Assembly (NCBI GenBank): GCA_029204225.1 | Contig: CM055095.1 | Location: forward strand, 60,404,540-60,468,539 | Origin: Diphasiastrum complanatum | Lineage: Eukaryota > Streptophyta > Lycopodiopsida > Lycopodiales > Lycopodiaceae | Length of the DNA: 64,000 bases | Direction: 5' to 3' | In this document: positions 1-64,000 of the stretch, piece after piece | Numbering within the stretch: position 1 is the first letter of the stretch | How the letters are laid out: every line of letters begins with the position of its first letter | Notes under the pieces: model-generated | The model's database searches: none | Seen by the model: only the letters and a program-made list of their open reading frames with translations | Told to the model about the DNA's origin: nothing | Program-made: the position numbers and the translations under genes

Positions 1-124
1 AGTCCGCAGGATCTTTTTCCAGCGCATATGGGTTTGGTCATATGAATCAACAAACACATGATTAGAATTTTCTGCAATACTGGTCATGCATCTCGTTAGG
101 ATTACTTTGTATCCACACGTTGTT

Positions 125-1290
125 GGATTAATCATCCAAATACTGACAGAGTATGTGACTACATTGAACGATTTAAAAGATTAAAAAGTCATGTTCAAGA
201 GCAACCCACTGAGTCTATGCCATAATTTGGTTCCTTGTTGGACTCCCACGATGGATACATGAACTTTGTTCCAATGATGAATACACGTCATTGAAACCAG
301 CCATGTCTAATGCCATTCGGGAAGAAGACGAGGGTTCAGATGTAGATGAGCCACGTGAACGGCGAGCACATCGCGCTGTCCAAGAAGCTCGACCAAACGA
401 CGAAACACGAGAACAGTTGTGGAAACCACAGATGGAGTTGCTTAACAAACAACACCAACAACAGATGGAGAAAATCACGAAAGAGTTTCAAAACACTCTT
501 AAGTCTATCCAGAGTTCGATGCCAGGTCATCTACCCACTGGCCAAATCCACCATAGATGAGAGAACAAATGGTGCCCTCATTGTCGAGGTGCACACACCG
601 GCAATGAGTGCCCTTCATACCAACTGGTCCCAGATACTTCATTGATCAAATGTGACATCTGCGACTTTATGGGGCATACATCACTTTATTGCCATTATAA
701 CCTGAGGAATCAGCCTCACAACCAATCAGAGGGACATTATCAACCTCCTCGACAACCGTTTGCTTCACAAAACCAACACACGCATACCAACCATGAAACA
801 ACCAAGTCCACATACAAGAGTTGCCCAGACAACCTAGATATGAACCTCAACCACAGGTGGTGCTCTTAGGACCACCTCCAAGAGGACAACCTGATCTAGA
901 AGCACAAAAACATAGGCACCCTCGAGAGTCTGCACAAACACATCTGGTAGAAAACTCCTACATCACTCATATCATCACAATACAACACTTTCGTCACCTA
1001 GTTCTCACCAATATCAAACCGACAACTCATGCTTGTGCGCACGAGATGAGTGTTCCACACCACCAGAAAATCCAGCATAGCTAGCCATCCAAGATGGTTA
1101 CGCTATCGCCACAGGACCAATGAGCAACCGCTGTTTTATTTGTGGTGAAACATGACACTTCATGGTTGACTGTAAAGTTAAAAACCAATACCATGTGGAA
1201 TGTCCAAACTATGTTCGCAAACATAGTTTCAAGGATTGTCCAAAATAACCTAACACGATTCTTCCAGCACGACATATATCATCCGAACCT
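125..1290 (+). pseudogene. Retrotransposon gag-like relic, copy A
   Basis: Decayed Gag protein of an LTR retrotransposon. The piece near 150-215 reads DYIERFKRL then VQEQPTES, followed after a small frameshift by WFLVGLPRW, a typical Gag capsid pattern. A charged hinge follows (EEDEGSDVDEPRERR), then a coiled-coil-like stretch rich in Gln and Lys (LLNKQHQQQMEKI). Cys/His knuckles come next: CPHCRGAHTGNEC near 570, CDICDFMGHTSLYC near 650, and CFICGETxHFMVDC plus CPNYVRKHSFKDC near 1140-1240. Stops and frameshifts break it, for example the TGA after the IHHR tail near 557. It is clearly the same family as the minus-strand copy at 5.47-6.24 kb. No protease or polymerase of its own follows. The reverse transcriptase at 1.56 kb is copia-type, and I cannot say whether it belongs to the same element. 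Confidence 0.75.
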
Positions 1291-1560
1291 GTTTGAATTC
1301 TAAGTAGAGCACAACGCCAACAACAAGAACAACAACAAACTAATGCTAAATCAGCCACCTGACGGCTTCCACATTACCAAAGGATTACCCAGACCCAAAA
1401 GTGGAACAAAGGCAATACAATAAATTTTGAGATGAGTTTTTGCGAGAGGAAGAACATACGGAAATTCTGTTATCAGCTCAACTCCCCGAAAAGGAGCAAT
1501 CCCTATAGGGACTTGAAGTATTTTCTGACCTCCTGCAAGCTCAACTCACCATGTCGTTCC

Positions 1561-2572
1561 ATAGCGCGAAAGACTGTCAAATGTAAGCGGATCTACAAGT
1601 ACAAATATGGACCAAATCACAATGTATCAAGATACAAAGCTAGGCTAGTTGCAAGAGGCTTCTCACAGAAGTATAGGATTGACTATACCGACACCTTTTC
1701 TTTTATTGTGAAAGCACACATCTCTATGCATATTGTTTGCATATGTGGTTGCCTACGATCTAAAGATCCACATTGTAGACGAAAAGACAACATTCCTAAA
1801 TGGAGAGCTAAAAGAAGAGGTCTGTATGGACTAGCCACCAGGTTTTACCTGCAAGTCATTCACGGAGTATGCCTACAAAATGAACATAAAGATCTACGGA
1901 CTAAAATAGTCTACCAAGCCGTGGTACAAGAAGAAGGATCACGCTCTCAGATCCTTAGGCTTCCAACCTCTTGTAAAGACCACTAGGAAAAACCCCTAAG
2001 ATGAGGATAGGAAAAACAAAAGAGACAATGGAGCAATACCACCCAAGCAATCCTGGATCCCTCCCAGAGAATCCTCCTGGATCTAGCCCCAAAGCCATGC
2101 CATGTGATAGCAAGAGGAGAAGAGCTCAATAGATAACCTAGACCAAAGTGATAGACGGAAAAATCACTACCTCAATGTATAGAGAGTAGGATCATGTGCA
2201 TGAACCCATGCAATCCCCATGTAGGTCAACTATAAATAGATTACAGCTCTTCATGCATACCTCCTGCCTATATCAGTCACACGTACATGCACTACTCCAT
2301 TTGTCTCGATTAGAGTGTGAGTCCTCTCAAGGTCATTAGTCACCAACAGGTCTCAACGTGGAATAAAATCTAGGCGTGACCAATAATCTCAAACACTGGA
2401 GGGCCGGTCTACCATATTAGGACTATTTCATGTCCCTAGTAGAATATGAACGTTAACACCTTTAATGGCTGATTACAATGTTTACATAAAATTCACAAAT
2501 GAAGAGATCATCATCATCGGTGTCTATGTAGATGACACCCTATTTTTTTCAAGGAGCGACGACTTGATTGCA
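1561..2572 (+). pseudogene. Ty1/copia reverse transcriptase relic, split by an insertion
   Basis: Broken reverse transcriptase of a Ty1/copia element. The piece from 1570 reads CKRIYKYKYG then SRYKARLVARGFSQ, the standard start of the copia RT domain. After a frameshift near 1730 it continues as YDLKIHIVDEKTTFLNGEL, the region of the first catalytic Asp, then PPGF and IYGLKxSTKPWYKK up to about 1980. About 470 bases without coding sense follow. The domain then resumes near 2465 as YIKFTNEEIIIIGVYVDD, which holds the YVDD active-site box. At least three stops or frameshifts and the interruption make it non-functional. RNase H is missing. Confidence 0.85.
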
Positions 2573-2599
2573 CATGTTGACAGATCCCCTACTCTAGAG

Positions 2600-5470
2600 G
2601 ATTTGTTGGTTTACTCTTTGCTTCTTCGAAACTGTTTTTGCCTGTTACCAGACTTCATGGCATTCATTAGATGTGTTCTTGATATTGCAATGCCCAAGCC
2701 AGGCAGAATGGACGGATTGACATTGTAGTAATGTTGTCCTGCCTGTCAGAGGGGAAAGCATCAAATGTAATCCACTCTACAATCCACAACCACACACAAA
2801 GGGGGGAAGGGCAAGATCATGAATGCATCACTCAAGAAACAAGCATGATCAAGGAGCTCAATGGATGCACCAAACTCGTGAAGGCTCTTCTCATTTCAGC
2901 ATGAAGTAGATACAATACACAAAAAGCTCCTCTCACAAAGAGGGAGTCTCTTAAATAAGCAAGAGAGCTTCTTAGGTGGCATCCCAGTGGAATTATCACA
3001 TTTCACAAATTACAAGTGGAATAATGCTCTCCACTAGAGGTCACCATCAAAAGGTGGCTCACTCTACTTTCTTTAAGAGAGGTCTGCTTGCATTTATTAC
3101 ATTTGCCTAGAAATACTAGTTCCTACATGGTCATTCCATCTTTCGGGATTCACCATGAGGCTTACACAGTTCTTGCTTGTCATTCCTAACTAGCATTTCT
3201 TGGCTCTCATACTCGGCTCTTAGTCTTTGTTAGTCTCGTCTTCTCAGAGACCTCCTCGGTCTAAGGTGAGAGGTGCTCCTGAGTTGCTATGTCCGAGTAT
3301 CTTTGGGGATTCGTCAGAATCAGCCAACATCATCCCACCCCTAATGTGTTGCAGGACCCATTGCAACTCATATTGGACGATGTCGCTCCGCTTTCACATT
3401 GGCATCTTTGAACGATACTTGGAAAAGCGTAGATCCTCATTCACTTACATAAAACCAAATGCTTATTGTCGCCAATCTATATCACAAAAATTGTTTTTCA
3501 CAAATTGTCGCAAGTGGATCAAGATGTCTTATTGCTATAGGTGGTTGACATTCTCAAAATTGGAGAGCTCTCAGCAGCTTCACAATTTGCATGCTCGAAT
3601 GCTTTCCTAGTGTCTCTTTCTTTCGTTGCATCTGCCATGGATGATTTCACGTCTAGTTTCTAGGCAAATTCTAACTTCTAGGAGGTCTGTATCTTCCATT
3701 TGCTTTTGGGCTTTTCCACAATTCTTTTCTCAGTTGAAGTTCCAGTCTTGTCGATGCTCTTTCTTGATAGGTAGCACAAATCTTGGTTATCAATCTTCAA
3801 GGGAATGGGCTCATTCACACATTGGTGGTAGATTTGATCCATTACTTTTGGATCTCTTTGGGCTTCATAGGAGGGGATTCAACTATCATTGCTTTTGAGA
3901 ATTTCTTTTGATCAAGATTGACCCGACCCATCTGTTGCTTAAGTTTTGTCCTTTCCTCCTCAGCTTCTTTGCTTAATTTCTTTATGTCTTCTAGCTGCTC
4001 CACCTGCATCTTAGATCTTCGTTTGGCTGATCAACCATTGTAGGTGGTAGTTGGTCTTCGCAGGACATTTACAATGATCTATCAGCTGCCTCGGTAAGAC
4101 TATAAAAAATTGAGGATTTCTCAAAAGAACAATGAAATGATGATAAACAAATAGATGAAAGGTAGGGTGGAGGTGGTGTCATTGGTGGATGGTGTGAACG
4201 ATAGGCATGAGAATGGGCGCAGAAGTATGGGAAGAGGTCGGTTGAAGGAGACTAATTTCCCAATGCTTCTGCTTTCCTTTCTGAAGGATCCTCATCATGA
4301 CTGGGGTACTTCTTCTGATTGAGTCTCTTTGGATCGTCCATCTGCCTTCTTTAGCCTCGTCTTTTTCATATTTGACCTGTGACCTTGGCTGTCGATCTTG
4401 TTGATGTTGTTGCTGGCAATGTAACTACTCAAGTGGATCCAAGCTGATCCACTCTCTCCCACCCCCCAAAATTTTTTGGTGGGGATGTTGTTGCTGGTAA
4501 CTATTCATGCTTAGGATTGGATCGGTGCGTGGAACGCGTGGTTGAAACACGTTGAACATGTGACTGGACTAAATATTGAACAAATTTTAACTAAATCTGT
4601 TTCAATCTTGTTGTAGTTGACTCAAAAATGAATATGATGATGAGATTCAGAAATCAACTCTAACGTGACAAAGATTTCTCAAAGTTTTAGGATGTTCAAA
4701 GATTGTAAACTCTGTGCAAGGTGATCTGAAGGTGGATATATGAATGAAAATGTATTCTTGAGATGCTCTACAGAAGACTCTTGTGTAGTAGGTATTTATT
4801 ATGCAAAAATAAATCACACACTAGGAATGAAGCAAAGGAATAAACAAATTGTACAGAGAGTGAGAACTGTATAGCACTTGTCGAACAAAACGTGCATTCA
4901 TTAACATTGACAATTTACCTTGGGAGTTGCAATATTTCATTTGTTTTGTAGAGTAATGAGACTTACTCTGATATGCCCTTGTCAAAACAAGGCAGGGTTG
5001 GTGATACTAAAATCTACCATCATTGATAACAAATGTCGTAAGATATAGCTGGAGATACATGTATGGTTGAGGTACTATGTCCTAAGGACCTCTCTGAACA
5101 AGAGATTCGGAACCAAATCTCTATCTGGATTTCTGAATCCTAGATTTATTGTGTATTGGCACATTGGAAATCTTATCAACATGTGGAAAGACAAATAGAT
5201 TTGAGGCTGTAGAAGGGGAGAAAAACTGTCAATTCCATGTGGAGGTTGCTCTTGGTTGGACATTGTAGCAAATGACGGAATATCGGTTTCACTTTCTTTC
5301 GACAAGGACTCATTTCATATTGTCTTTTTGCATTATGGAGCTGGTGTATTGTGCAGTAATGTATAAGTTTGCAAGAAACTTCTCGATTGAGCAGCAGAGT
5401 TAACTGTTGGTTGCTATATGCTCGTGTTGCGTCGTGAGGATCCTATTGTGATTCATAACTTAGTTGCTTG
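2600..5470. other. No recognisable gene
   Basis: I see no supportable coding region on either strand. Longer open stretches at 3227-3610 and 3626-3898 have low-complexity, non-domain translations. Near 4458-4485 a C-tract and G-tract form a short inverted repeat (CCACCCCCCAAAA / TTTTTTGGTGGGG). The stretch is probably decayed retroelement sequence between the two gag relics. Confidence 0.4.
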
Positions 5471-6240
5471 TTTCGGACAGTCTTTGAAACTGTGTTTTTT
5501 GACACAATTGGGACACTCAACATGGTACTTGGTCTTGACTGGACAATCAACCATGAAGTGACTAGTTTGACTACAGATGAAACATCTGGTGTGCAATGGG
5601 CATAGCCATCTTGTATGGCTAATGGTTATGGACTTTCTGGTGGATATTCGGGATAAGTCCAGAAATGTCTAGACTGTGATGGTTGTTCTTCATACTATTG
5701 GACTGTATGTGCGTGGATAGGCTGATATGAAGGACAAGCATCAGCAGGATGTGTAGCCCGACAGTGTGGGCACCATATTGGTTTTCGTCTATAAGGTACC
5801 TGTGCAGGGTTTGGCTGACCAGGCATATTGCTTTGGATAGACTTCAAGGTAGTTTGAAACTCATTGGTGAGTTTCTCCATCTGTAGTTGATGTTGCTTAT
5901 TAAGCAACTCCAACTGGGATTTCCAAAGCTGATCTCGGGTGTCCTTGATTGGCTTCGACTCATGGACAGGAGCACGTGGTGCTCGCCTTTCCCTGGATTT
6001 GTCAACATCTGATCCTTCATCTTCCTCCTTGATGGCATCAGACATAGCTAATTTGAGGCTTATATATTCGTCATTGGATTTAAGCTCGTGTCTATTCCAT
6101 CGTGGAAGTCCAACTAGGAACCAAATGATGAGCATCTATTCGGAGGGTTGTTCTTGGACTTGACTTTTGAGGCATTCGAAACGCTCGATATAGTCTTGTA
6201 CACGTTTGTCTTTTGCCATCTTGATGTTACTCAATTTTAC
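5471..6240 (-). pseudogene. Retrotransposon gag-like relic, copy B
   Basis: Second copy of the Gag family seen at 0.1-1.3 kb, on the opposite strand. Reading from 6240 downwards it shows VQDYIERFECLKSQVQEQ, one stop, then LIIWFLVGLPRW, the acidic hinge EEDEGSDVDKSRERR, a Gln-rich coiled-coil stretch, and three Cys/His knuckles: CPHCRATHPADAC, CFICSQTSHFMVDC and CPNCVKKHSFKDC. The last two have canonical C-x2-C-x4-H-x4-C spacing, as expected of a nucleocapsid that binds template RNA. This copy is better preserved than the plus-strand one: from 6135 to 5695 it is open, with breaks only at the ends. No polymerase is found downstream on this strand. Confidence 0.78.
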
Positions 6241-6289
6241 AAAAAGACTCTCAATCAAGGGAAAGGGCTTAAAAGGCTTTTTGTTTGCG

Positions 6290-6700
6290 GTTGGTGTGCT
6301 ACGATTCAAGGGTAGATGAAGGTGGAAGGTGACCTAGTTGCGATTGAATGGGGTCTGGTGCGGCTCAAGGGCAGATGTAGTTAGAAGGTGGTCTGTGTGC
6401 AGATGAATGCGGTTTGTTTGTGACTACGAATGAATGGTCTATTTGTGGTTCAAGATGGATGCAATTAGAAGGTGATCTGTGTGCGGATGAATGTGGTGTG
6501 CTGCAATTCAAGGGTAGATGTAGGTGGAAGGTGGTAGTTTGCGGTGGAATGCGGTTTAATGCGGTTCAAGGCAGATGCGGTGGGACTGTAGTCGTAAGGT
6601 GATGTTTGCGGTTGAATGCAGCCTGAGTGCAGTCGTAAGGTGGTGCGAGTGCGGTCTGTTGCGACTGCGAATGAATGCGGCTGTTTGCGATGGAATGGAA
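6290..6700. repeat. Degenerate GCGGT/GAATG-rich minisatellite
   Basis: Imperfect tandem blocks built from AATGCGGT, GTGCGGAT and GGTGGAAGGTG words. A longer unit beginning TTCAAGGGTAGATG recurs near 6308 and 6510, so there is a higher-order period of about 200 bases. The next 250 bases to about 6970 hold a similar looser pattern of GATGCAAAT/ATGCAAACA words. Confidence 0.6.
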
Positions 6701-7123
6701 TAATTGGAGACTCATTTCAGTTGCTATGGTTTATGGGGATCATCAAATATAACTCCGAACAACGTCTAATATAGATCGTCCATTCAAGTTGTTGGATGTA
6801 CCATCGATTCTAGGCCATCGAATGTAAATGGGATGCAGATGGGTGTCAGATGAAAACAGGTGTAGAGGCATCGAAGGCAAACAGAGTCAGGGGGCATCAG
6901 ATGCAAATGGAGATAGACGAAGTCACATGCAAACAAAGATAGAGGGCGTTTAATGCAAACAGAATGCAATTTCGATGCAAGGTGTGGGATTTGATGTCTG
7001 TTGTACTTGTCAATTGTGATCGTCGTTTGAAAGTTCTGTGGTCTGGCATGTATTTGGCCCGGATGAGATGGCGAGGGACCCCTTTGATCGACATTGGACC
7101 CAGAACCTTCGGTCGAGATTGAA

Positions 7124-7700
7124 TGTGAAAGATTTCAGATCCTTAAGATCCAATCTACTTGAATGATCTTTGGTTAGAAAGAGAAATACACTACCAATTT
7201 CACCAATGTAAAAAAATCAGCATCTACACACAATTTGAGATGCAAACACTAATAGAACTTGATCAAACTTGAATGAAATGATTATGTATTGTTGCTGTCC
7301 GTACAAAACCAGCAAGCTACTGTATTTCACACGTGTGGATCCAAAAATAGCAAATATAGATCATTCTACACATAGAATTGCAAGCAATCACCAAGATAGT
7401 GCACCAATGGATAGTAGAACCCAAGAGAACCATGTATAAGCATGAAATGAGATAGAGAAGAGAGAAGATGACTCTCTCCACGAGTTACATCCTTTTATAA
7501 CAGGTCCAAACCCTATCTGGCCACTTGGCTTTCCCACCAAAATGCTAACCCTACCAATTTTGGGTCTAGATTCAATGTACCCAACTTATTCAAATTGAAT
7601 CTACTCAAACTCGCATTCTATCTTTCCCACACTTTCAAAAAGTGTTTATTCAAATGAAATTTAGACTAATGAACTTTGAAACAGGCCTTCACCCCTCGAG
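7124..7700 (-). repeat. Probable solo or degraded copia-type LTR
   Basis: On the plus strand it begins TGTGAAAGATTTCAGATCC, close to the end of the intact copia LTR at 51,458 (TGTGAAAAATACAGATCC). It contains the palindrome TTTCACACGTGTGGA near 7328, also typical of the LTRs here. No primer-binding site lies beside it. The far boundary is uncertain because the sequence merges with the microsatellite module at about 7709. Confidence 0.4.
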
Positions 7701-7708
7701 TTCACATG

Positions 7709-7822
7709 GTCTGACCAATGAACCATTACCTCACGTAATTGACGGTCAGCTGATTTATTTAGGTGTTGCATGTCTTATGCTCCCATTCTCTATCTCACAC
7801 TGAGCGCACCTCTCACACATGG
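7709..7822 (-). repeat. Microsatellite-linked module A, partial copy
   Basis: Holds ACCAATGAACCATTACCTCA then CGTAATTGACGGTCAGCTGA and GCTCCCATTCTCTA, nearly the same as 16,657-16,770. It runs directly into the CT array at 7823. The other half of the module, with the GGGCCC palindrome, is absent. Confidence 0.7.
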
Positions 7823-7982
<160 letters not shown>

Positions 7983-8049
7983 GTAAATATCTCGTTGTCT
8001 TTATCTCTCACGTGTGCAACAAAGAGCAAAATCTCACAACTAGAAAACT

Positions 8050-8405
8050 CTGTGTTTATCCACGCAGAGTATCCACGTGAGATCCGACACTTAGTCGATT
8101 TTCCAAAATTTTGTTTGCGTGGATTATCCACGCCAAAAAAATATTGAGCACGCCTCTGGCCAGTCCATCGATGTTTTTCTGACACGACGCCGAAAAATTT
8201 ACGCGCGTTGATTATCCACGCAAAATTGAATTTTGAAAATTCCGGCAACTTTTTGGGAGGGAAGGTTGGAGGTGTCAGAAAACAATTTTGCGTGTATAAT
8301 CCATGCGTGGATTATCCACGCAAATTTCAGTTTGTTTACCATACCGGACCGGAAGTTAAACATATCCACGCGTGGATATCTTTTGCGTGGATTATCCACG
8401 CATTT
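8050..8405. repeat. Cluster of GCGTGGATTATCCACGC palindromes
   Basis: At least six copies of TATCCACGC or its complement GCGTGGATA occur in 355 bases. Several pair as perfect hairpins: GCGTGGATTATCCACGC near 8118, 8304 and 8385, and ATCCACGCGTGGAT near 8363. Spacers are A/T-rich and unrelated. The cluster ends about 75 bases before the transposase-like exon at 8481. Repeated short palindromes of this sort often form subterminal transposase-binding arrays, but I see no flanking terminal repeats to prove it. Confidence 0.75.
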
Positions 8406-8480
8406 TTTTTTTTGCATGTTGATAATGACATGAAATTAGTTAAATAATATATTGTTATTAGTTCACTGGATTTTTCTCAG

Positions 8481-9784
8481 TTGAAAAATTGTTATTAGTT
8501 CTCAAGTTAGATGAATCAGAAGTAATAAAGGGACAAAAGCTGGAAAGAATTAGTGTTACAATTATGAATGGAGCATTAAGCAATACGATAAACTCGGAGA
8601 GTCTTGATTTCAGCGTGCAGACCAAAAATAATATTTGGTGGTTGGAAGCTTTCCAGGTTTAAATCTATTCTATTGAGTACTAGCAATTAATTCATTTCAC
8701 GAATTAATGGTTTTGTGTTTTAAGCTAATATTGTTCTGTTATTATAGGTCTGAGTTCAATTCTCCTAAAATAGTTCATGATTTTGTGTTTCAAACAGGTT
8801 TTAAAAGAAGATCATGACATTCTATTTTGGATTTTTAGTAAAACAGAATATCCAGAGATAATTAAGGATCATATGAGCGACACACCACTCAATGTTCCTG
8901 GAATAGGTGATTTTAAGGTGGAATGGCATTTGGCTGGAGACCTGAAGTCATTGAAGTGCATGTTCAACGTCTCACATGGAGCAAATTCAAAACATCCATG
9001 CCTCTATTGCATGAAAACTACACATGACATGTCGAAGAGCACGCGAGTTTCAAGGGATATAGAAAATCCGACTTGGAAACCAGTATTACTGATTTTGCTT
9101 AAAAATGTTCACATTTGTACACTACATGGAGAGGTTAGAATTATCAAAAAATTGATATACCTTCATATTTGGTTTGCTTGGAATACTAAGCCAAAGTCAT
9201 TAGCCAAAAAGGCAATAGCTCGATTGGAAGAAGTTTTATCAAAAGCGGGACTTCATAAAGGACATGTTAAAATACAAAAGGACGAGAAGCTTTCAGGAAA
9301 AATGGGAAACATCCCATGCAAACCAAGTATAGGAGGATCCAAAGCTCGTCGTTTCTTATCAAATCATTCCGGAAAACCAACTAAAATCCAGTACTCAATT
9401 TGGATAGATGTACTCAATGCCACAAAGGATTTTGAAGAAAAAGGAACAACGAGGATTAAAATAGTTGAAGTCCGGACAAAGCTTGACAACATGGTGAAAT
9501 TGCTCAGAAAAGATAAACTATCTGATATTGATGTCCTACTAGTTGAGAAATCAACAATTGAGTTTGTGGATGCAGTTAAGGACGCCTGGGGTGAAGATCA
9601 TATTACGCATTATATGGTATATCTCTTTTCAATGTAACTAACCCTTCGATTTATAATCTCATTGCACATATGCTAAATTTAAAATTATAATATGACAATA
9701 TTTGTATCTCTGATATTGCAGCACATTTTACGACATCATGCATCATTTTTTGCAAAAGCTTATAGCAGTCTAATAAGGATATAA
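8481..9784 (+). pseudogene. RAG1/Transib-like transposase relic, copy 1 (three exons, truncated)
   Basis: C-terminal part of a transposase-like gene that I do not recognise by name. Inferred exons are 8481-8656, 8798-9616 and 9722-9784, with GT/AG introns. Exon 1 carries KLDESEVIKGQKL. Exon 2 carries VEWHLAGDLKSLKCM, CLYCM, HICTLHGEVRIIKKL and ends AWGEDHITHYM. Exon 3 continues HILRHHASFFAKAYSSLI and stops at TAA 9782. The copy at 40.3-43 kb shares each block and the last intron position exactly. The layout (Asp, 20 residues to CxxC, LH motif, ITxYxH-x4-H) matches the RAG1/Transib catalytic core as I recall it. The glutamate-bearing end is missing here because of the stop, and the N-terminal half is absent. 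Presumably it once encoded a cut-and-paste DNA transposase. Family assignment is inference. Confidence 0.65.
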
Positions 9785-10690
9785 TTAAATAGCTAGGCTT
9801 GATGTTCATAACCAATAAAAAATAAGTATATGTATTCACATGACAACATCAAAGTCCAACACCCTTCAAGAAAAGCTCAAAAAAGTTGAATGCCTCATAT
9901 ATGTCCAAACATCATACTTCACTAAAAGGAAAGAGAGTCTTAGCCATATGTGTAAGGTGTATATTCAAATTCTCCTTCATTGTATAACACAAAAAAGGCT
10001 CTCATTTGACTGAATAACAATATAAGTTTTCTTTATAAAAAGTAAATTTTCAAAATTGGTCCGTCAAAATATGCAATTTGACATGCCAAACAATAATAAG
10101 TAGTAGTAAAAATATTTACTCTTTTTCTTGCATGTCACACCCAGATAATCCATTTTCTTAAGATTTGAAGCATTACATTGATGTCAATTGAAATACTTTC
10201 AGGATATTGCTATATTGAGCTCTAAAGAAGGCATAAGTTATATTTCTTCAAAACCCATATTGAAATGGATGTCAATTAGTACTTGCCTTTGTTCCTTAAG
10301 CATTTGATTGACATTGGTATTGATGCATCCTCAAGGTTGGAGGTTTCAGAGGGCATGGTTATGGAGGCAAGAAGTAAGAAGAATATGGAGTATAGCATTT
10401 GCAAAATTGCTACTAGACATGGCCATCCAAAATAAATTGACAAGACAACATTGAATAGGGATGTGTAGAAAAAGAACAAAAGCCAACAAGTAACATAAGG
10501 AGACAAACAATAACAAGGAAAGTGTGTTTGGATGTGCAAAAGCAATGGGAGATACTTAGGACCACCTCAAAAGCAATGATAGAGATAAGTAAAGGTAAAG
10601 TCTTGAAGGAAGGCATTTACGCCTCCAAGTTCCCTACCTAAGGGTGGTAAGGTAGGGAACAAGGGAGGTCGTCAAGTCCCTACATGGGAC
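9785..10690. other. No recognisable gene
   Basis: A/T-rich sequence with many stops on both strands. I find no domains, RNA genes or strong repeats. Confidence 0.5.
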
Positions 10691-10699
10691 TGTACTGAT

Positions 10700-11150
10700 G
10701 TAAAGACTTCTACCTTGTTATGTCCATGACCAGTAAGTAGGATTCAGTATACTCCTAGTCTTGGATACATGGTATTCCAGTAAATCAAGCTGTTAGTTAT
10801 GCCACGTCATACTGGATGTGACCCGAAAGTAACTAATATCCTTGTGAGGCCCAGAACACACTAAATGGAGTTTAGACAAGGTTTGAGACAATGTATGCAT
10901 GTGTAGAGTTATCAATAGCAATTCTATGAATAGGTGGTCCATGCTTAGGACTCTATTCTAGGTGAATCTATGTATAGGGAACTTAGGGCTATGCATGGCT
11001 ATGTGCCCAGGATGCTTATGGCTCCATAAGAAGAGGCCAACTTCGCCCTACTCCTCATTGTGATCATGGATTCATTGCCTAGGTTTCACTCTACATTCAT
11101 GCCTCTTGTTCTTTGGCTTGGGGGGTGAAGCTTCTAGAGTTGATTGGTTG
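10700..11150. repeat. Dispersed repeat related to 55.4-55.8 kb
   Basis: Shares a series of matching words in the same order with 55,400-55,740: TTAGTTATGCCACGTCAT, GAGGCCCAGA, ATAGGTGGTC, TCATTGTGAT and GGCTTGGGGG. A TAGTGATATCAGAGGAAGG string near 11,235 resembles an LTR/primer-binding-site boundary, so this may be a decayed LTR in plus orientation. Ends are not defined. Confidence 0.45.
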
Positions 11151-11499
11151 CTTCTACTTGGTTGGGTGGTTGCTCCATAGTGTGTTTTCCATTGTGTTTT
11201 GTCTTGCAAGCAAGATTTTAGGGAGCTTCCCTTATAGTGATATCAGAGGAAGGCTTATGAAGATTGGAGAACATGGAGAAGGGCTACCTTTCGTCGAAAT
11301 TTTGGATTGGATCCATGGGAATTCTTTTCCAACGTGGATAGCAAGTGTGCAAGTGGGTGTGTTATCCCAGTTTCATTTTTCATGTTGCTAAGATCCATTA
11401 CTCTTGGGATTCTTTGTGGTTTTATGGAGAATTGTCCTCGAAGGCCAATTTGTGATGCTTTTTTGGAGCTTTTTCTTGTGTAGATCAAATATTTGGTAG

Positions 11500-13890
11500 A
11501 TCTGAATTTTCCAGCAGGTGTACTTTCATTTTAGGGTTCATTAATGATGAAATTAATGATGCATGTGGGTTCTCTCCAATGATTTAGGATTCTAGGCTAT
11601 GTTTTGGTCAAAATTGCTCGGTTTTTCATGCTTTTTGGCACAAAATAGATAGTAACAACCAAAATCCAGCAAGATAAGATCAATTAGATGGTTGTAATTC
11701 TGTAAATTGGTTTGCATGTTCTAGAGAAAGAGTTGTATGTCATGAATTTCCACTTTATGGTGATGAAAAAATCGGAAAATAGCCAAAAATCATCATTTTT
11801 GCTTGTTTTTTCATAAAGTTGGATAGTAAGTGGCTGTAAAACACCATGTAGAGCTTGTATAATGGTGGACCAAAGTCTTTTGAAGCTTTCCCTGAAGTTA
11901 GAACCAAGAATTCCAGCAATTGGACTTGTAGGAAGTCAGAAGAGTTAAAAAAATGACATTTTTTGGTGAGTTTGGGGGGATGGATCTCTCCAAATCCATA
12001 AGGAGATCATTCTGGAATTAATTGCAGCATGATTAACATTCCTTTTTACCTTCCCATCAAGCTATCAGACCTGTGAATTGATAGCCAGTGGCTTATGCAC
12101 CATCTCCATCAAGTTTGAAGCTATTTTGACTTCTACAAATCAAGAAATCTTCGTTCTCAGCCTATACTGCATCTTAGGATCAATATGAATGCTTAATGGA
12201 AGTCTAATTGATGGTTTAAGGCTGTTGGTAGCATCAATTTTGAGCTTGGGGAGGTGTTTGCATGTTTTTCTACTACAGATTTCTGGCAGCTCTGATCTCG
12301 CATGTGTGAAGCTTAGGTGGAAGGATGACATGGCAAGCATCTTGTTCACTTGGTCTCCCTCTGTATTGAACTTTACAACACCCAATTTGGTGTCTTGTAG
12401 CCAAAGTTATGATCATTTGAAGTTTTGCAGTTTTGTGAGTAAAATTGGCAAAATTTGAAATTGTTCTGATTGCATGCCAGTCATTTCCCTAATTTGTAGT
12501 ACTATGTTTGCATGGATTAGTTGCATGTTGATTCTCAGAGTGATTCTGACATGCATGAGGGATTTACAATCGACTTGAGTGGTCATACGCATGTGCTCTG
12601 ACAGTTGGATCACAAATCTGTGTTATTGGCTAACAAATTTCGTAAAACTGAAGTTTACGTAAAAAATTTCGTAATGACGTTTGTGACTGATGTAGTGTGC
12701 TTTGCATGCCAGTTTGACATTGGATTAGTAACATAAGGAATCGGACAATGTTTCGATATTTTCGACTCCGATTGTCTTTTATACTAACAGTATTTTCGTT
12801 AGAATTTTTGAATTACGTAAAATAAAGCAAATTTTGAGTTTTTCGAAAAAAATCAAAATTTCGGTCATTTTTTCATTATCTATGGAATCAATTTAGATTA
12901 GTGAATTGATTAAACTGAGTTTATCAGTTAGAGTTGATCACAGTGTTTTCACTAAGTCTAAATTATTTCCGGATGATAGATAAGATAAAATTGACAGAAG
13001 GAACCACAATGAATTGCCGACAATTTTTACTATGTTGTCATTTTTTAACTTTGGAGTTGGGAACTCCCAGATTGAAAGTTAAAATTTGATTTTTTTTTTT
13101 TTTTGTTGAATTTCCATTTGATAATTGGAAATCAGTTACTTGTCTGATAGATTTTCTAATCGATGTTGATCGATAGGAATCAGTCAAGTGAACGTTTCAT
13201 AAAATGATCCATTGTGGTGAATATACATTGTTTTCAAATTTAAACTATTATATTTTTTTACGATGTTGCATTTCTAAAGTTTCATTTCAAACGCATCTCG
13301 CAATCACGAATTAGAAAATTTTATCAATATTAATAGATGTGTGAACTAATTAAAAGACATATGTGTTGATTATTTATATACTATAATTAAAAAACATCTT
13401 CTTTGAGATAATAATACACTTTGCCACAATATTGTGCGACTATTCATTGATCTTTGCAAACACACAAAGGTGTATAACATTGCAATTTTTTTATCAACAA
13501 ATTAGCTTAACAAGCTACCACATGGCTCTCAATTGTAAGGAACTTAGCATCCTTTCAAATGCATATTAAACTCACGCTTATATTTTTACCCATTAATACC
13601 ATATTGAAATTAAAGTCAAATTTTGATTATAGAATTTTCTCAATATAGAAAGACATCATAATGTCCATAAATACATAAGATAGCATGTAATATTCAACTA
13701 ATAATAACTTCAATTTGTCAGAGCATAATAATTTGAGATAATGATCATTTGATTTTTAGTCCACATTTTATTATAAGTATACACTTATTCGAAATCTAAA
13801 AAAAAATCTTATTTGCTTTTAAATTAATCATAAAGTTGTTGTTTATTAACATATTATTCATAATAGTTAAAAAAAAAAAAATTACAACAA
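11500..13890. other. No recognisable gene, A/T-rich
   Basis: Open frames are short and lack domains. The 12.7-13.9 kb part is very A/T-rich with poly-A and poly-T runs. Nothing supportable is seen. Confidence 0.5.
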
Positions 13891-13894
13891 ACTA

Positions 13895-14345
13895 ATTTTG
13901 CCATGCGTGGCACTGCCACGCGTGGCAAATTTCCAAAGCAAATTGTTTTTAAGTATTGTGTTTTAATGTTGCAATAAAAAAAGCCATTGCTTTGGAATTT
14001 TCTCTGGAGATTTGCCACGCGTGGCAAATCTAAAAAAAAAAATCATGTCAGATGACAATTAGTTAAATAACAACTGTACGTGGCACTTCCACGCGTGGCT
14101 GTGCCATGCCGACATATTTTGGCACTCATATTTTAAATTTTGAGTTTAAAAGCATTTGCCACGTGTGGCAGCGCCACGCAGAATTAATTTTTTTTTTGCC
14201 GGACCTCACCTACAGCCTGTATTTCACCGGCAGGGTCCTTGGAAAAATTTTGGCGTGGATATGCCACGCGTGGTGGTGCCACGCATAAGAAAAATGTCAA
14301 AAATTCAGCTAAGTATCGGGTTCGCATGGCAGTGTCACGTGGCAA
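13895..14345. repeat. Cluster of GCCACGCGTGGC palindromes
   Basis: Repeated perfect or near-perfect inverted repeats: TGCCACGCGTGGCA near 13,914 and 14,012, then CCACGCGTGGC near 14,090, GCCACGTGTGGC near 14,158, GCCACGCGTGGTGGTGCCACGC near 14,263, and a worn copy near 14,323. The core CACGCGTGG is the same as in the 8.05-8.4 kb cluster, but the arms extend differently (TGGCA here, TGGATA there). Confidence 0.75.
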
Positions 14346-14547
14346 AACACACATATGTGTAGTTATAAGGCCGCATTCCTTACCTTTGCGAGTGCCTACG
14401 GTCCTTTTGAACTTGAACGCAACTTAAAGGCAATTCTTTTAGACCACATTCAGATTTCCGAAATGGCAGGCGGGAGGTTCTGCAGCATTTTTTATATATA
14501 TGTAATAGTATTATGTGATATATATATGTTTATATACAATAAATTAA

Positions 14548-14549
<2 letters not shown>

Positions 14550-14604
<55 letters not shown>

Positions 14605-15049
14605 TTTTATATATTTATGAATTATCTATTATGTAACAAATATACATATATACTATGCCCGCAATAGAGCCGCAAAGGACCGCAACATGGCCCCGTAAGA
14701 TCGCAATATATATGTCAGTTTTATATATTTATGAATTATCTGTTTTGCTACAAATATATATTATGTATGTAATAGTGTTACATATATATACATATATATA
14801 TATATACTATGGCCGCAATAGAGCCGTAGAGGACCACAATATGTAGGTAGAAGACCACATTATGGTCGTAGAAGACCGCAATATGGACGTAGAAGACGAC
14901 AATATGGCCGTAGAAGACCGCAATATGGCGGTAGAAGACTGCAATATGGTCGTAGTCCGCAATATGATGTAGAAGACCGCAATATGGGCATAGAAGACCG
15001 CAATAGACCGCAATATTATGTGATATATATGTGTATAATTACAATACAT

Positions 15050-15089
<40 letters not shown>

Positions 15090-15155
15090 AGTTTTATATA
15101 TTCATTAATTATCTGTTATGTAACAAAAATATTTTATGTACGTAATATTACTACA

Positions 15156-15199
<44 letters not shown>

Positions 15200-15430
15200 G
15201 CCTGCAATATGGCCTTAGAAGACAACAATATGGTCGTAGAAGACCGTAATATGGCCGTAGTTCGCAATATGGCCGTAGTCCGCAGTATGGACATAGAAGA
15301 CCGCAATATGGCCATAGAAGACTGCAATATGGACGTAGTCCGCAATATGGCCATAGAAGACCGCAATATTATGTGATATATATATGTATATATACAATAC
15401 ATAAAGAATATATATATACAAGTTTTATAT
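14550..15430. repeat. Higher-order repeat: TA microsatellites alternating with a 21-bp minisatellite
   Basis: A block of (TA)n alternates with copies of a unit close to GCCGTAGAAGACCGCAATAT (near 14,655-14,700, 14,810-15,015 and 15,199-15,370). Each round also holds GTTTTATATATTTATGAATT (near 14,604 and 14,719, and changed near 15,090) and TATTATGTGATATATAT (near 14,508, 15,012 and 15,366). The larger unit is therefore itself repeated about three times. Tyr/Ile-rich minus-strand frames over this region are artefacts. Confidence 0.85.
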
Positions 15431-15605
15431 ATGTTTGGATTGATGATCCGTAGCTCTCTCTCCAAGATAGAGTACTCAACCTATTCTGCAATATCGTTAG
15501 TGAGCTTTGCAATATCCATAGGTTGGATGACAGACTGTGAATTCTGATTCTCTATTGCAGCATCTGGTGAGAGAGCATTCATACTCAGGTCTCATGTTTC
15601 GATCA
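15430..15605 (-). other. Possible exon fragment of unknown gene
   Basis: Reading downwards from about 15,600 the minus strand gives a non-repetitive protein-like stretch, ALSPDAAIENQNSQSV then PMDIAKLTNDIAE, one stop, VEYSILERELRIINPN. It lies beside the minisatellite and has no recognisable domain. It could be a broken exon, or chance. Confidence 0.25.
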
Positions 15606-15689
15606 GCAGAAAGACTTGACTGATCCTTACCCACTTCATCGTGCATACACTCTACGGTTTAAGGCCATATATGAGAAACCTTCTAATAA

Positions 15690-15805
15690 CGAGGGGTAAC
15701 GGGCCTAGAAAGGCCTGTTCTGGGATTTCATTGAGCCATGGGCTCGCCCTCAAGAGCTCGCCCACGATCCAATAAAAACCCAGAACGGGCCTTCCCACGC
15801 CTGTT
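15690..15805. repeat. Foldback (inverted) repeat
   Basis: Arms of about 35 bases, GGTAACGGGCCTAGAAAGGC... at 15,696 and the complement of ...GGGCCTTCCCACGCCTGTTATC ending near 15,809, enclose a G/C-rich loop. Both arms include AGGCC and TTCTGGG. It could be a small non-autonomous foldback element. Confidence 0.65.
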
Positions 15806-16151
15806 ATCTATTACATAAAAATGTATGTTTTTGAAATATATACGATGTTGAAATAGCTTTGCGGGATAAGGGAGTGACACGTGGCAAATGGTATATCCCA
15901 TAAGCACCGTATACTTCTATTCATCAAAAAAGGGTATAAGTAAAACCCCTGCCCTCCTTACACTTCACATTCTCGTTTTAATTTTGAGTATTCTAAACAT
16001 ACCTCCATAATCCATGTTTGGAAGCATCGATTTACTTGCAAGGAAAAATCTAAATCGTGGTACTTTTCCTTCAATTGTGATGAGGCATAAGTTATAAATT
16101 TATACTGAAGACGATTTTTATCAAATGTATTTTTTTTCATGAAAAAAATTT

Positions 16152-16182
16152 CAGAACCTCCCGCCACGGTGGGAGGTTCTGA
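16152..16182. repeat. CAGAACCTCCCGCC hairpin, copy 1
   Basis: A 13-14-base inverted repeat, CAGAACCTCCCGCC / GGTGGGAGGTTCTG, with almost no loop. The same hairpin stands at 25,677-25,707 and a half-site, GGCGGGAGGTTCTG, at about 14,471. Confidence 0.8.
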
Positions 16183-16199
16183 ATGTAGAACACGATGGC

Positions 16200-16440
16200 A
16201 TGGCCCTACATTATGCAAAATAATATACTTCCCAAAAGGGCCCAAATTTCAAGCGAATGGCCATTATGTATAATGTATAGGGGAATCGATCATTGTCTGA
16301 GAGAGAGAGAGATTTAATTAAAAATAGAAAAAGTTCACTTTGGGGCCCTACATTATGCAAAATAATATAGGGCCCAAAAGGGCCTTAAAATCAAGCGAAC
16401 GGCCATTACGTATAATGTATAGGGGAATTGATCATTCTCT
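16200..16440. repeat. Two tandem type-B microsatellite-linked modules
   Basis: Two similar blocks each hold GGCCCTACATTATGC then AAAATAATATA, a GGGCCCAAA or GGGCCTTAAA stretch, AAGCGAACGGCCATTACGTA and TATAATGTATAGGGGAAT, ending in a short GA run. The second has the full palindrome GGCCCTACATTATGC / AAAATAATATAGGGCC. Related modules are at 17.69, 18.05 and 22.25 kb. Confidence 0.75.
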
Positions 16441-16800
16441 TAGAGAGAGATTTTAATTAAAAATAGAATAAGTTCACTTCGGTGCCCTATATTATGAAAA
16501 ATAATATAGGGCCCAAAAATGGGTTTTAATCGAATGAACGACAATTACGTAGTAGGTAATGGCCATTGGGAGAGCCATTACCATAAATAATCTGGGACTC
16601 GGCTACGAGTGGCGGAGGCCACAAGCTGTCCCGGGACCGGATTATTTGTGCTAATGGTCCGACCAATGAACCATTACCTCACGTAATTGACGGTCAGCTG
16701 ATTTTTTTAGGTGTTGCCTGTCTCTTCTGCTCCCATTCTCTACTTCACATTGAGGGCACCTCTCGCGCATGTTCTCTCGCTCTCTCTCCCTCTCTCTCTC
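16437..16800 (-). repeat. Microsatellite-linked module A, full copy (reverse orientation)
   Basis: From left to right: a GA run, TTTTAATTAAAAATAG, a CCCTATATTATGAAAAATAATATAGGG palindrome split over 16,484-16,512, ATTACGTAGTAGGTAATGGC, a G/C-rich centre flanked by AAATAATCTGGGAC and GGACCGGATTATTTG, ACCAATGAACCATTACCTCA, CAGCTGATTTTTTTAG, then a CT-rich end. It is the reverse complement of 18.77-19.04 and 19.68-19.98 kb. Confidence 0.75.
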
Positions 16801-16848
16801 TCGAGCATAAAAGAGAGCCCTCACTGTCTCGTGTGTGCAATTCACAGC

Positions 16849-17180
<332 letters not shown>

Positions 17181-17684
17181 GTGGCGAACACAAGGGATGA
17201 TGGATCGGGAAGATCTTGCAGAGAAATGAATAGGAGAAATGAGATATCATATCATTTTTCTAGGTCATCCCATATCATCATCCCTTGTCTATGAACCAGG
17301 CCCAGCTACAAGAATTGCAATAGGTGCTTCAACATAGTCTAGAATTTTGTTGTAAACAATGTATGAAGAAATAGTGTCCATGCTCATTGCTGGTCCAACC
17401 ATCTCCAGCTTTGAAATCCTGGATGGAGCATTCACTTTGAGTTAGCAAACTGGTAGATGTTGTAGCCAGACTAACTGCCTAATTTTCAAAAGCTGGCAGA
17501 TCATTGTTTTGTTTCCCAAAAGACATGTTAAGGCCATGGAGTTTATCATTCATGATAGAATGTCTTCTTCTTGAATAAACATTAATTACTTTGCAAGAAG
17601 TTTAAAAGCCATAGCTACGATTTCCATTCCTATCAAGATTCCACTCACAGGGGCAGTCAAGAAAGAATCCACTGCACATTATAA

Positions 17685-18227
<543 letters not shown>

Positions 18228-18230
<3 letters not shown>

Positions 18231-18767
18231 CGCGACAGCTCGTGCAGAGACTTCTGCCTGGTGCAACAGCCCGTCCGTGGAGAGAAAGAGAGAAGACTCA
18301 TGAGAGAGGGTGCGACAGCGCGTGGAGAGAATGCTACTAGGTGTTGAGTGCGACAGCACGTGGAGAGAGAGAGGGGAGAGAGAGAGAGATACAACGCAGA
18401 GAAGATTGAGAGTGTGATAGCCCTTAGAGAGAGCGGAGAAACATGAGAGAGAGAGAGAGGAGAGAGAGGAGAGAAGGGAGAGGAGGGCGTGCGGATGGAG
18501 GGAGAGTGGGCAGAGGATAGAGAGAGAGGAGAGAGAGAGAGCGCAGAGAGAAGAGAGAGCGTGCCTAGGAAGGCAAGGGAGGGAGGTGAGAGGAGAGAGG
18601 AGAGAGGAGGGAGGATAGAGGAGAGAGCGGAGGGAGGGAGGAGAGAGGAGAGCATGGTTGAGGGAGGAGAGAGCGGAGAGAGGTTAAGAGAGAGTCACTG
18701 CAGAGAGGATAGAGCACGGAGGGGACGGAGAGAAAAATCGCGAGAGTCCAAAAAAATCAGGCAAACT
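18228..18767. repeat. Purine-rich GA tract with recurring GTGCGACAGC heads
   Basis: About 540 bases of irregular GA/GGA sequence. A head unit close to GTGCGACAGCNCGTGGAGAG recurs near 18,228, 18,259, 18,310, 18,348 and 18,411, each time leading into a GA run. The same head precedes the GA array at 19,977. Confidence 0.8.
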
Positions 18768-19178
<411 letters not shown>

Positions 19179-19581
19179 AAAGCAAATACTTTGGTTTCAG
19201 ATCCTATCTTTTGAGATCTGTTATGCAAAACTATCCCTCTTTCAACAATCTGACTTCTGATATCTATCCTACAAACAATGAATTTCAAGTGACCTGTCTC
19301 CTGCAATCTACAATCTGTCTTCAATGACCAACATCATTAATTTTGCAGCAAACTAGTGAACCCTAGAGTATGCTCTAGCAGCAAATCTTGTAATAATAAA
19401 AGAATCATTGTTCTTACAATCTATAATTATGTACAGGTGCTCTCCAACAATCTCTCTCAACGATAAGATTTCTAGATCTAGTTTTCAGCTGTGATTTCCT
19501 CTTTGATTTTCAGCTACATCTAATCTGAGAATTTATAGCAGAAATTTGAAACCAATTTCAGTGAATCAACATGTTTTGACA

Positions 19582-20231
<650 letters not shown>

Positions 20232-20344
20232 AGCCTTCAGATGAGGCCTAGATAAATGCTAGGTAGACTACAAGCATCTAGTAGCACGAGAAAAGCCTAT
20301 GCGGCTAGGGCATAATGCGGAGATTGACAAACAAGAAAAGGTGG

Positions 20345-21525
20345 AAGGTCCATCAAATGGATGCGAAGTCCGCATTCTTGAATGGTGACTTAGAGGAAGA
20401 AGTTTACATGTTCCAACCGTAGGGCTTCATGGCAATAGGACAAGAACATAAGGTATGCAAGCTATGCAAAGCACTTTACGGCCTTAAGCAAGCGCCACGC
20501 GCATGGTATGGACGCATTGACAATTACTTTCTTTCTCATGGGTTTGTAAGAACAAATCCAGATCCAAATCTTTATGTTCTTATAAACGAAGATAGCATTG
20601 CCTTGATTGTACTTTATGTTGACAATATCATTATCATGGGCAATGATGAGAATCTCACTCATTCTATCAAAGCCAACTTATGCAAGCAATTTGAGATGAC
20701 AGATTTAGATCTTATGCACTATTGCTTGGGTGTCAAAGTATGACAAACTGGCAGTGATATCAGGTTATGTCAAAACAAGTATGTGCGAGAGGTATTGGAG
20801 AGATTTCGCATGACAAAGTGCAAACCTTCCATCACCCCTTGCGAAGCTGGTAAGAAATTATCTCGTATTGATGATAGTGCACATGTTGACGCTACTCTAT
20901 TTCATTAGCTAGTTGGGAGTTTGATATATCTTACGACTACACGTCCTGATATCTACTATGTTGTAAGTGTGATTAGCCAATTCATGTCATCACCCACTAT
21001 GGACCATTGGAAAGCTGCAAAAAGTATTTTGAGGTATGTGAAAGGTATACCTAAGCTTGGCCTAATCTACAAAAGACAAAGTGTTTTACCTAAGTTGCAG
21101 GGTTATGTTGATTGGGCAGGAAATGTAGATGATAGAAAGTCAACAGCAGGTTATGCCTTCAATTTTGGTAGTGGTTGTTTTTCATGGTCTAGCAAGAAGC
21201 AAGACAACATTTCTCTTTCTTCTATAGAAGCCGAATATAAAGCATTAAGTTCTGCCACCCAGGAAGCTATTTGGCTACGTAAGTTGTTATGTGAGATTGG
21301 CATGAAGCAGGTAAATCCTACTGTTATTTTCTGTGACAGCCAAAGTGGAATACAATTGGCTAAGAATCATGTCTTTCACGCAAGGACAAAACATATTGAG
21401 GTAAAATATCACTTTGTGCGTGAAAAGCTACAATCTAAAGATATAAGTGTTGTACAATGTTCTACGTTGTACAAGTTGCTAATATATTTACGAAAGCTTT
21501 AAGTAAAGATTGGAACTTTTAGAGC
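20345..21525 (+). pseudogene. Ty1/copia RT-RNase H relic
   Basis: Second half of a copia polyprotein. It contains VHQMDAKSAFLNGDLEEEVY (first RT Asp), ALYGLKQAPRAWYGRI, LIVLYVDNIIIMG, TRPDIYYVVSVISQFM, then RNase H with DDRKSTAGYAF, SSIEAEYKALSSA and HARTKHIEVKYHFVREKL. The RT box reads YVDN instead of YVDD, so one catalytic Asp is lost. Stops interrupt at about 20,420, 20,742 and 20,907, and the C-terminal DIFTKAL block is damaged after 21,460. It is a dead copy, truncated upstream, where the Tudor-like piece and GA array now stand. No LTRs are recognised beside it. Confidence 0.92.
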
Positions 21526-21844
21526 CAAACTAAGCTTAGATCTGGTTATGTACATAGATTTGAATTCCATGAGTGTAGATGGAACAATTCTCAATAGATT
21601 ATATTATTGCTTGTGATAGGATCGCTACACGTTCACAAGAGAGTTTTGATGGTCGTTATAGAAACTAAAAACTATTTAGAGGTTTATTCAGGATTATTGT
21701 AACCTTGGAAAATGTTGATTATTTAGTGCTGCCTGTAGTAGATATTATGTTACAATGTCAGAGCTGTTGAATTAATGTAGTGAATTATGGAGAAATTCAA
21801 TGACATTGTTACAAGAATGCAAATTAGAAAAATTTTAGGTTGAA

Positions 21845-22020
21845 ATTTCCTATATAGGGAGAGATTATTCTTAAATTCAATAGCTATCTAGGAGATGCTT
21901 CAATTTTTATAGTTTGCAATTCCCTGTATAGGGAATGCAATCTAGGTTGCAATTCCCTATATAGGGAGTGATCTAGGAAATTTTGAGGATTGAATTCCCT
22001 ATATAGGGATTACTATCCTT
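21845..22020. repeat. Cluster of TTCCCTATATAGGGA palindromes
   Basis: Four to five copies of the perfect palindrome TCCCTATATAGGGA or close variants (near 21,848, 21,925, 21,952 and 21,994) lie in 175 bases, spaced 27-75 bases apart. A related CCCTATATAGG occurs in the copia LTR near 46,112. Confidence 0.75.
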
Positions 22021-22074
22021 AAATTCCCTAGATTGTCAATCTAGGGTGGCATAATCAATGGCAGTTTTCTTAGA

Positions 22075-22122
22075 ACGGCCGTTACTTATAATGTATAGGG
22101 GAATCAATCATTGTTTGTGTGT

Positions 22123-22180
<58 letters not shown>

Positions 22181-22220
22181 AGGACAGAGACAGAGGGTAG
22201 AGCGAGAGAGAGGACTCAAA

Positions 22221-22252
<32 letters not shown>

Positions 22253-22570
22253 ATAAAATAAAAAAAGATGACAGGCCCTCTATTATTTTGTCCTAAATAA
22301 TATAGGGCCAAACGGGCCTTAAAATCAGGCGAACTGCCATTACTATAATCTATAGGGGAACGGCCATTACTTATATAATGTATAGGAGAATCGATCATTG
22401 TGTGTGTATGTGTGTGTGTGAGCGAGCGAGAGATAGAAAGAGAGAGAGAGAGAGAGCGCGACGAGAGACAGAGAGGGAGAGCAGAGCGAGAGAGAGAGAG
22501 CGCGCGCACAGGACAGACAGAGGGCAGAGCGAGAAAGAGGGCGCAAGAGAGAGAGAGAGAGAGAAGGAGA
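22075..22570 (+). repeat. Type-B modules with (GA)n and (GT)n runs
   Basis: GGCCGTTACTTATAATGTAT then TAGGGGAATCAATCATTG leads into GA arrays (22,125-22,179 and 22,221-22,247). A type-B module follows at 22,248-22,398 with GGCCCTCTATTATTTTG / TAAATAATATAGGGCC. A GT run and an irregular GA/GC tract follow, ending just before the ATG at 22,583. Confidence 0.8.
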
Positions 22571-22582
22571 GAAAGAGCGGGC

Positions 22583-23945
22583 ATGGCTGACACCGATATG
22601 GAACCTAATTATCACTTGTTCAGTCTACCCAGATGTGTGCCACCCAGACTAGTGGTGAACCAGAATGAGCAGGATGATAATAGTGAGAATATTGATGAGA
22701 GAGATCTGCACCTATTTTTGTTAAAGAAGATGTCAGATGATGCGCTCACGCAAGTAATCTCGAATATGCCTCTTCGTAAGGGAGGAACGTTCATCGCTAA
22801 TTACGCTTGCCGTCGCTTAAACCGGATCCTTGCAACTACAGCACGGTTAGTACCAGTGGCATACGACCCATTTCAGCCCCCTCGTCCTTGGTATATATTA
22901 GCTAAAAGGCTCTACTCGAATGGGGACAGTATTGTCCCATGGGCTTACGATCCTATCAGCAACAGGTGGTATAAATTTCCGCTTCCTCTGATGCGTTCAA
23001 GGGATCAGCAGAACTCTATAATGTGGCACAAAATTGCCTCCGCAGATGGATTGGTGTGTGTAACAAGTTATTCGCAAGTTCTGGATTATGCGACGTACGA
23101 GCTGGAACTGTTTGATCCGTATACCCAATGATTTAGAGCTCTACCGAAGTTCGAGCGCAAAACACTTGATCCGTCTACACAAAGTTATATAGCTCAACCC
23201 GCCGACGAAGGATACACCCTCACGGGGACTTTCAGCCTCAATTTCTCCGTCAGTATTTGGATGATTAATCTAGCAACGTGCGAATACAAAGTAATCGTAA
23301 CGAGATGCATGACCAGTATTGCAGAAAATTTTAATCATGTGTTTGTTGATTCATATGACCAAACCCATAAGCGCTGGAAAAAGATCCTGCGGACTGCTTG
23401 CGGGATGCCCCCGGGCTGGGAGAGGCAAGGCGGCACCGCCATTTGCAATGATATTTTGCATAGTATCTTCTATAATACAAGCCTTGTCCTAGCGCAACGC
23501 GAAACAGCTGTAGGATACCAGCTTTTTTTGCACCAATTTGATCTGAAATCTCGGCAATATTCCTCAGATCTACATCCAATGCCAGAAGTTTTCTGCTTTC
23601 CAGGAGCAGCTGCGTTATTGAATTGCAACAATAATCTCATCCTGGTGGGAACAACTCTAGAAGACCTAATAGCAACGAGCGTCAAGGTTTGGAAATTCAA
23701 TCCTCACCCAGCGCCGGGATGGCTTAGGCTTGGCGTAATGCCAGATCCGTAACTCCTTATGGTGAGAGCACCTAGCCGTTATGCTAACTTAGATCCATAC
23801 AGCTCGGGGGAGGCAATTTCATGTATTTTCGCAACGATGTTGGACATAGAGTGGTGGTGCTGGATCTATTTATGACGGATGAGGATCAGGTCAGCCAAAA
23901 TCTGAAACTGCTTTTCGGACTGGTTTCATCTAGCTCAATACATTA
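22583..23945 (+). pseudogene. F-box/kelch-type protein, disrupted
   Basis: The ATG at 22,583 follows a GA-rich leader and starts MADTDMEPNYHLFSLP. An F-box-like segment follows (LLKKMSDDALTQVISNMPLR, then ANYACRRLNRIL), with kelch/galactose-oxidase-like blades after it (PWAYDPISNRWYKFPLP, LELFDPYTQ, VWKFNPHPAPGWLRLG). Such proteins are substrate receptors of SCF ubiquitin ligases. The frame is broken by a TGA at 23,129-23,131. It then stays open in the same frame to a TAA at 23,750, and after a further frameshift near 23,815 continues as GNFMYFRNDVGHRVVVLDL. The first stop would be repaired by one C-to-T reversal (CGA to TGA). Two stops and a frameshift mark it as a pseudogene, though a young one. 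The ubiquitin role is inference from the fold pattern. Confidence 0.7.
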
Positions 23946-23949
23946 AAAA

Positions 23950-24879
<930 letters not shown>

Positions 24880-24880
<1 letters not shown>

Positions 24881-25560
24881 CGAAAATTGAGCTATCTTGG
24901 GTCATGGACATCAAATTTGTTCTATCTCATGTGATGTGATTCAATGCCACTGATAGAGAGTCAAACTCAATCAATCTGAATGTACTACACTTGATATTGG
25001 TTTAATTTGATCACTCAATTAGCCATGCCAAGTGACAATGGTCAGAATCGCAGGATAGGCATCCAATTTGAGCTATCTTGAGTCACAAGCATGAATTTTG
25101 AGCTATTTGACTGTCCTAAACTCAAGAGTTCTCTAATTTGGTCACTCAATGGGCATTTTCAATTTGAGTTGTCTGAATTTCAAAAGCTCGAGATTTCAAA
25201 AGCTATTTGAAAGCTCAAAAGCCCAAGATTGACTTTTTTGAGTGATGACATCAAGTTTGTGCAATCTCAAGTGGTAGACATTAATTTCAGCTATCTCAAG
25301 TGATAGGGACCAATTCTATCCATGAGAGATCGAACTCGAGTAATTGGAATGTTCTAAAGTTGAGATTGGTTGAGTTTAGTTACTGAATGATCTCTGTCCA
25401 ATGACGAACAAAAATCACAGCATTTTACCCCAAATGTGAGCTATTTCGACCAATGTACGTGAATGTCCCTCACACTCGAGATTCCTCTAATTTAAACACT
25501 CAATGTCAAGTGACGAGTGACAAGGAACAGAATTGAGATTTCTTGCATGTAGGCATCAAC
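24880..25560. repeat. Degenerate long tandem repeat
   Basis: Words such as GAGCTATCTTG(G/A)GTCA, ATCGAACTCGAGTAATT, TTGATATTGGTTTAATTTGA or TTGAGATTGGTTGAGTTTAG and CCAAGTGACAA recur in order near 24,885, 25,069, 25,288 and 25,438. This indicates old tandem units of about 150-400 bases. Confidence 0.6.
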
Positions 25561-25676
25561 AACAATCGGAAGATTGCGGTCTCCTATGACACGACAAAAA
25601 GAGGGCTTTCACAACCGCGCTCATGACTTCCAATGAGTGCAGTAACAAATGAAAGTACTCAAACAATGATGCAATC

Positions 25677-25707
25677 AGAACCTCCCGCCGCGGCAGGAGG
25701 TTCTGAG
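25677..25707. repeat. CAGAACCTCCCGCC hairpin, copy 2
   Basis: CAGAACCTCCCGCCGCGGCA then GGAGGTTCTG forms an almost perfect hairpin, the same as at 16,152-16,182. A worn half-site (CTCAGAACCCTGCAG) follows near 25,735. Confidence 0.8.
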
Positions 25708-25949
25708 ATTTTTTTCAAACAAAAAATGAAACACTCAGAACCCTGCAGTGCAAAATACCTGCAAAAAGTATAGTTTAAGTAAAATGTCAAATAAAACATC
25801 AAAATAATTCCAAAACATGCTTAATGGATCATTAGATCTTTAGGCAAAATTGGGCGCACATCTAGAATCATTCACGAGCTAGAAATCATGCATCTACCAT
25901 GCTAGAACTTGGAAATACATGAAGATATGATCAAAATCACTAAGATATG

Positions 25950-26290
25950 ATATAGTACTATTTCTTTCCGTACAAAGACATTAGTACATCACACTTCACA
26001 CGTGTAAAATCAAGTACAACAAGAAAAATCACATTCTACACATTAGAAGTCAAGATATCATGAGAAATATGCAAGAGATAGACATAGAATCAAAAGAGGA
26101 AAGTTGTCCATAGAAAATGACAACATGAAGATCATTTTTCCACTTTTTTATAGCTATTTATAGCATCTATAATGCCATTTGGCCAGTTTCCATAAACTTG
26201 CCCTAAAATGGCAACCTCTAGGTACTTCACCAAAAACCTAGAAATAAGTGACTAGTTTCAATGTATCTCAACTAACCAATAGTAGTAGCT
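25950..26290. repeat. LTR-like sequence with CACACGTGT palindrome
   Basis: Resembles 7270-7560 in order of words: TTCCGTACAAA, TTCACACGTGT, CATTCTACACAT, CATTTGGCCA and CTAGGT-type ends. It is probably a decayed LTR of the same copia group. No ends can be set. The stretch from here to 27,220 shows no gene. Confidence 0.35.
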
Positions 26291-27220
26291 CTAAATCCGA
26301 CTTTATGTACTTGTGTGCTTGCTAAATTATAAAAAGGAAACTATTTTTAGTCCTTGTTGACATTGCGAAATGTATCTCTGAGTTGAAATTTCACTTTGGC
26401 ATCCAAATTGCCAATTAAACCAACTAAACTAGTTAACATTTTTCACAAAGCTTTTTCTGACAAGGAAATATGTGGATCATCAAATTCACATTCACAGTTT
26501 CAAGATATTACATGGGCTTGAGCACCAAAATGTTTTAAAAAATTGAGGGATGTAGCTAATAACAAATTATAATACTCAAATGTTACATAGAAAATAAAAC
26601 TCTCATCAATCTTCTTCCTCTCACTTTGTATAATGTGAGAAGCTCCTAACATTCACTTGCACGTACTATAAAGAGGAACAACAGGGACAACTTTACTATG
26701 TACTTGGTAGTCACTTTAGAAGCACATTTCTATTTGTTTATTATTTAGCTAGCCATGAAAATCTTTGAGAATCATTATCCTAGTTAACTAGCACATGGCT
26801 TTAACTTGAATAATGTAAAGATGATGGTGCTGGAAATTCATATTCCTTTTCAAAATGCAGCTACAATGATTAGCTTTTTATTCTACCAAAGGTTGCTAAT
26901 TGTTTACAGGGGCTTTAAGCCTTAAAAAGTATCATGAATCCACTATTAAATTCTCCCATAATTGATAATTCATAAAAAGTAAGCTTTATCTACTATGTCA
27001 ACATCAATTTTTTTATTATATTGTCTTCACTTTTTGCTCTTCGTATGCTTTTCACTGTTTTGTTGAGATTTCTTTCTTTCCAAGACAAATATAGACAAAT
27101 ATCTAAGAATATTGTGCTTAAAGTTGTTATACTCAACAATATGAATATTGATGCATAATTTGAGCATATAAACAAAAGTTTCAAAGACTTGAATCGCTCG
27201 TGTCAACATGATATACAACT

Positions 27221-27631
27221 AACAACTATATATGGCACACAATTGGATCATGTCTAGACAAACATATAAAAATTCAAGAAATTTATCTGGATCTACATAC
27301 GCTTAATAGTCAAATCATTTACCAATATATTAGTACATGTGTGATTAACAAAAACCAATAATGTTATTATATCAACTCCCAGCTATAAACTCTATTCTAT
27401 CAAATACTAAACTTAACATGTAACCTATTAACAACTATATATGGCACACAATTGGATCATGTCTAGACAAACGTACAAAAATTCAAAAAAATTTATCTGG
27501 ATCTACATACGCTTATTGGTCAAATCATTCATTAGTACATGTGTAATTAGCAAAAACCAATAATGTTATTATATCAACTCCCAGCTATAAACTCTATTTT
27601 ATCAAATACTAAACTTAACATGTAACCTATT
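27221..27631. repeat. 209-bp tandem duplication
   Basis: Unit 1 (27,221-27,429) and unit 2 (27,430-27,631) both begin AACAACTATATATGGCACAC and end TAACATGTAACCTATT. They differ by a few substitutions and a short deletion. The duplication is recent and non-coding. Confidence 0.92.
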
Positions 27632-27839
27632 ACTTTTACCAAAGCATGCATTTCCATGTTCTCATCTCCCCTATAAAACAAATTTCAAAAAACTTCAATA
27701 AAATGCAGTTTAGCACATATTGCAAAGCAAATCTTTTGGAATAATAACTTGAAATATAAACAAAGGAGAAGAGTGTGTGTATCATATTGGGACACCCATC
27801 AAAAGTAGAGGTTCATAGCAAAAGTCTAGGCACAACATG

Positions 27840-28505
27840 GGAAATTCCCTGCTACCACCTGCACCACTCTTCAAAATATTAGGACATTCTGGTGCTTCCT
27901 TCCAAGCGTCCACCCGCAACACCCCGGTGCCATCGTGCAGCGATAGTAAGCTCTTGGACATGGATTACCCTTTGTCATCTTCTGCCCGTATTTCCTCCAC
28001 TGGCAGCCGTCATTGAGTTGATGCATATAGCAATGAAACACATGTAAGTGTTTGAACGCTCTACGACAACGTGAAGAATAAAATGAAAGCACGTGCATAG
28101 CAAAATAAAACTGCAGGAAGTTTAAAAATATCTGAGTAAGGCCAAGATGGAGACTCATTGTTGGAGTGTTTGATCTTGCTCGTACAGACACTCGTGCTTT
28201 TCTGAGCATGGGCTCCATTTGAGCTACCTGGCTTTGTAGATTGCAGTTCAGAAAATTGCCGCTAGATAGCCAGTTTGTTGATGTCTGGAGGGGAACTGCA
28301 GCTGAATCGGTTCTTCCTGCCATACCTCCCACCCATAATTTTGTCCTTGTATCTCTTGAGAGTTTTCAGTTGTTTGTTGCTTGTAGGATTCACTCAAATT
28401 GCGCTCACTAAGTCCATTTTCTTCTGAGATATCATTTGGATGCTCGGGATACATTGAGCTCACGTGTGCTGAGGTTGGATGGAAGCCGCTGCTATTCAAA
28501 GGCAT
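27840..28505 (-). pseudogene. WRKY transcription factor (group IIb-like), truncated
   Basis: Reading down from 28,505, an N-terminal Ser/Asn/Gln-rich segment leads to [17 protein letters not shown]. After an in-frame insert without convincing splice sites comes [20 protein letters not shown] then [12 protein letters not shown]. This is the WRKY DNA-binding core of group IIa/IIb factors, which bind W-box promoters. [10 protein letters not shown] just upstream is typical of group IIb. After the second zinc cysteine the frame shifts. The expected VRKQVQRCAED and the zinc His-x-His end are absent, with only a vague ECPNIL echo in another frame. A frame change is also seen near 28,330. The zinc finger cannot fold, so I call a pseudogene. 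A missed exon downstream cannot rescue it, because the break lies inside the domain. Confidence 0.8.
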
Positions 28506-28981
28506 GGCCTTGAGAGAATTTCATGATGAAAGCAATGGCGCCTGTATATAATTGGAAGATAGTTTGATTTTAAACCCTTTAACCTTCATCAACTATGTAG
28601 GTACAGTGTATTGTCTAAAGGATGGCTAATTGCAAGTCTAAGATGCATAATGCAATCAAGTGAAATATGTGTAACTGTCACTGTACAAAGAGTGTGATGT
28701 AGAAAGCTATGTTCATGTCATAGTTCGGCGATTTGTTGCATCTTCTCTCTAAAGTATTCTGGCAAACTATATGACCAAAATATCAGAGGGGAACATATCT
28801 TGTGCTATAATCTCAGATCAGATAATCTAAATCTGTGAATTCTGTTGCAACCTTCATGAGCTTTATGCTATAGTCCTTAAGTAGTTGTCTGATCTCTTCC
28901 CAGTATTTCATGAATGTGGGAAAGAAACATCTCTAAGTGTACCACCTAATAGCTTTTGGAAGAACGTAAATATATCACTAA

Positions 28982-31510
28982 ATGCTTAACATGTACATGG
29001 AGATGGGCTTGTCAAAACCGCAGCGGTACCGCATATGTATGGGATCCAAAGAAAGTCCTCACTATCCAGAAATTATTCCACCAAGCTTAGAGGACAACTA
29101 CGATGGTTGTTTGGTGTATTGTCTCTGTCCCACAACTCGTGCAAGCAGGAAGAAGCTAAAACGAGATTGTGTTATGTGTTATGAACGATGCAAGATTTGT
29201 CGATTGCCTAGGAAGGACAGAGTACCTTTTTATTATGCCCCCATTGGACCTCAACTACAATTGTTGTGCAAAAGTAGAACATTTTGCTATGAACTTTTGC
29301 GAATGTGGCGTAACAAGGGAAATTGGTTGGGCAAACAACCACATGAGCACCCAAAACATATAAGGGAATTTTGGGATGGAGAAAAGTGTAGGGAGTTTCA
29401 AGAGTTTTGGGATCCAAATTCCCTTTATGAACTACCAACAATTTGTGGACGTGAATTTTGCAAAAGAGCATATGTGACATTTCCCCATACATGTGAAACC
29501 CTTCAAAGTTCATGGGATGAAGATGGGCAACAATATAATTTTCGATGCGATAGATGTCGCATGTCTATTAGAAGCCAACGAAAGATGGCAAAGGTAATTA
29601 TCCTTACATGCATCTCCTGTTCATTTTTTAAGTTTGGATTGAGAGCATCGAGGTACTGACTCTAGCGCATTGTTTGGATAGGGAGACCCTAGGAATTTCG
29701 CATTACTCTTGCACACTGACGATTTCCAATCGTCGCACACAACACAAAATGATTGTTATGTGGTAGAGTTGCGTCTGTTAAATGCTGGGAAAATGTCGCA
29801 AGTCAATACTCTCCCAGTCCTATTTATTCCTCTAAGTTGCAAGAAAGTTTTGCAAACTGTCGATGGTGTATTTGCTGCATTTTTGGAGCCGTTAATTTCA
29901 GATCTCGAAGTTCTTTTTTGCAATGGGTTGGATGTACAATGTAACTACCCACCGGATCTTATATTTGGGGATAACATCACGACAGAGGTGACCATGAATT
30001 GCAAGGTACATGCGATATTGATGATGGTTACTAAGGATCATCCGGCGCAATGCAAACTAGGGTTGTTCAAAGATGGTGGACAAGCGTTTTGTCGAAGGGA
30101 CAAGGCAAGAGCCACATTTGACTCGCGCAGGGATGGCTTGATTGGACAATATATTTATGATGCCAATAGGTACCAAGCTAGGTACCCACCACCCAAACAA
30201 ACGATCACTGAGATGGTAGAAGGCATACACAATGCAAGGAAGACATCATTCCAAAGTGGTAGGGATCAAATTCTAAAAGATGTGGATTGTCAGGGGAATC
30301 TTTTTTTTGGAGACTGCATGACTTGTATGGTTTTAATCTTTCAGTGGACTTTGTGTATGATGCCATGCATATTCTTTCTTTAAATTTGTTCAAGAAATAC
30401 ATATTATGACTCATGAAGGAATGCACAAACGAGACAAAAAAGAACATCGATGAAATTGTGCATAATGTTTGGGCCGCTGTCCCAACATCAATTCGACATG
30501 GACGGTGGCCACATGTACCGAGCAAGTACTTCGCCAACTTCAAAGCTAAAGAAAACCAAAAGTTTGTTCAATGGTGCTTGCCATCTATCTTGGCAAGTGT
30601 CGATGACATCCCAAAACCTTCTTTGGAGCTTAGACTGTTGATGATAGACATAGCACATATATTTTACAACTTTAGTAGGAGCAACGGTTGGTCCATGGAA
30701 AGCATGAATGTCGCACGTGTTTTATTTATGTCATGGAGGGTTCATAGTGAGGAGTACCATGGCGCAAACTCATCTCCTTTGGAGCATGTTGCAGGTTTGC
30801 ATCGTGATATGTTATGCATTATGTTGAGTTCATCAAGTTGACCTTTTTTAGTCCTTTTCTGTTGTGGGAAATAACATCGGCCTCTTTGTAGTAAATGGAG
30901 AATTGTTGGATGACATATATCGCCATGGATGCCATGATATCTATTGGTGCTATGATTTTGAGAGGAGCGTTTCCACTTATGTAAACATATCCACCAACAA
31001 TAGAATGAATGAGATTACATATTCACATTTCTATGCCAGAAAATTGTTCACATCTGTTTTCCAAAATTGCCAACAAGATATGGATGTCCTTATGCTAAAT
31101 CACAAGAAGCTCATTGATTTCCACAATTGTTTGATATTTCCCAATGGTTTTGCAGCCCATGGTGAGGAAGCTTCAACTTGTTTTTCCATGCATACCCAAT
31201 GCATCTTGGAGGTATCTTCTATTGCTCAAGCCAGGAATTTATGGAAGCAATGTAAAGCAAATACATGTGGAGCACCTTGTGATGAGTTGCTCAAAACCAA
31301 GGGCATTGCTATCACCAAGAAGAAAAAACAAGATCGTGTCTTGTCAGAAGAAGAGATAAGGTATGCAAAACAATTTTGGAATGTAAGCAAAAGCGAGGCC
31401 ATGTTTGAAAAGGCCACTCTTACAAAAAAGTCTTCTTTGATGGAGTGATCTATGCACCAGAAGATCATGTGTTGTCCGAATGGATGGTGGGGACGTAAAC
31501 ACAGACATCG
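28982..31510 (+). pseudogene. Tnp2-like (CACTA/EnSpm type) transposase, decayed
   Basis: Parts in order: a Cys-rich stretch CVMCYERCKICRLPRKDR then FYYAPIGPQLQLLCKS, matching the zinc and (Y)xPxxPRLQ-like segment of Tnp2 transposases. A plausible intron follows (29,593-29,681, GT/AG). Then come LLHTDDFQSS, LPVLFIPL, FLEPLISDLEVLF, DHPAQCKLGLFKDGGQAFC, LHDLYGFNLSVDFVYDAMHI and ANFKAKENQKFVQWCLPSIL. The Asp-Ala-Met-His block and the KxxEN..F..W block are the family's landmarks. The C-terminal part runs to about 31,440 and then, shifted, to VFFDGVIYAPEDHVLSEWMV. Breaks: a frameshift at an eight-T run near 30,300, a TGA near 30,407, and shifts near 30,840 and 31,430. Terminal inverted repeats were not found. 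The enzyme would have cut out and moved DNA, but this copy is dead. Confidence 0.72.
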
Positions 31511-33300
31511 ATCATTGGAAAGCGCAAATAAAGACACTCTTTTCCTTGCAACATCGTGGACATATTATGATCTTCTTTGGTGCTGAGTATTATCGCCAAC
31601 ATATATAGCAAGATGGGGGCGTAGAAAGCCTGAAGATCAATTATCATGACAGGCATGAGCATATTGCACAGGGCACGCCTTCCTTATAATTGGGACTGTG
31701 TGATGCCCATCGTTGTACCAAACCAAATGTTGCACCAAAAGATATGAAGTGTACAAGGTCACTTATGGCACTTACCCATTTCATCGACATTTGAATGACA
31801 ATCACCTTAGGAGATCACAAGTACATGTTGTGGACAGTCCACACGTGTGAAATTAACAACGCTTAGTATGCGATACTAAACGTTTATCAGTCTATGTGAT
31901 AATGTAGCATTGTTCGTTTACTACGGCTTGTTGTCATTCACAGTCTGGTTCATTTTAGAACCAGACGACATCATACTCCAAACAAAGGTATGCTGCCTAC
32001 CGAGATTTCACAAAACAAGCAGTTTAACATACTTCGTACTCTTTATCTAAACATTTTTACATAATGCTAAAAATAGCTATGGACTGAAAAGATGTTCCTC
32101 TTGTCGTTATGATATAAAGAGTAAACCTTTAAAACAACAATGGCAGCCTCCCTAGAAGCCTCGTCCACAAACATTCAGGTGTGACCTTTTGTTATTGATT
32201 TTTTTACGAAGCACAAACAAGAAAGGGATGAGCATTTCGTTATATCTACTTATTTTCAACACTAGTCTCAAATAATGACTAAAGTAAAGATACTACATCC
32301 ATAAAGGTGATCAACTGATTGATTCTTTAATATGTTAAAAAACCTTACAGTGTGGACTCCAATGTAACGGTCTTAGACAACATGAATATGCGTAAGATAC
32401 GTAGTTTCTACGAAAGGGTTAGAATGGCACGGATCTGTCCTAATACCTTATAGAACCGTTGGAAAATTCTCATTCATTATTAATTATATCTATCCAAAGT
32501 AATGTCCTTATGTCATGGTTGATATATGATTTCTGTATAGCATGACTTTGCGTAGAAACAATCATACAATCAATCATGGTAAATCTTAGACTTACCCTAA
32601 TAAGTGTTACTTCGGACTTCTGGTGGGATACAACTAGAAAGCATGGATATGCTCAGGAGTATGGATAGTAGTGCATGACATACCTTGCTCTGCAAGGATC
32701 ACTTGGGTTAGCATGGCATGGATTTGCCCTAATACCAGCACACGTGTCCACACCAAGTCTTTTTGCTACGCAGATTAAAAATGGTTTAAACTTTTCATAC
32801 TCTCTTATTACTATAAAAAACTAATATGGACCAACTGATCGTAAGCTAATCAACATGGCACTCATTCTGATACAGTGATATAACAACTTGGCCTATCAAC
32901 TATGTTTTAAAATGCTACACACAGTTGTTTAGTAGTATAACTTCTTTTGGACATGAATAACAATTGACGCTCAGCTATGACACCTGCCTTCCTCACTAAA
33001 CTAACTTGTGAGGTTGTGTTTTGTGGGATGGTGGCAGGTATCAGCTAGACGTCTTGAGAGTGGTTATGCTTTATGGTGTTTTTTAGTACTGTATTTTACT
33101 TTTCAGCTATATTTTACCTTGTTGGATTTTGAATAAAGGCTTCAAAAGGTTTCAGTCTTGCTTCAAAACCTAAGTGCAGTCTTGTATCTCTCTCTATGCA
33201 TCATGGTGGTGTAAATTCGACTATTTCTTGGTTGGAATAGTACTGATCACCGCATCCTCTAGTCTTTACTGATGACCTTGACGAGGATAGTGCCTCTCAG
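31511..33300. other. No recognisable gene
   Basis: A/T-rich with stops in all frames. A TCCACACGTGTGAAATT palindrome near 31,840 resembles those in the local LTRs. A few decayed direct repeats are seen (GGCACGGATCTGTCCTAATA near 32,427 and GGCATGGATTTGCCCTAATA near 32,714). Confidence 0.5.
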
Positions 33301-34231
33301 TTCGAGATCTTTTCTCAAGACATCTGCGAGCTGGAGAATTGTATGGTAAACAGATTTTAAAAACCCACTTCAAAGAACAACATGCCATATTTTTGTCAAA
33401 TATGAGTGTTGTTCGAAAGTGGCTTAAAGAAGCCAATTTAGAGCAAGATCCTAACTTAGATCTTACGAACAACAAGCAAACTCAAGATGGAGTCAAAGGA
33501 CTGATTCGAGAGAAAATATCAGAAATCAAGCCCATGCACTTTCCAGGTGCCAAATACACTTGGGAAGAGCAAGATATATACAATTGGGTACTGACATGTA
33601 TGCAGTCAAGATGGAAGTACAATAGAAGAAAGAGCTCCTTTGGCAGCACTAGCGGAGACACTTTGACTGACCATGATGGACAGGTGAGATAACATTTTGA
33701 TCATTTACATTCTTTTGATGTTCTCATAAACTCATGTTGGACAATATTTAAAACCTAAATCATTCATATGACTTTGATAATCAAGTGGTTTCCTTTTTAG
33801 GATGTTGAAACCAGTCCTCTTTTAGTGAAATATATTGGACCAGAAGTAAACGTCACAGCTGAGGTTAGTTTTGTTTTTTTTCCTTTCATAGTAACTGTCC
33901 ATTTTTTATTTCTAAACCCAAAACCCTAAACTCGAAACCCTAAACCCTCGTACTACACCCCGCTGCCCTCTGCTCCTTGTGCGAGCACCCCCACCCCGAG
34001 CCGTTGAGTTTGATCAGGGCACACGAACCCCCCCCTCCCCCATACATCATGGGGGCGAGGGGATGCTGCTCCTGCCCACCTCAGACCGCTGGCGCGGGTG
34101 GGCGCGCGACCTGCGTGCTTCCCCAGCAAACAACCCCCCCCCCCCACACGATGTACTGGGGAGGGGAGGGGGGGGTGGGTATTCTACATTGTACAAGGGG
34201 GGGCATGGGAGGGATATACATTGTACAAGGG

Positions 34232-34270
<39 letters not shown>

Positions 34271-36089
34271 GGGTTGTCCTCTCATCCTCCTCCCCCCATT
34301 TTTTTTTCAAATTTTTTTTTCAAAATGGGGCCCCAAAGAAATATTGGGCCCCATTTTCACTCAATCTAAAGTAATAAAAAGAATTATTGAAGGGCTTGAA
34401 GAAGTAGATATTATTTTCTTTTATAATTTAAATTATACATTAAAATTAGTTGTCCTTGCTATATTATAGTAGGTCTATGTAAAGCCTATTAAAATATAAG
34501 TTAACCCATGACAAACCCAGCGCGAACTGCCACATAGGATGGTTAATGAGTAAATTAATCCTAATTAACAAACATGTTTAGGCAAGGAAGAGGCCCTTTT
34601 TGAGTCCAAAAAGGGCCCTAATGTTGGAAACAACGCATATGCAGGTTACCAATAAGAATGTATTTACATGTTTAATATTCTGAAATTACACATTATTGGG
34701 CCATTACTTACAAAATCTTTTCTTTTGTTCCAGGACAAGGAAAAATCACAAAGGATTGTTAAAACGACATCGTGCAAATCAGCTCGCACTACAAGGCAAT
34801 GAAAGGTACCTATAAATTGCAATGTTCTATTAGGCATTACAATTTTTTCTATCTCTTCATCTTTTCTAATGAAGTCCATTGTTTTGCAATGTAGATGACC
34901 GCAAAGTACTTACAAAGTTTGAATGACAATCAAACCAAGAAAAGAAGGGTCTATGCAACTCCTCGGGACATTTCTATAAAGGTAATTACTAACTTTTATG
35001 CCAATTTTGATTCAAGTTCTATTCATAAATAGTTCAATACATGTGTCTGAAATGTTTCTTTACGATCATTTGAAAATTCAGATAGTTTGTCATTTTTTGC
35101 ATATGCATCTTAGAAGCCCGTTCCGACCAAAATGGGTCAGAATGTTCCGTTCCGTATGTTCTGGAACGTGCTAGGTTGGAACAACTTTGTTTACAATGTA
35201 GAAAGAAAAACATAATGCATTGGTTTTCTGCGGAATCTATTGAGGTAAGACCCTGCTAGCCCGTGACTATGTATTGCTAATGAGAATCAAATTTTTAGTT
35301 GTTAATTTGTATAGCTTAATTGTGAGTCCTTCTGGTTTTGGTTGCAATTTTATGTAGGTACAACAAACTTTGTAATGCTAGTGAAAATCAGATTTTCAAC
35401 TGTTATTTTATAGAAGTTAACTATGGGTCACTTCCAAACTCTTTTGCATTCAATGAGTCAGTTTCAGATTTTTTTAATAGCCTAGTTTTGGTTATAGTAT
35501 ATGTAGCTAAAACAAATTTTGTAATGCAAGTGAAAATCAGATTTTCAACTGTTGTTTTATATAATTTAATTGTGATCATTTTCAAACTCTCTTGCAGTCA
35601 ATTGAGTCAGTTTCAGATATTCTTACTTTTTTGGTTATGGTTATAGTTGATGTAGGTAAAACAAGCTTTGTAATGTAGGTGAAAATCTGATTTTCAGCTA
35701 TGTTTTTATGTAATGTAACTAATTTCGTTTCAGACCTACTCTAGTAATGAGTCAGTTTCAAATGTTGTTGATTTTTTGATTTTGGTTACAGTTTATGTAG
35801 GTAAAACAAGCTTTGTAATGCAGGTAAAATTCAGATTTTCAGCTATTTTTTTATGTAATCTATCTCGGATTCTGATTGTTTGTAGGTGGCAAAATTGAAG
35901 GAATTGATAGAGGAAGATGCGAAAACGATTGTAATGAAGTACTATGCCATTCCCACTATGGATGCATTTTATAAAAACATCAAATTGTACTACTCTGCAC
36001 TCTCTAGGACCACCAACGGGATTGGAAGTGATGTCTCTGCTAGAGATATAGCAGAAATGTTGATTTTAGATAATAAAGTTTCAATTTAG
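33300..36089 (+). CDS. Five-exon gene of unknown function
   Basis: I do not recognise this protein. Exons joined by GT/AG introns, all in phase 0, read: about 33,300-33,683 (KTHFKEQHAIFLSNMSVVRK, ANLEQDPNLD, WEEQDIYNWVLTCMQSRW), 33,801-33,863 (DVETSPLLVKYIGPEVNVTA), 34,734-34,805 (DKEKSQRIVKTTSCKSARTT), 34,895-34,981 (TAKYLQSLNDNQTKKRRVYA) and 35,886-36,089 (LKELIEEDAKTIVMKYYAIP, ending DNKVSI then TAG). The product would be about 240 residues, basic and helix-rich, without a signal peptide or membrane segment. The one flaw is a TGA two codons before the end of exon 3, where CGA would keep the frame. Either it is a recent pseudogene or the gene ends there. The start is not fixed, because the frame is open upstream of 33,339. 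Being on the same strand as the Tnp2-like relic, it might be a second gene of that element. That is only a guess. Confidence 0.5.
33912..33948. repeat. Interstitial telomere-like CCCTAAA stretch
   Basis: About five degenerate copies of the plant telomere heptamer (CTAAACCCAAAACCCTAAAC...) lie inside intron 2 of the five-exon gene. Confidence 0.7.
34134..34269. repeat. C12 and G-rich tract ending in a run of 35 G
   Basis: A run of 12 C (34,134-34,145) is followed by G-rich sequence with a direct repeat ACATTGTACAAGGGGG (near 34,186 and 34,217) and a 35-base G homopolymer at 34,235-34,269. All lie in intron 2. Pro-rich and Gly-rich open frames here are artefacts. Confidence 0.95.
34318..34635 (+). 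repeat. Dispersed repeat, copy 1 of 3
   Basis: TTTTTTCAAAATGGGGCCCC, then about 120 bases later TCTATGTAAAGCCTATTAAA, AACTGCCACATAGGATGG, GAGTAAATTAATCCTAATTA and TTGAGTCCAAAAAGGGCCCT. The same order is found at 57.83-58.15 kb, and its second half at 43.2-43.34 kb, always in this orientation. Confidence 0.75.
35352..35885 (+). repeat. 148-bp tandem repeat inside an intron
   Basis: Four units start near 35,352, 35,501, 35,650 and 35,795 with ATGTAGGTAAAACAAGCTTT or a close variant, then GTAATGCAGGTGAAAATCAG, ATTTTCAGCT and a run of T. A worn partial unit lies near 35,265. Each unit carries a TGTAG|GT sequence after a T-rich tract, much like the true 3' splice site at 35,885. Confidence 0.85.
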
Positions 36090-37221
36090 AATTACTTTCC
36101 AGGAACATTGACTGTCGAGGATATATGTGGTAGATGAAAACATATGCCAAGAAAAAAAATGAGTCTACAACCCATCTACTTCTCCCTGGGCGACAGTGGG
36201 CGTTTGCTAACGGCTATGTGGGAATTTTTGGTTGAAGCTATGTGTGTAGGAGTGACTGATGGTTTAATTTGTTTTGAAAAAAAATTTCTTGAACTCAATC
36301 GAGTTGCACATCATTGAAGGGCAAGACATTTTTATGTAACAGAAATTTGTTTTAAGTTTTTGCTCCTTTGCAGAGATCATACCATGACAAGACCTAAAAG
36401 AGATTATCTATGATGATTGATCTTAAATTCTTCTATGGGCGTTGTCTATGTATAGGATCAATAAAACTCATTTTAACATTGAAGTGGTGTTATATAGATT
36501 CCTTGTTTCTTTGTTATGGATATGAAACCGTGATCTTAGCGCATGATGGACAGTCTCAAAGTTGTACCACTGACTACGTAACTCGAGGAAGCCACATGTT
36601 TTTTGTACAAGCTCAAATTTGTCTGTGGTTTTGCCCTTTTTTTGAGCCTCAAAAGGTAAAAGAAGAGAACAAGACATCACTTTTTCCTTCACTACAAAAT
36701 CTATTCATTAACATCAGATGTTATCGTTTTCCCTTGTGAGGTTTACTAAAATCGCAGCTAAACTTGGATGAAGTAGGCTTTTTAGATGCATGGGCGGCAA
36801 CATGTGCGGTAGATTATGGCAACTTGATTTTACCAAGCGATAGATATTTTTTATAGGACCAAAAACTTTTAGCGGCCCGTGCGTGACGAACTTATCGCTG
36901 AAGGTACGTGAATAAAATTGGACTTCATATCTTTACACATGTATAGTTGCTCTTATACAGGGTTTTCAGCCTTTAAGAATCTCTCACAGATCTGTCATGG
37001 CTTTAGAAATTGAACTTTCAATTGACATATGAAGTTTTTCCTTGAGATTTATGTAATTTAGTTTTGGCATTCTCTCTTGCTACACCTCCAACAGCAAAAG
37101 CTAACTTCTCTGATAGTATTTGAAATATTGAAGCTGAGTTGACAATGTACTTTTTATATTTTCATTCTTGTCAAGTTTCGGAACGGATTGTGTCCCAATA
37201 ATTGGATACAGTTGTGGCACA
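36090..37221. other. No clear gene; possible worn first AP2 exon near 37,180
   Basis: Mostly A/T-rich with stops. Around 37,180-37,221 a short stretch ending CAG may be the decayed exon before the AP2 fragment that follows. Confidence 0.4.
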
Positions 37222-38062
37222 GGTGCTTATGATGCAGAAGAAGCTGCAGCAAGGGCATATAATCTAGTTGCATTGAATTATTGGGGCCTAGGAACAGTTG
37301 TAAACTGTTCTGTGAGACTTTGATTTAAACGTCACAATTTTGAACTTTAACTCATTTGATAGCATAATTAAAGTTTCTAATTTGCCTACATGCTATTAAC
37401 AGGTCGTCGATTATACAAGATAAATAGAGGAATTGCCATGTGTTTCAAAGGACGAATACCTGGCTTCATTAAGAATGTGTGAATAAACTTTGGCTTTGTA
37501 GGTTTTTGGAACCATTAAGCTGATTGTAGGAAATAATGTGTAATGTCTCAATATACAACTATTAAACTGTCTTTTGGATGATATGCTTCAGAGCTTGAAT
37601 GGAATACATTTTGATTATTATTCAGAAAAAGCAATGGTTTCTCAAGGGGTGTTTCCAAGTATTGAGGATTTGCTCGGTATACAAACTATACCTTTAAGTA
37701 TTAAGACGTAAGAATATAATTCACGCTTCTTATTAAAAAACGCTCAGCACAAATTTGCAAGCATGTCCATCAATTTGAACTGTGAATGAATGCAAGCATC
37801 ATCATAACGGAAAATGGGAGGCTTGCATTGGTCATGTTTTTGGGAACAAATACCTCTACCTCGGCACTTATGGTATGAACTTCAACTGTCTGCTCCCTAT
37901 GCACAATTGGATCTATCATAGAAAGCTTTCATTAGCATGACAATGGGAGTTTTGAGACTAATATTGTGCTGATGTTTGCATCCAGACAGAGTGGAGAAAT
38001 CCGTTGTTGCATATGACATGGCAGCCATAGAGGCCTTAACAGAGCCACGAATTTTTATCTGA
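37222..38062 (+). pseudogene. AP2 transcription factor (WRINKLED-like), decayed in situ
   Basis: Five exon pieces follow the order of the double AP2 domain of WRI1/WRI3/WRI4-type factors. 37,222-37,310 reads [20 protein letters not shown] then WG, the end of repeat 1. 37,403-37,476 reads VVDYTR, a TAA, IEELPCVSKDEYLASLRM, the linker. 37,626-37,680 reads KSNGFSRGVSKY, a TGA, GFARY. 37,794-37,872 reads KHHHNGKWEACIGHVFGNKY then LYLGTY, the core of repeat 2. 37,986-38,062 reads DRVEKSVVAYDMAAIEAL and then loses the RGxNAVTNF end. GT/AG sites are still visible between pieces. Two stops and a lost end make it dead. Live relatives switch on genes of fatty-acid synthesis, and no such role remains here. 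It is an unprocessed pseudogene, because the introns are kept. Confidence 0.85.
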
Positions 38063-38916
38063 GTTGCTACATCCGGTGGTTACGTCCAGGTCATATGAAT
38101 GGTGCTTCAGAAGCTGTTGAGCTTTCAAGCTCCAGAACTAAAGAAAATATCATGCCACGCTACTAGTGTGTCACCTACATTTTTTAATGTTACACATTTC
38201 TAACAATTTCCATGCAATTTCTATCTTATTGAAATTTGGACGATCACAATTATCTTTTTGTATCTGTTAGAGCTTGGTTAATTTCACAATCCTTTTAGAC
38301 AGGCAACCTAACCTTGCTCCTAGGTTGCTTAAGCCCAGCCCAGTTTTTTGGTAACCTGTTTGTTTCTTGTGTTGAGTACAAGATCCCTTCAACCTGGTGA
38401 AATCTGTCGCACATGTTGAAGCAGCGGCAATACCGTTGTCAGAAGAGGCAATTTTGGTGCTTATGATGGCCTTTACTTGTAATACTATCATGGAGGTATG
38501 TTCCATGAATAGAGTAAATTCTAAAATAAAGAGAGACATTGATCATTGAGGGAGAGAGTTAAAATAGCAATGATCGACTTATATAGTGCTTTCTTATTTC
38601 GACGACACCATGTGTGTTCAGTTCTAGAATTATCGGGCCGTCTTTCTTTTACGAGCCCTTTGAGTGCTTTTAGGAAACTTTATCTTTGTACTTGCTTATC
38701 AGTTGAATATACAGTTTGTGGAAAGCAAATTTTGTTGTCTTGTCTTATTGCACTTGGCGTTGTGCTGTGGTGATTAATCCGGTCAAGTTTTAAACTGTTT
38801 TCTTAAATTCTATGTGAATGCAGTGATTTGAGATTTTTAGTACTATGGGAATGGTTGTTTTTTAGTATGATTTAGTAAAAGACATTTTTTATTTTTGCCT
38901 GGGCATTATTTTCATG
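38063..38916. other. No recognisable gene
   Basis: May include worn 3' parts of the AP2 pseudogene. Nothing else is seen. Confidence 0.4.
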
Positions 38917-39078
38917 CCAAGACGTGACCCAGGCCACTTTGACCAAGTCAAATGGGCTTGGGTCACACCTTGGTGTGAAAATCACGCCAAGGCATGACCT
39001 AGGCCACTTTGACCATGGTCAAACGGGCTAGGGTCATGCTCTGGCGTGAAAATCATGCCAAGGTGCGACCCAGGCCAT
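38917..39078. repeat. Tandem repeat of about 70 bp with internal dyad
   Basis: Two and a half units of ATGCCAAGACGTGACCCAGG, CCACTTTGACCAAGTCAAAT, GGGCTTGGGTCACACCTTGG, TGTGAAAATC. Within each unit CCAAG..TGACCCAGG and its near complement make a hairpin. Confidence 0.8.
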
Positions 39079-39447
39079 TTTTATCAAACAAACAAAATCA
39101 AATTCTAAATTCTAAGAATAATCACATCAAGTAATTACAACAGATAATTAGGAGAGTTGACAAGAAAAAAACGACAAAGTCTTTATTCACATTCGGTCCA
39201 TTTCCTTCAGAGAAAACTTAAGATTTTCTGATAGCTTTGCTGATGACATTACTAGTTTTAACATTTCTAATGCTAATTTTAGAGCATCACTCTCATTCTC
39301 ATAAGGGCCAAATAAACCCGAGAGAATGAGTCGGATCTTGAATCAAGGGCATAAATCATTCAAAATGGCTTTTCAGAGGACGCAGCAAGCCTTTGGCACT
39401 GATGGGGATAACTTACCTCTCCAATGTGCTTGGAGAGCACTTTGCAT

Positions 39448-39985
39448 TTAAGAAACTCCATCGGTCCATTTTGGATTGTACTTGTTGTTGAAGCAGAAAA
39501 TAAAGTTGTTATGCAAGCTCCCAATGTAGTGGGCCAGAGACTTATCTAGAGTTCCTACTTCAGCTTTATCCCGAACGTCGCCCCTTCGCATAACAAAATC
39601 ATCAATCTCCATTGTGTCCTGCATTTGGTTCAAATTATTGCAAAATAAGTATAATGACGACAAACAAACATAACAAAAACACACAAGTTGAATTGTTGGG
39701 TCAAACTTGCTTGGTCCCTTCATCAAGTGACTGATAAATCTATTGAGATGAGCAATAAAGGGTCTATGTCCTTTCCACATATAACTAAGCAAGTTATATG
39801 GAATCCACATGATAGTTGACCCAGGAATTTGTACAATATACGGCTTCAAAGTTTCATTTGTATACTCACTCACATACATGAATGCATCCACATTAGCCCG
39901 TAGAGTGGCAAGCGTGTCTATTCTACTGGTGAACATACAATAAATACGGTCTAACTGATCTGGAAATTGTGTGGGGTAACTCTAT
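39448..39985 (-). CDS. Hypothetical two-exon fragment downstream of the RAG1-like relic
   Basis: Two open stretches on the minus strand join through a 66-base GT/AG intron (39,619-39,684): FPDQLDRIYCMFTSRIDTLA, TLKPYIVQIPGSTIMWIPYN, then after the intron DTMEIDDFVMRRGDVRDKAE and a TAG at 39,448. Joining keeps the frame. I recognise no domain. A mildly hydrophobic stretch with two Trp (MWIPYNLLSYMWKG) is notable. It follows the transposase-like relic on the same strand by about 290 bases, so it may be another part of that element or an independent gene fragment. Confidence 0.4.
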
Positions 39986-40273
39986 TTTAGAAGAAGACAT
40001 TGTAATGCAACAATAAACACTTATTTACCAGCAAATTATTAGTCTAATTGCACGACACAAGTTAAACTACGAGGGAAGAAATTTCAACAGAGCAAGAAGT
40101 GACAACAAGTTGAGAACTCACACTCTTATATAGAGGGACGTGTTTCCAAAAATAGATATTTTTATAAAACAAAATAAAACAATTTTTATTTATAACAACA
40201 ATCCAATTAGTTAATAATATTGATCACAAAAGAATATTCGAAAAACAATCTAACATAAATTGTTTCTACTCCA

Positions 40274-42975
40274 TCACATCAGTTTTTGTTGCTTCTCTGG
40301 CATTGTTTTCCAAAACAATGGATGTTGGTGGCCTCGGCATCCATCTATTTCCAACTTGGACTCTAGACATCCTCCATTCTTGATGTCTTGTTTAGGCTTA
40401 GAGGATTGCCATGCGGTCTTTCTAATTGAATTTGAATTGGAGATCATTGAACTCAACTCTTCAGTTCTTGTGTTTTCAAAGTGTCCTCGGCCCAAAACTC
40501 CTCTGTAAAACCATTGGAATATCTCAACCAATACATTACTAAGACCCTTTCCTCTACCATGGCGTGAATTTTTTAAATATGCAGCCTTTGCCCTGTAATG
40601 ACTCTTCTCCATCCCTTGCGTATTCCAGATAGCTAATGATCCATAGGTTTTCTTAAACCAAGATCCATGAGCATAGAAGATGTGCTATTCACATTTGTAT
40701 TAGTTTAAATCTTTATAAATACATAAATACAAAAGTAAAAAATATGATACACACATACCATATAGTGAGTTATGTGTGTTTCTCCCCATGCATAGATCAT
40801 CATTTGAATGAATATTTTGACTTCTCTTGCATATCTATTCAAATCTTCATCTCTCACAATCTTTTTGTTGATAGTTTGTGACAAGGCATCTAATGCTTAC
40901 CGGACCTTAGCACGTGTACTTGTCATGCGAGGATCTGAGCCAATATTTGTTGTGCATTGACATATTTTCTTCCAGTACTCCCATTCAACACTGCTTTCAC
41001 GTACATTATGATTTGACAATAAGTGTCTCGCTTTCGCACCATCCATTGAAACGTTTGCTAGAACATCTTGCATTTTTTCACTCATCTCAACGTCTTTGGT
41101 AAGACTCACATGGCCCCCATGCAATCTCATATCGGATAAAATTATCTCTAGACTTCTAATGCTAACATCTGCTCTTGATTTGGGCTGCACATTCCATGCG
41201 TAATAACAATGCAAAAGTAATAATTTGTCCAATATTCGTAATTCACCATGCAATGTGCAAAAATGGACTCTTTCGAGAGGAACGTTCAACACAGGACTCA
41301 AAGCTTTGTCTAGATTGTGCTAATTGGTGCAAGATGCTGGTTGCAATTCAAAATACTTTTGTTTCGCCCAAATTCAAGCATACAATATATGCAAAAATGC
41401 TTTGCATTTGCACCGAGACCACAACTGTACATGAATTTCAAGGTCTTCAAATCAGCAGCTAGGTGCCATTCTACAACAAAGCTTTCTCCTTCAACATTGA
41501 GCAATTTGCCTTCATTTTGTGCATGTATTATCTTAGATATACTATGTTTTTCAAATAGCCACTTCAATATTTTGTGAGACTCCTTAGGAACTTCAAATAC
41601 AGTTATCCACCATATGTGATTTTCGGATTGCATACTAAATTCTACAATAACTTCCGCCAAACTGTTACAATTCACGGTTCATCAAGGTGATTGTCAAGTT
41701 TATGCCCTTTTACGATTTCCGCTTCATCCAACTTAATATCAAATATAATTTTACCTCCGCAATTTGTAAAACAAAATTTCCATTATGATGACATATCAGT
41801 TGAAGAGAAGCATACAATTGAAAACTGGAATCTACAAGAAATGTTCTTACCATTTGTTTTAACTTCATAATGTCCGGGCTTGGACCTTTTCCAGATCTAA
41901 TAATATATTGTTGCCTTGATGATAATGAAAACAAGTCGGAGGTCCTTTCTTCTTATTGGCTACTATAAATTAATCCTCAATATGCTGAAATTCTCCTAAC
42001 TTAGAGAGCAAAATCGAATTGCATTCTCATTTGGCAGATTCAACAAGTTTATAAGTACTAGTAATTAACCCATTTTTGTTAGAGCGTTTCATATACTTCT
42101 TTAAAGCTCTATACCCCTTGCGACTCACACCTCCTTGGTCACATGTGTACACCATCTCTTTAACATTTGGATTTGGCTTGAACTTGTCGACTAGCTTTTT
42201 CGCAATTCTCAAGCAAATTGGATCACTTGTTTCATCTTCCACAATTTTAATCAAATATTTACCCTTCAGAAAATGTTTCATATATTTTTCGACAATAAAA
42301 TCTTTTCTAACCATATTTTTCAAAAACTCTTTTGTGTCCCTCATACATCTTTTACTGGCACCAACACCTGGTGTCAAAGCTTCTAGTTTCTGTCTCTTAG
42401 TGTTTTCATTTTGTGCTTGCTAATCCATTGAGACTCTACGCTTTCGTTGTAAGCCATATATTGTCCTCTGAAATATACTGATTGAAGATTGCAATTCTTC
42501 AATTTTTGCGACAAAACTGACAAGCTCTATTTTCAAACTGTTTATCTCCTGCTCCAATTTCATATTTATTCCATGCAATGACTTTAAATTGTCATTCATA
42601 CTTAAGGTATAAATGTTTGTTGTATTTGCCAATGTCTCGGCTTGGATTCTTCAAGAATCCATTGCTTGACAATAGCCAAGAAGTCCATTACCACCATTCC
42701 CAACGAACCTTAACAAACTATGTACATTAGAAAATTTAGGAGGAGCATCTACCAGTGGATTGCGGGGGTATAAATCACCTCTTACCCATAGGTCAATATG
42801 TTTTTTGCCTTCTAATCTCCAACAATGCATCTCATATGGATTTTAGTTAACACCCAATGTAGCTTTGGTTGTCACATAATCCTTCTCTAATTTCACATGT
42901 AAGTGATACTTGGTTGTCATCTTGAAGATGTCGAATTTCCCAAAAGAATCTATGTAGAACTTTACAATATACCTT
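40274..42975 (-). pseudogene. RAG1/Transib-like transposase relic, copy 2 (near full length)
   Basis: Longer sister of the relic at 8.48-9.78 kb. Reading downwards: an N-terminal block (IDSFGKFDIFK, MHCWRLEGKKHIDLWVRGDL, RFVGNGGNGLLGYC), a coiled-coil (MKLEQEINSLKIELVSFVAK), a basic block ending YTCDQGGVSRKGYRALKKYM, IIFDIKLDEAEIVKGHKL, VEWHLAADLKTLKFM then CIYCM, ERVHFCTLHGELRILDKL, AWGETHITHYM, an intron of 74 bases (40,685-40,758), and HIFYAHGSWFKKTYGSLAIW NTQGMEKSHYRAK ending about 110 residues later. The Asp, CxxC, H-x4-H and Glu fit the RAG1/Transib core, with 20 residues from the last His to the Glu. Stops near 42,850, 42,650, 42,420 and 42,027 and frameshifts near 41,735 and 41,665 show it is dead. 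Zinc and catalytic roles are inferred from spacing. Confidence 0.68.
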
Positions 42976-43199
42976 AATCAAATGGTGTCAAAGTTCAATG
43001 TGAACTAACCATAATATAAGCTTTATTAGGCATATACTAGCTTCCATGCCTAGGGTCCTATTGTAGTTAGGACAATGAAAGGTCATCCTATACTAACCTT
43101 ACTCTAGTTGTGCTTTATAACTTACCTATTAGTTACCTATTATAGTCTATGCAGATAACCTACACTATTCTATGAAAATGAGACCTACATTAAGGCCTT

Positions 43200-43340
43200 A
43201 ACTCTTGCTCAACTTGTGTGGTAACCCAAGGTAAAGGTGCCATGTAGGATTGATTAGCACTAAATTAATCATGATTATAAAACTTGTTTAGGAAGAGGCC
43301 CTTTTGAGTCCAAAAAGGACCCTAATGTAGAAATTCCGTA
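43200..43340 (+). repeat. Dispersed repeat, copy 2 of 3
   Basis: GGTGCCATGTAGGATTGATT, CTAAATTAATCATGATTATA, TTGTTTAGGAAGAGGCCCTT and TTGAGTCCAAAAAGGACCCT match the second half of the 34.3 kb repeat. Confidence 0.65.
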
Positions 43341-43344
43341 TCAT

Positions 43345-43516
43345 TTCATTCGAGAGAAAGTTTTCTCAAGGAAAGTAATCCTTCAATACTGCTCCACAAC
43401 AGAAATGGTCATAGACATCTTCACCAAAGTGCTTCCCAGGATCAAGCATTAGAAGTTCTTTGACATGTTGAACCTGATGAAGACGCCAAGGCACCAACCG
43501 TGACCTTGAGGGAGAC
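43345..43516 (+). pseudogene. Copia RNase H C-terminal relic with polypurine tract
   Basis: Reads HFIREKVFSRKVILQYCSTT then EMVIDIFTKVLPRIKH, a stop, KFFDML. This is the last part of a copia polyprotein. The TTGAGGGAGAC tract at about 43,505-43,516 is the expected polypurine primer, lying directly before the LTR start TGTTGAAAATTAAG at 43,517. The LTR's far end is not clear. The rest of the element is missing, cut off by the dispersed repeat. Confidence 0.75.
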
Positions 43517-45400
43517 TGTTGAAAATTAAGCCCATTGTTGTCTCCTTGGTGAATGACTAATTTCTATTTCAAGATTCTTCCTGCACGTTTATTGATCTTT
43601 GATCTAGGGTCAGGTGAAACCAACTTTGGTTCTATGTCTGCTCGTCTGATACCTGCAGGAATCACAACTCAAACATCCAAACTATTTGAAGAACATCTAC
43701 AACGGGCTTCCGGCTAATCTCCAACAAAGGGTAACCAATCCTATCATATTTCAAGTTCAAATGATAAGTTCAACAATTTGAAGTCATTGAAGACTTGGCC
43801 ATTTTCAAGGACTTCCAATAACTAGCATTTAGAATAAGTTTGCAGAAACACATTACTTTTTCGATAGTCTGCAGAAATACACTAAGTGTTGCAATAGTCT
43901 ACAGAAATGAACTATGTTTTTCATAGTGTCGGCTTTTCTCGAAATGTGACAGTGTCGATTTTTTCCAAAAAGCAACACTTCAGCATAGTTCAATAGTTAA
44001 ACTATTTTCAACAATGTCAGCTTTTTTGCACTTTCTCTAAAAAGCAATGCTTGCCTTCAACTTTTCGTTTCAACTATTTTGAAAAAGTTAAACTATTTTA
44101 AGGGCACTGTCAGCTTTTTAACGGCACTATCACATTACATTGTCGGCTTTTTAAGGGCACTCTTGACTTTTTCGCAAAATCTTGAAGAGAGAAAAGCCCG
44201 ATAGTCGACTATTCAAGCCCAGGCACTTCCCAAAAAGAAGCGCAGTGAGAGAAAGCCACTTCACGTAAAATGCGAAGTGAGAGAACTTTCGAAGTCCTCA
44301 TCCACGTCAACATTCCCTGATTCATTGACCATATATACTATGTATAGTTGTCACAAAAGCCAAATACTTCCAAGTACAATGGCTTACCTAATTAGGTGAC
44401 AAACATTTACTATAGCTAGTATGGATGCAATCTATAAATGGATCATCCAAGAACACTCTATGTGATGTTCCGTCCATGAGATGAATGATTTTGATCCTTC
44501 CTGTTTCGCCATCATTCTGGTTGTAACTGCTATTTGTTGTGCTTCAGTGTAATATAGTAGCATCACGCTTTTCTATTTGTGTGCAACGTAGATGAATGCT
44601 TGTTGTGATTTGAATGCACTTCATTGTTGTTTGATAGCATTTGCTTACTCACTCTGAGCAGAACATGACTCCTCAATTTTTTATTAGACAATGGCTATCT
44701 CTGACGCCTGAGGAACTCACGCTATCACGCTGCTCTGTCAATCTATTTCAGAACTAAACTTCTGACTAAATCCATTTCCAGTAGTATCACACACAAACCA
44801 TCTCTAATCTCTTCGGTGGACTATACTCATTTTTGTTCTTGTGAGTATAAATTAATTTATAAGATCTTGTTGGGCAATAGAATACTTAAGTTGTGATTAT
44901 ACTTAGACATTCTATTAGACTTTTTTTGCATCTAGTAGCCCACTGTAACGAGAGAGCTGTTCTGCAAATATTCTTGCTCTCTTCTTCGTTTGCGTTCTCC
45001 ATCCTTACATCGCCCCATCACTTATCTCTCATACCATAAGAAAGATCCAAACCCTAAGCATACTACACACAAGAAAACACTCTATACACTAGTAGCCACA
45101 CTAGAGCATAAGCATAGCAAACAAAAGAGATCTCTTCCACCCCCCCCATGGGCACCCTTCTCCCCTCATATAGATGGCAAATGGCACCCTCCAATACACT
45201 ATGGAGTTCCATGCACAACCAATGAGAAAGAGAGAGGCCTAGGGGAGTTAAAGAAATTTCATAAGCTTATGGAAGGTCAAGAGACTTCTTCCATAACCTA
45301 TGACTCTTTGAATGTCTTTCTTGTGGGAGTTTGGAACTCAATGGACACCTTGGAAGTGCACCCTCCTACTAGGTTCCATCCCAAGTTGTGCTTGTATACT
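43517..45400 (+). other. 3' LTR start and downstream non-coding sequence
   Basis: Starts with the LTR of the preceding relic. Short direct repeats TGTC(A/G)GCTTTTTAA(G/C)GGCACT occur near 44,105-44,160, and a TATATACTATG box lies near 44,331. I cannot place the LTR end. An open stretch at 44,990-45,418 has no domain. Confidence 0.4.
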
Positions 45401-46038
45401 TTGGTCCAAGACCAATAAAAAGATATGGTTCAAGGTTGAGGCCCAAGGTTTAGAAAAATAGCCAAAACACCCATGCTAATGGCTTTCTAGCACCTCACTA
45501 GGTTCCATACCTCCGACCAAGGTAGCCCCCAACACTAAATGGACATATAGGGGTCACTAAAGTTCTACTAGTTACATAGGTATGTAATAGACATGCTGGA
45601 TCCACATCACCTCGTAATGCACTCCATCACCCCGTAATGCCCTCAAGATATGTACCACCACTAGGTTCACTCCATGCCGCCTACCTCCAAGTAGGCTTGA
45701 CCTGTCCCTAGGTCACCATCATGCTATCCAAGCCGATCGCCAAAGCATCCCCTGCATCTCCTGGCTCCTATAGCAGTGTCGTCGCTCGCTCTCCCTTGTT
45801 ATGTGCCACTTGACACCATGCCAACACAAGCTCATCCATGAGTCACCGCTCACAGGATCCCGAGGCTACAGTCTTCCTAATCGTACTGAGGTATATGGCT
45901 CTGAGTGACTTTTGCATCATGAATTCCTTGCCATCAGTATCCCCTCCAGTAGATTGCTAGCAAAACACCCATCATGGTGCTTGCTCTCTGATCACACCCA
46001 ATCATGTGATCTCCATCAGCTCTCCAACCTAGAGCTAT

Positions 46039-46336
46039 GACTTCCCTACTATTTATGGATGAGGAAGATGACTCTCTCTCCTCTCTCTAGAAGGTACTTG
46101 ACCCTAGATATTCCCTATATAGGAAAAATAGCTAAAAATGGCTTATATGACCAAAATACATCAAAATGGTCTCATTTTGAAGGGTATGAAGTTTGACACT
46201 TCATCATACTGAAAAAATACAGTAAATAAAAACATTGTGGCCTGGTTCACACGTGTGAAACTCCAGAACCAAAACTATTTACAATTTTAGCCAATTTAGG
46301 CCTCAAACTAGCTAGGAAATGTTGACAATTTTCACA
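46039..46336 (-). repeat. 3' LTR, U3 part only
   Basis: Matches the 5' LTR base for base over 298 positions, including the palindrome TTCACACGTGTGAA and TATTCCCTATATAGGA. Left of 46,039 only a weak echo (TCTCCAACCT at 46,021) continues before similarity is lost. Confidence 0.88.
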
Positions 46337-49300
46337 CTCCCTCTTCAACATTGGATGCTAGTTTCAACATAGTCTTTGAACACATTCCAAGATTAGATCT
46401 ATGCATTAAATATAGGTCCTTTCCCAATGGTTTGGTGAAGATATCAGCCACACACTCCTTTGAAGAGACATGTTGAAGCTCCACCTCTTTGGCAATGACT
46501 TGATCTCTCACAAAATGGTGAGCAATCTCAATGTGCTTGCTCCTTGCATGAAAAACAGGATTGCTTGCCAAGCTTTGGGCTGAAAGGTTATCACAAAGTA
46601 TGATTGGAGTCTTCTCTGGTTCCAGCAAGTGAAGATCCAATAACATCCTCTTGATCCAAAGAATCTCCTTGGTGCATGTTGTTAATGCCTTGTACTCGGC
46701 TTCGGTGGAAGATAGAGAGATAGTTGGTTGCTTCTTTGATAGCCATGAGACCACTCCATCTCCAAGATAGATTGCAAAGGCACTTGTTGACTTCCTATCC
46801 ATTTGATCACCTGCAAAATCTGAATCTGAAAATCCACAAAGGTTAGGTGTAGTACCTCCATACAAGATGCCAAAATCTCTAGATCCCGAGATGTATCTAA
46901 GTACTCTCTTTCCTAGCTTCCAATGAGCCTCACTAGGATCTTGCATAAATTGACTTAGTTTACCAACCACAAAGCTTAGATCAGGTCTTGTGATGGTTAA
47001 CCATATAAGAGATCCTATTAGCTTTCTATAGAGAGTAATGTCCTTGAAGGATCTTTCATTACTTCTTGTAGTTAGCTTTACATTTGATTCCATAGGAGTA
47101 GAAACAACTTTACAATCTTCCATATGAAACCTTTTTAGAATAGAGTTAACATACTTTTCTTGACATATGAATGTAGATTTAGAAGTTCTAATAATCTCTA
47201 TTCCTAAGATATAATGAAGTTTACCAAGATCTTGAATTTCAAACTCTCTTTTGAGTGCCATCTTGATTTCATCTATATCTAGATTGTTACCACCACTTAA
47301 GATAATGTCATCAACATAGATCAAAAGTAAAGTGATATCATTTTCATTCAATCTAAAGTAGAGAGAATGATCATACTCACTCATAACAAAGTTTTGAGAA
47401 AGTAAGAAGGAATTGAGCTTAGCATACCAACTCCTTGGTGCTTGCTTTAGCCCATACAAATTCTTTTGGAGATAGCACACATGATTAGGCTCATCATGTG
47501 AAACATAGCCCTCGGGTTGCTCCATGTAAATATCTTCTTCAAGATCACCATTCAAGAAGGCATTAGTAACATCCATTTGCCACATATCCCAATCATAAAG
47601 AGTTGCAAGAGAGATTAGGATTCGAATAGTTACCATCTTTGCCACGGGTGCAAAGGTCTCATCATAGTCAATACCATATTCTTGAGCATACCCCTTTGCC
47701 ACCAACCTTGCCTTGTACTTGTTGATTGATTCATCTTGATTTGTCTTGATCTTGAAGATCCACTTACAACCAATTGCCTTCTTGTCCTTTGGAAGCTTTA
47801 CCAACCTCCATGTGTTGCTTTTGATGAGTGCTTGATGCTCATGATCCATGGCTTGGATCCATTCCTTCTTTTGAATTGCTTCACCTACACAAGTTGGTTC
47901 ATCAAAAGAGGTAAGAAAAGCAAAGTTAGAGTTGTCCACCACTTGCTTTCCTTTTTCATCATAGGTTAGCCTTGATGGCTTAGCCCTTTGCCTTTGAGTC
48001 TTCCTTGAAGTTTGCTTTGGAGTGGCATCTCCATCTTCATCCAAGACATCTTGCACATCATGATGATTAGTAGGCACATCAACATCAACATCAACAACAT
48101 TGGAAACATTCTCTTCATGAAAGATGACATCCCTACTTATGACAACTTTCTTTGTAGAAGGAATGTACACTTTGTAAGCCTTGCTTACTTCACTATAGCC
48201 AACAAACACACCCTTCTTTGATGAAGGATCTTCTTTAGTTCTATCATCAAGTGTGATATTGACAAAACATGTACATCCAAAGATCCTACAATGCTTGACA
48301 CTCGGCCTTCTACCATAAAGAACCTCATGAGGAGTTTTACCATCCAAGGAAGCACTTGTCCATCTATTACATAGATAGTTAGCACATGCTAAAGCTTCCC
48401 CCCAAAAAGACTTAGCAAGATTAGCATGTAGTCTCATTGCCTTGGCACATTCACAAAGGGTTCTATTCTTCCTCTCGGCCACTCCATTCTGTTGTGGAGT
48501 CCTAGGACTAGACATCTCCCTCTTAATCCCATGTGCTATACAAAAGTCTTTGAACCTATTTGAGGTGTATTCCCCTCCATTATCAGATCTTAAGCATTTG
48601 ATCTTTGTATTGAATTGGTTTTCCATTTCATTCTTGAACTTGACAAATGCAGCAAACACTTCATCCTTACTTTTAAGAAGATAGATCCAAGTATACCTAC
48701 TAAAGTCATCAATGAAAGTTGCATACATCTTTGCCCCACCATTGCTAGTTGTACTAGAAGAATGAATATCAGAATGCACAAGTTGAAAAGCTTCTTTAGA
48801 TCTAGAAGTAGATCTAGAATAAGCAAGTCTATGAGAACTGGACAAGGCACAATGTTCACAAACACTATTGTTTGCAACAAGACTTTTAGGGAGACCAAGA
48901 ACAAGCTCTTTCTTTGCCATTACCTCCAAAGATTTGAAGTTGGGATGGCCCAACCTCTTGTGCCAAACTTCTTGGTTTGTCAATTGCTCCCTAGCCATAC
49001 ATCCTTCATGATTAGAGATCACACATGCATCAAGCTTGAAAAGTTTACCATGCCTCCTACCTTGAGCAATCAAGGATCCACATTTACTTATCAAACATGC
49101 ATCTCCAATGAACTCCACATCAAGTCCTTTGTCAATCATTTGACTTACACTAAGCAAATTCTTAGTGATTGAAGGAATGTACAAAACATTTTCAAGATTT
49201 GCTTTCCTATTTGTTGAAAGGGAAATAGGAATAGTGCCTATGCCTTTGATGTCACATTGACCATCATTTGCAGTGTAGATGATGTTACCTTCTCCCTCAT

Positions 49301-50285
49301 AAGACAATAAGGATGTAAAGTATTCCTTATGTCTTGTCATGTGAGATGAGGCTCCACTATCAATCCACCAAGGATCATTATCATCTATGTTGGCTAACAA
49401 ACTTGAAGTCATAACAAGTGATTCACATGTGTTATGTTCTTCCTCATCTATTGTAAGATTTCCTTGCCTCTCTCCTTGCTCTCTTTTCTTCTTATAACAT
49501 TCATTTGCAAAATGACCTTTTATCCCACAATAAAAGCACTTGAACTTTGACTTATTGTTCTTAGTAGAAGAGGAAGAGGAAGAGTGATCATCATGATCAA
49601 AGTTACCACCTTTGGACCATTTCCCTTTGCCTTTACCTTTGCCCTTGAATTTGCCTTTTGTGAAGAAAGCCTCTTCACCTCCACCTTGCAAGGATGCACC
49701 ATCAAGCTTTGATTGCAACCTATGTTCTTCAGCCAATAAGATTTCTTGCAAGTCAACCACACTTGGCAAGACTCTTTGAATGGCAAAACTTTGCACAAGG
49801 TTAGCATGTTCATTTAGCAAACCATTCAACATAACTTGGACTATTTCACCATCTTTTATGTTCTCATCAATGCATGCTAAATCATCACTTAGGGACTTAA
49901 CTCTCAAGATAAATGCATGAGCACTTTCACCCTCTCTTTGCCTACTAGAAAATATTTGTCTCCTTAGGGTCAATACCCTAGATGTGGACTTTGATTCAAA
50001 GAGCTTCTTTAAGGCATTCCATGCCTCACTTGCACTTTGACACTTTCCAACTTCCTTGAGAAGTTCATTTGTAACATTCATTTTAATGATATGAAGAGCC
50101 CTTTTGGCCTTCTTATCAAACCTTTGTTGCTCTTGAAGTGTGAGAGGTCTCTCTTCAATTTCTGCAACTATGTCCATGAGTTCATTCAACTCAAGTAAGG
50201 ACTCCATCCTCACTTTCCAAGTAGAGTAGTTTGATGAACTCAACCTTTCACTAGACTCTAGCATGATCCCACCATTGGAAGCCAT
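46332..50285 (-). CDS. Copia Gag-Pol polyprotein
   Basis: 1317 residues without a break. Gag (residues 1-240) starts MASNGGIMLESSERLSSSNY and has the UBN2-type capsid. A Lys/Gly-rich stretch leads to the zinc knuckle CFYCGIKGHFANEC (250-263). The protease has D-S-G-A at 309-312. The integrase has its His/Cys zinc motif (H442, H447, C476, C479) and catalytic D506, D568 and E604, the last two 36 apart as expected. The reverse transcriptase has D905 (QMDVTNAF) and YVDD at 990-993. RNase H shows D1154, E1195 and D1232, and ends near DIFTKPLGKD. All known catalytic residues are present. Length is normal for copia. The final codons run through the polypurine tract, and the stop codon lies in the LTR. 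Transcription would start in the 5' LTR. Confidence 0.97.
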   Translation of the reverse strand: MASNGGIMLESSERLSSSNYSTWKVRMESLLELNELMDIVAEIEERPLTLQEQQRFDKKAKRALHIIKMNVTNELLKEVGKCQSASEAWNALKKLFESKSTSRVLTLRRQIFSSRQREGESAHAFILRVKSLSDDLACIDENIKDGEIVQVMLNGLLNEHANLVQSFAIQRVLPSVVDLQEILLAEEHRLQSKLDGASLQGGGEEAFFTKGKFKGKGKGKGKWSKGGNFDHDDHSSSSSSTKNNKSKFKCFYCGIKGHFANECYKKKREQGERQGNLTIDEEEHNTCESLVMTSSLLANIDDNDPWWIDSGASSHMTRHKEYFTSLLSYEGEGNIIYTANDGQCDIKGIGTIPISLSTNRKANLENVLYIPSITKNLLSVSQMIDKGLDVEFIGDACLISKCGSLIAQGRRHGKLFKLDACVISNHEGCMAREQLTNQEVWHKRLGHPNFKSLEVMAKKELVLGLPKSLVANNSVCEHCALSSSHRLAYSRSTSRSKEAFQLVHSDIHSSSTTSNGGAKMYATFIDDFSRYTWIYLLKSKDEVFAAFVKFKNEMENQFNTKIKCLRSDNGGEYTSNRFKDFCIAHGIKREMSSPRTPQQNGVAERKNRTLCECAKAMRLHANLAKSFWGEALACANYLCNRWTSASLDGKTPHEVLYGRRPSVKHCRIFGCTCFVNITLDDRTKEDPSSKKGVFVGYSEVSKAYKVYIPSTKKVVISRDVIFHEENVSNVVDVDVDVPTNHHDVQDVLDEDGDATPKQTSRKTQRQRAKPSRLTYDEKGKQVVDNSNFAFLTSFDEPTCVGEAIQKKEWIQAMDHEHQALIKSNTWRLVKLPKDKKAIGCKWIFKIKTNQDESINKYKARLVAKGYAQEYGIDYDETFAPVAKMVTIRILISLATLYDWDMWQMDVTNAFLNGDLEEDIYMEQPEGYVSHDEPNHVCYLQKNLYGLKQAPRSWYAKLNSFLLSQNFVMSEYDHSLYFRLNENDITLLLIYVDDIILSGGNNLDIDEIKMALKREFEIQDLGKLHYILGIEIIRTSKSTFICQEKYVNSILKRFHMEDCKVVSTPMESNVKLTTRSNERSFKDITLYRKLIGSLIWLTITRPDLSFVVGKLSQFMQDPSEAHWKLGKRVLRYISGSRDFGILYGGTTPNLCGFSDSDFAGDQMDRKSTSAFAIYLGDGVVSWLSKKQPTISLSSTEAEYKALTTCTKEILWIKRMLLDLHLLEPEKTPIILCDNLSAQSLASNPVFHARSKHIEIAHHFVRDQVIAKEVELQHVSSKECVADIFTKPLGKDLYLMHRSNLGMCSKTMLKLASNVEEGV
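46337..46349 (-). promoter_or_regulatory. Polypurine tract (plus-strand primer)
   Basis: GTTGAAGAGGGAG on the minus strand ends directly at the LTR's TG. It is also coding, as the last residues V-E-E-G of the polyprotein. Confidence 0.85.
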
Positions 50286-51445
50286 GATTCTAATGTTTCT
50301 TCAACTTTTAGGTTCTGTCCTAAAGCACTTAGCACTCACTTTTCTCTCAACAAATGATAGATAAAGAGATCTATGAAGATTTAGGACCCTAAAACACTTC
50401 TATCTTGAACCTAGATGGTTTCCAAGCATAGAAAGGAAGATTGAAACACATGCAACACTTTGCACACACTAAGAATGGATTACAAAATCAAACCAACCTG
50501 AACACACTCTTGCTTAAGCTCTCAAACTTTCCAGCAAGTGACCAAATCAAGTTATGGTGTGAAGAGTTACTTGCATTCTTAGAAAATACCCAAAACTAGG
50601 ATGCCAAGATTACCTAGTAATGAACAAACTTGATCAACATATGATCAACACACTAAGATATTGATTCAACCTGTAAAACCACATGTAAACCACACTTCTA
50701 AAAGTTTATAAACTCTAGCAAGTGATAAATACAAGATTTAGAGGTGAATGAATGAGCACACTTAGTGAATCACAAGACTAGCTTCACTATCTTGTCAAAT
50801 CTTGGTGTTTAGATGTAGATCTAAGATCACTTCACATGAGAATGTTCCTCAACCTGTTAAGAACCTGAAAACACACTTGCATAATGGTTAACACCTTCCA
50901 GCAAATGCTCCAATCAAATTACATAAGGAGAGTTACTTACATGCTCAACAAAGTACACCAAAATTTATGCCAAAATTGATGACAATCTTTACAATATGCT
51001 CTTCACAATGGAGCTTACAATATGTTCACCCAAAAAAGGGGATCTTTCATCCAAATGGGAGCTTTGCTCAGCCTTTAGGAGAATTACAACTCACTCAAAA
51101 GAGCATTTGTCATCCACTTAATTAGAAGTTTCATCCACTTAAGGAGAGTGTTCATCCAAGAATGGAGATTGTCAACAATAGGATTGAAAAGAACATTGTT
51201 AGTATTGAATATGCACAAGCCTCACAATCACAAATGATAAGGTGTTATGATTTGATCCAAAATAGTTTCTTTTCAGCCTCTGATCTTCAATAGACCTGAA
51301 ATATGCTTTTGATCCACAAGTTCAACTCACAAAACAAAGGTTAGTAAGATTTGATCAACAAAGCAATGCAAAATCATGCTAGAACTTGATCAAACATCCA
51401 AATATCACCAAAAATGGAATACTTACTGTAAATAGAAGCCAACCA
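50286..51445 (-). other. Copia leader region
   Basis: Untranslated leader between primer site and Gag start. It contains loosely repeated words (AACCTGTTAAGAACCTGAAA, CACACTTGC, TTCCAGCAA) on the plus strand and no open frame of note. Confidence 0.7.
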
Positions 51446-51457
51446 GCTCTGATACCA
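51446..51457 (-). promoter_or_regulatory. Primer-binding site
   Basis: TGGTATCAGAGC on the minus strand, complementary to the 3' end or internal part of initiator tRNA-Met as in most plant copia elements. It sits immediately inside the 5' LTR. Confidence 0.93.
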
Positions 51458-52112
51458 TGTGAAAAATACAGATCCTAAGTGGATCTAAACTCCAAGATCA
51501 TTGGCTTGAATGCTTGCACTCCAAACTACATAAGCTAGGAATTGGCAACACATTCTATGCTACCTAGAATGCAAAGAACTTGATCAAAAAGCATTTATCA
51601 CAAATGGAAACCTCCATAAACATCAAGTGCGGCCCAAAATAGTATTATACAGTCCATAATACATCAGCCTATCACTTTTGGAAAGCACCTAAGATCATAC
51701 ACAATAGCTTGAAGACAATACACACAACAATGCTCTCAATGGAGGAAGAAACAATGACAATGATCTATTGATCTCAATGAAGCATACAAAAGGTTTCTCC
51801 AACCTGTTCTCCACGACTTCCCTACTATTTATGGATGAGGAAGATGACTCTCTCTCCTCTCTCTAGAAGGTACTTGACCCTAGATATTCCCTATATAGGA
51901 AAAATAGCTAAAAATGGCTTATATGACCAAAATACATCAAAATGGTCTCATTTTGAAGGGTATGAAGTTTGACACTTCATCATACTGAAAAAATACAGTA
52001 AATAAAAACATTGTGGCCTGGTTCACACGTGTGAAACTCCAGAACCAAAACTATTTACAATTTTAGCCAATTTAGGCCTCAAACTAGCTAGGAAATGTTG
52101 ACAATTTTCACA
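51458..52112 (-). repeat. 5' LTR, 655 bp
   Basis: Ends are an inverted TGTGAAAA / TTTTCACA. The U3 half is shared with the left LTR. The CACACGTGTG palindrome near 52,026 is a G-box core and could act in transcription. Confidence 0.92.
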
Positions 52113-53755
52113 GCTCTTACTCAATTTAAGAGCATACAAATGATGGTACAACATCTTGCTTTCTAGATGTTTTGGAAACACAATCAAGTCACAAGAGACA
52201 AGAAGTAATTTCAAACTAAAGACTTCATTCAAAAACTGAATAGTCTTACTTGATCTTTGAGCTAAGCAAATCTCAATTAAGCAAGATATATCATTAATCA
52301 AAGAAAAAGAACAATCGGTGAGTAAAACAAAATGAATACCACCTTAACTTATCTTTTCTTTTGCATGAAATAAGATCAACCCTAGAACAGATTCAATAGA
52401 AACAAAAGAATCTTTGGAGCAACTCATATGAGTTGTTGCTCCACTATCAATATACCATGATACATCATTAAAAGGTAAAGAAGAAAAACTAGACATCAGC
52501 AGAGATGCCTCTCCACAACTTGCATGTGAGTCTTCTATGATACAACTGGTTTGAACTTCTTGTGTCTTCTTCTTGAAGTTAGAAGGATGAGCTAACTCAT
52601 CTTCTACTCCACCATAGTCTTTGTTCTTTGCTTTTTTCTTGGTGAAGGCACGAGAGTACTGGTTCTTACTCCTCTTTCTTGACTTGATCTCGGCTTCATG
52701 AAGGTTCTTCAGAGTCTCCCAAGTCTCCTTTGCTGAGGTGCATGAACTAATCTCTCTCAACATCTCATCAGAGATGTTCAATTTGATGATATGTAAAGCA
52801 ATTCTTGCTCTCTTCTTGAATTTCTGAGCCTCATAAAAAGCTGTAGGTTCAACTTCAATTCCAGTTACAATATCCATTACACCATAGAGAATCAACAAGG
52901 ATTCTATCCTATCCTTCCAAACTGAATAGTTAAAGGTGTATAGTCTTTCACTAGCTTGAAAGAGACAATCTCCTACAGATGCCATGAATGTGAAGACTCT
53001 TGTAATTGGACTACAATATGTTTGAGCTTGTTCCTATCTGACTTAGATTTGCTGCTCTCTTTCACTATAGGTATTTTCAAAAAATGTACTACCTTCCTAT
53101 GTGAAACACATGCAACTGTATTTGAGACAGATCTCAAATATTCCACAAGACAAGCTAACTAGATCAAATACACAAAGTGGATTGAGACACTTTGGTTAGT
53201 TTGAATCCTACTTTTGGCACGTGTGAAATGCAACAAAAGAAAACACTATTGACACTCAGAAGGCTCAAAGGGTGTTCAATTACTTCAAACTCAGTCTTGA
53301 TCTTTAGTTTCTTGTGTAGGATGCCCAAAACCATGAATATAGAACAAAGTAAAAATTGATTCAAATCAAAATATTGTCACTCGGATTTTGGACCTATCCT
53401 ATTCCTCTTTAAGAGCTTATAACTCTTGCTAGACACTTTAGATTGATTTGGTTTTAATTTCTATGGAAAGTATAGATCATAAGCTTTCCATCAAGCTATA
53501 ACATTGTTATCTTTGGATCTATCAGTAAGGAGAACAAAGGGACTGAAAATCTCTGATTCTCACACGTGCGGATTTCCAAAATTTCGTACTACCTAAATTC
53601 AGGTCTGAAAATTCAGTTCGGGTCCGATTTGATCCAATTACACTTCAGAAAAAGGTTAGAAAAAGTGCAAAACTGCTTTTTTTGCTTCTTTATCTCTCAA
53701 TTTCTTGTACTATCAGGGAAATTAACATGCAAAGCTTAATGAGGCTCTGATACCA
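52113..53755 (-). pseudogene. Second copia element: gag-protease remnant
   Basis: Minus strand. The start ATG at 52,985 reads MASVGDCLFQASERLYTFNY, then a UBN2-like Gag (VWKDRIESLLILYG, ARIALHIIKLNISDEMLREI). A deletion follows that removes the zinc knuckle and most of the capsid C-terminus, then VSWYIDSGATTHMSCSKDSF, the protease active-site segment (D-S-G-A). The frame stops at 52,344. More of the same element probably continues to 52,113, where the intact copia element begins. The primer site TGGTATCAGAGC is at 53,744-53,755, directly beside its LTR. The Gag start resembles that of the intact element, so the two families are related. Confidence 0.85.
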
Positions 53756-54330
53756 TGTTGAAAATTCCAGAATTCACACGTGTGGGGAATGTCCACAAGA
53801 GTGACTGATCTTGATTAAGCTTTGTGATTGGCATAGTACCGTGATTCTAGATTGTTCAACAAGATCTAGTTTAGAAGATATGGCTAATTCACAATCTAGC
53901 ATGCTAATCAATAGACTATGATAGCAATGAATCAAAGAATGATTAAAAGTACAAGATTACAATGCATAAGCATTAGCCTCAACATGAGTTAGAGAGAGAG
54001 AGCTAGAGAGATAACAAGAAAAAAATAGTTTAGATCCAACCAAGCATGAGATGGCTACAAAACTTTTGTTCTTCATTACTTTGTGAATGAGAATGATATG
54101 TACATATATAGGAGAGCCAAAATTCGTGGTACTCCTTGCATTCAGTGCACATCCTACACCTATTCAAGTGCAAACAACTATTAACTTGACACCTAACTGC
54201 TAGCATGCATAGGTTGCACCTAACTTCTACCTACTTTCTCCAAATGGCAATTTCTCAACTAGCCATGTACAGATCTACATGCATGTGTCCATTAGAGTGA
54301 TTGCATGCTTTGCATGTCACTATGGAAACT
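53756..54330 (-). repeat. 5' LTR of the second copia element
   Basis: Begins on the plus strand with TGTTGAAAATTCCAGAATTC and holds CACACGTGTGGGG. Reading on the minus strand, a TATATATG box lies near 54,103. The outer end was not fixed. The inner 330 bases have an inverted copy at 54,675-54,994. Confidence 0.7.
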
Positions 54331-54674
54331 TAGGACATTATGTATTTATTGTGGCTCGAGTTTCTACAAGGTCATAATTGACCAATTCCATGTGAATCTC
54401 TATATGCATGTCAAACTAGACATTGTCAACATTTTTGCATATCATACTAGACCAACTAGACTTTATGCATGTCACTGGAATTTGATCTACCTAACCCAAA
54501 CTTGCCCTATTCTACAAGGATATGTGCTCAATTCACATACCTTGAATATGTACAAAGTATTTACATGGGTAGGATCCCCCAAACATTAACAACAGATGAT
54601 AGATATGTTTTACAATTCTTAACACGAGCTACCTCAAACTCCATAAATATGTGTAGCTCTCCACACAATCAATA

Positions 54675-54994
54675 ATGAAGAACCAAAGTTTTGTAGCTAT
54701 CTCATGCCATTTTGGATCTAAACTAATATTGCTTGTTATCTCTCTAGCTTTCTCTCTCTAACTCGTGTTGAGGCTAATGCTCATACACTGAAATCTTGTA
54801 CTTTTATTCATTCTTTGATTCATTGCTATTATATTCTGTTGATTAGCATGCTAGATTGTGAATTAGCCATTTCTTCTGAACTAGATCTTGTTGATCAATC
54901 TAGAATCAGGTTATGGTGCCAATCACAAAGCTTAATCAAGATAAATCACTCTTGTGGACATTCCCCACACGTGTGAATTCTGGAAATTTTGTCA
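54675..54994 (+). repeat. Inverted LTR copy (solo or 3' LTR)
   Basis: Reverse complement of 53,760-54,090 with moderate divergence. Shared words include GATTAGCATGCTAGATTGTG, CACAAAGCTTAATCAAGAT and CCCCACACGTGTGAATTCTG. It ends in ...TTTTGTCA at 54,994 without a primer site after it. With the left LTR it makes a large inverted repeat with a loop of about 580 bases. Confidence 0.8.
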
Positions 54995-55118
54995 TCTATG
55001 CACTATTTGGACATATCCCAAAGGTACCATTCCAAAGCTAGGTTAATGATTTGACTTAGAATAAGGTATCCTATGCTTTTGGCACGTGTGGCATCCCATA
55101 ACATGGCCTCAAAGTCAT

Positions 55119-55382
55119 TTACAAGCGGTAATTGTGCAAACTAGCTTGTGTAAATTTAACAGTCGACAATTGACAACAGTTGAGGAATCGGTCTTTTCTT
55201 CTAGTATCTCCTTGTAGCAACATGGTAATAACTCTTGAAATATTCAATTTTGGGTGTGTCATCATGATCATTACCCAGCTATCATATGAACTTGGCAAGC
55301 TTGAAAGAAGTGTCATTACTGTGTCTCGATCATCTATGACTGATCTGAAAGTGCCCATTTGTTGCAATGGTGTTATGTCCAT
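55119..55382 (-). pseudogene. Copia gag fragment
   Basis: MGTFRSVIDDRDTVMTLLSS then LPSSYDSWVMIM is the conserved end of a copia Gag (UBN2) domain: I-D-D-x3-x-x-x-L-L-x-S-L-P-x-S-Y-D. Only about 85 residues remain, so it is a fragment. Confidence 0.7.
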
Positions 55383-55399
55383 GTCCTGTATAAGGGAAT

Positions 55400-55950
55400 C
55401 GGATTAGTTCCTGACGTGGATAGCCAGTCACTCCAGATGTATGTGATTATTAGTTATGCTACGTCATTCCGGACATGGTCATATCAAGTAATTAATAATC
55501 ATATGAGGGCCTAGACCTATAATTGGACATAGGAGCACATGCATGGTGAACACTACTTTAATGCAAGAATAGGAGGTCAATAGCTCAATATAGGTTGCAT
55601 GGGGATACTAGGGAGAATATTCTCTCTCTCTTGAGGAGAATATGTCCATTGGAAACTAGCCCATCCTCCTATTGTGAATTCAGATTCTTGAGTCAGTTTC
55701 TCCTCCTCTCTCTTGTGTTCTTCACTATGGCTTGGGGGCTAGGTCCAGGAGGAAACTCCAGGAGGGATCTAGGTTTAGATGGGTGATTTTTCTCCACAGG
55801 TGTTTTGGCTCAATAGTGGCATTACAAGTGGAAATGGATAATTTGCCATCTATGCCAAATTTCGTCCTATCAACATCCTACGCCTAGATGTTTGATATAA
55901 CAAACATAAGACCCCTATATCTAACATAGATAATCTTTTTCAATTCTTCA
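55400..55950. repeat. Dispersed repeat / LTR-like, related to 10.7-11.15 kb
   Basis: TTAGTTATGCTACGTCATTC, GAGGGCCTAGACC and GGCTTGGGGGCTAGG match 10.7-11.15 kb in order. The right edge at about 55,950 is the start (minus strand TGTGAAGAATTGAAA) of the LTR belonging to the copia relic that follows. Confidence 0.5.
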
Positions 55951-56945
55951 CACTCCTCCTAAAAAATTATCTATGAAGATTTAAGCATTGATCTTGATAT
56001 AACTCCAAGGGAGATCTATGCTTGATGAAAGCACTTTTGCTCAAAGGCTTGGTGAGTAGATCGGCAATACAAGAGGACGAGTTGACATGCTCCAAATAGA
56101 TTTCTCCTCCAATAAGCTTTTCTCTCACAAAATGGTGTGCCACTTCTATATGCTTGCTTCTTGCATGAAATATGGGATTATTGGCAAGATCTTAGGCCGA
56201 GATATTATCACACTTGATCATTGGTAGATCATCTTCCTTGATGCACTTTAGCTCCAATGATAATCTCTTGATCCAAAGGACCTCTTTGGTAGTTGTAGTG
56301 AGTGCTTTGTACTAAGCCTCACATGAAGAGAGATATATAGTATCTTGCTTTTTGGAAAGCCAAGATATTAGATTGCCTCCAAGAAAGATAGTGTATGCAC
56401 TAATAGACTTTCGATTCATCTTGTCACTTGCAAAATCCGAATCCGAGTAGCCAACAATGGATAGATCTTCACTTTTATAAAGTAGACCATAATCACAAGC
56501 AGAATCCTCTTGGCCATCTTCCAATGATGGATCTTAGGATCTTGCATAAATTGACTCAATTTGTGCACAAAAAACTTAAATCGGGCCTAGTAATGGTAAG
56601 CCAAATCAAGGAGCCTACAAGACTCCTAAAAAGTGTGATGTCCTCAAAGGATCTTTCATCACCTTTATTAGGATCTTTTCCAATTTGCTCCATTGGAGTA
56701 TCTACACTCTTAGAATTTTTCATATGGAATTTTTTCAACATAGAGTGAGCATATCTAGATTGGCATATAAAAACATGATCTTCATAAAAATCAATCTCTA
56801 GGCCTAGGATGTAATGTATTTCTCCTAGATCTTGCATTTTAAACTCACAACCAAGTGCTAGTTTCATCAACTAGCTTGATACAACTTCCACAAAGAATAA
56901 TGTCATCAACATAAATTAGAAGATGATCTACATCAGACAGTGTAA
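55951..56945 (-). pseudogene. Copia RT-RNase H relic
   Basis: From 56,940 downwards: LLIYVDDIILCG (RT active site), EFKMQDLGEIHYILGLEID, VDTPMEQIGKDPNKGDERSF, GSLIWLTITRPDLSFL, then RNase H pieces YSDSDFASDKMNRKSISAYT, ISWLSKKQDTIYLSS, and a worn end with TKPLSKSAFIKHRS. A TTTAGGAGGAG polypurine tract at about 55,953-55,965 precedes its 3' LTR. Upstream RT, integrase and gag are missing. Stops occur near 56,312, 56,530 and 56,870. It is on the same strand as the two copia elements to the left. Confidence 0.88.
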
Positions 56946-57304
56946 CATCATCCCCAAGAATCAACTTTATTAAATTTGAAAGACGTTACATTCATACATA
57001 GACTAATTGGTCTCAGTGCCACCAACACGTGTTGGGCATTGTGCCTAGCTCACGCTGGTAGAGGGAGCTGAGACTTGGCGATTGGATTCCTGGCGAGCTG
57101 CCCAAGTTTGTGCCTGTCGGACTCTCCCTTTAGTTCTATTGTGATTCGACACGCCCCCGTTGTCCTAGAATATAGTGTTGTCTGGTAAAGCACGGTTTTT
57201 AGGACTTAGTTTTCATTTTTCTGATTTAAGCCTAGCAAAATCAGTCTAGCTCCCGGATATGTATCTCGGGAGCTATCTTGGCAGGAAGAATCAACTTAGC
57301 TCCT

Positions 57305-57815
57305 AAACATGGGTACCAGGAGCTGACTAGGCCATGACTCAAGCTCTAGAGCTAGCTCATGATTTGTGAGTATTTGACTGGCTCACCACAAATCAGAGGC
57401 TTGGTCCTTGACTCTCTAACTTACTCTAGGAGTTTTGGGAGTGTCACCCCTCAGAGTCTTGCGGGGCACACTGGGTGCACCCAAGTCAGCTGTCAACATC
57501 CTTTCATTGTTTGAGAAAGTTGGTGTCCTCATTCGGGCCAAACTGGAGCCTAAGACTCATAGCTTTGGGCTTGATTCATCGGCCAGATTTTATTATAAGG
57601 ACAAAGGCATGGACTTTATTCTGGAAATGGGACCCAGGAGTTGACTAGGCCATGACTCGAGCTCCAAAGCTAGCATATGACTTGTGACTACTTGACTGGC
57701 TCACCACAGGTCGAAGGTTTAATCCTGGACTCTCTAACTTGCTCTGGGACTTTTGAGAGTGTCACCCCTCAAAGTCTTACGGCGCAAATTGGGTCCCCAA
57801 GTCAGCTTTACAACA
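57305..57815. repeat. Tandem duplication, period about 320 bp
   Basis: CAGGAGCTGACTAGGCCATG, TGACTGGCTCACCACAAATC, GACTCTCTAACTTACTCT and GAGTGTCACCCCTCAGAGTC at 57,315-57,490 recur with changes at 57,634-57,800. Confidence 0.8.
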
Positions 57816-57831
57816 TATGGCCTCCTCAAGG

Positions 57832-58145
57832 TTTTTTCAAAATGGGGGCCCAAGGTAACAATAGCCCCCCTATTTTTCCACACCACGTTCAAAAGAACGA
57901 CAATGAAAGTCTTGAAAAATTGAAGATTATAGTGGATTCAAATTTGGGATTCAGCCTTTAAGAGGCCTTCAAATCTTTTGTCTATGGTTTATTACACTAG
58001 ATCTAAGTGAAACCTATTGAAATGTGATTTGACTCATGATAAATGAAAGTCAACTGCCACAAAGGACTATTAGTGAGTAAAATTATCCTGATTAGCAAAA
58101 ATGTTTGGACAAGAAAAGGGTCCTTCTTGAGTCCAAAAAAAGCCC
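57832..58145 (+). repeat. Dispersed repeat, copy 3 of 3
   Basis: TTTTTTCAAAATGGGGGCCC, then GTGAAACCTATTGAAATGTG, CAACTGCCACAAAGGACTAT, GAGTAAAATTATCCTGATTA and TTGAGTCCAAAAAAAGCCCT, in the same order as copy 1 at 34.3 kb. Confidence 0.75.
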
Positions 58146-60590
58146 TAATTGCAAGAAAAGAGCCGAGAAAGCCAAGATTGGAGCATTTTCAATACATTTG
58201 AAAGAGGACAACTGCCAAAGTAAGAATAGATTCATGGTAAATAGGTCCAAGAATGAGGAACTGAAGAGGTTTTGTATTTGTGGCAACCATGTGCTGTTCA
58301 TAAAATGGAGACCTTGTAGTCTATACATTTTCACCCTACATCACCATGTTTTTGGATAAGATAAAGTATAATTGGGCTGAGGATTCTTTTAAAGAAATAA
58401 TCTCAATTGTGATAATACACTCCTATGTGAAGGGGGGGAGCGAGAGAGAGAGAGAGACTCCAAGCAATGCAAAGGAAAAGGACTGAAAAAGAACACTCAT
58501 TAGAAGCTCAAAGGACCAATTAAAAAGAAAAAACAATCTACCATGAAGGCCAATGGTAACATGTGCACAAAAACTCAATTGAATGAGAGTGACAAAGGTA
58601 TGACAAGATCTCCAAAAAATACAACAATGGATGATGTGGAAGAAAAGAATTAATAAGACAATGTCTCTGGAGGGACATATATTGGGAATTGTCCTAAAGT
58701 TAAGCAAATAGTAGACCTATTGTCTTGGCAAAACATATAGAGAAGACCATTAATATTGAATAGAAAATGAAAAAGCATCCATATTCCTTATAGGACAAAT
58801 AGGGAGTCAAGCATTGAAGAAGAAGGAAAAGGTGAATAAGATCAACAAGAAACATGATCTGAGAAGTTAGAAGAAACTAGATTGTTGGACACACCAACTA
58901 TTGAAATCTGAGAATAAAATCACCATGTCATTTTTGGACAATGTGTGAGAAAACTAAGTGGTTAACCACTCAACAACTAAGACGTGGTGTGAAGGTCAAC
59001 AAGATTGTGGGAAGCATTGAGGATCCTTCGAATCCTAGCTCAATATAAGGGCACAATTTACGTAATGAATAAAGAGGATGATTGGATGGAATGACTCCTC
59101 TATAGAAGGCCTCCAAAGTCGAGAGGAGACAGAAGAGAATTGATGAGGGACAACCTATTGTGGGAGGACATTATTTGGCCACCTATGCTAAGGTCAAACC
59201 ATTGTATGAAGAATTCGAAACCTTCGAAGAGACTATGGTTTTGAAAGAGGATGGTGGCATACTCTCCAAAAAAGGTTTTTTTTTTTTAGTAAAGTTTTTT
59301 TGTTGGCAGCATGGTTTAGAGATCAGTATCTATATCATTTTTAGTCATTTTTAGTCATGTTGATATCGTATCTGTTTCTTTGTTATGCTTTTTGGTTTCC
59401 AAGGGGACGTTGTAACTCTGGACCAAAGAAACTTTGGATGTCAATCTAACCAACCGAGCTGACCCGTTGGATTCCTTCTTTGTTATGAGAGCTAAACAGC
59501 CACAATGGATATTCTGTGTGCAAATGTGTGCAAAGAAGTGATGTAATAGAGTATATTCTTGCGTTGAAAGATAGGTCTTGAATCCTAGCATGCATGTTAT
59601 ATCTACTCACAGCTTTTATATTTTTCCTCAACAAGATTTTAGCTGATTATTTGCACATCCCACACTAGACAATGTTACTGAAGTACTGGTATCTCCCACA
59701 ATAAAAAGCTCTTAATCTAAGAGAGCATGCATTTCCCCCTTGACGAGACTTTGGCTCAATATTGCACATCCCAATATGCATATCCTATAAGGCAAGGCAA
59801 GGTGAAACTATTTACGAGATCAGTCAAATCTGCCTACCAATTTCAAGTTCATGAAAAGGAGACACTAAACTAATTGCCCAACAAAACAATTTTGAACACA
59901 GCCATCTACCCATTGCTCTTCATTTATAAGTAGAAACAAGCACAAAGGAAGCCAACTTCGTAAGATGATTCAACATATCCCCATATACTAACGACTATAA
60001 TCACTTGTATCCTTCACAATCATCACAATTGATTTTCTATTCAGCACAGCATATGTTCATAAATATACAAGTTTGAACAACTGCAGAATCAAGCAACAAA
60101 CGAGAATTTGCTCATCCACAGAGCTTCAGCAAATGCTTCACTGGTAGCACATATCCCAAAAAATTTAAATGATATGTTCAATATCAATTTCATGGAGTGA
60201 CAGATTGTAGTGCTTTCTGCTCCAATGTCTCCATGTTAAAAAAATACATTGTAAGAAAAATCAAGGGTTCATTTGATTTCAGATACAAGCATGGTGCTGT
60301 TGTTTCCAAAGCACCTTACAACAGAAATATACTTATATACAGGGCATACCCATGGAATTTCATGACTCACTACATTGGGATCAGCACCCACGATCAATTT
60401 CTGGTCAGAGCCCAGAAGTTTCTATGAAACTAAACAAGACCCTCCACCTGATTGATATACAAGACGTATATGCTGTTATGAGAAATTAAAGCCAAACCAA
60501 ATCCTCCAAAATTTTAAAAGGCATGGTCATCTTACAATCACCGAGGACAATAAAGAACTAGTTTGAGATGAATAACCTCGATTTCTGCTT
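58146..60590. other. No recognisable gene; ClpD 3' flank
   Basis: Short open frames only (58,105-58,359, 59,160-59,354), without domains. A GA run lies near 58,440. The 3' untranslated region and polyadenylation site of ClpD should lie just below 60,590, but I cannot pin them. Confidence 0.5.
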
Positions 60591-63500
60591 CTAACTTGCT
60601 AAAGATACAGCTGGCTTTAGAATATCAAGATATAATCCATGTTCCCTCAAGTCAGGTTTTGTATGCCTGGTAACAAATGGATTTCCAGTTTCATCCACAT
60701 CCAAAAGGGCGGTATCACCTTCTTGATATCCTCCGGCGAGCAGTGCATCACTTAAAATATCCTCAACAAGACGGGTAACTGTTCTCCTGAGAGGACGCGC
60801 ACCATAACTTCGATCATAACCCTGATCACTAATTAGCTTCATCATCTCCTCTGATACTTCAAGGTTGACCCCAACTTTAGTAAGACGATCCTTCGTTTCT
60901 CTCAGCATGATGTCAAGAATTTGCCTAATCTGCAATTTTGAAAACACAAACTCAATCAGATCAGACTGAAACAGGAAAATAGGAGTGCTAAAATGAACAC
61001 GAAAATTTTCAATAGGAGAAAAGCATTGGTTTCTGGTAAAACGGCAATTGTGTTGCTAGTAAAAGCGGCAAGGACCTCACACCAACTGGACTGAATGTGG
61101 TTTTATGTTCTTAACAGAAAAAACTTCTATTATATCATACAGCTTACCTGAGATTTCTCCAAGGATCTAAAAACCACCACTTCATCCAATCTGTTCAGAA
61201 GCTCTGGCTTGAAATATCCTTTGAGTTCATCCATAACCAATGATTTAAGCGATGCATAATGGCCTCCATCTTCGTCTTCTGAAAAGGTGAAGCCGATCAT
61301 GCTGCTTTTGCCTCTTGCAATTGCAGATGATCCAATGTTGGATGTCATGATCAGGAGAGTGTTTTTGAATGAGACTACCCTTCCCTGCAGGATTTGAATG
61401 AATAGTATGTGTAAGCATAATGCCCAAAGTTTTTTGAAAACACCTGTACATACTGCTCAAGAGAATAAAAGTAACTACTTGCCAACAGCGCGTACCCCAT
61501 TGCTCTTCTTCCATTGTCTAATTACCTGTGAATCGGTTAATCGACCATCTTCAAATATTTGCAACAACAAGTTAAAAACATCAGGATGAGCCTTCTCAAT
61601 TTCATCAAGAAGGACCACAGTGAAAGGCCGCCTCCTAACTGCCTCTGTTAGTGTCCCTGCCTCACCATACCCAACGTATCCTGGTGGGGAACCCACCAAT
61701 TTGCTCACTGTGTGTCGCTCCATGTACTCACTCATATCTAGCCTTATCATGGCTCCTTCCTAAAATTCAACAGCTACCATCTTGTTACAACTTACAAAAC
61801 TCCAACGTGTAAGAAGCAAATGAGCAATATGTCTTAGTCCACAATCATCAAATATGAGGAAAGGAAATCTACCAGTAAAAAACCTAGCTACAATTATCAA
61901 TGCAAGAAAAAAAGATTTGCAAGGCACTCACCGATCCAAAATAATGTTGAGCTAAAGCTTTTGTTAACTCTGTCTTTCCAACTCCAGTAGGACCACAGAA
62001 CAACAATGCTGCAATTGGTCGATTTGGGTCCTTCAAACCGACCCGAGCCCTTCTCACTGCACGCGATATTGCACTAACAGCATCTTCTTGACCCACCACA
62101 CGTGTTTGGAGTAGCTGCTCCAGGTCAAGCAGTTTCTTCTGTTCATCTGCTGTAAGTTGTTGAACAGGAATACCAGACCACATAGATGCAACTGCAGCGA
62201 TCTCGGCAGGACCAACCACAACTGGACTGTTGACAGGAATGCAGAAGACTGAAATTAAAACTAAATGGAACACATACAAGTGCCCCAATTTTCGGCAAAG
62301 AGTACATCTAAAATGTCAAAGGGGTAGCAAATTCAGGAGTATACCCATCAGAAAAGTTGTCATCAGAAGAAAAATTTGATGATGGTGAAGCCTCTGGAGA
62401 TAAGGCGTCTGACTCATTTTGCAAACCCTTGGAAACAGAAGGGTCAAGAAGCCGGGCTTCTGATGCATAGTCAACACTTCCAAGTGCAGTTTGTGAGATT
62501 AAAGCCTGCAACAAAAGAAATGAGAGTCAAATATGCACACTTCGTAAACCACCCGAGAAAGGGAAACCTAAAATATCAATAGATTGCTATCAGTGAGGTC
62601 CGTGAACAGTAAAAAGGAAAAAACTTACAGCTTCTTGTGATGCTTGCACCGCTCGTATTTCCTGCCAATACTCACTCGGAGGTTTTGATAAAATGCTCAC
62701 TTGTCTCTCCTTCCACTTTTTGAATGCATCTATACGAGCACGACTTCCAGCTTCATCCAATAAGTCAATAGCCTTGTCTGGAAGATATCTGTCTGCTATG
62801 TATCTTGCAGAAAGGTAGACGGCAGCATCTACTGCATCAGCAGTTATCTTACATTTATGATGCTCCTCGTACCTCTCTCTTAAGCCCAAGAGAATCTTCA
62901 CAGCATCCTCCTGCAAAGAGATAGCTCAACCCCTTAATCTGATTGTAAGCCATCAAAAAGCCTTCAGTTGCTGTGAAATCCTAGAAGACTTGAGACATGC
63001 ACTTGACAAAGCTAAAAATGAATTAGCAGTAAACATAAAGAGTAGTAATACCTGACTTGGTTCCTTCACAAAAACAGGCTGGAAACGGCGAGCCAGAGCC
63101 TTGTCCTTTTCAATATGCTTTCTGTGCTCATCTAAGGTTGTAGCGCCAATGCACTAGATACGAAGTCAAAAGCAATTAGAGACCAAAAACTATGCAATTT
63201 ACGTGTTTCAGGTACCACGTGAATTCACGTCTTTTGAAACCCACTGCTCAGATTTGTGAAAACAGATGCACTACCTGAAACTCCCCCTTTGCAAGGGCAG
63301 GCTTCAAAAGATTAGCTATGTCCAAGCCTGCGCCACTATTTCCTCCTCGTCCAGCAGAGCCAGAGCCCACCAGTGTATGAATTTCATCAATCATAAGTAT
63401 GACATTGCCTGCATTCACATAGGAAAAATTCAAATATAGTCCCTGCATGTACTCTAGGTATTCTTGAAACAAAACAAAACTAGAAGTGCTCTCACCTGCA

Positions 63501-63955
63501 CTGCGAGTCTCATCAACAAGACTAGTCACACGTTTTTCCAGCTCTCCACGTTCCTTTGCCCCGGCAAGAAGCAACCCCATATCTAGAGACATGACTCTCT
63601 TGCCCTGGATACAAATAAAACCCAAAGGCACAAAGTGAGAAAAAGGATAAAGGTGGATGAACTAACATACATTGCGTTCATTGATGTAAACTGCTTTGAC
63701 TAGACTACAAAAGCCAAGCACGTACAACAAGGAACTCCGGCACAGTTCCATTTGTGATACGAATGGCGAGACCCTCAGCAATGGCAGTTTTCCCAACTCC
63801 AGGCTCGCCTAGAAGAATAGGATTACTCTTGGTACGTCTAGCTAGGATCTGCACAACTCGCTGGACTTCTTCGTCACGCCCTATAACAGGGTCAATTTTC
63901 CCTTCAGCTGCTCGCGCAGTCAAATCAAGGCAGAAGTCTTCGAGAGATCCCTTAT
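60591..63955 (-). CDS. CLPD: ClpD (ERD1-like) plastid Clp ATPase, last ten exons
   Basis: Exons on the minus strand: 63,726-63,955; 63,496-63,604; 63,275-63,408; 63,052-63,153; 62,632-62,910; 62,345-62,505; 61,932-62,226; 61,526-61,759; 61,148-61,384; 60,591-60,929. All have GT/AG borders and the frame is kept throughout (about 705 residues). The first ATPase domain has Walker A GEPGVGKT and Walker B VILMIDE. A middle region follows, then the second ATPase domain with [21 protein letters not shown], an IGF loop and GARPLRRTV. The ending [13 protein letters not shown] and the segments [11 protein letters not shown] and [20 protein letters not shown] fit ClpD better than ClpC. This stromal unfoldase threads proteins into the ClpP protease. 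In Arabidopsis ERD1 responds to drought and ageing. The transit peptide and N-domain lie beyond 64,000. Confidence 0.95.
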
Positions 63956-64000
63956 CTGCATTAATAAAATTCACTTTGCTTATGAAGCCTCATATTTACA

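Follow-up and report, generated by a model that had tools for sequence, protein, structure and literature searches.

Two copies of a decayed gene, designated A and B, in the 64-kb stretch of Diphasiastrum DNA that was analysed as a whole (the window) are likely the remnants of dead DNA transposons whose DDE transposase had a core resembling that of RAG1. RAG1 derives from a transposon, and its relatives are known mostly from animals. Conserved residues in a common order and spacing were observed in the family to which the two copies belong, together with a similarity to the RAG1/Transib core that exceeds shuffled controls, and both copies are broken and unable to transpose as they stand. The family is probably best described as a RAG1-like DDE transposase on a deep, separate branch, rather than as a demonstrated Transib.

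Copy A extends on the minus strand from a start near position 42920 to a stop at 40276-40274. The original prediction had placed a relic at 40274..42975, and while all of the strings it named were indeed found on the minus strand of copy A, the span had to be shortened to the interval given here. Since the pieces of copy A are held in three reading frames, with frame changes between pieces, and are interrupted by in-frame stops (42845-42843, 42653-42651, 42422-42420, 42029-42027 and 40899-40897), its core is readable only after joining. When the joined copy A was used as a query, 22 proteins were retrieved, and a profile search, which scored only the 8000 candidates with the most shared words, added 5 further ones, giving 27 relatives, among which P0021 from the fern Adiantum capillus-veneris is the only one with a species name. 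No Pfam model was found for the family formed by copies A and B and these 27 relatives, and pattern scans confirmed no family relatives in viral and prokaryotic contigs. Conservation was assessed in an alignment of 28 rows, consisting of both copies and 26 of the 27 relatives (P0002 was left out), in which 525 residues of P0023 were retained and 16 relatives were truncated at the THYM site. The parts of copy A, with their conservation in this alignment, are as follows:

40274..42920, minus strand: copy A, decayed transposase gene from the N-terminus to the stop, from ORF translations
42420..42920, minus strand: N-terminal region, DLWxxGxxYPxxP...LLRFVGxGxxGLLGY and then a helical-looking stretch, common by eye to P0004 and P0018
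42027..42419, minus strand: pre-catalytic region with the family motif CDxxGVSRKGY, seen in the translation
41726..41728, minus strand: first catalytic Asp (KLDEAE), D in all 20 covering rows
41451..41453, minus strand: second catalytic Asp, HLAADLKTLKFM (AADLKTLK), D in all 23 covering rows
41382..41393, minus strand: CxxC (CIYC), half of the putative zinc site, both Cys in all 18 fern-type rows
41233..41262, minus strand: FCTLHGELRI block, His in 25 of 25 covering rows, matching ALH of RAG1 and SLHa of Transib
41017..41049, minus strand: SMDGAKARHLL block, Gly in 24 and Arg in 25 of 26 rows
40685..40758, minus strand: intron of 74 nt (GT-AG) between ITHYM and HIFYAH, at the same site as in copy B
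40667..40684, minus strand: HIFYAH (HxxxxH), half of the putative zinc site, both His in 6 of 6 covering fern-type rows
40607..40609, minus strand: catalytic Glu (WNTQGMEKSHY), E in all 9 covering rows

The pre-catalytic region (42027..42419) had no Pfam match. In the joined reading, the first Asp lies 93 residues ahead of the second, in agreement with the roughly 100 residues originally proposed for the Asp in KLDEAEI, and the Cys residues of CIYC follow the second Asp at +20 and +23. The second Asp and the Glu are 257 residues apart. Once the 74-nt intron (40758-40685) is taken out, ITHYM and HIFYAH become contiguous, and the predicted 20 residues from the last His to the Glu of WNTQGMEKSHY are borne out. 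The SMDGAKARHLL block aligns with R848-MNGNFARKLM of RAG1 and with GNTARRFF of Transib. Judged from related families, the fold would be RNase H-like, with two metal ions bound by the Asp, Asp and Glu triad and one zinc ion held jointly by CxxC and HxxxxH in the insertion that separates the second Asp from the Glu. By analogy with related systems, a dimer of the transposase would bind the element ends, nick the DNA and then form hairpins on the flanking DNA, and the excised element would be inserted at a staggered cut.

Six relatives, P0022-P0027, form a second clade in which the two Asp and the Glu are retained, while both Cys and the last His of the zinc site are gone wherever these positions are covered. 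The CxxC is replaced by Asn and Asp in 4 of 4 rows, and in HxxxxH the last His is lost in 4 of 4 rows with the first His kept in 2 of 4. Such a joint loss of CxxC and the last His would fit with the two motifs forming one zinc site, as far as can be judged from the sequences.

The second copy is located elsewhere in the window and carries two introns:

8462..9781, plus strand: copy B, a fragment that starts ahead of the first Asp and stops just short of the Glu, with 43% identity to copy A
8657..8797, plus strand: intron 1 of copy B (LEAFQ / VLKEDH), which copy A lacks
9617..9721, plus strand: intron 2 of copy B, at the site of the copy A intron according to the intron-site comparison

At the corresponding THYM site, 19 of the 27 relatives have a Val (GTN codon) followed by unrelated residues, 6 continue with YMH or YMY, and the remaining 2 do not cover the site. 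As a Val encoded by GTN is what read-through into an intron would give, the intron site appears to be shared by these relatives; the second clade is without an intron there. In a tree of 21 rows, copy A grouped with P0003, P0004, P0006 and P0009 (support 99/98) and copy B with P0018 and P0021 (support 82/78). The two copies thus fall into different groups and represent two diverged lineages in the Diphasiastrum genome.

Similarity to RAG1 emerged from searches with single relatives as well as from profile comparisons. When P0021 was compared with Pfam, RAG1 (PF12940) was its best match (E 0.0019; 16.8 bits, with a curated cut-off of 25), and RAG1 ranked first among the best 25 of 30 Pfam families for the 27 relatives, although among the matches listed P0021 alone of the 27 matched it. 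This E value is weak when taken alone, since chance-like matches start at 0.0091 in the relatives' list and at 0.0025-0.004 with the yardsticks. Against all PDB sequences, RAG1 accounted for the top 15 of 20 matches of P0021, with a best E of 0.013 and the next match at 1.5; these 15 are variants of vertebrate RAG1 and are thus not independent of one another. As a yardstick, mouse RAG1 picks up HzTransib in PDB at E 0.0035, and the five comparisons of HzTransib-fragment matches with Pfam RAG1 gave E values of 3.5e-4, 4.6e-6 and 0.014, with no match in two. The family profile scored 32.3 against mouse RAG1 over 292 columns, more than every one of 100 shuffles (at most 27.9) and more than the reversed control (18.5), which upholds the earlier claim of a resemblance beyond chance. 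With C-terminal halves the score rose to 35.8 (150 shuffles, at most 24.5), and the hhalign probability, 14% for the whole family, was 55% for the C-terminal half. Fern-type rows scored 35.2 and the second clade 25.2, both without controls of their own, and across other reference rows the RAG1 score ranged from 21.2 to 33.3. Taken together, the top rank of RAG1 in Pfam and PDB and the shuffle controls bear out the originally predicted RAG1-like DDE core in a plant transposon relic.

The RAG1 alignment is in register at the second Asp, CxxC, LH, GxxAR, HxxxxH and Glu. In the RAG1 sequence from PDB the corresponding residues are D708, C727/C730, H937/H942 and E962, with 254 residues from D708 to E962; the positions and His spacing which the original prediction had given for RAG1 agree with this sequence, and its distances from Asp to CxxC needed correction to +20 in copy A and +19 in RAG1. 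Thus, RAG1 and the family share the three catalytic residues, CxxC, HxxxxH, LH and MxGxxARxL in the same order, a similar distance from the second Asp to the Glu (254 versus 257) and a last His whose +20 position is the Glu. In addition, the strings ITxYxH, GSxxxW and ExHxxL of RAG1 recur in the family, with ESDHETL of RAG1 corresponding to ExHxxL and MNGNFARKLM to MxGxxARxL, likewise in order. In contrast, identity is only about 20%, the family has another N-terminus and an intron inside the core, and the position of RAG1 R848 is occupied by Cys or Ser in 26 of 26 family rows. R848 of RAG1 suppresses transposition. The selection of this residue in RAG1 is mentioned in a figure legend of PMC9435367. 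In RAGL transposons the RAG1-like gene is accompanied by a RAG2-like gene; no RAG2 gene was noticed here, and a Pfam scan of ten ORFs of the window, one of them adjoining copy A, gave no kelch match.

A search for the ends of the element around copy A resulted in a single candidate:

39438..44279, minus strand: candidate for the complete element that contains copy A, with ends CACTTTGCATTT / CACTTCGCATTT (11/12), AGAG flanks, unproven

This candidate of approximately 4.8 kb has CACTT ends of a CACTTYGCATTT-like type and a 4-bp AGAG repeat. It was the only one (39438/44279) with CAC ends matching in at least 11/12 positions and a duplication of at least 4, and 0 of 300 first-order shuffles gave such a candidate, at thresholds (11/12, duplication at least 4) chosen after a first look. 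A looser pair at 37930/45481, with a 5-bp duplication and 10/12 matching positions, is weak and unproven, and no convincing 5-bp target duplication was found around copy A. Likewise, no convincing inverted repeats around copy A were present among the best 25 of 83 (the longest). A perfect 12-bp pair at 39680/43220 was rejected; it is without a duplication, and 91 of 300 shuffles yielded some such pair. A 177-residue ORF without a Pfam match (39451-39981), on the same strand as copy A and some 300 bases downstream of it, lies at the candidate left end. It would be either a second element product or host sequence, and in the latter case it would speak against the candidate left end.

The motifs on which the original prediction rested are not particular to RAG1 and Transib. 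According to PMC12730594, C(2)C and H(3-4)H are common to EnSpm/CACTA, Mirage, Chapaev, Transib, Plavaka, ESTA, Lanisha and RAG1, a group named CMCT whose members mostly have CA..TG ends and duplications of 2-5 bp. The CMCT motif set (D, D and E, plus C(2)C and H(3-4)H in the interval from the second D to the E) is present in the fern-type clade. As the motifs are group-wide, they place the family in CMCT and not specifically in RAG1/Transib; C2/H2 motifs alone identify neither RAG1 nor Transib.

One member of this group is Lanisha, and it is quite possible, though we would not call it probable, that the family is this already known element, an identity that would be compatible with the RAG1-like reading. 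The authors of Lanisha work on the moss Ceratodon purpureus, hence it is taken to be a plant element, which fits the occurrence of our family. Maumus, McDaniel and Carey proposed it as a superfamily in Repbase Reports (2020), and PMC12730594 cites it as a recent EnSpm-like lineage. It is a DNA transposon carrying the C2/H2 motifs that RAG1 and the rest of the CMCT clade have. However, its description gives a similarity to EnSpm, while our family has no CACTA signal above shuffles. Moreover, moss-named proteins were absent among the 27 relatives, though only one of these has a species name at all. Among the open-licence literature matches listed, PMC12730594 was the only one on transposons to name Lanisha, and no RAG1-like fern family appeared in the titles and abstract openings of the matches listed. 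That the family is undescribed, one of the options originally proposed, is therefore not established, given Lanisha as a possible match and the potential Transib-like plant proteins of Tao et al. 2022 (PMC9435367). If the family is Lanisha, the new parts would be its closeness to RAG1 and the further relatives.

That the family is a divergent transposase of CACTA/EnSpm or of another CMC-group lineage (Chapaev, Mirage, Plavaka or ESTA), sharing the motifs with RAG1/Transib by common ancestry but belonging on the CACTA side, appears unlikely. In CACTA, too, the Glu lies 20 residues beyond the last His. The CACTA sequences used further resemble the family in CxxC, HxxxH and an MH block, and CACTA elements have CAC ends, similar to the CACTT at the start of our candidate, whose 4-bp duplication is inside the 2-5 bp range of the group. 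In addition, ESTA has likewise been tied to RAG1 by HHpred, and the C2/H2 motifs run through the whole CMCT group (PMC12730594). In contrast, the CACTA comparison, which consisted of two sequences that were both recognised by Pfam, gave a score of 20.5 against the family profile, with 60 shuffles reaching up to 25.8 and an alignment out of register. Both sequences together scored 21.4 against the family (fern-type rows 23.7, second clade 15.1, without controls of their own), so that no CACTA signal above shuffles was obtained with these two sequences. Placement in CACTA by profile, one of the outcomes that the original prediction had named as speaking against it, was not obtained in this comparison. 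Transposase_21, DUF4218 and Plavaka were absent from the best 25 of 30 Pfam families for the 27 relatives. A scan of viral contigs for further CACTA sequences to compare gave none.

The reading of the family as RAG1-like also has to be weighed against horizontal transfer into the plant of a true Transib or RAG1-like transposon, which we consider very improbable. Transib elements generate a 5-bp target duplication and have CACWATG/CACAGTG-like ends. Against a profile of 59 of 74 Transibs (those longer than 600), the family scored 41.6 over 155 columns, above 80 column shuffles (at most 28.1) and the reversed control (22.3), with an hhalign probability of 49%; RAG1 scored 49.3 against the same profile. 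The alignment is limited to the stretch from the LH block through the Glu, in which the LH block, the GxxAR block, HxxxxH and the Glu align in order, and Transib is transposon-borne like the family. Five single Transibs scored 18-26 against the family profile, fern-type rows reached 30.4 and the second clade 19.0 (without controls of their own), the range across other reference rows was 26.5-39.7, and the C-terminal half scored 26.0, less than the largest whole-family shuffle. A horizontal origin could also draw on Tao et al. 2022 (PMC9435367), who infer much horizontal transfer and whose findings include 39 plant proteins that are potentially Transib-like and a RAG-like transposon of the microalga Aureococcus, and on the one weak 5-bp candidate (37930/45481), whose CA ends match in 10/12 positions. 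However, the tree places the family outside its eight Transibs, with a separate branch of about 3.7 changes per column; the family has its own N-terminus and its own introns, the second Asp to Cys distance is +16 in Transib (P0028) as against +20, and the residue at Glu+3 is Asn in Transib (EARNK) and His in the family. Similarly, Transib-type ends were not found around copy A, which is decayed, and CACAGTG occurred 3 times in the window, compared with 7.8 expected, and nowhere near copy A. Of the original assignment, the similarity of the core to RAG1 and Transib is borne out, while membership in Transib or in RAG1-like transposons proper is not supported, given the long branch, the other N-terminus and the 4-bp candidate duplication. 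Chance similarity of an unrelated protein with coincidentally matching motifs, for which one might cite that RAG1 was missed in PDB profile searches with three family alignments and that the hhalign probabilities were modest (14% for RAG1, 49% for Transib), is hardly credible given that shuffle controls were exceeded for both RAG1 and Transib, that RAG1 ranked first unprompted for P0021 in Pfam and PDB, and that CxxC and the last His were lost together in one clade.

Among the lineages compared, RAG1, Transib and CACTA, the RAG1-like family would thus be nearest to RAG1/Transib by sequence, with an N-terminus of its own. The tree took 8 of the 59 profile Transibs, and the branches of Transib, mouse RAG1 and the family measured 4.5, 3.9 and 3.7 changes per column, respectively, with mouse RAG1 flagged by the program as a long row. 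Because of these three long branches and a RAG1 placement flagged as unsure, a sister relation to RAG1 or Transib is not claimable. It is put forward only tentatively that, next to RAG1 and Transib, the family constitutes a third deep branch that is native to ferns and the hosts of the second clade.

Several other features were observed in the window. A copia-type LTR retrotransposon (46039-52112), with identical 298-nt repeats at 46039-46336 and 51815-52112 that are 5776 bases apart, contains an ORF of 1322 residues (46335-50300) with gag, integrase and reverse transcriptase domains, and is probably a recent insertion. Broken ORFs at 28982-31445, one of which has a weak Transposase_21 match (E 0.028, below the cut-off), are perhaps a decayed CACTA-like element. 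Exon-like minus-strand ORFs at 60594-63999, which encode a Clp/Hsp100-type AAA protein, perhaps belong to a host gene, whose product presumably resembles plant ClpD. Long CT/AG runs are located at 7750-8069, 16758-17047, 18989-19217 and 22130-22572; some of them are bordered by a repeat found in several copies (such as 7706-7775 and 16654-16723, 96% alike), which suggests a repeat family carrying CT/AG runs.

With a core closer to RAG1 than to CACTA, a plant family of this kind would provide an outgroup for the evolution of the RAG1 core, its zinc site and residue 848, and its intact copies would allow RAG-like hairpin cleavage to be assayed. If the family does represent a third branch, eukaryotes would have possessed a RAG1-type core long before the appearance of those animal lineages that have been the main subject of its study, and the zinc site could be lost with the DDE triad kept.
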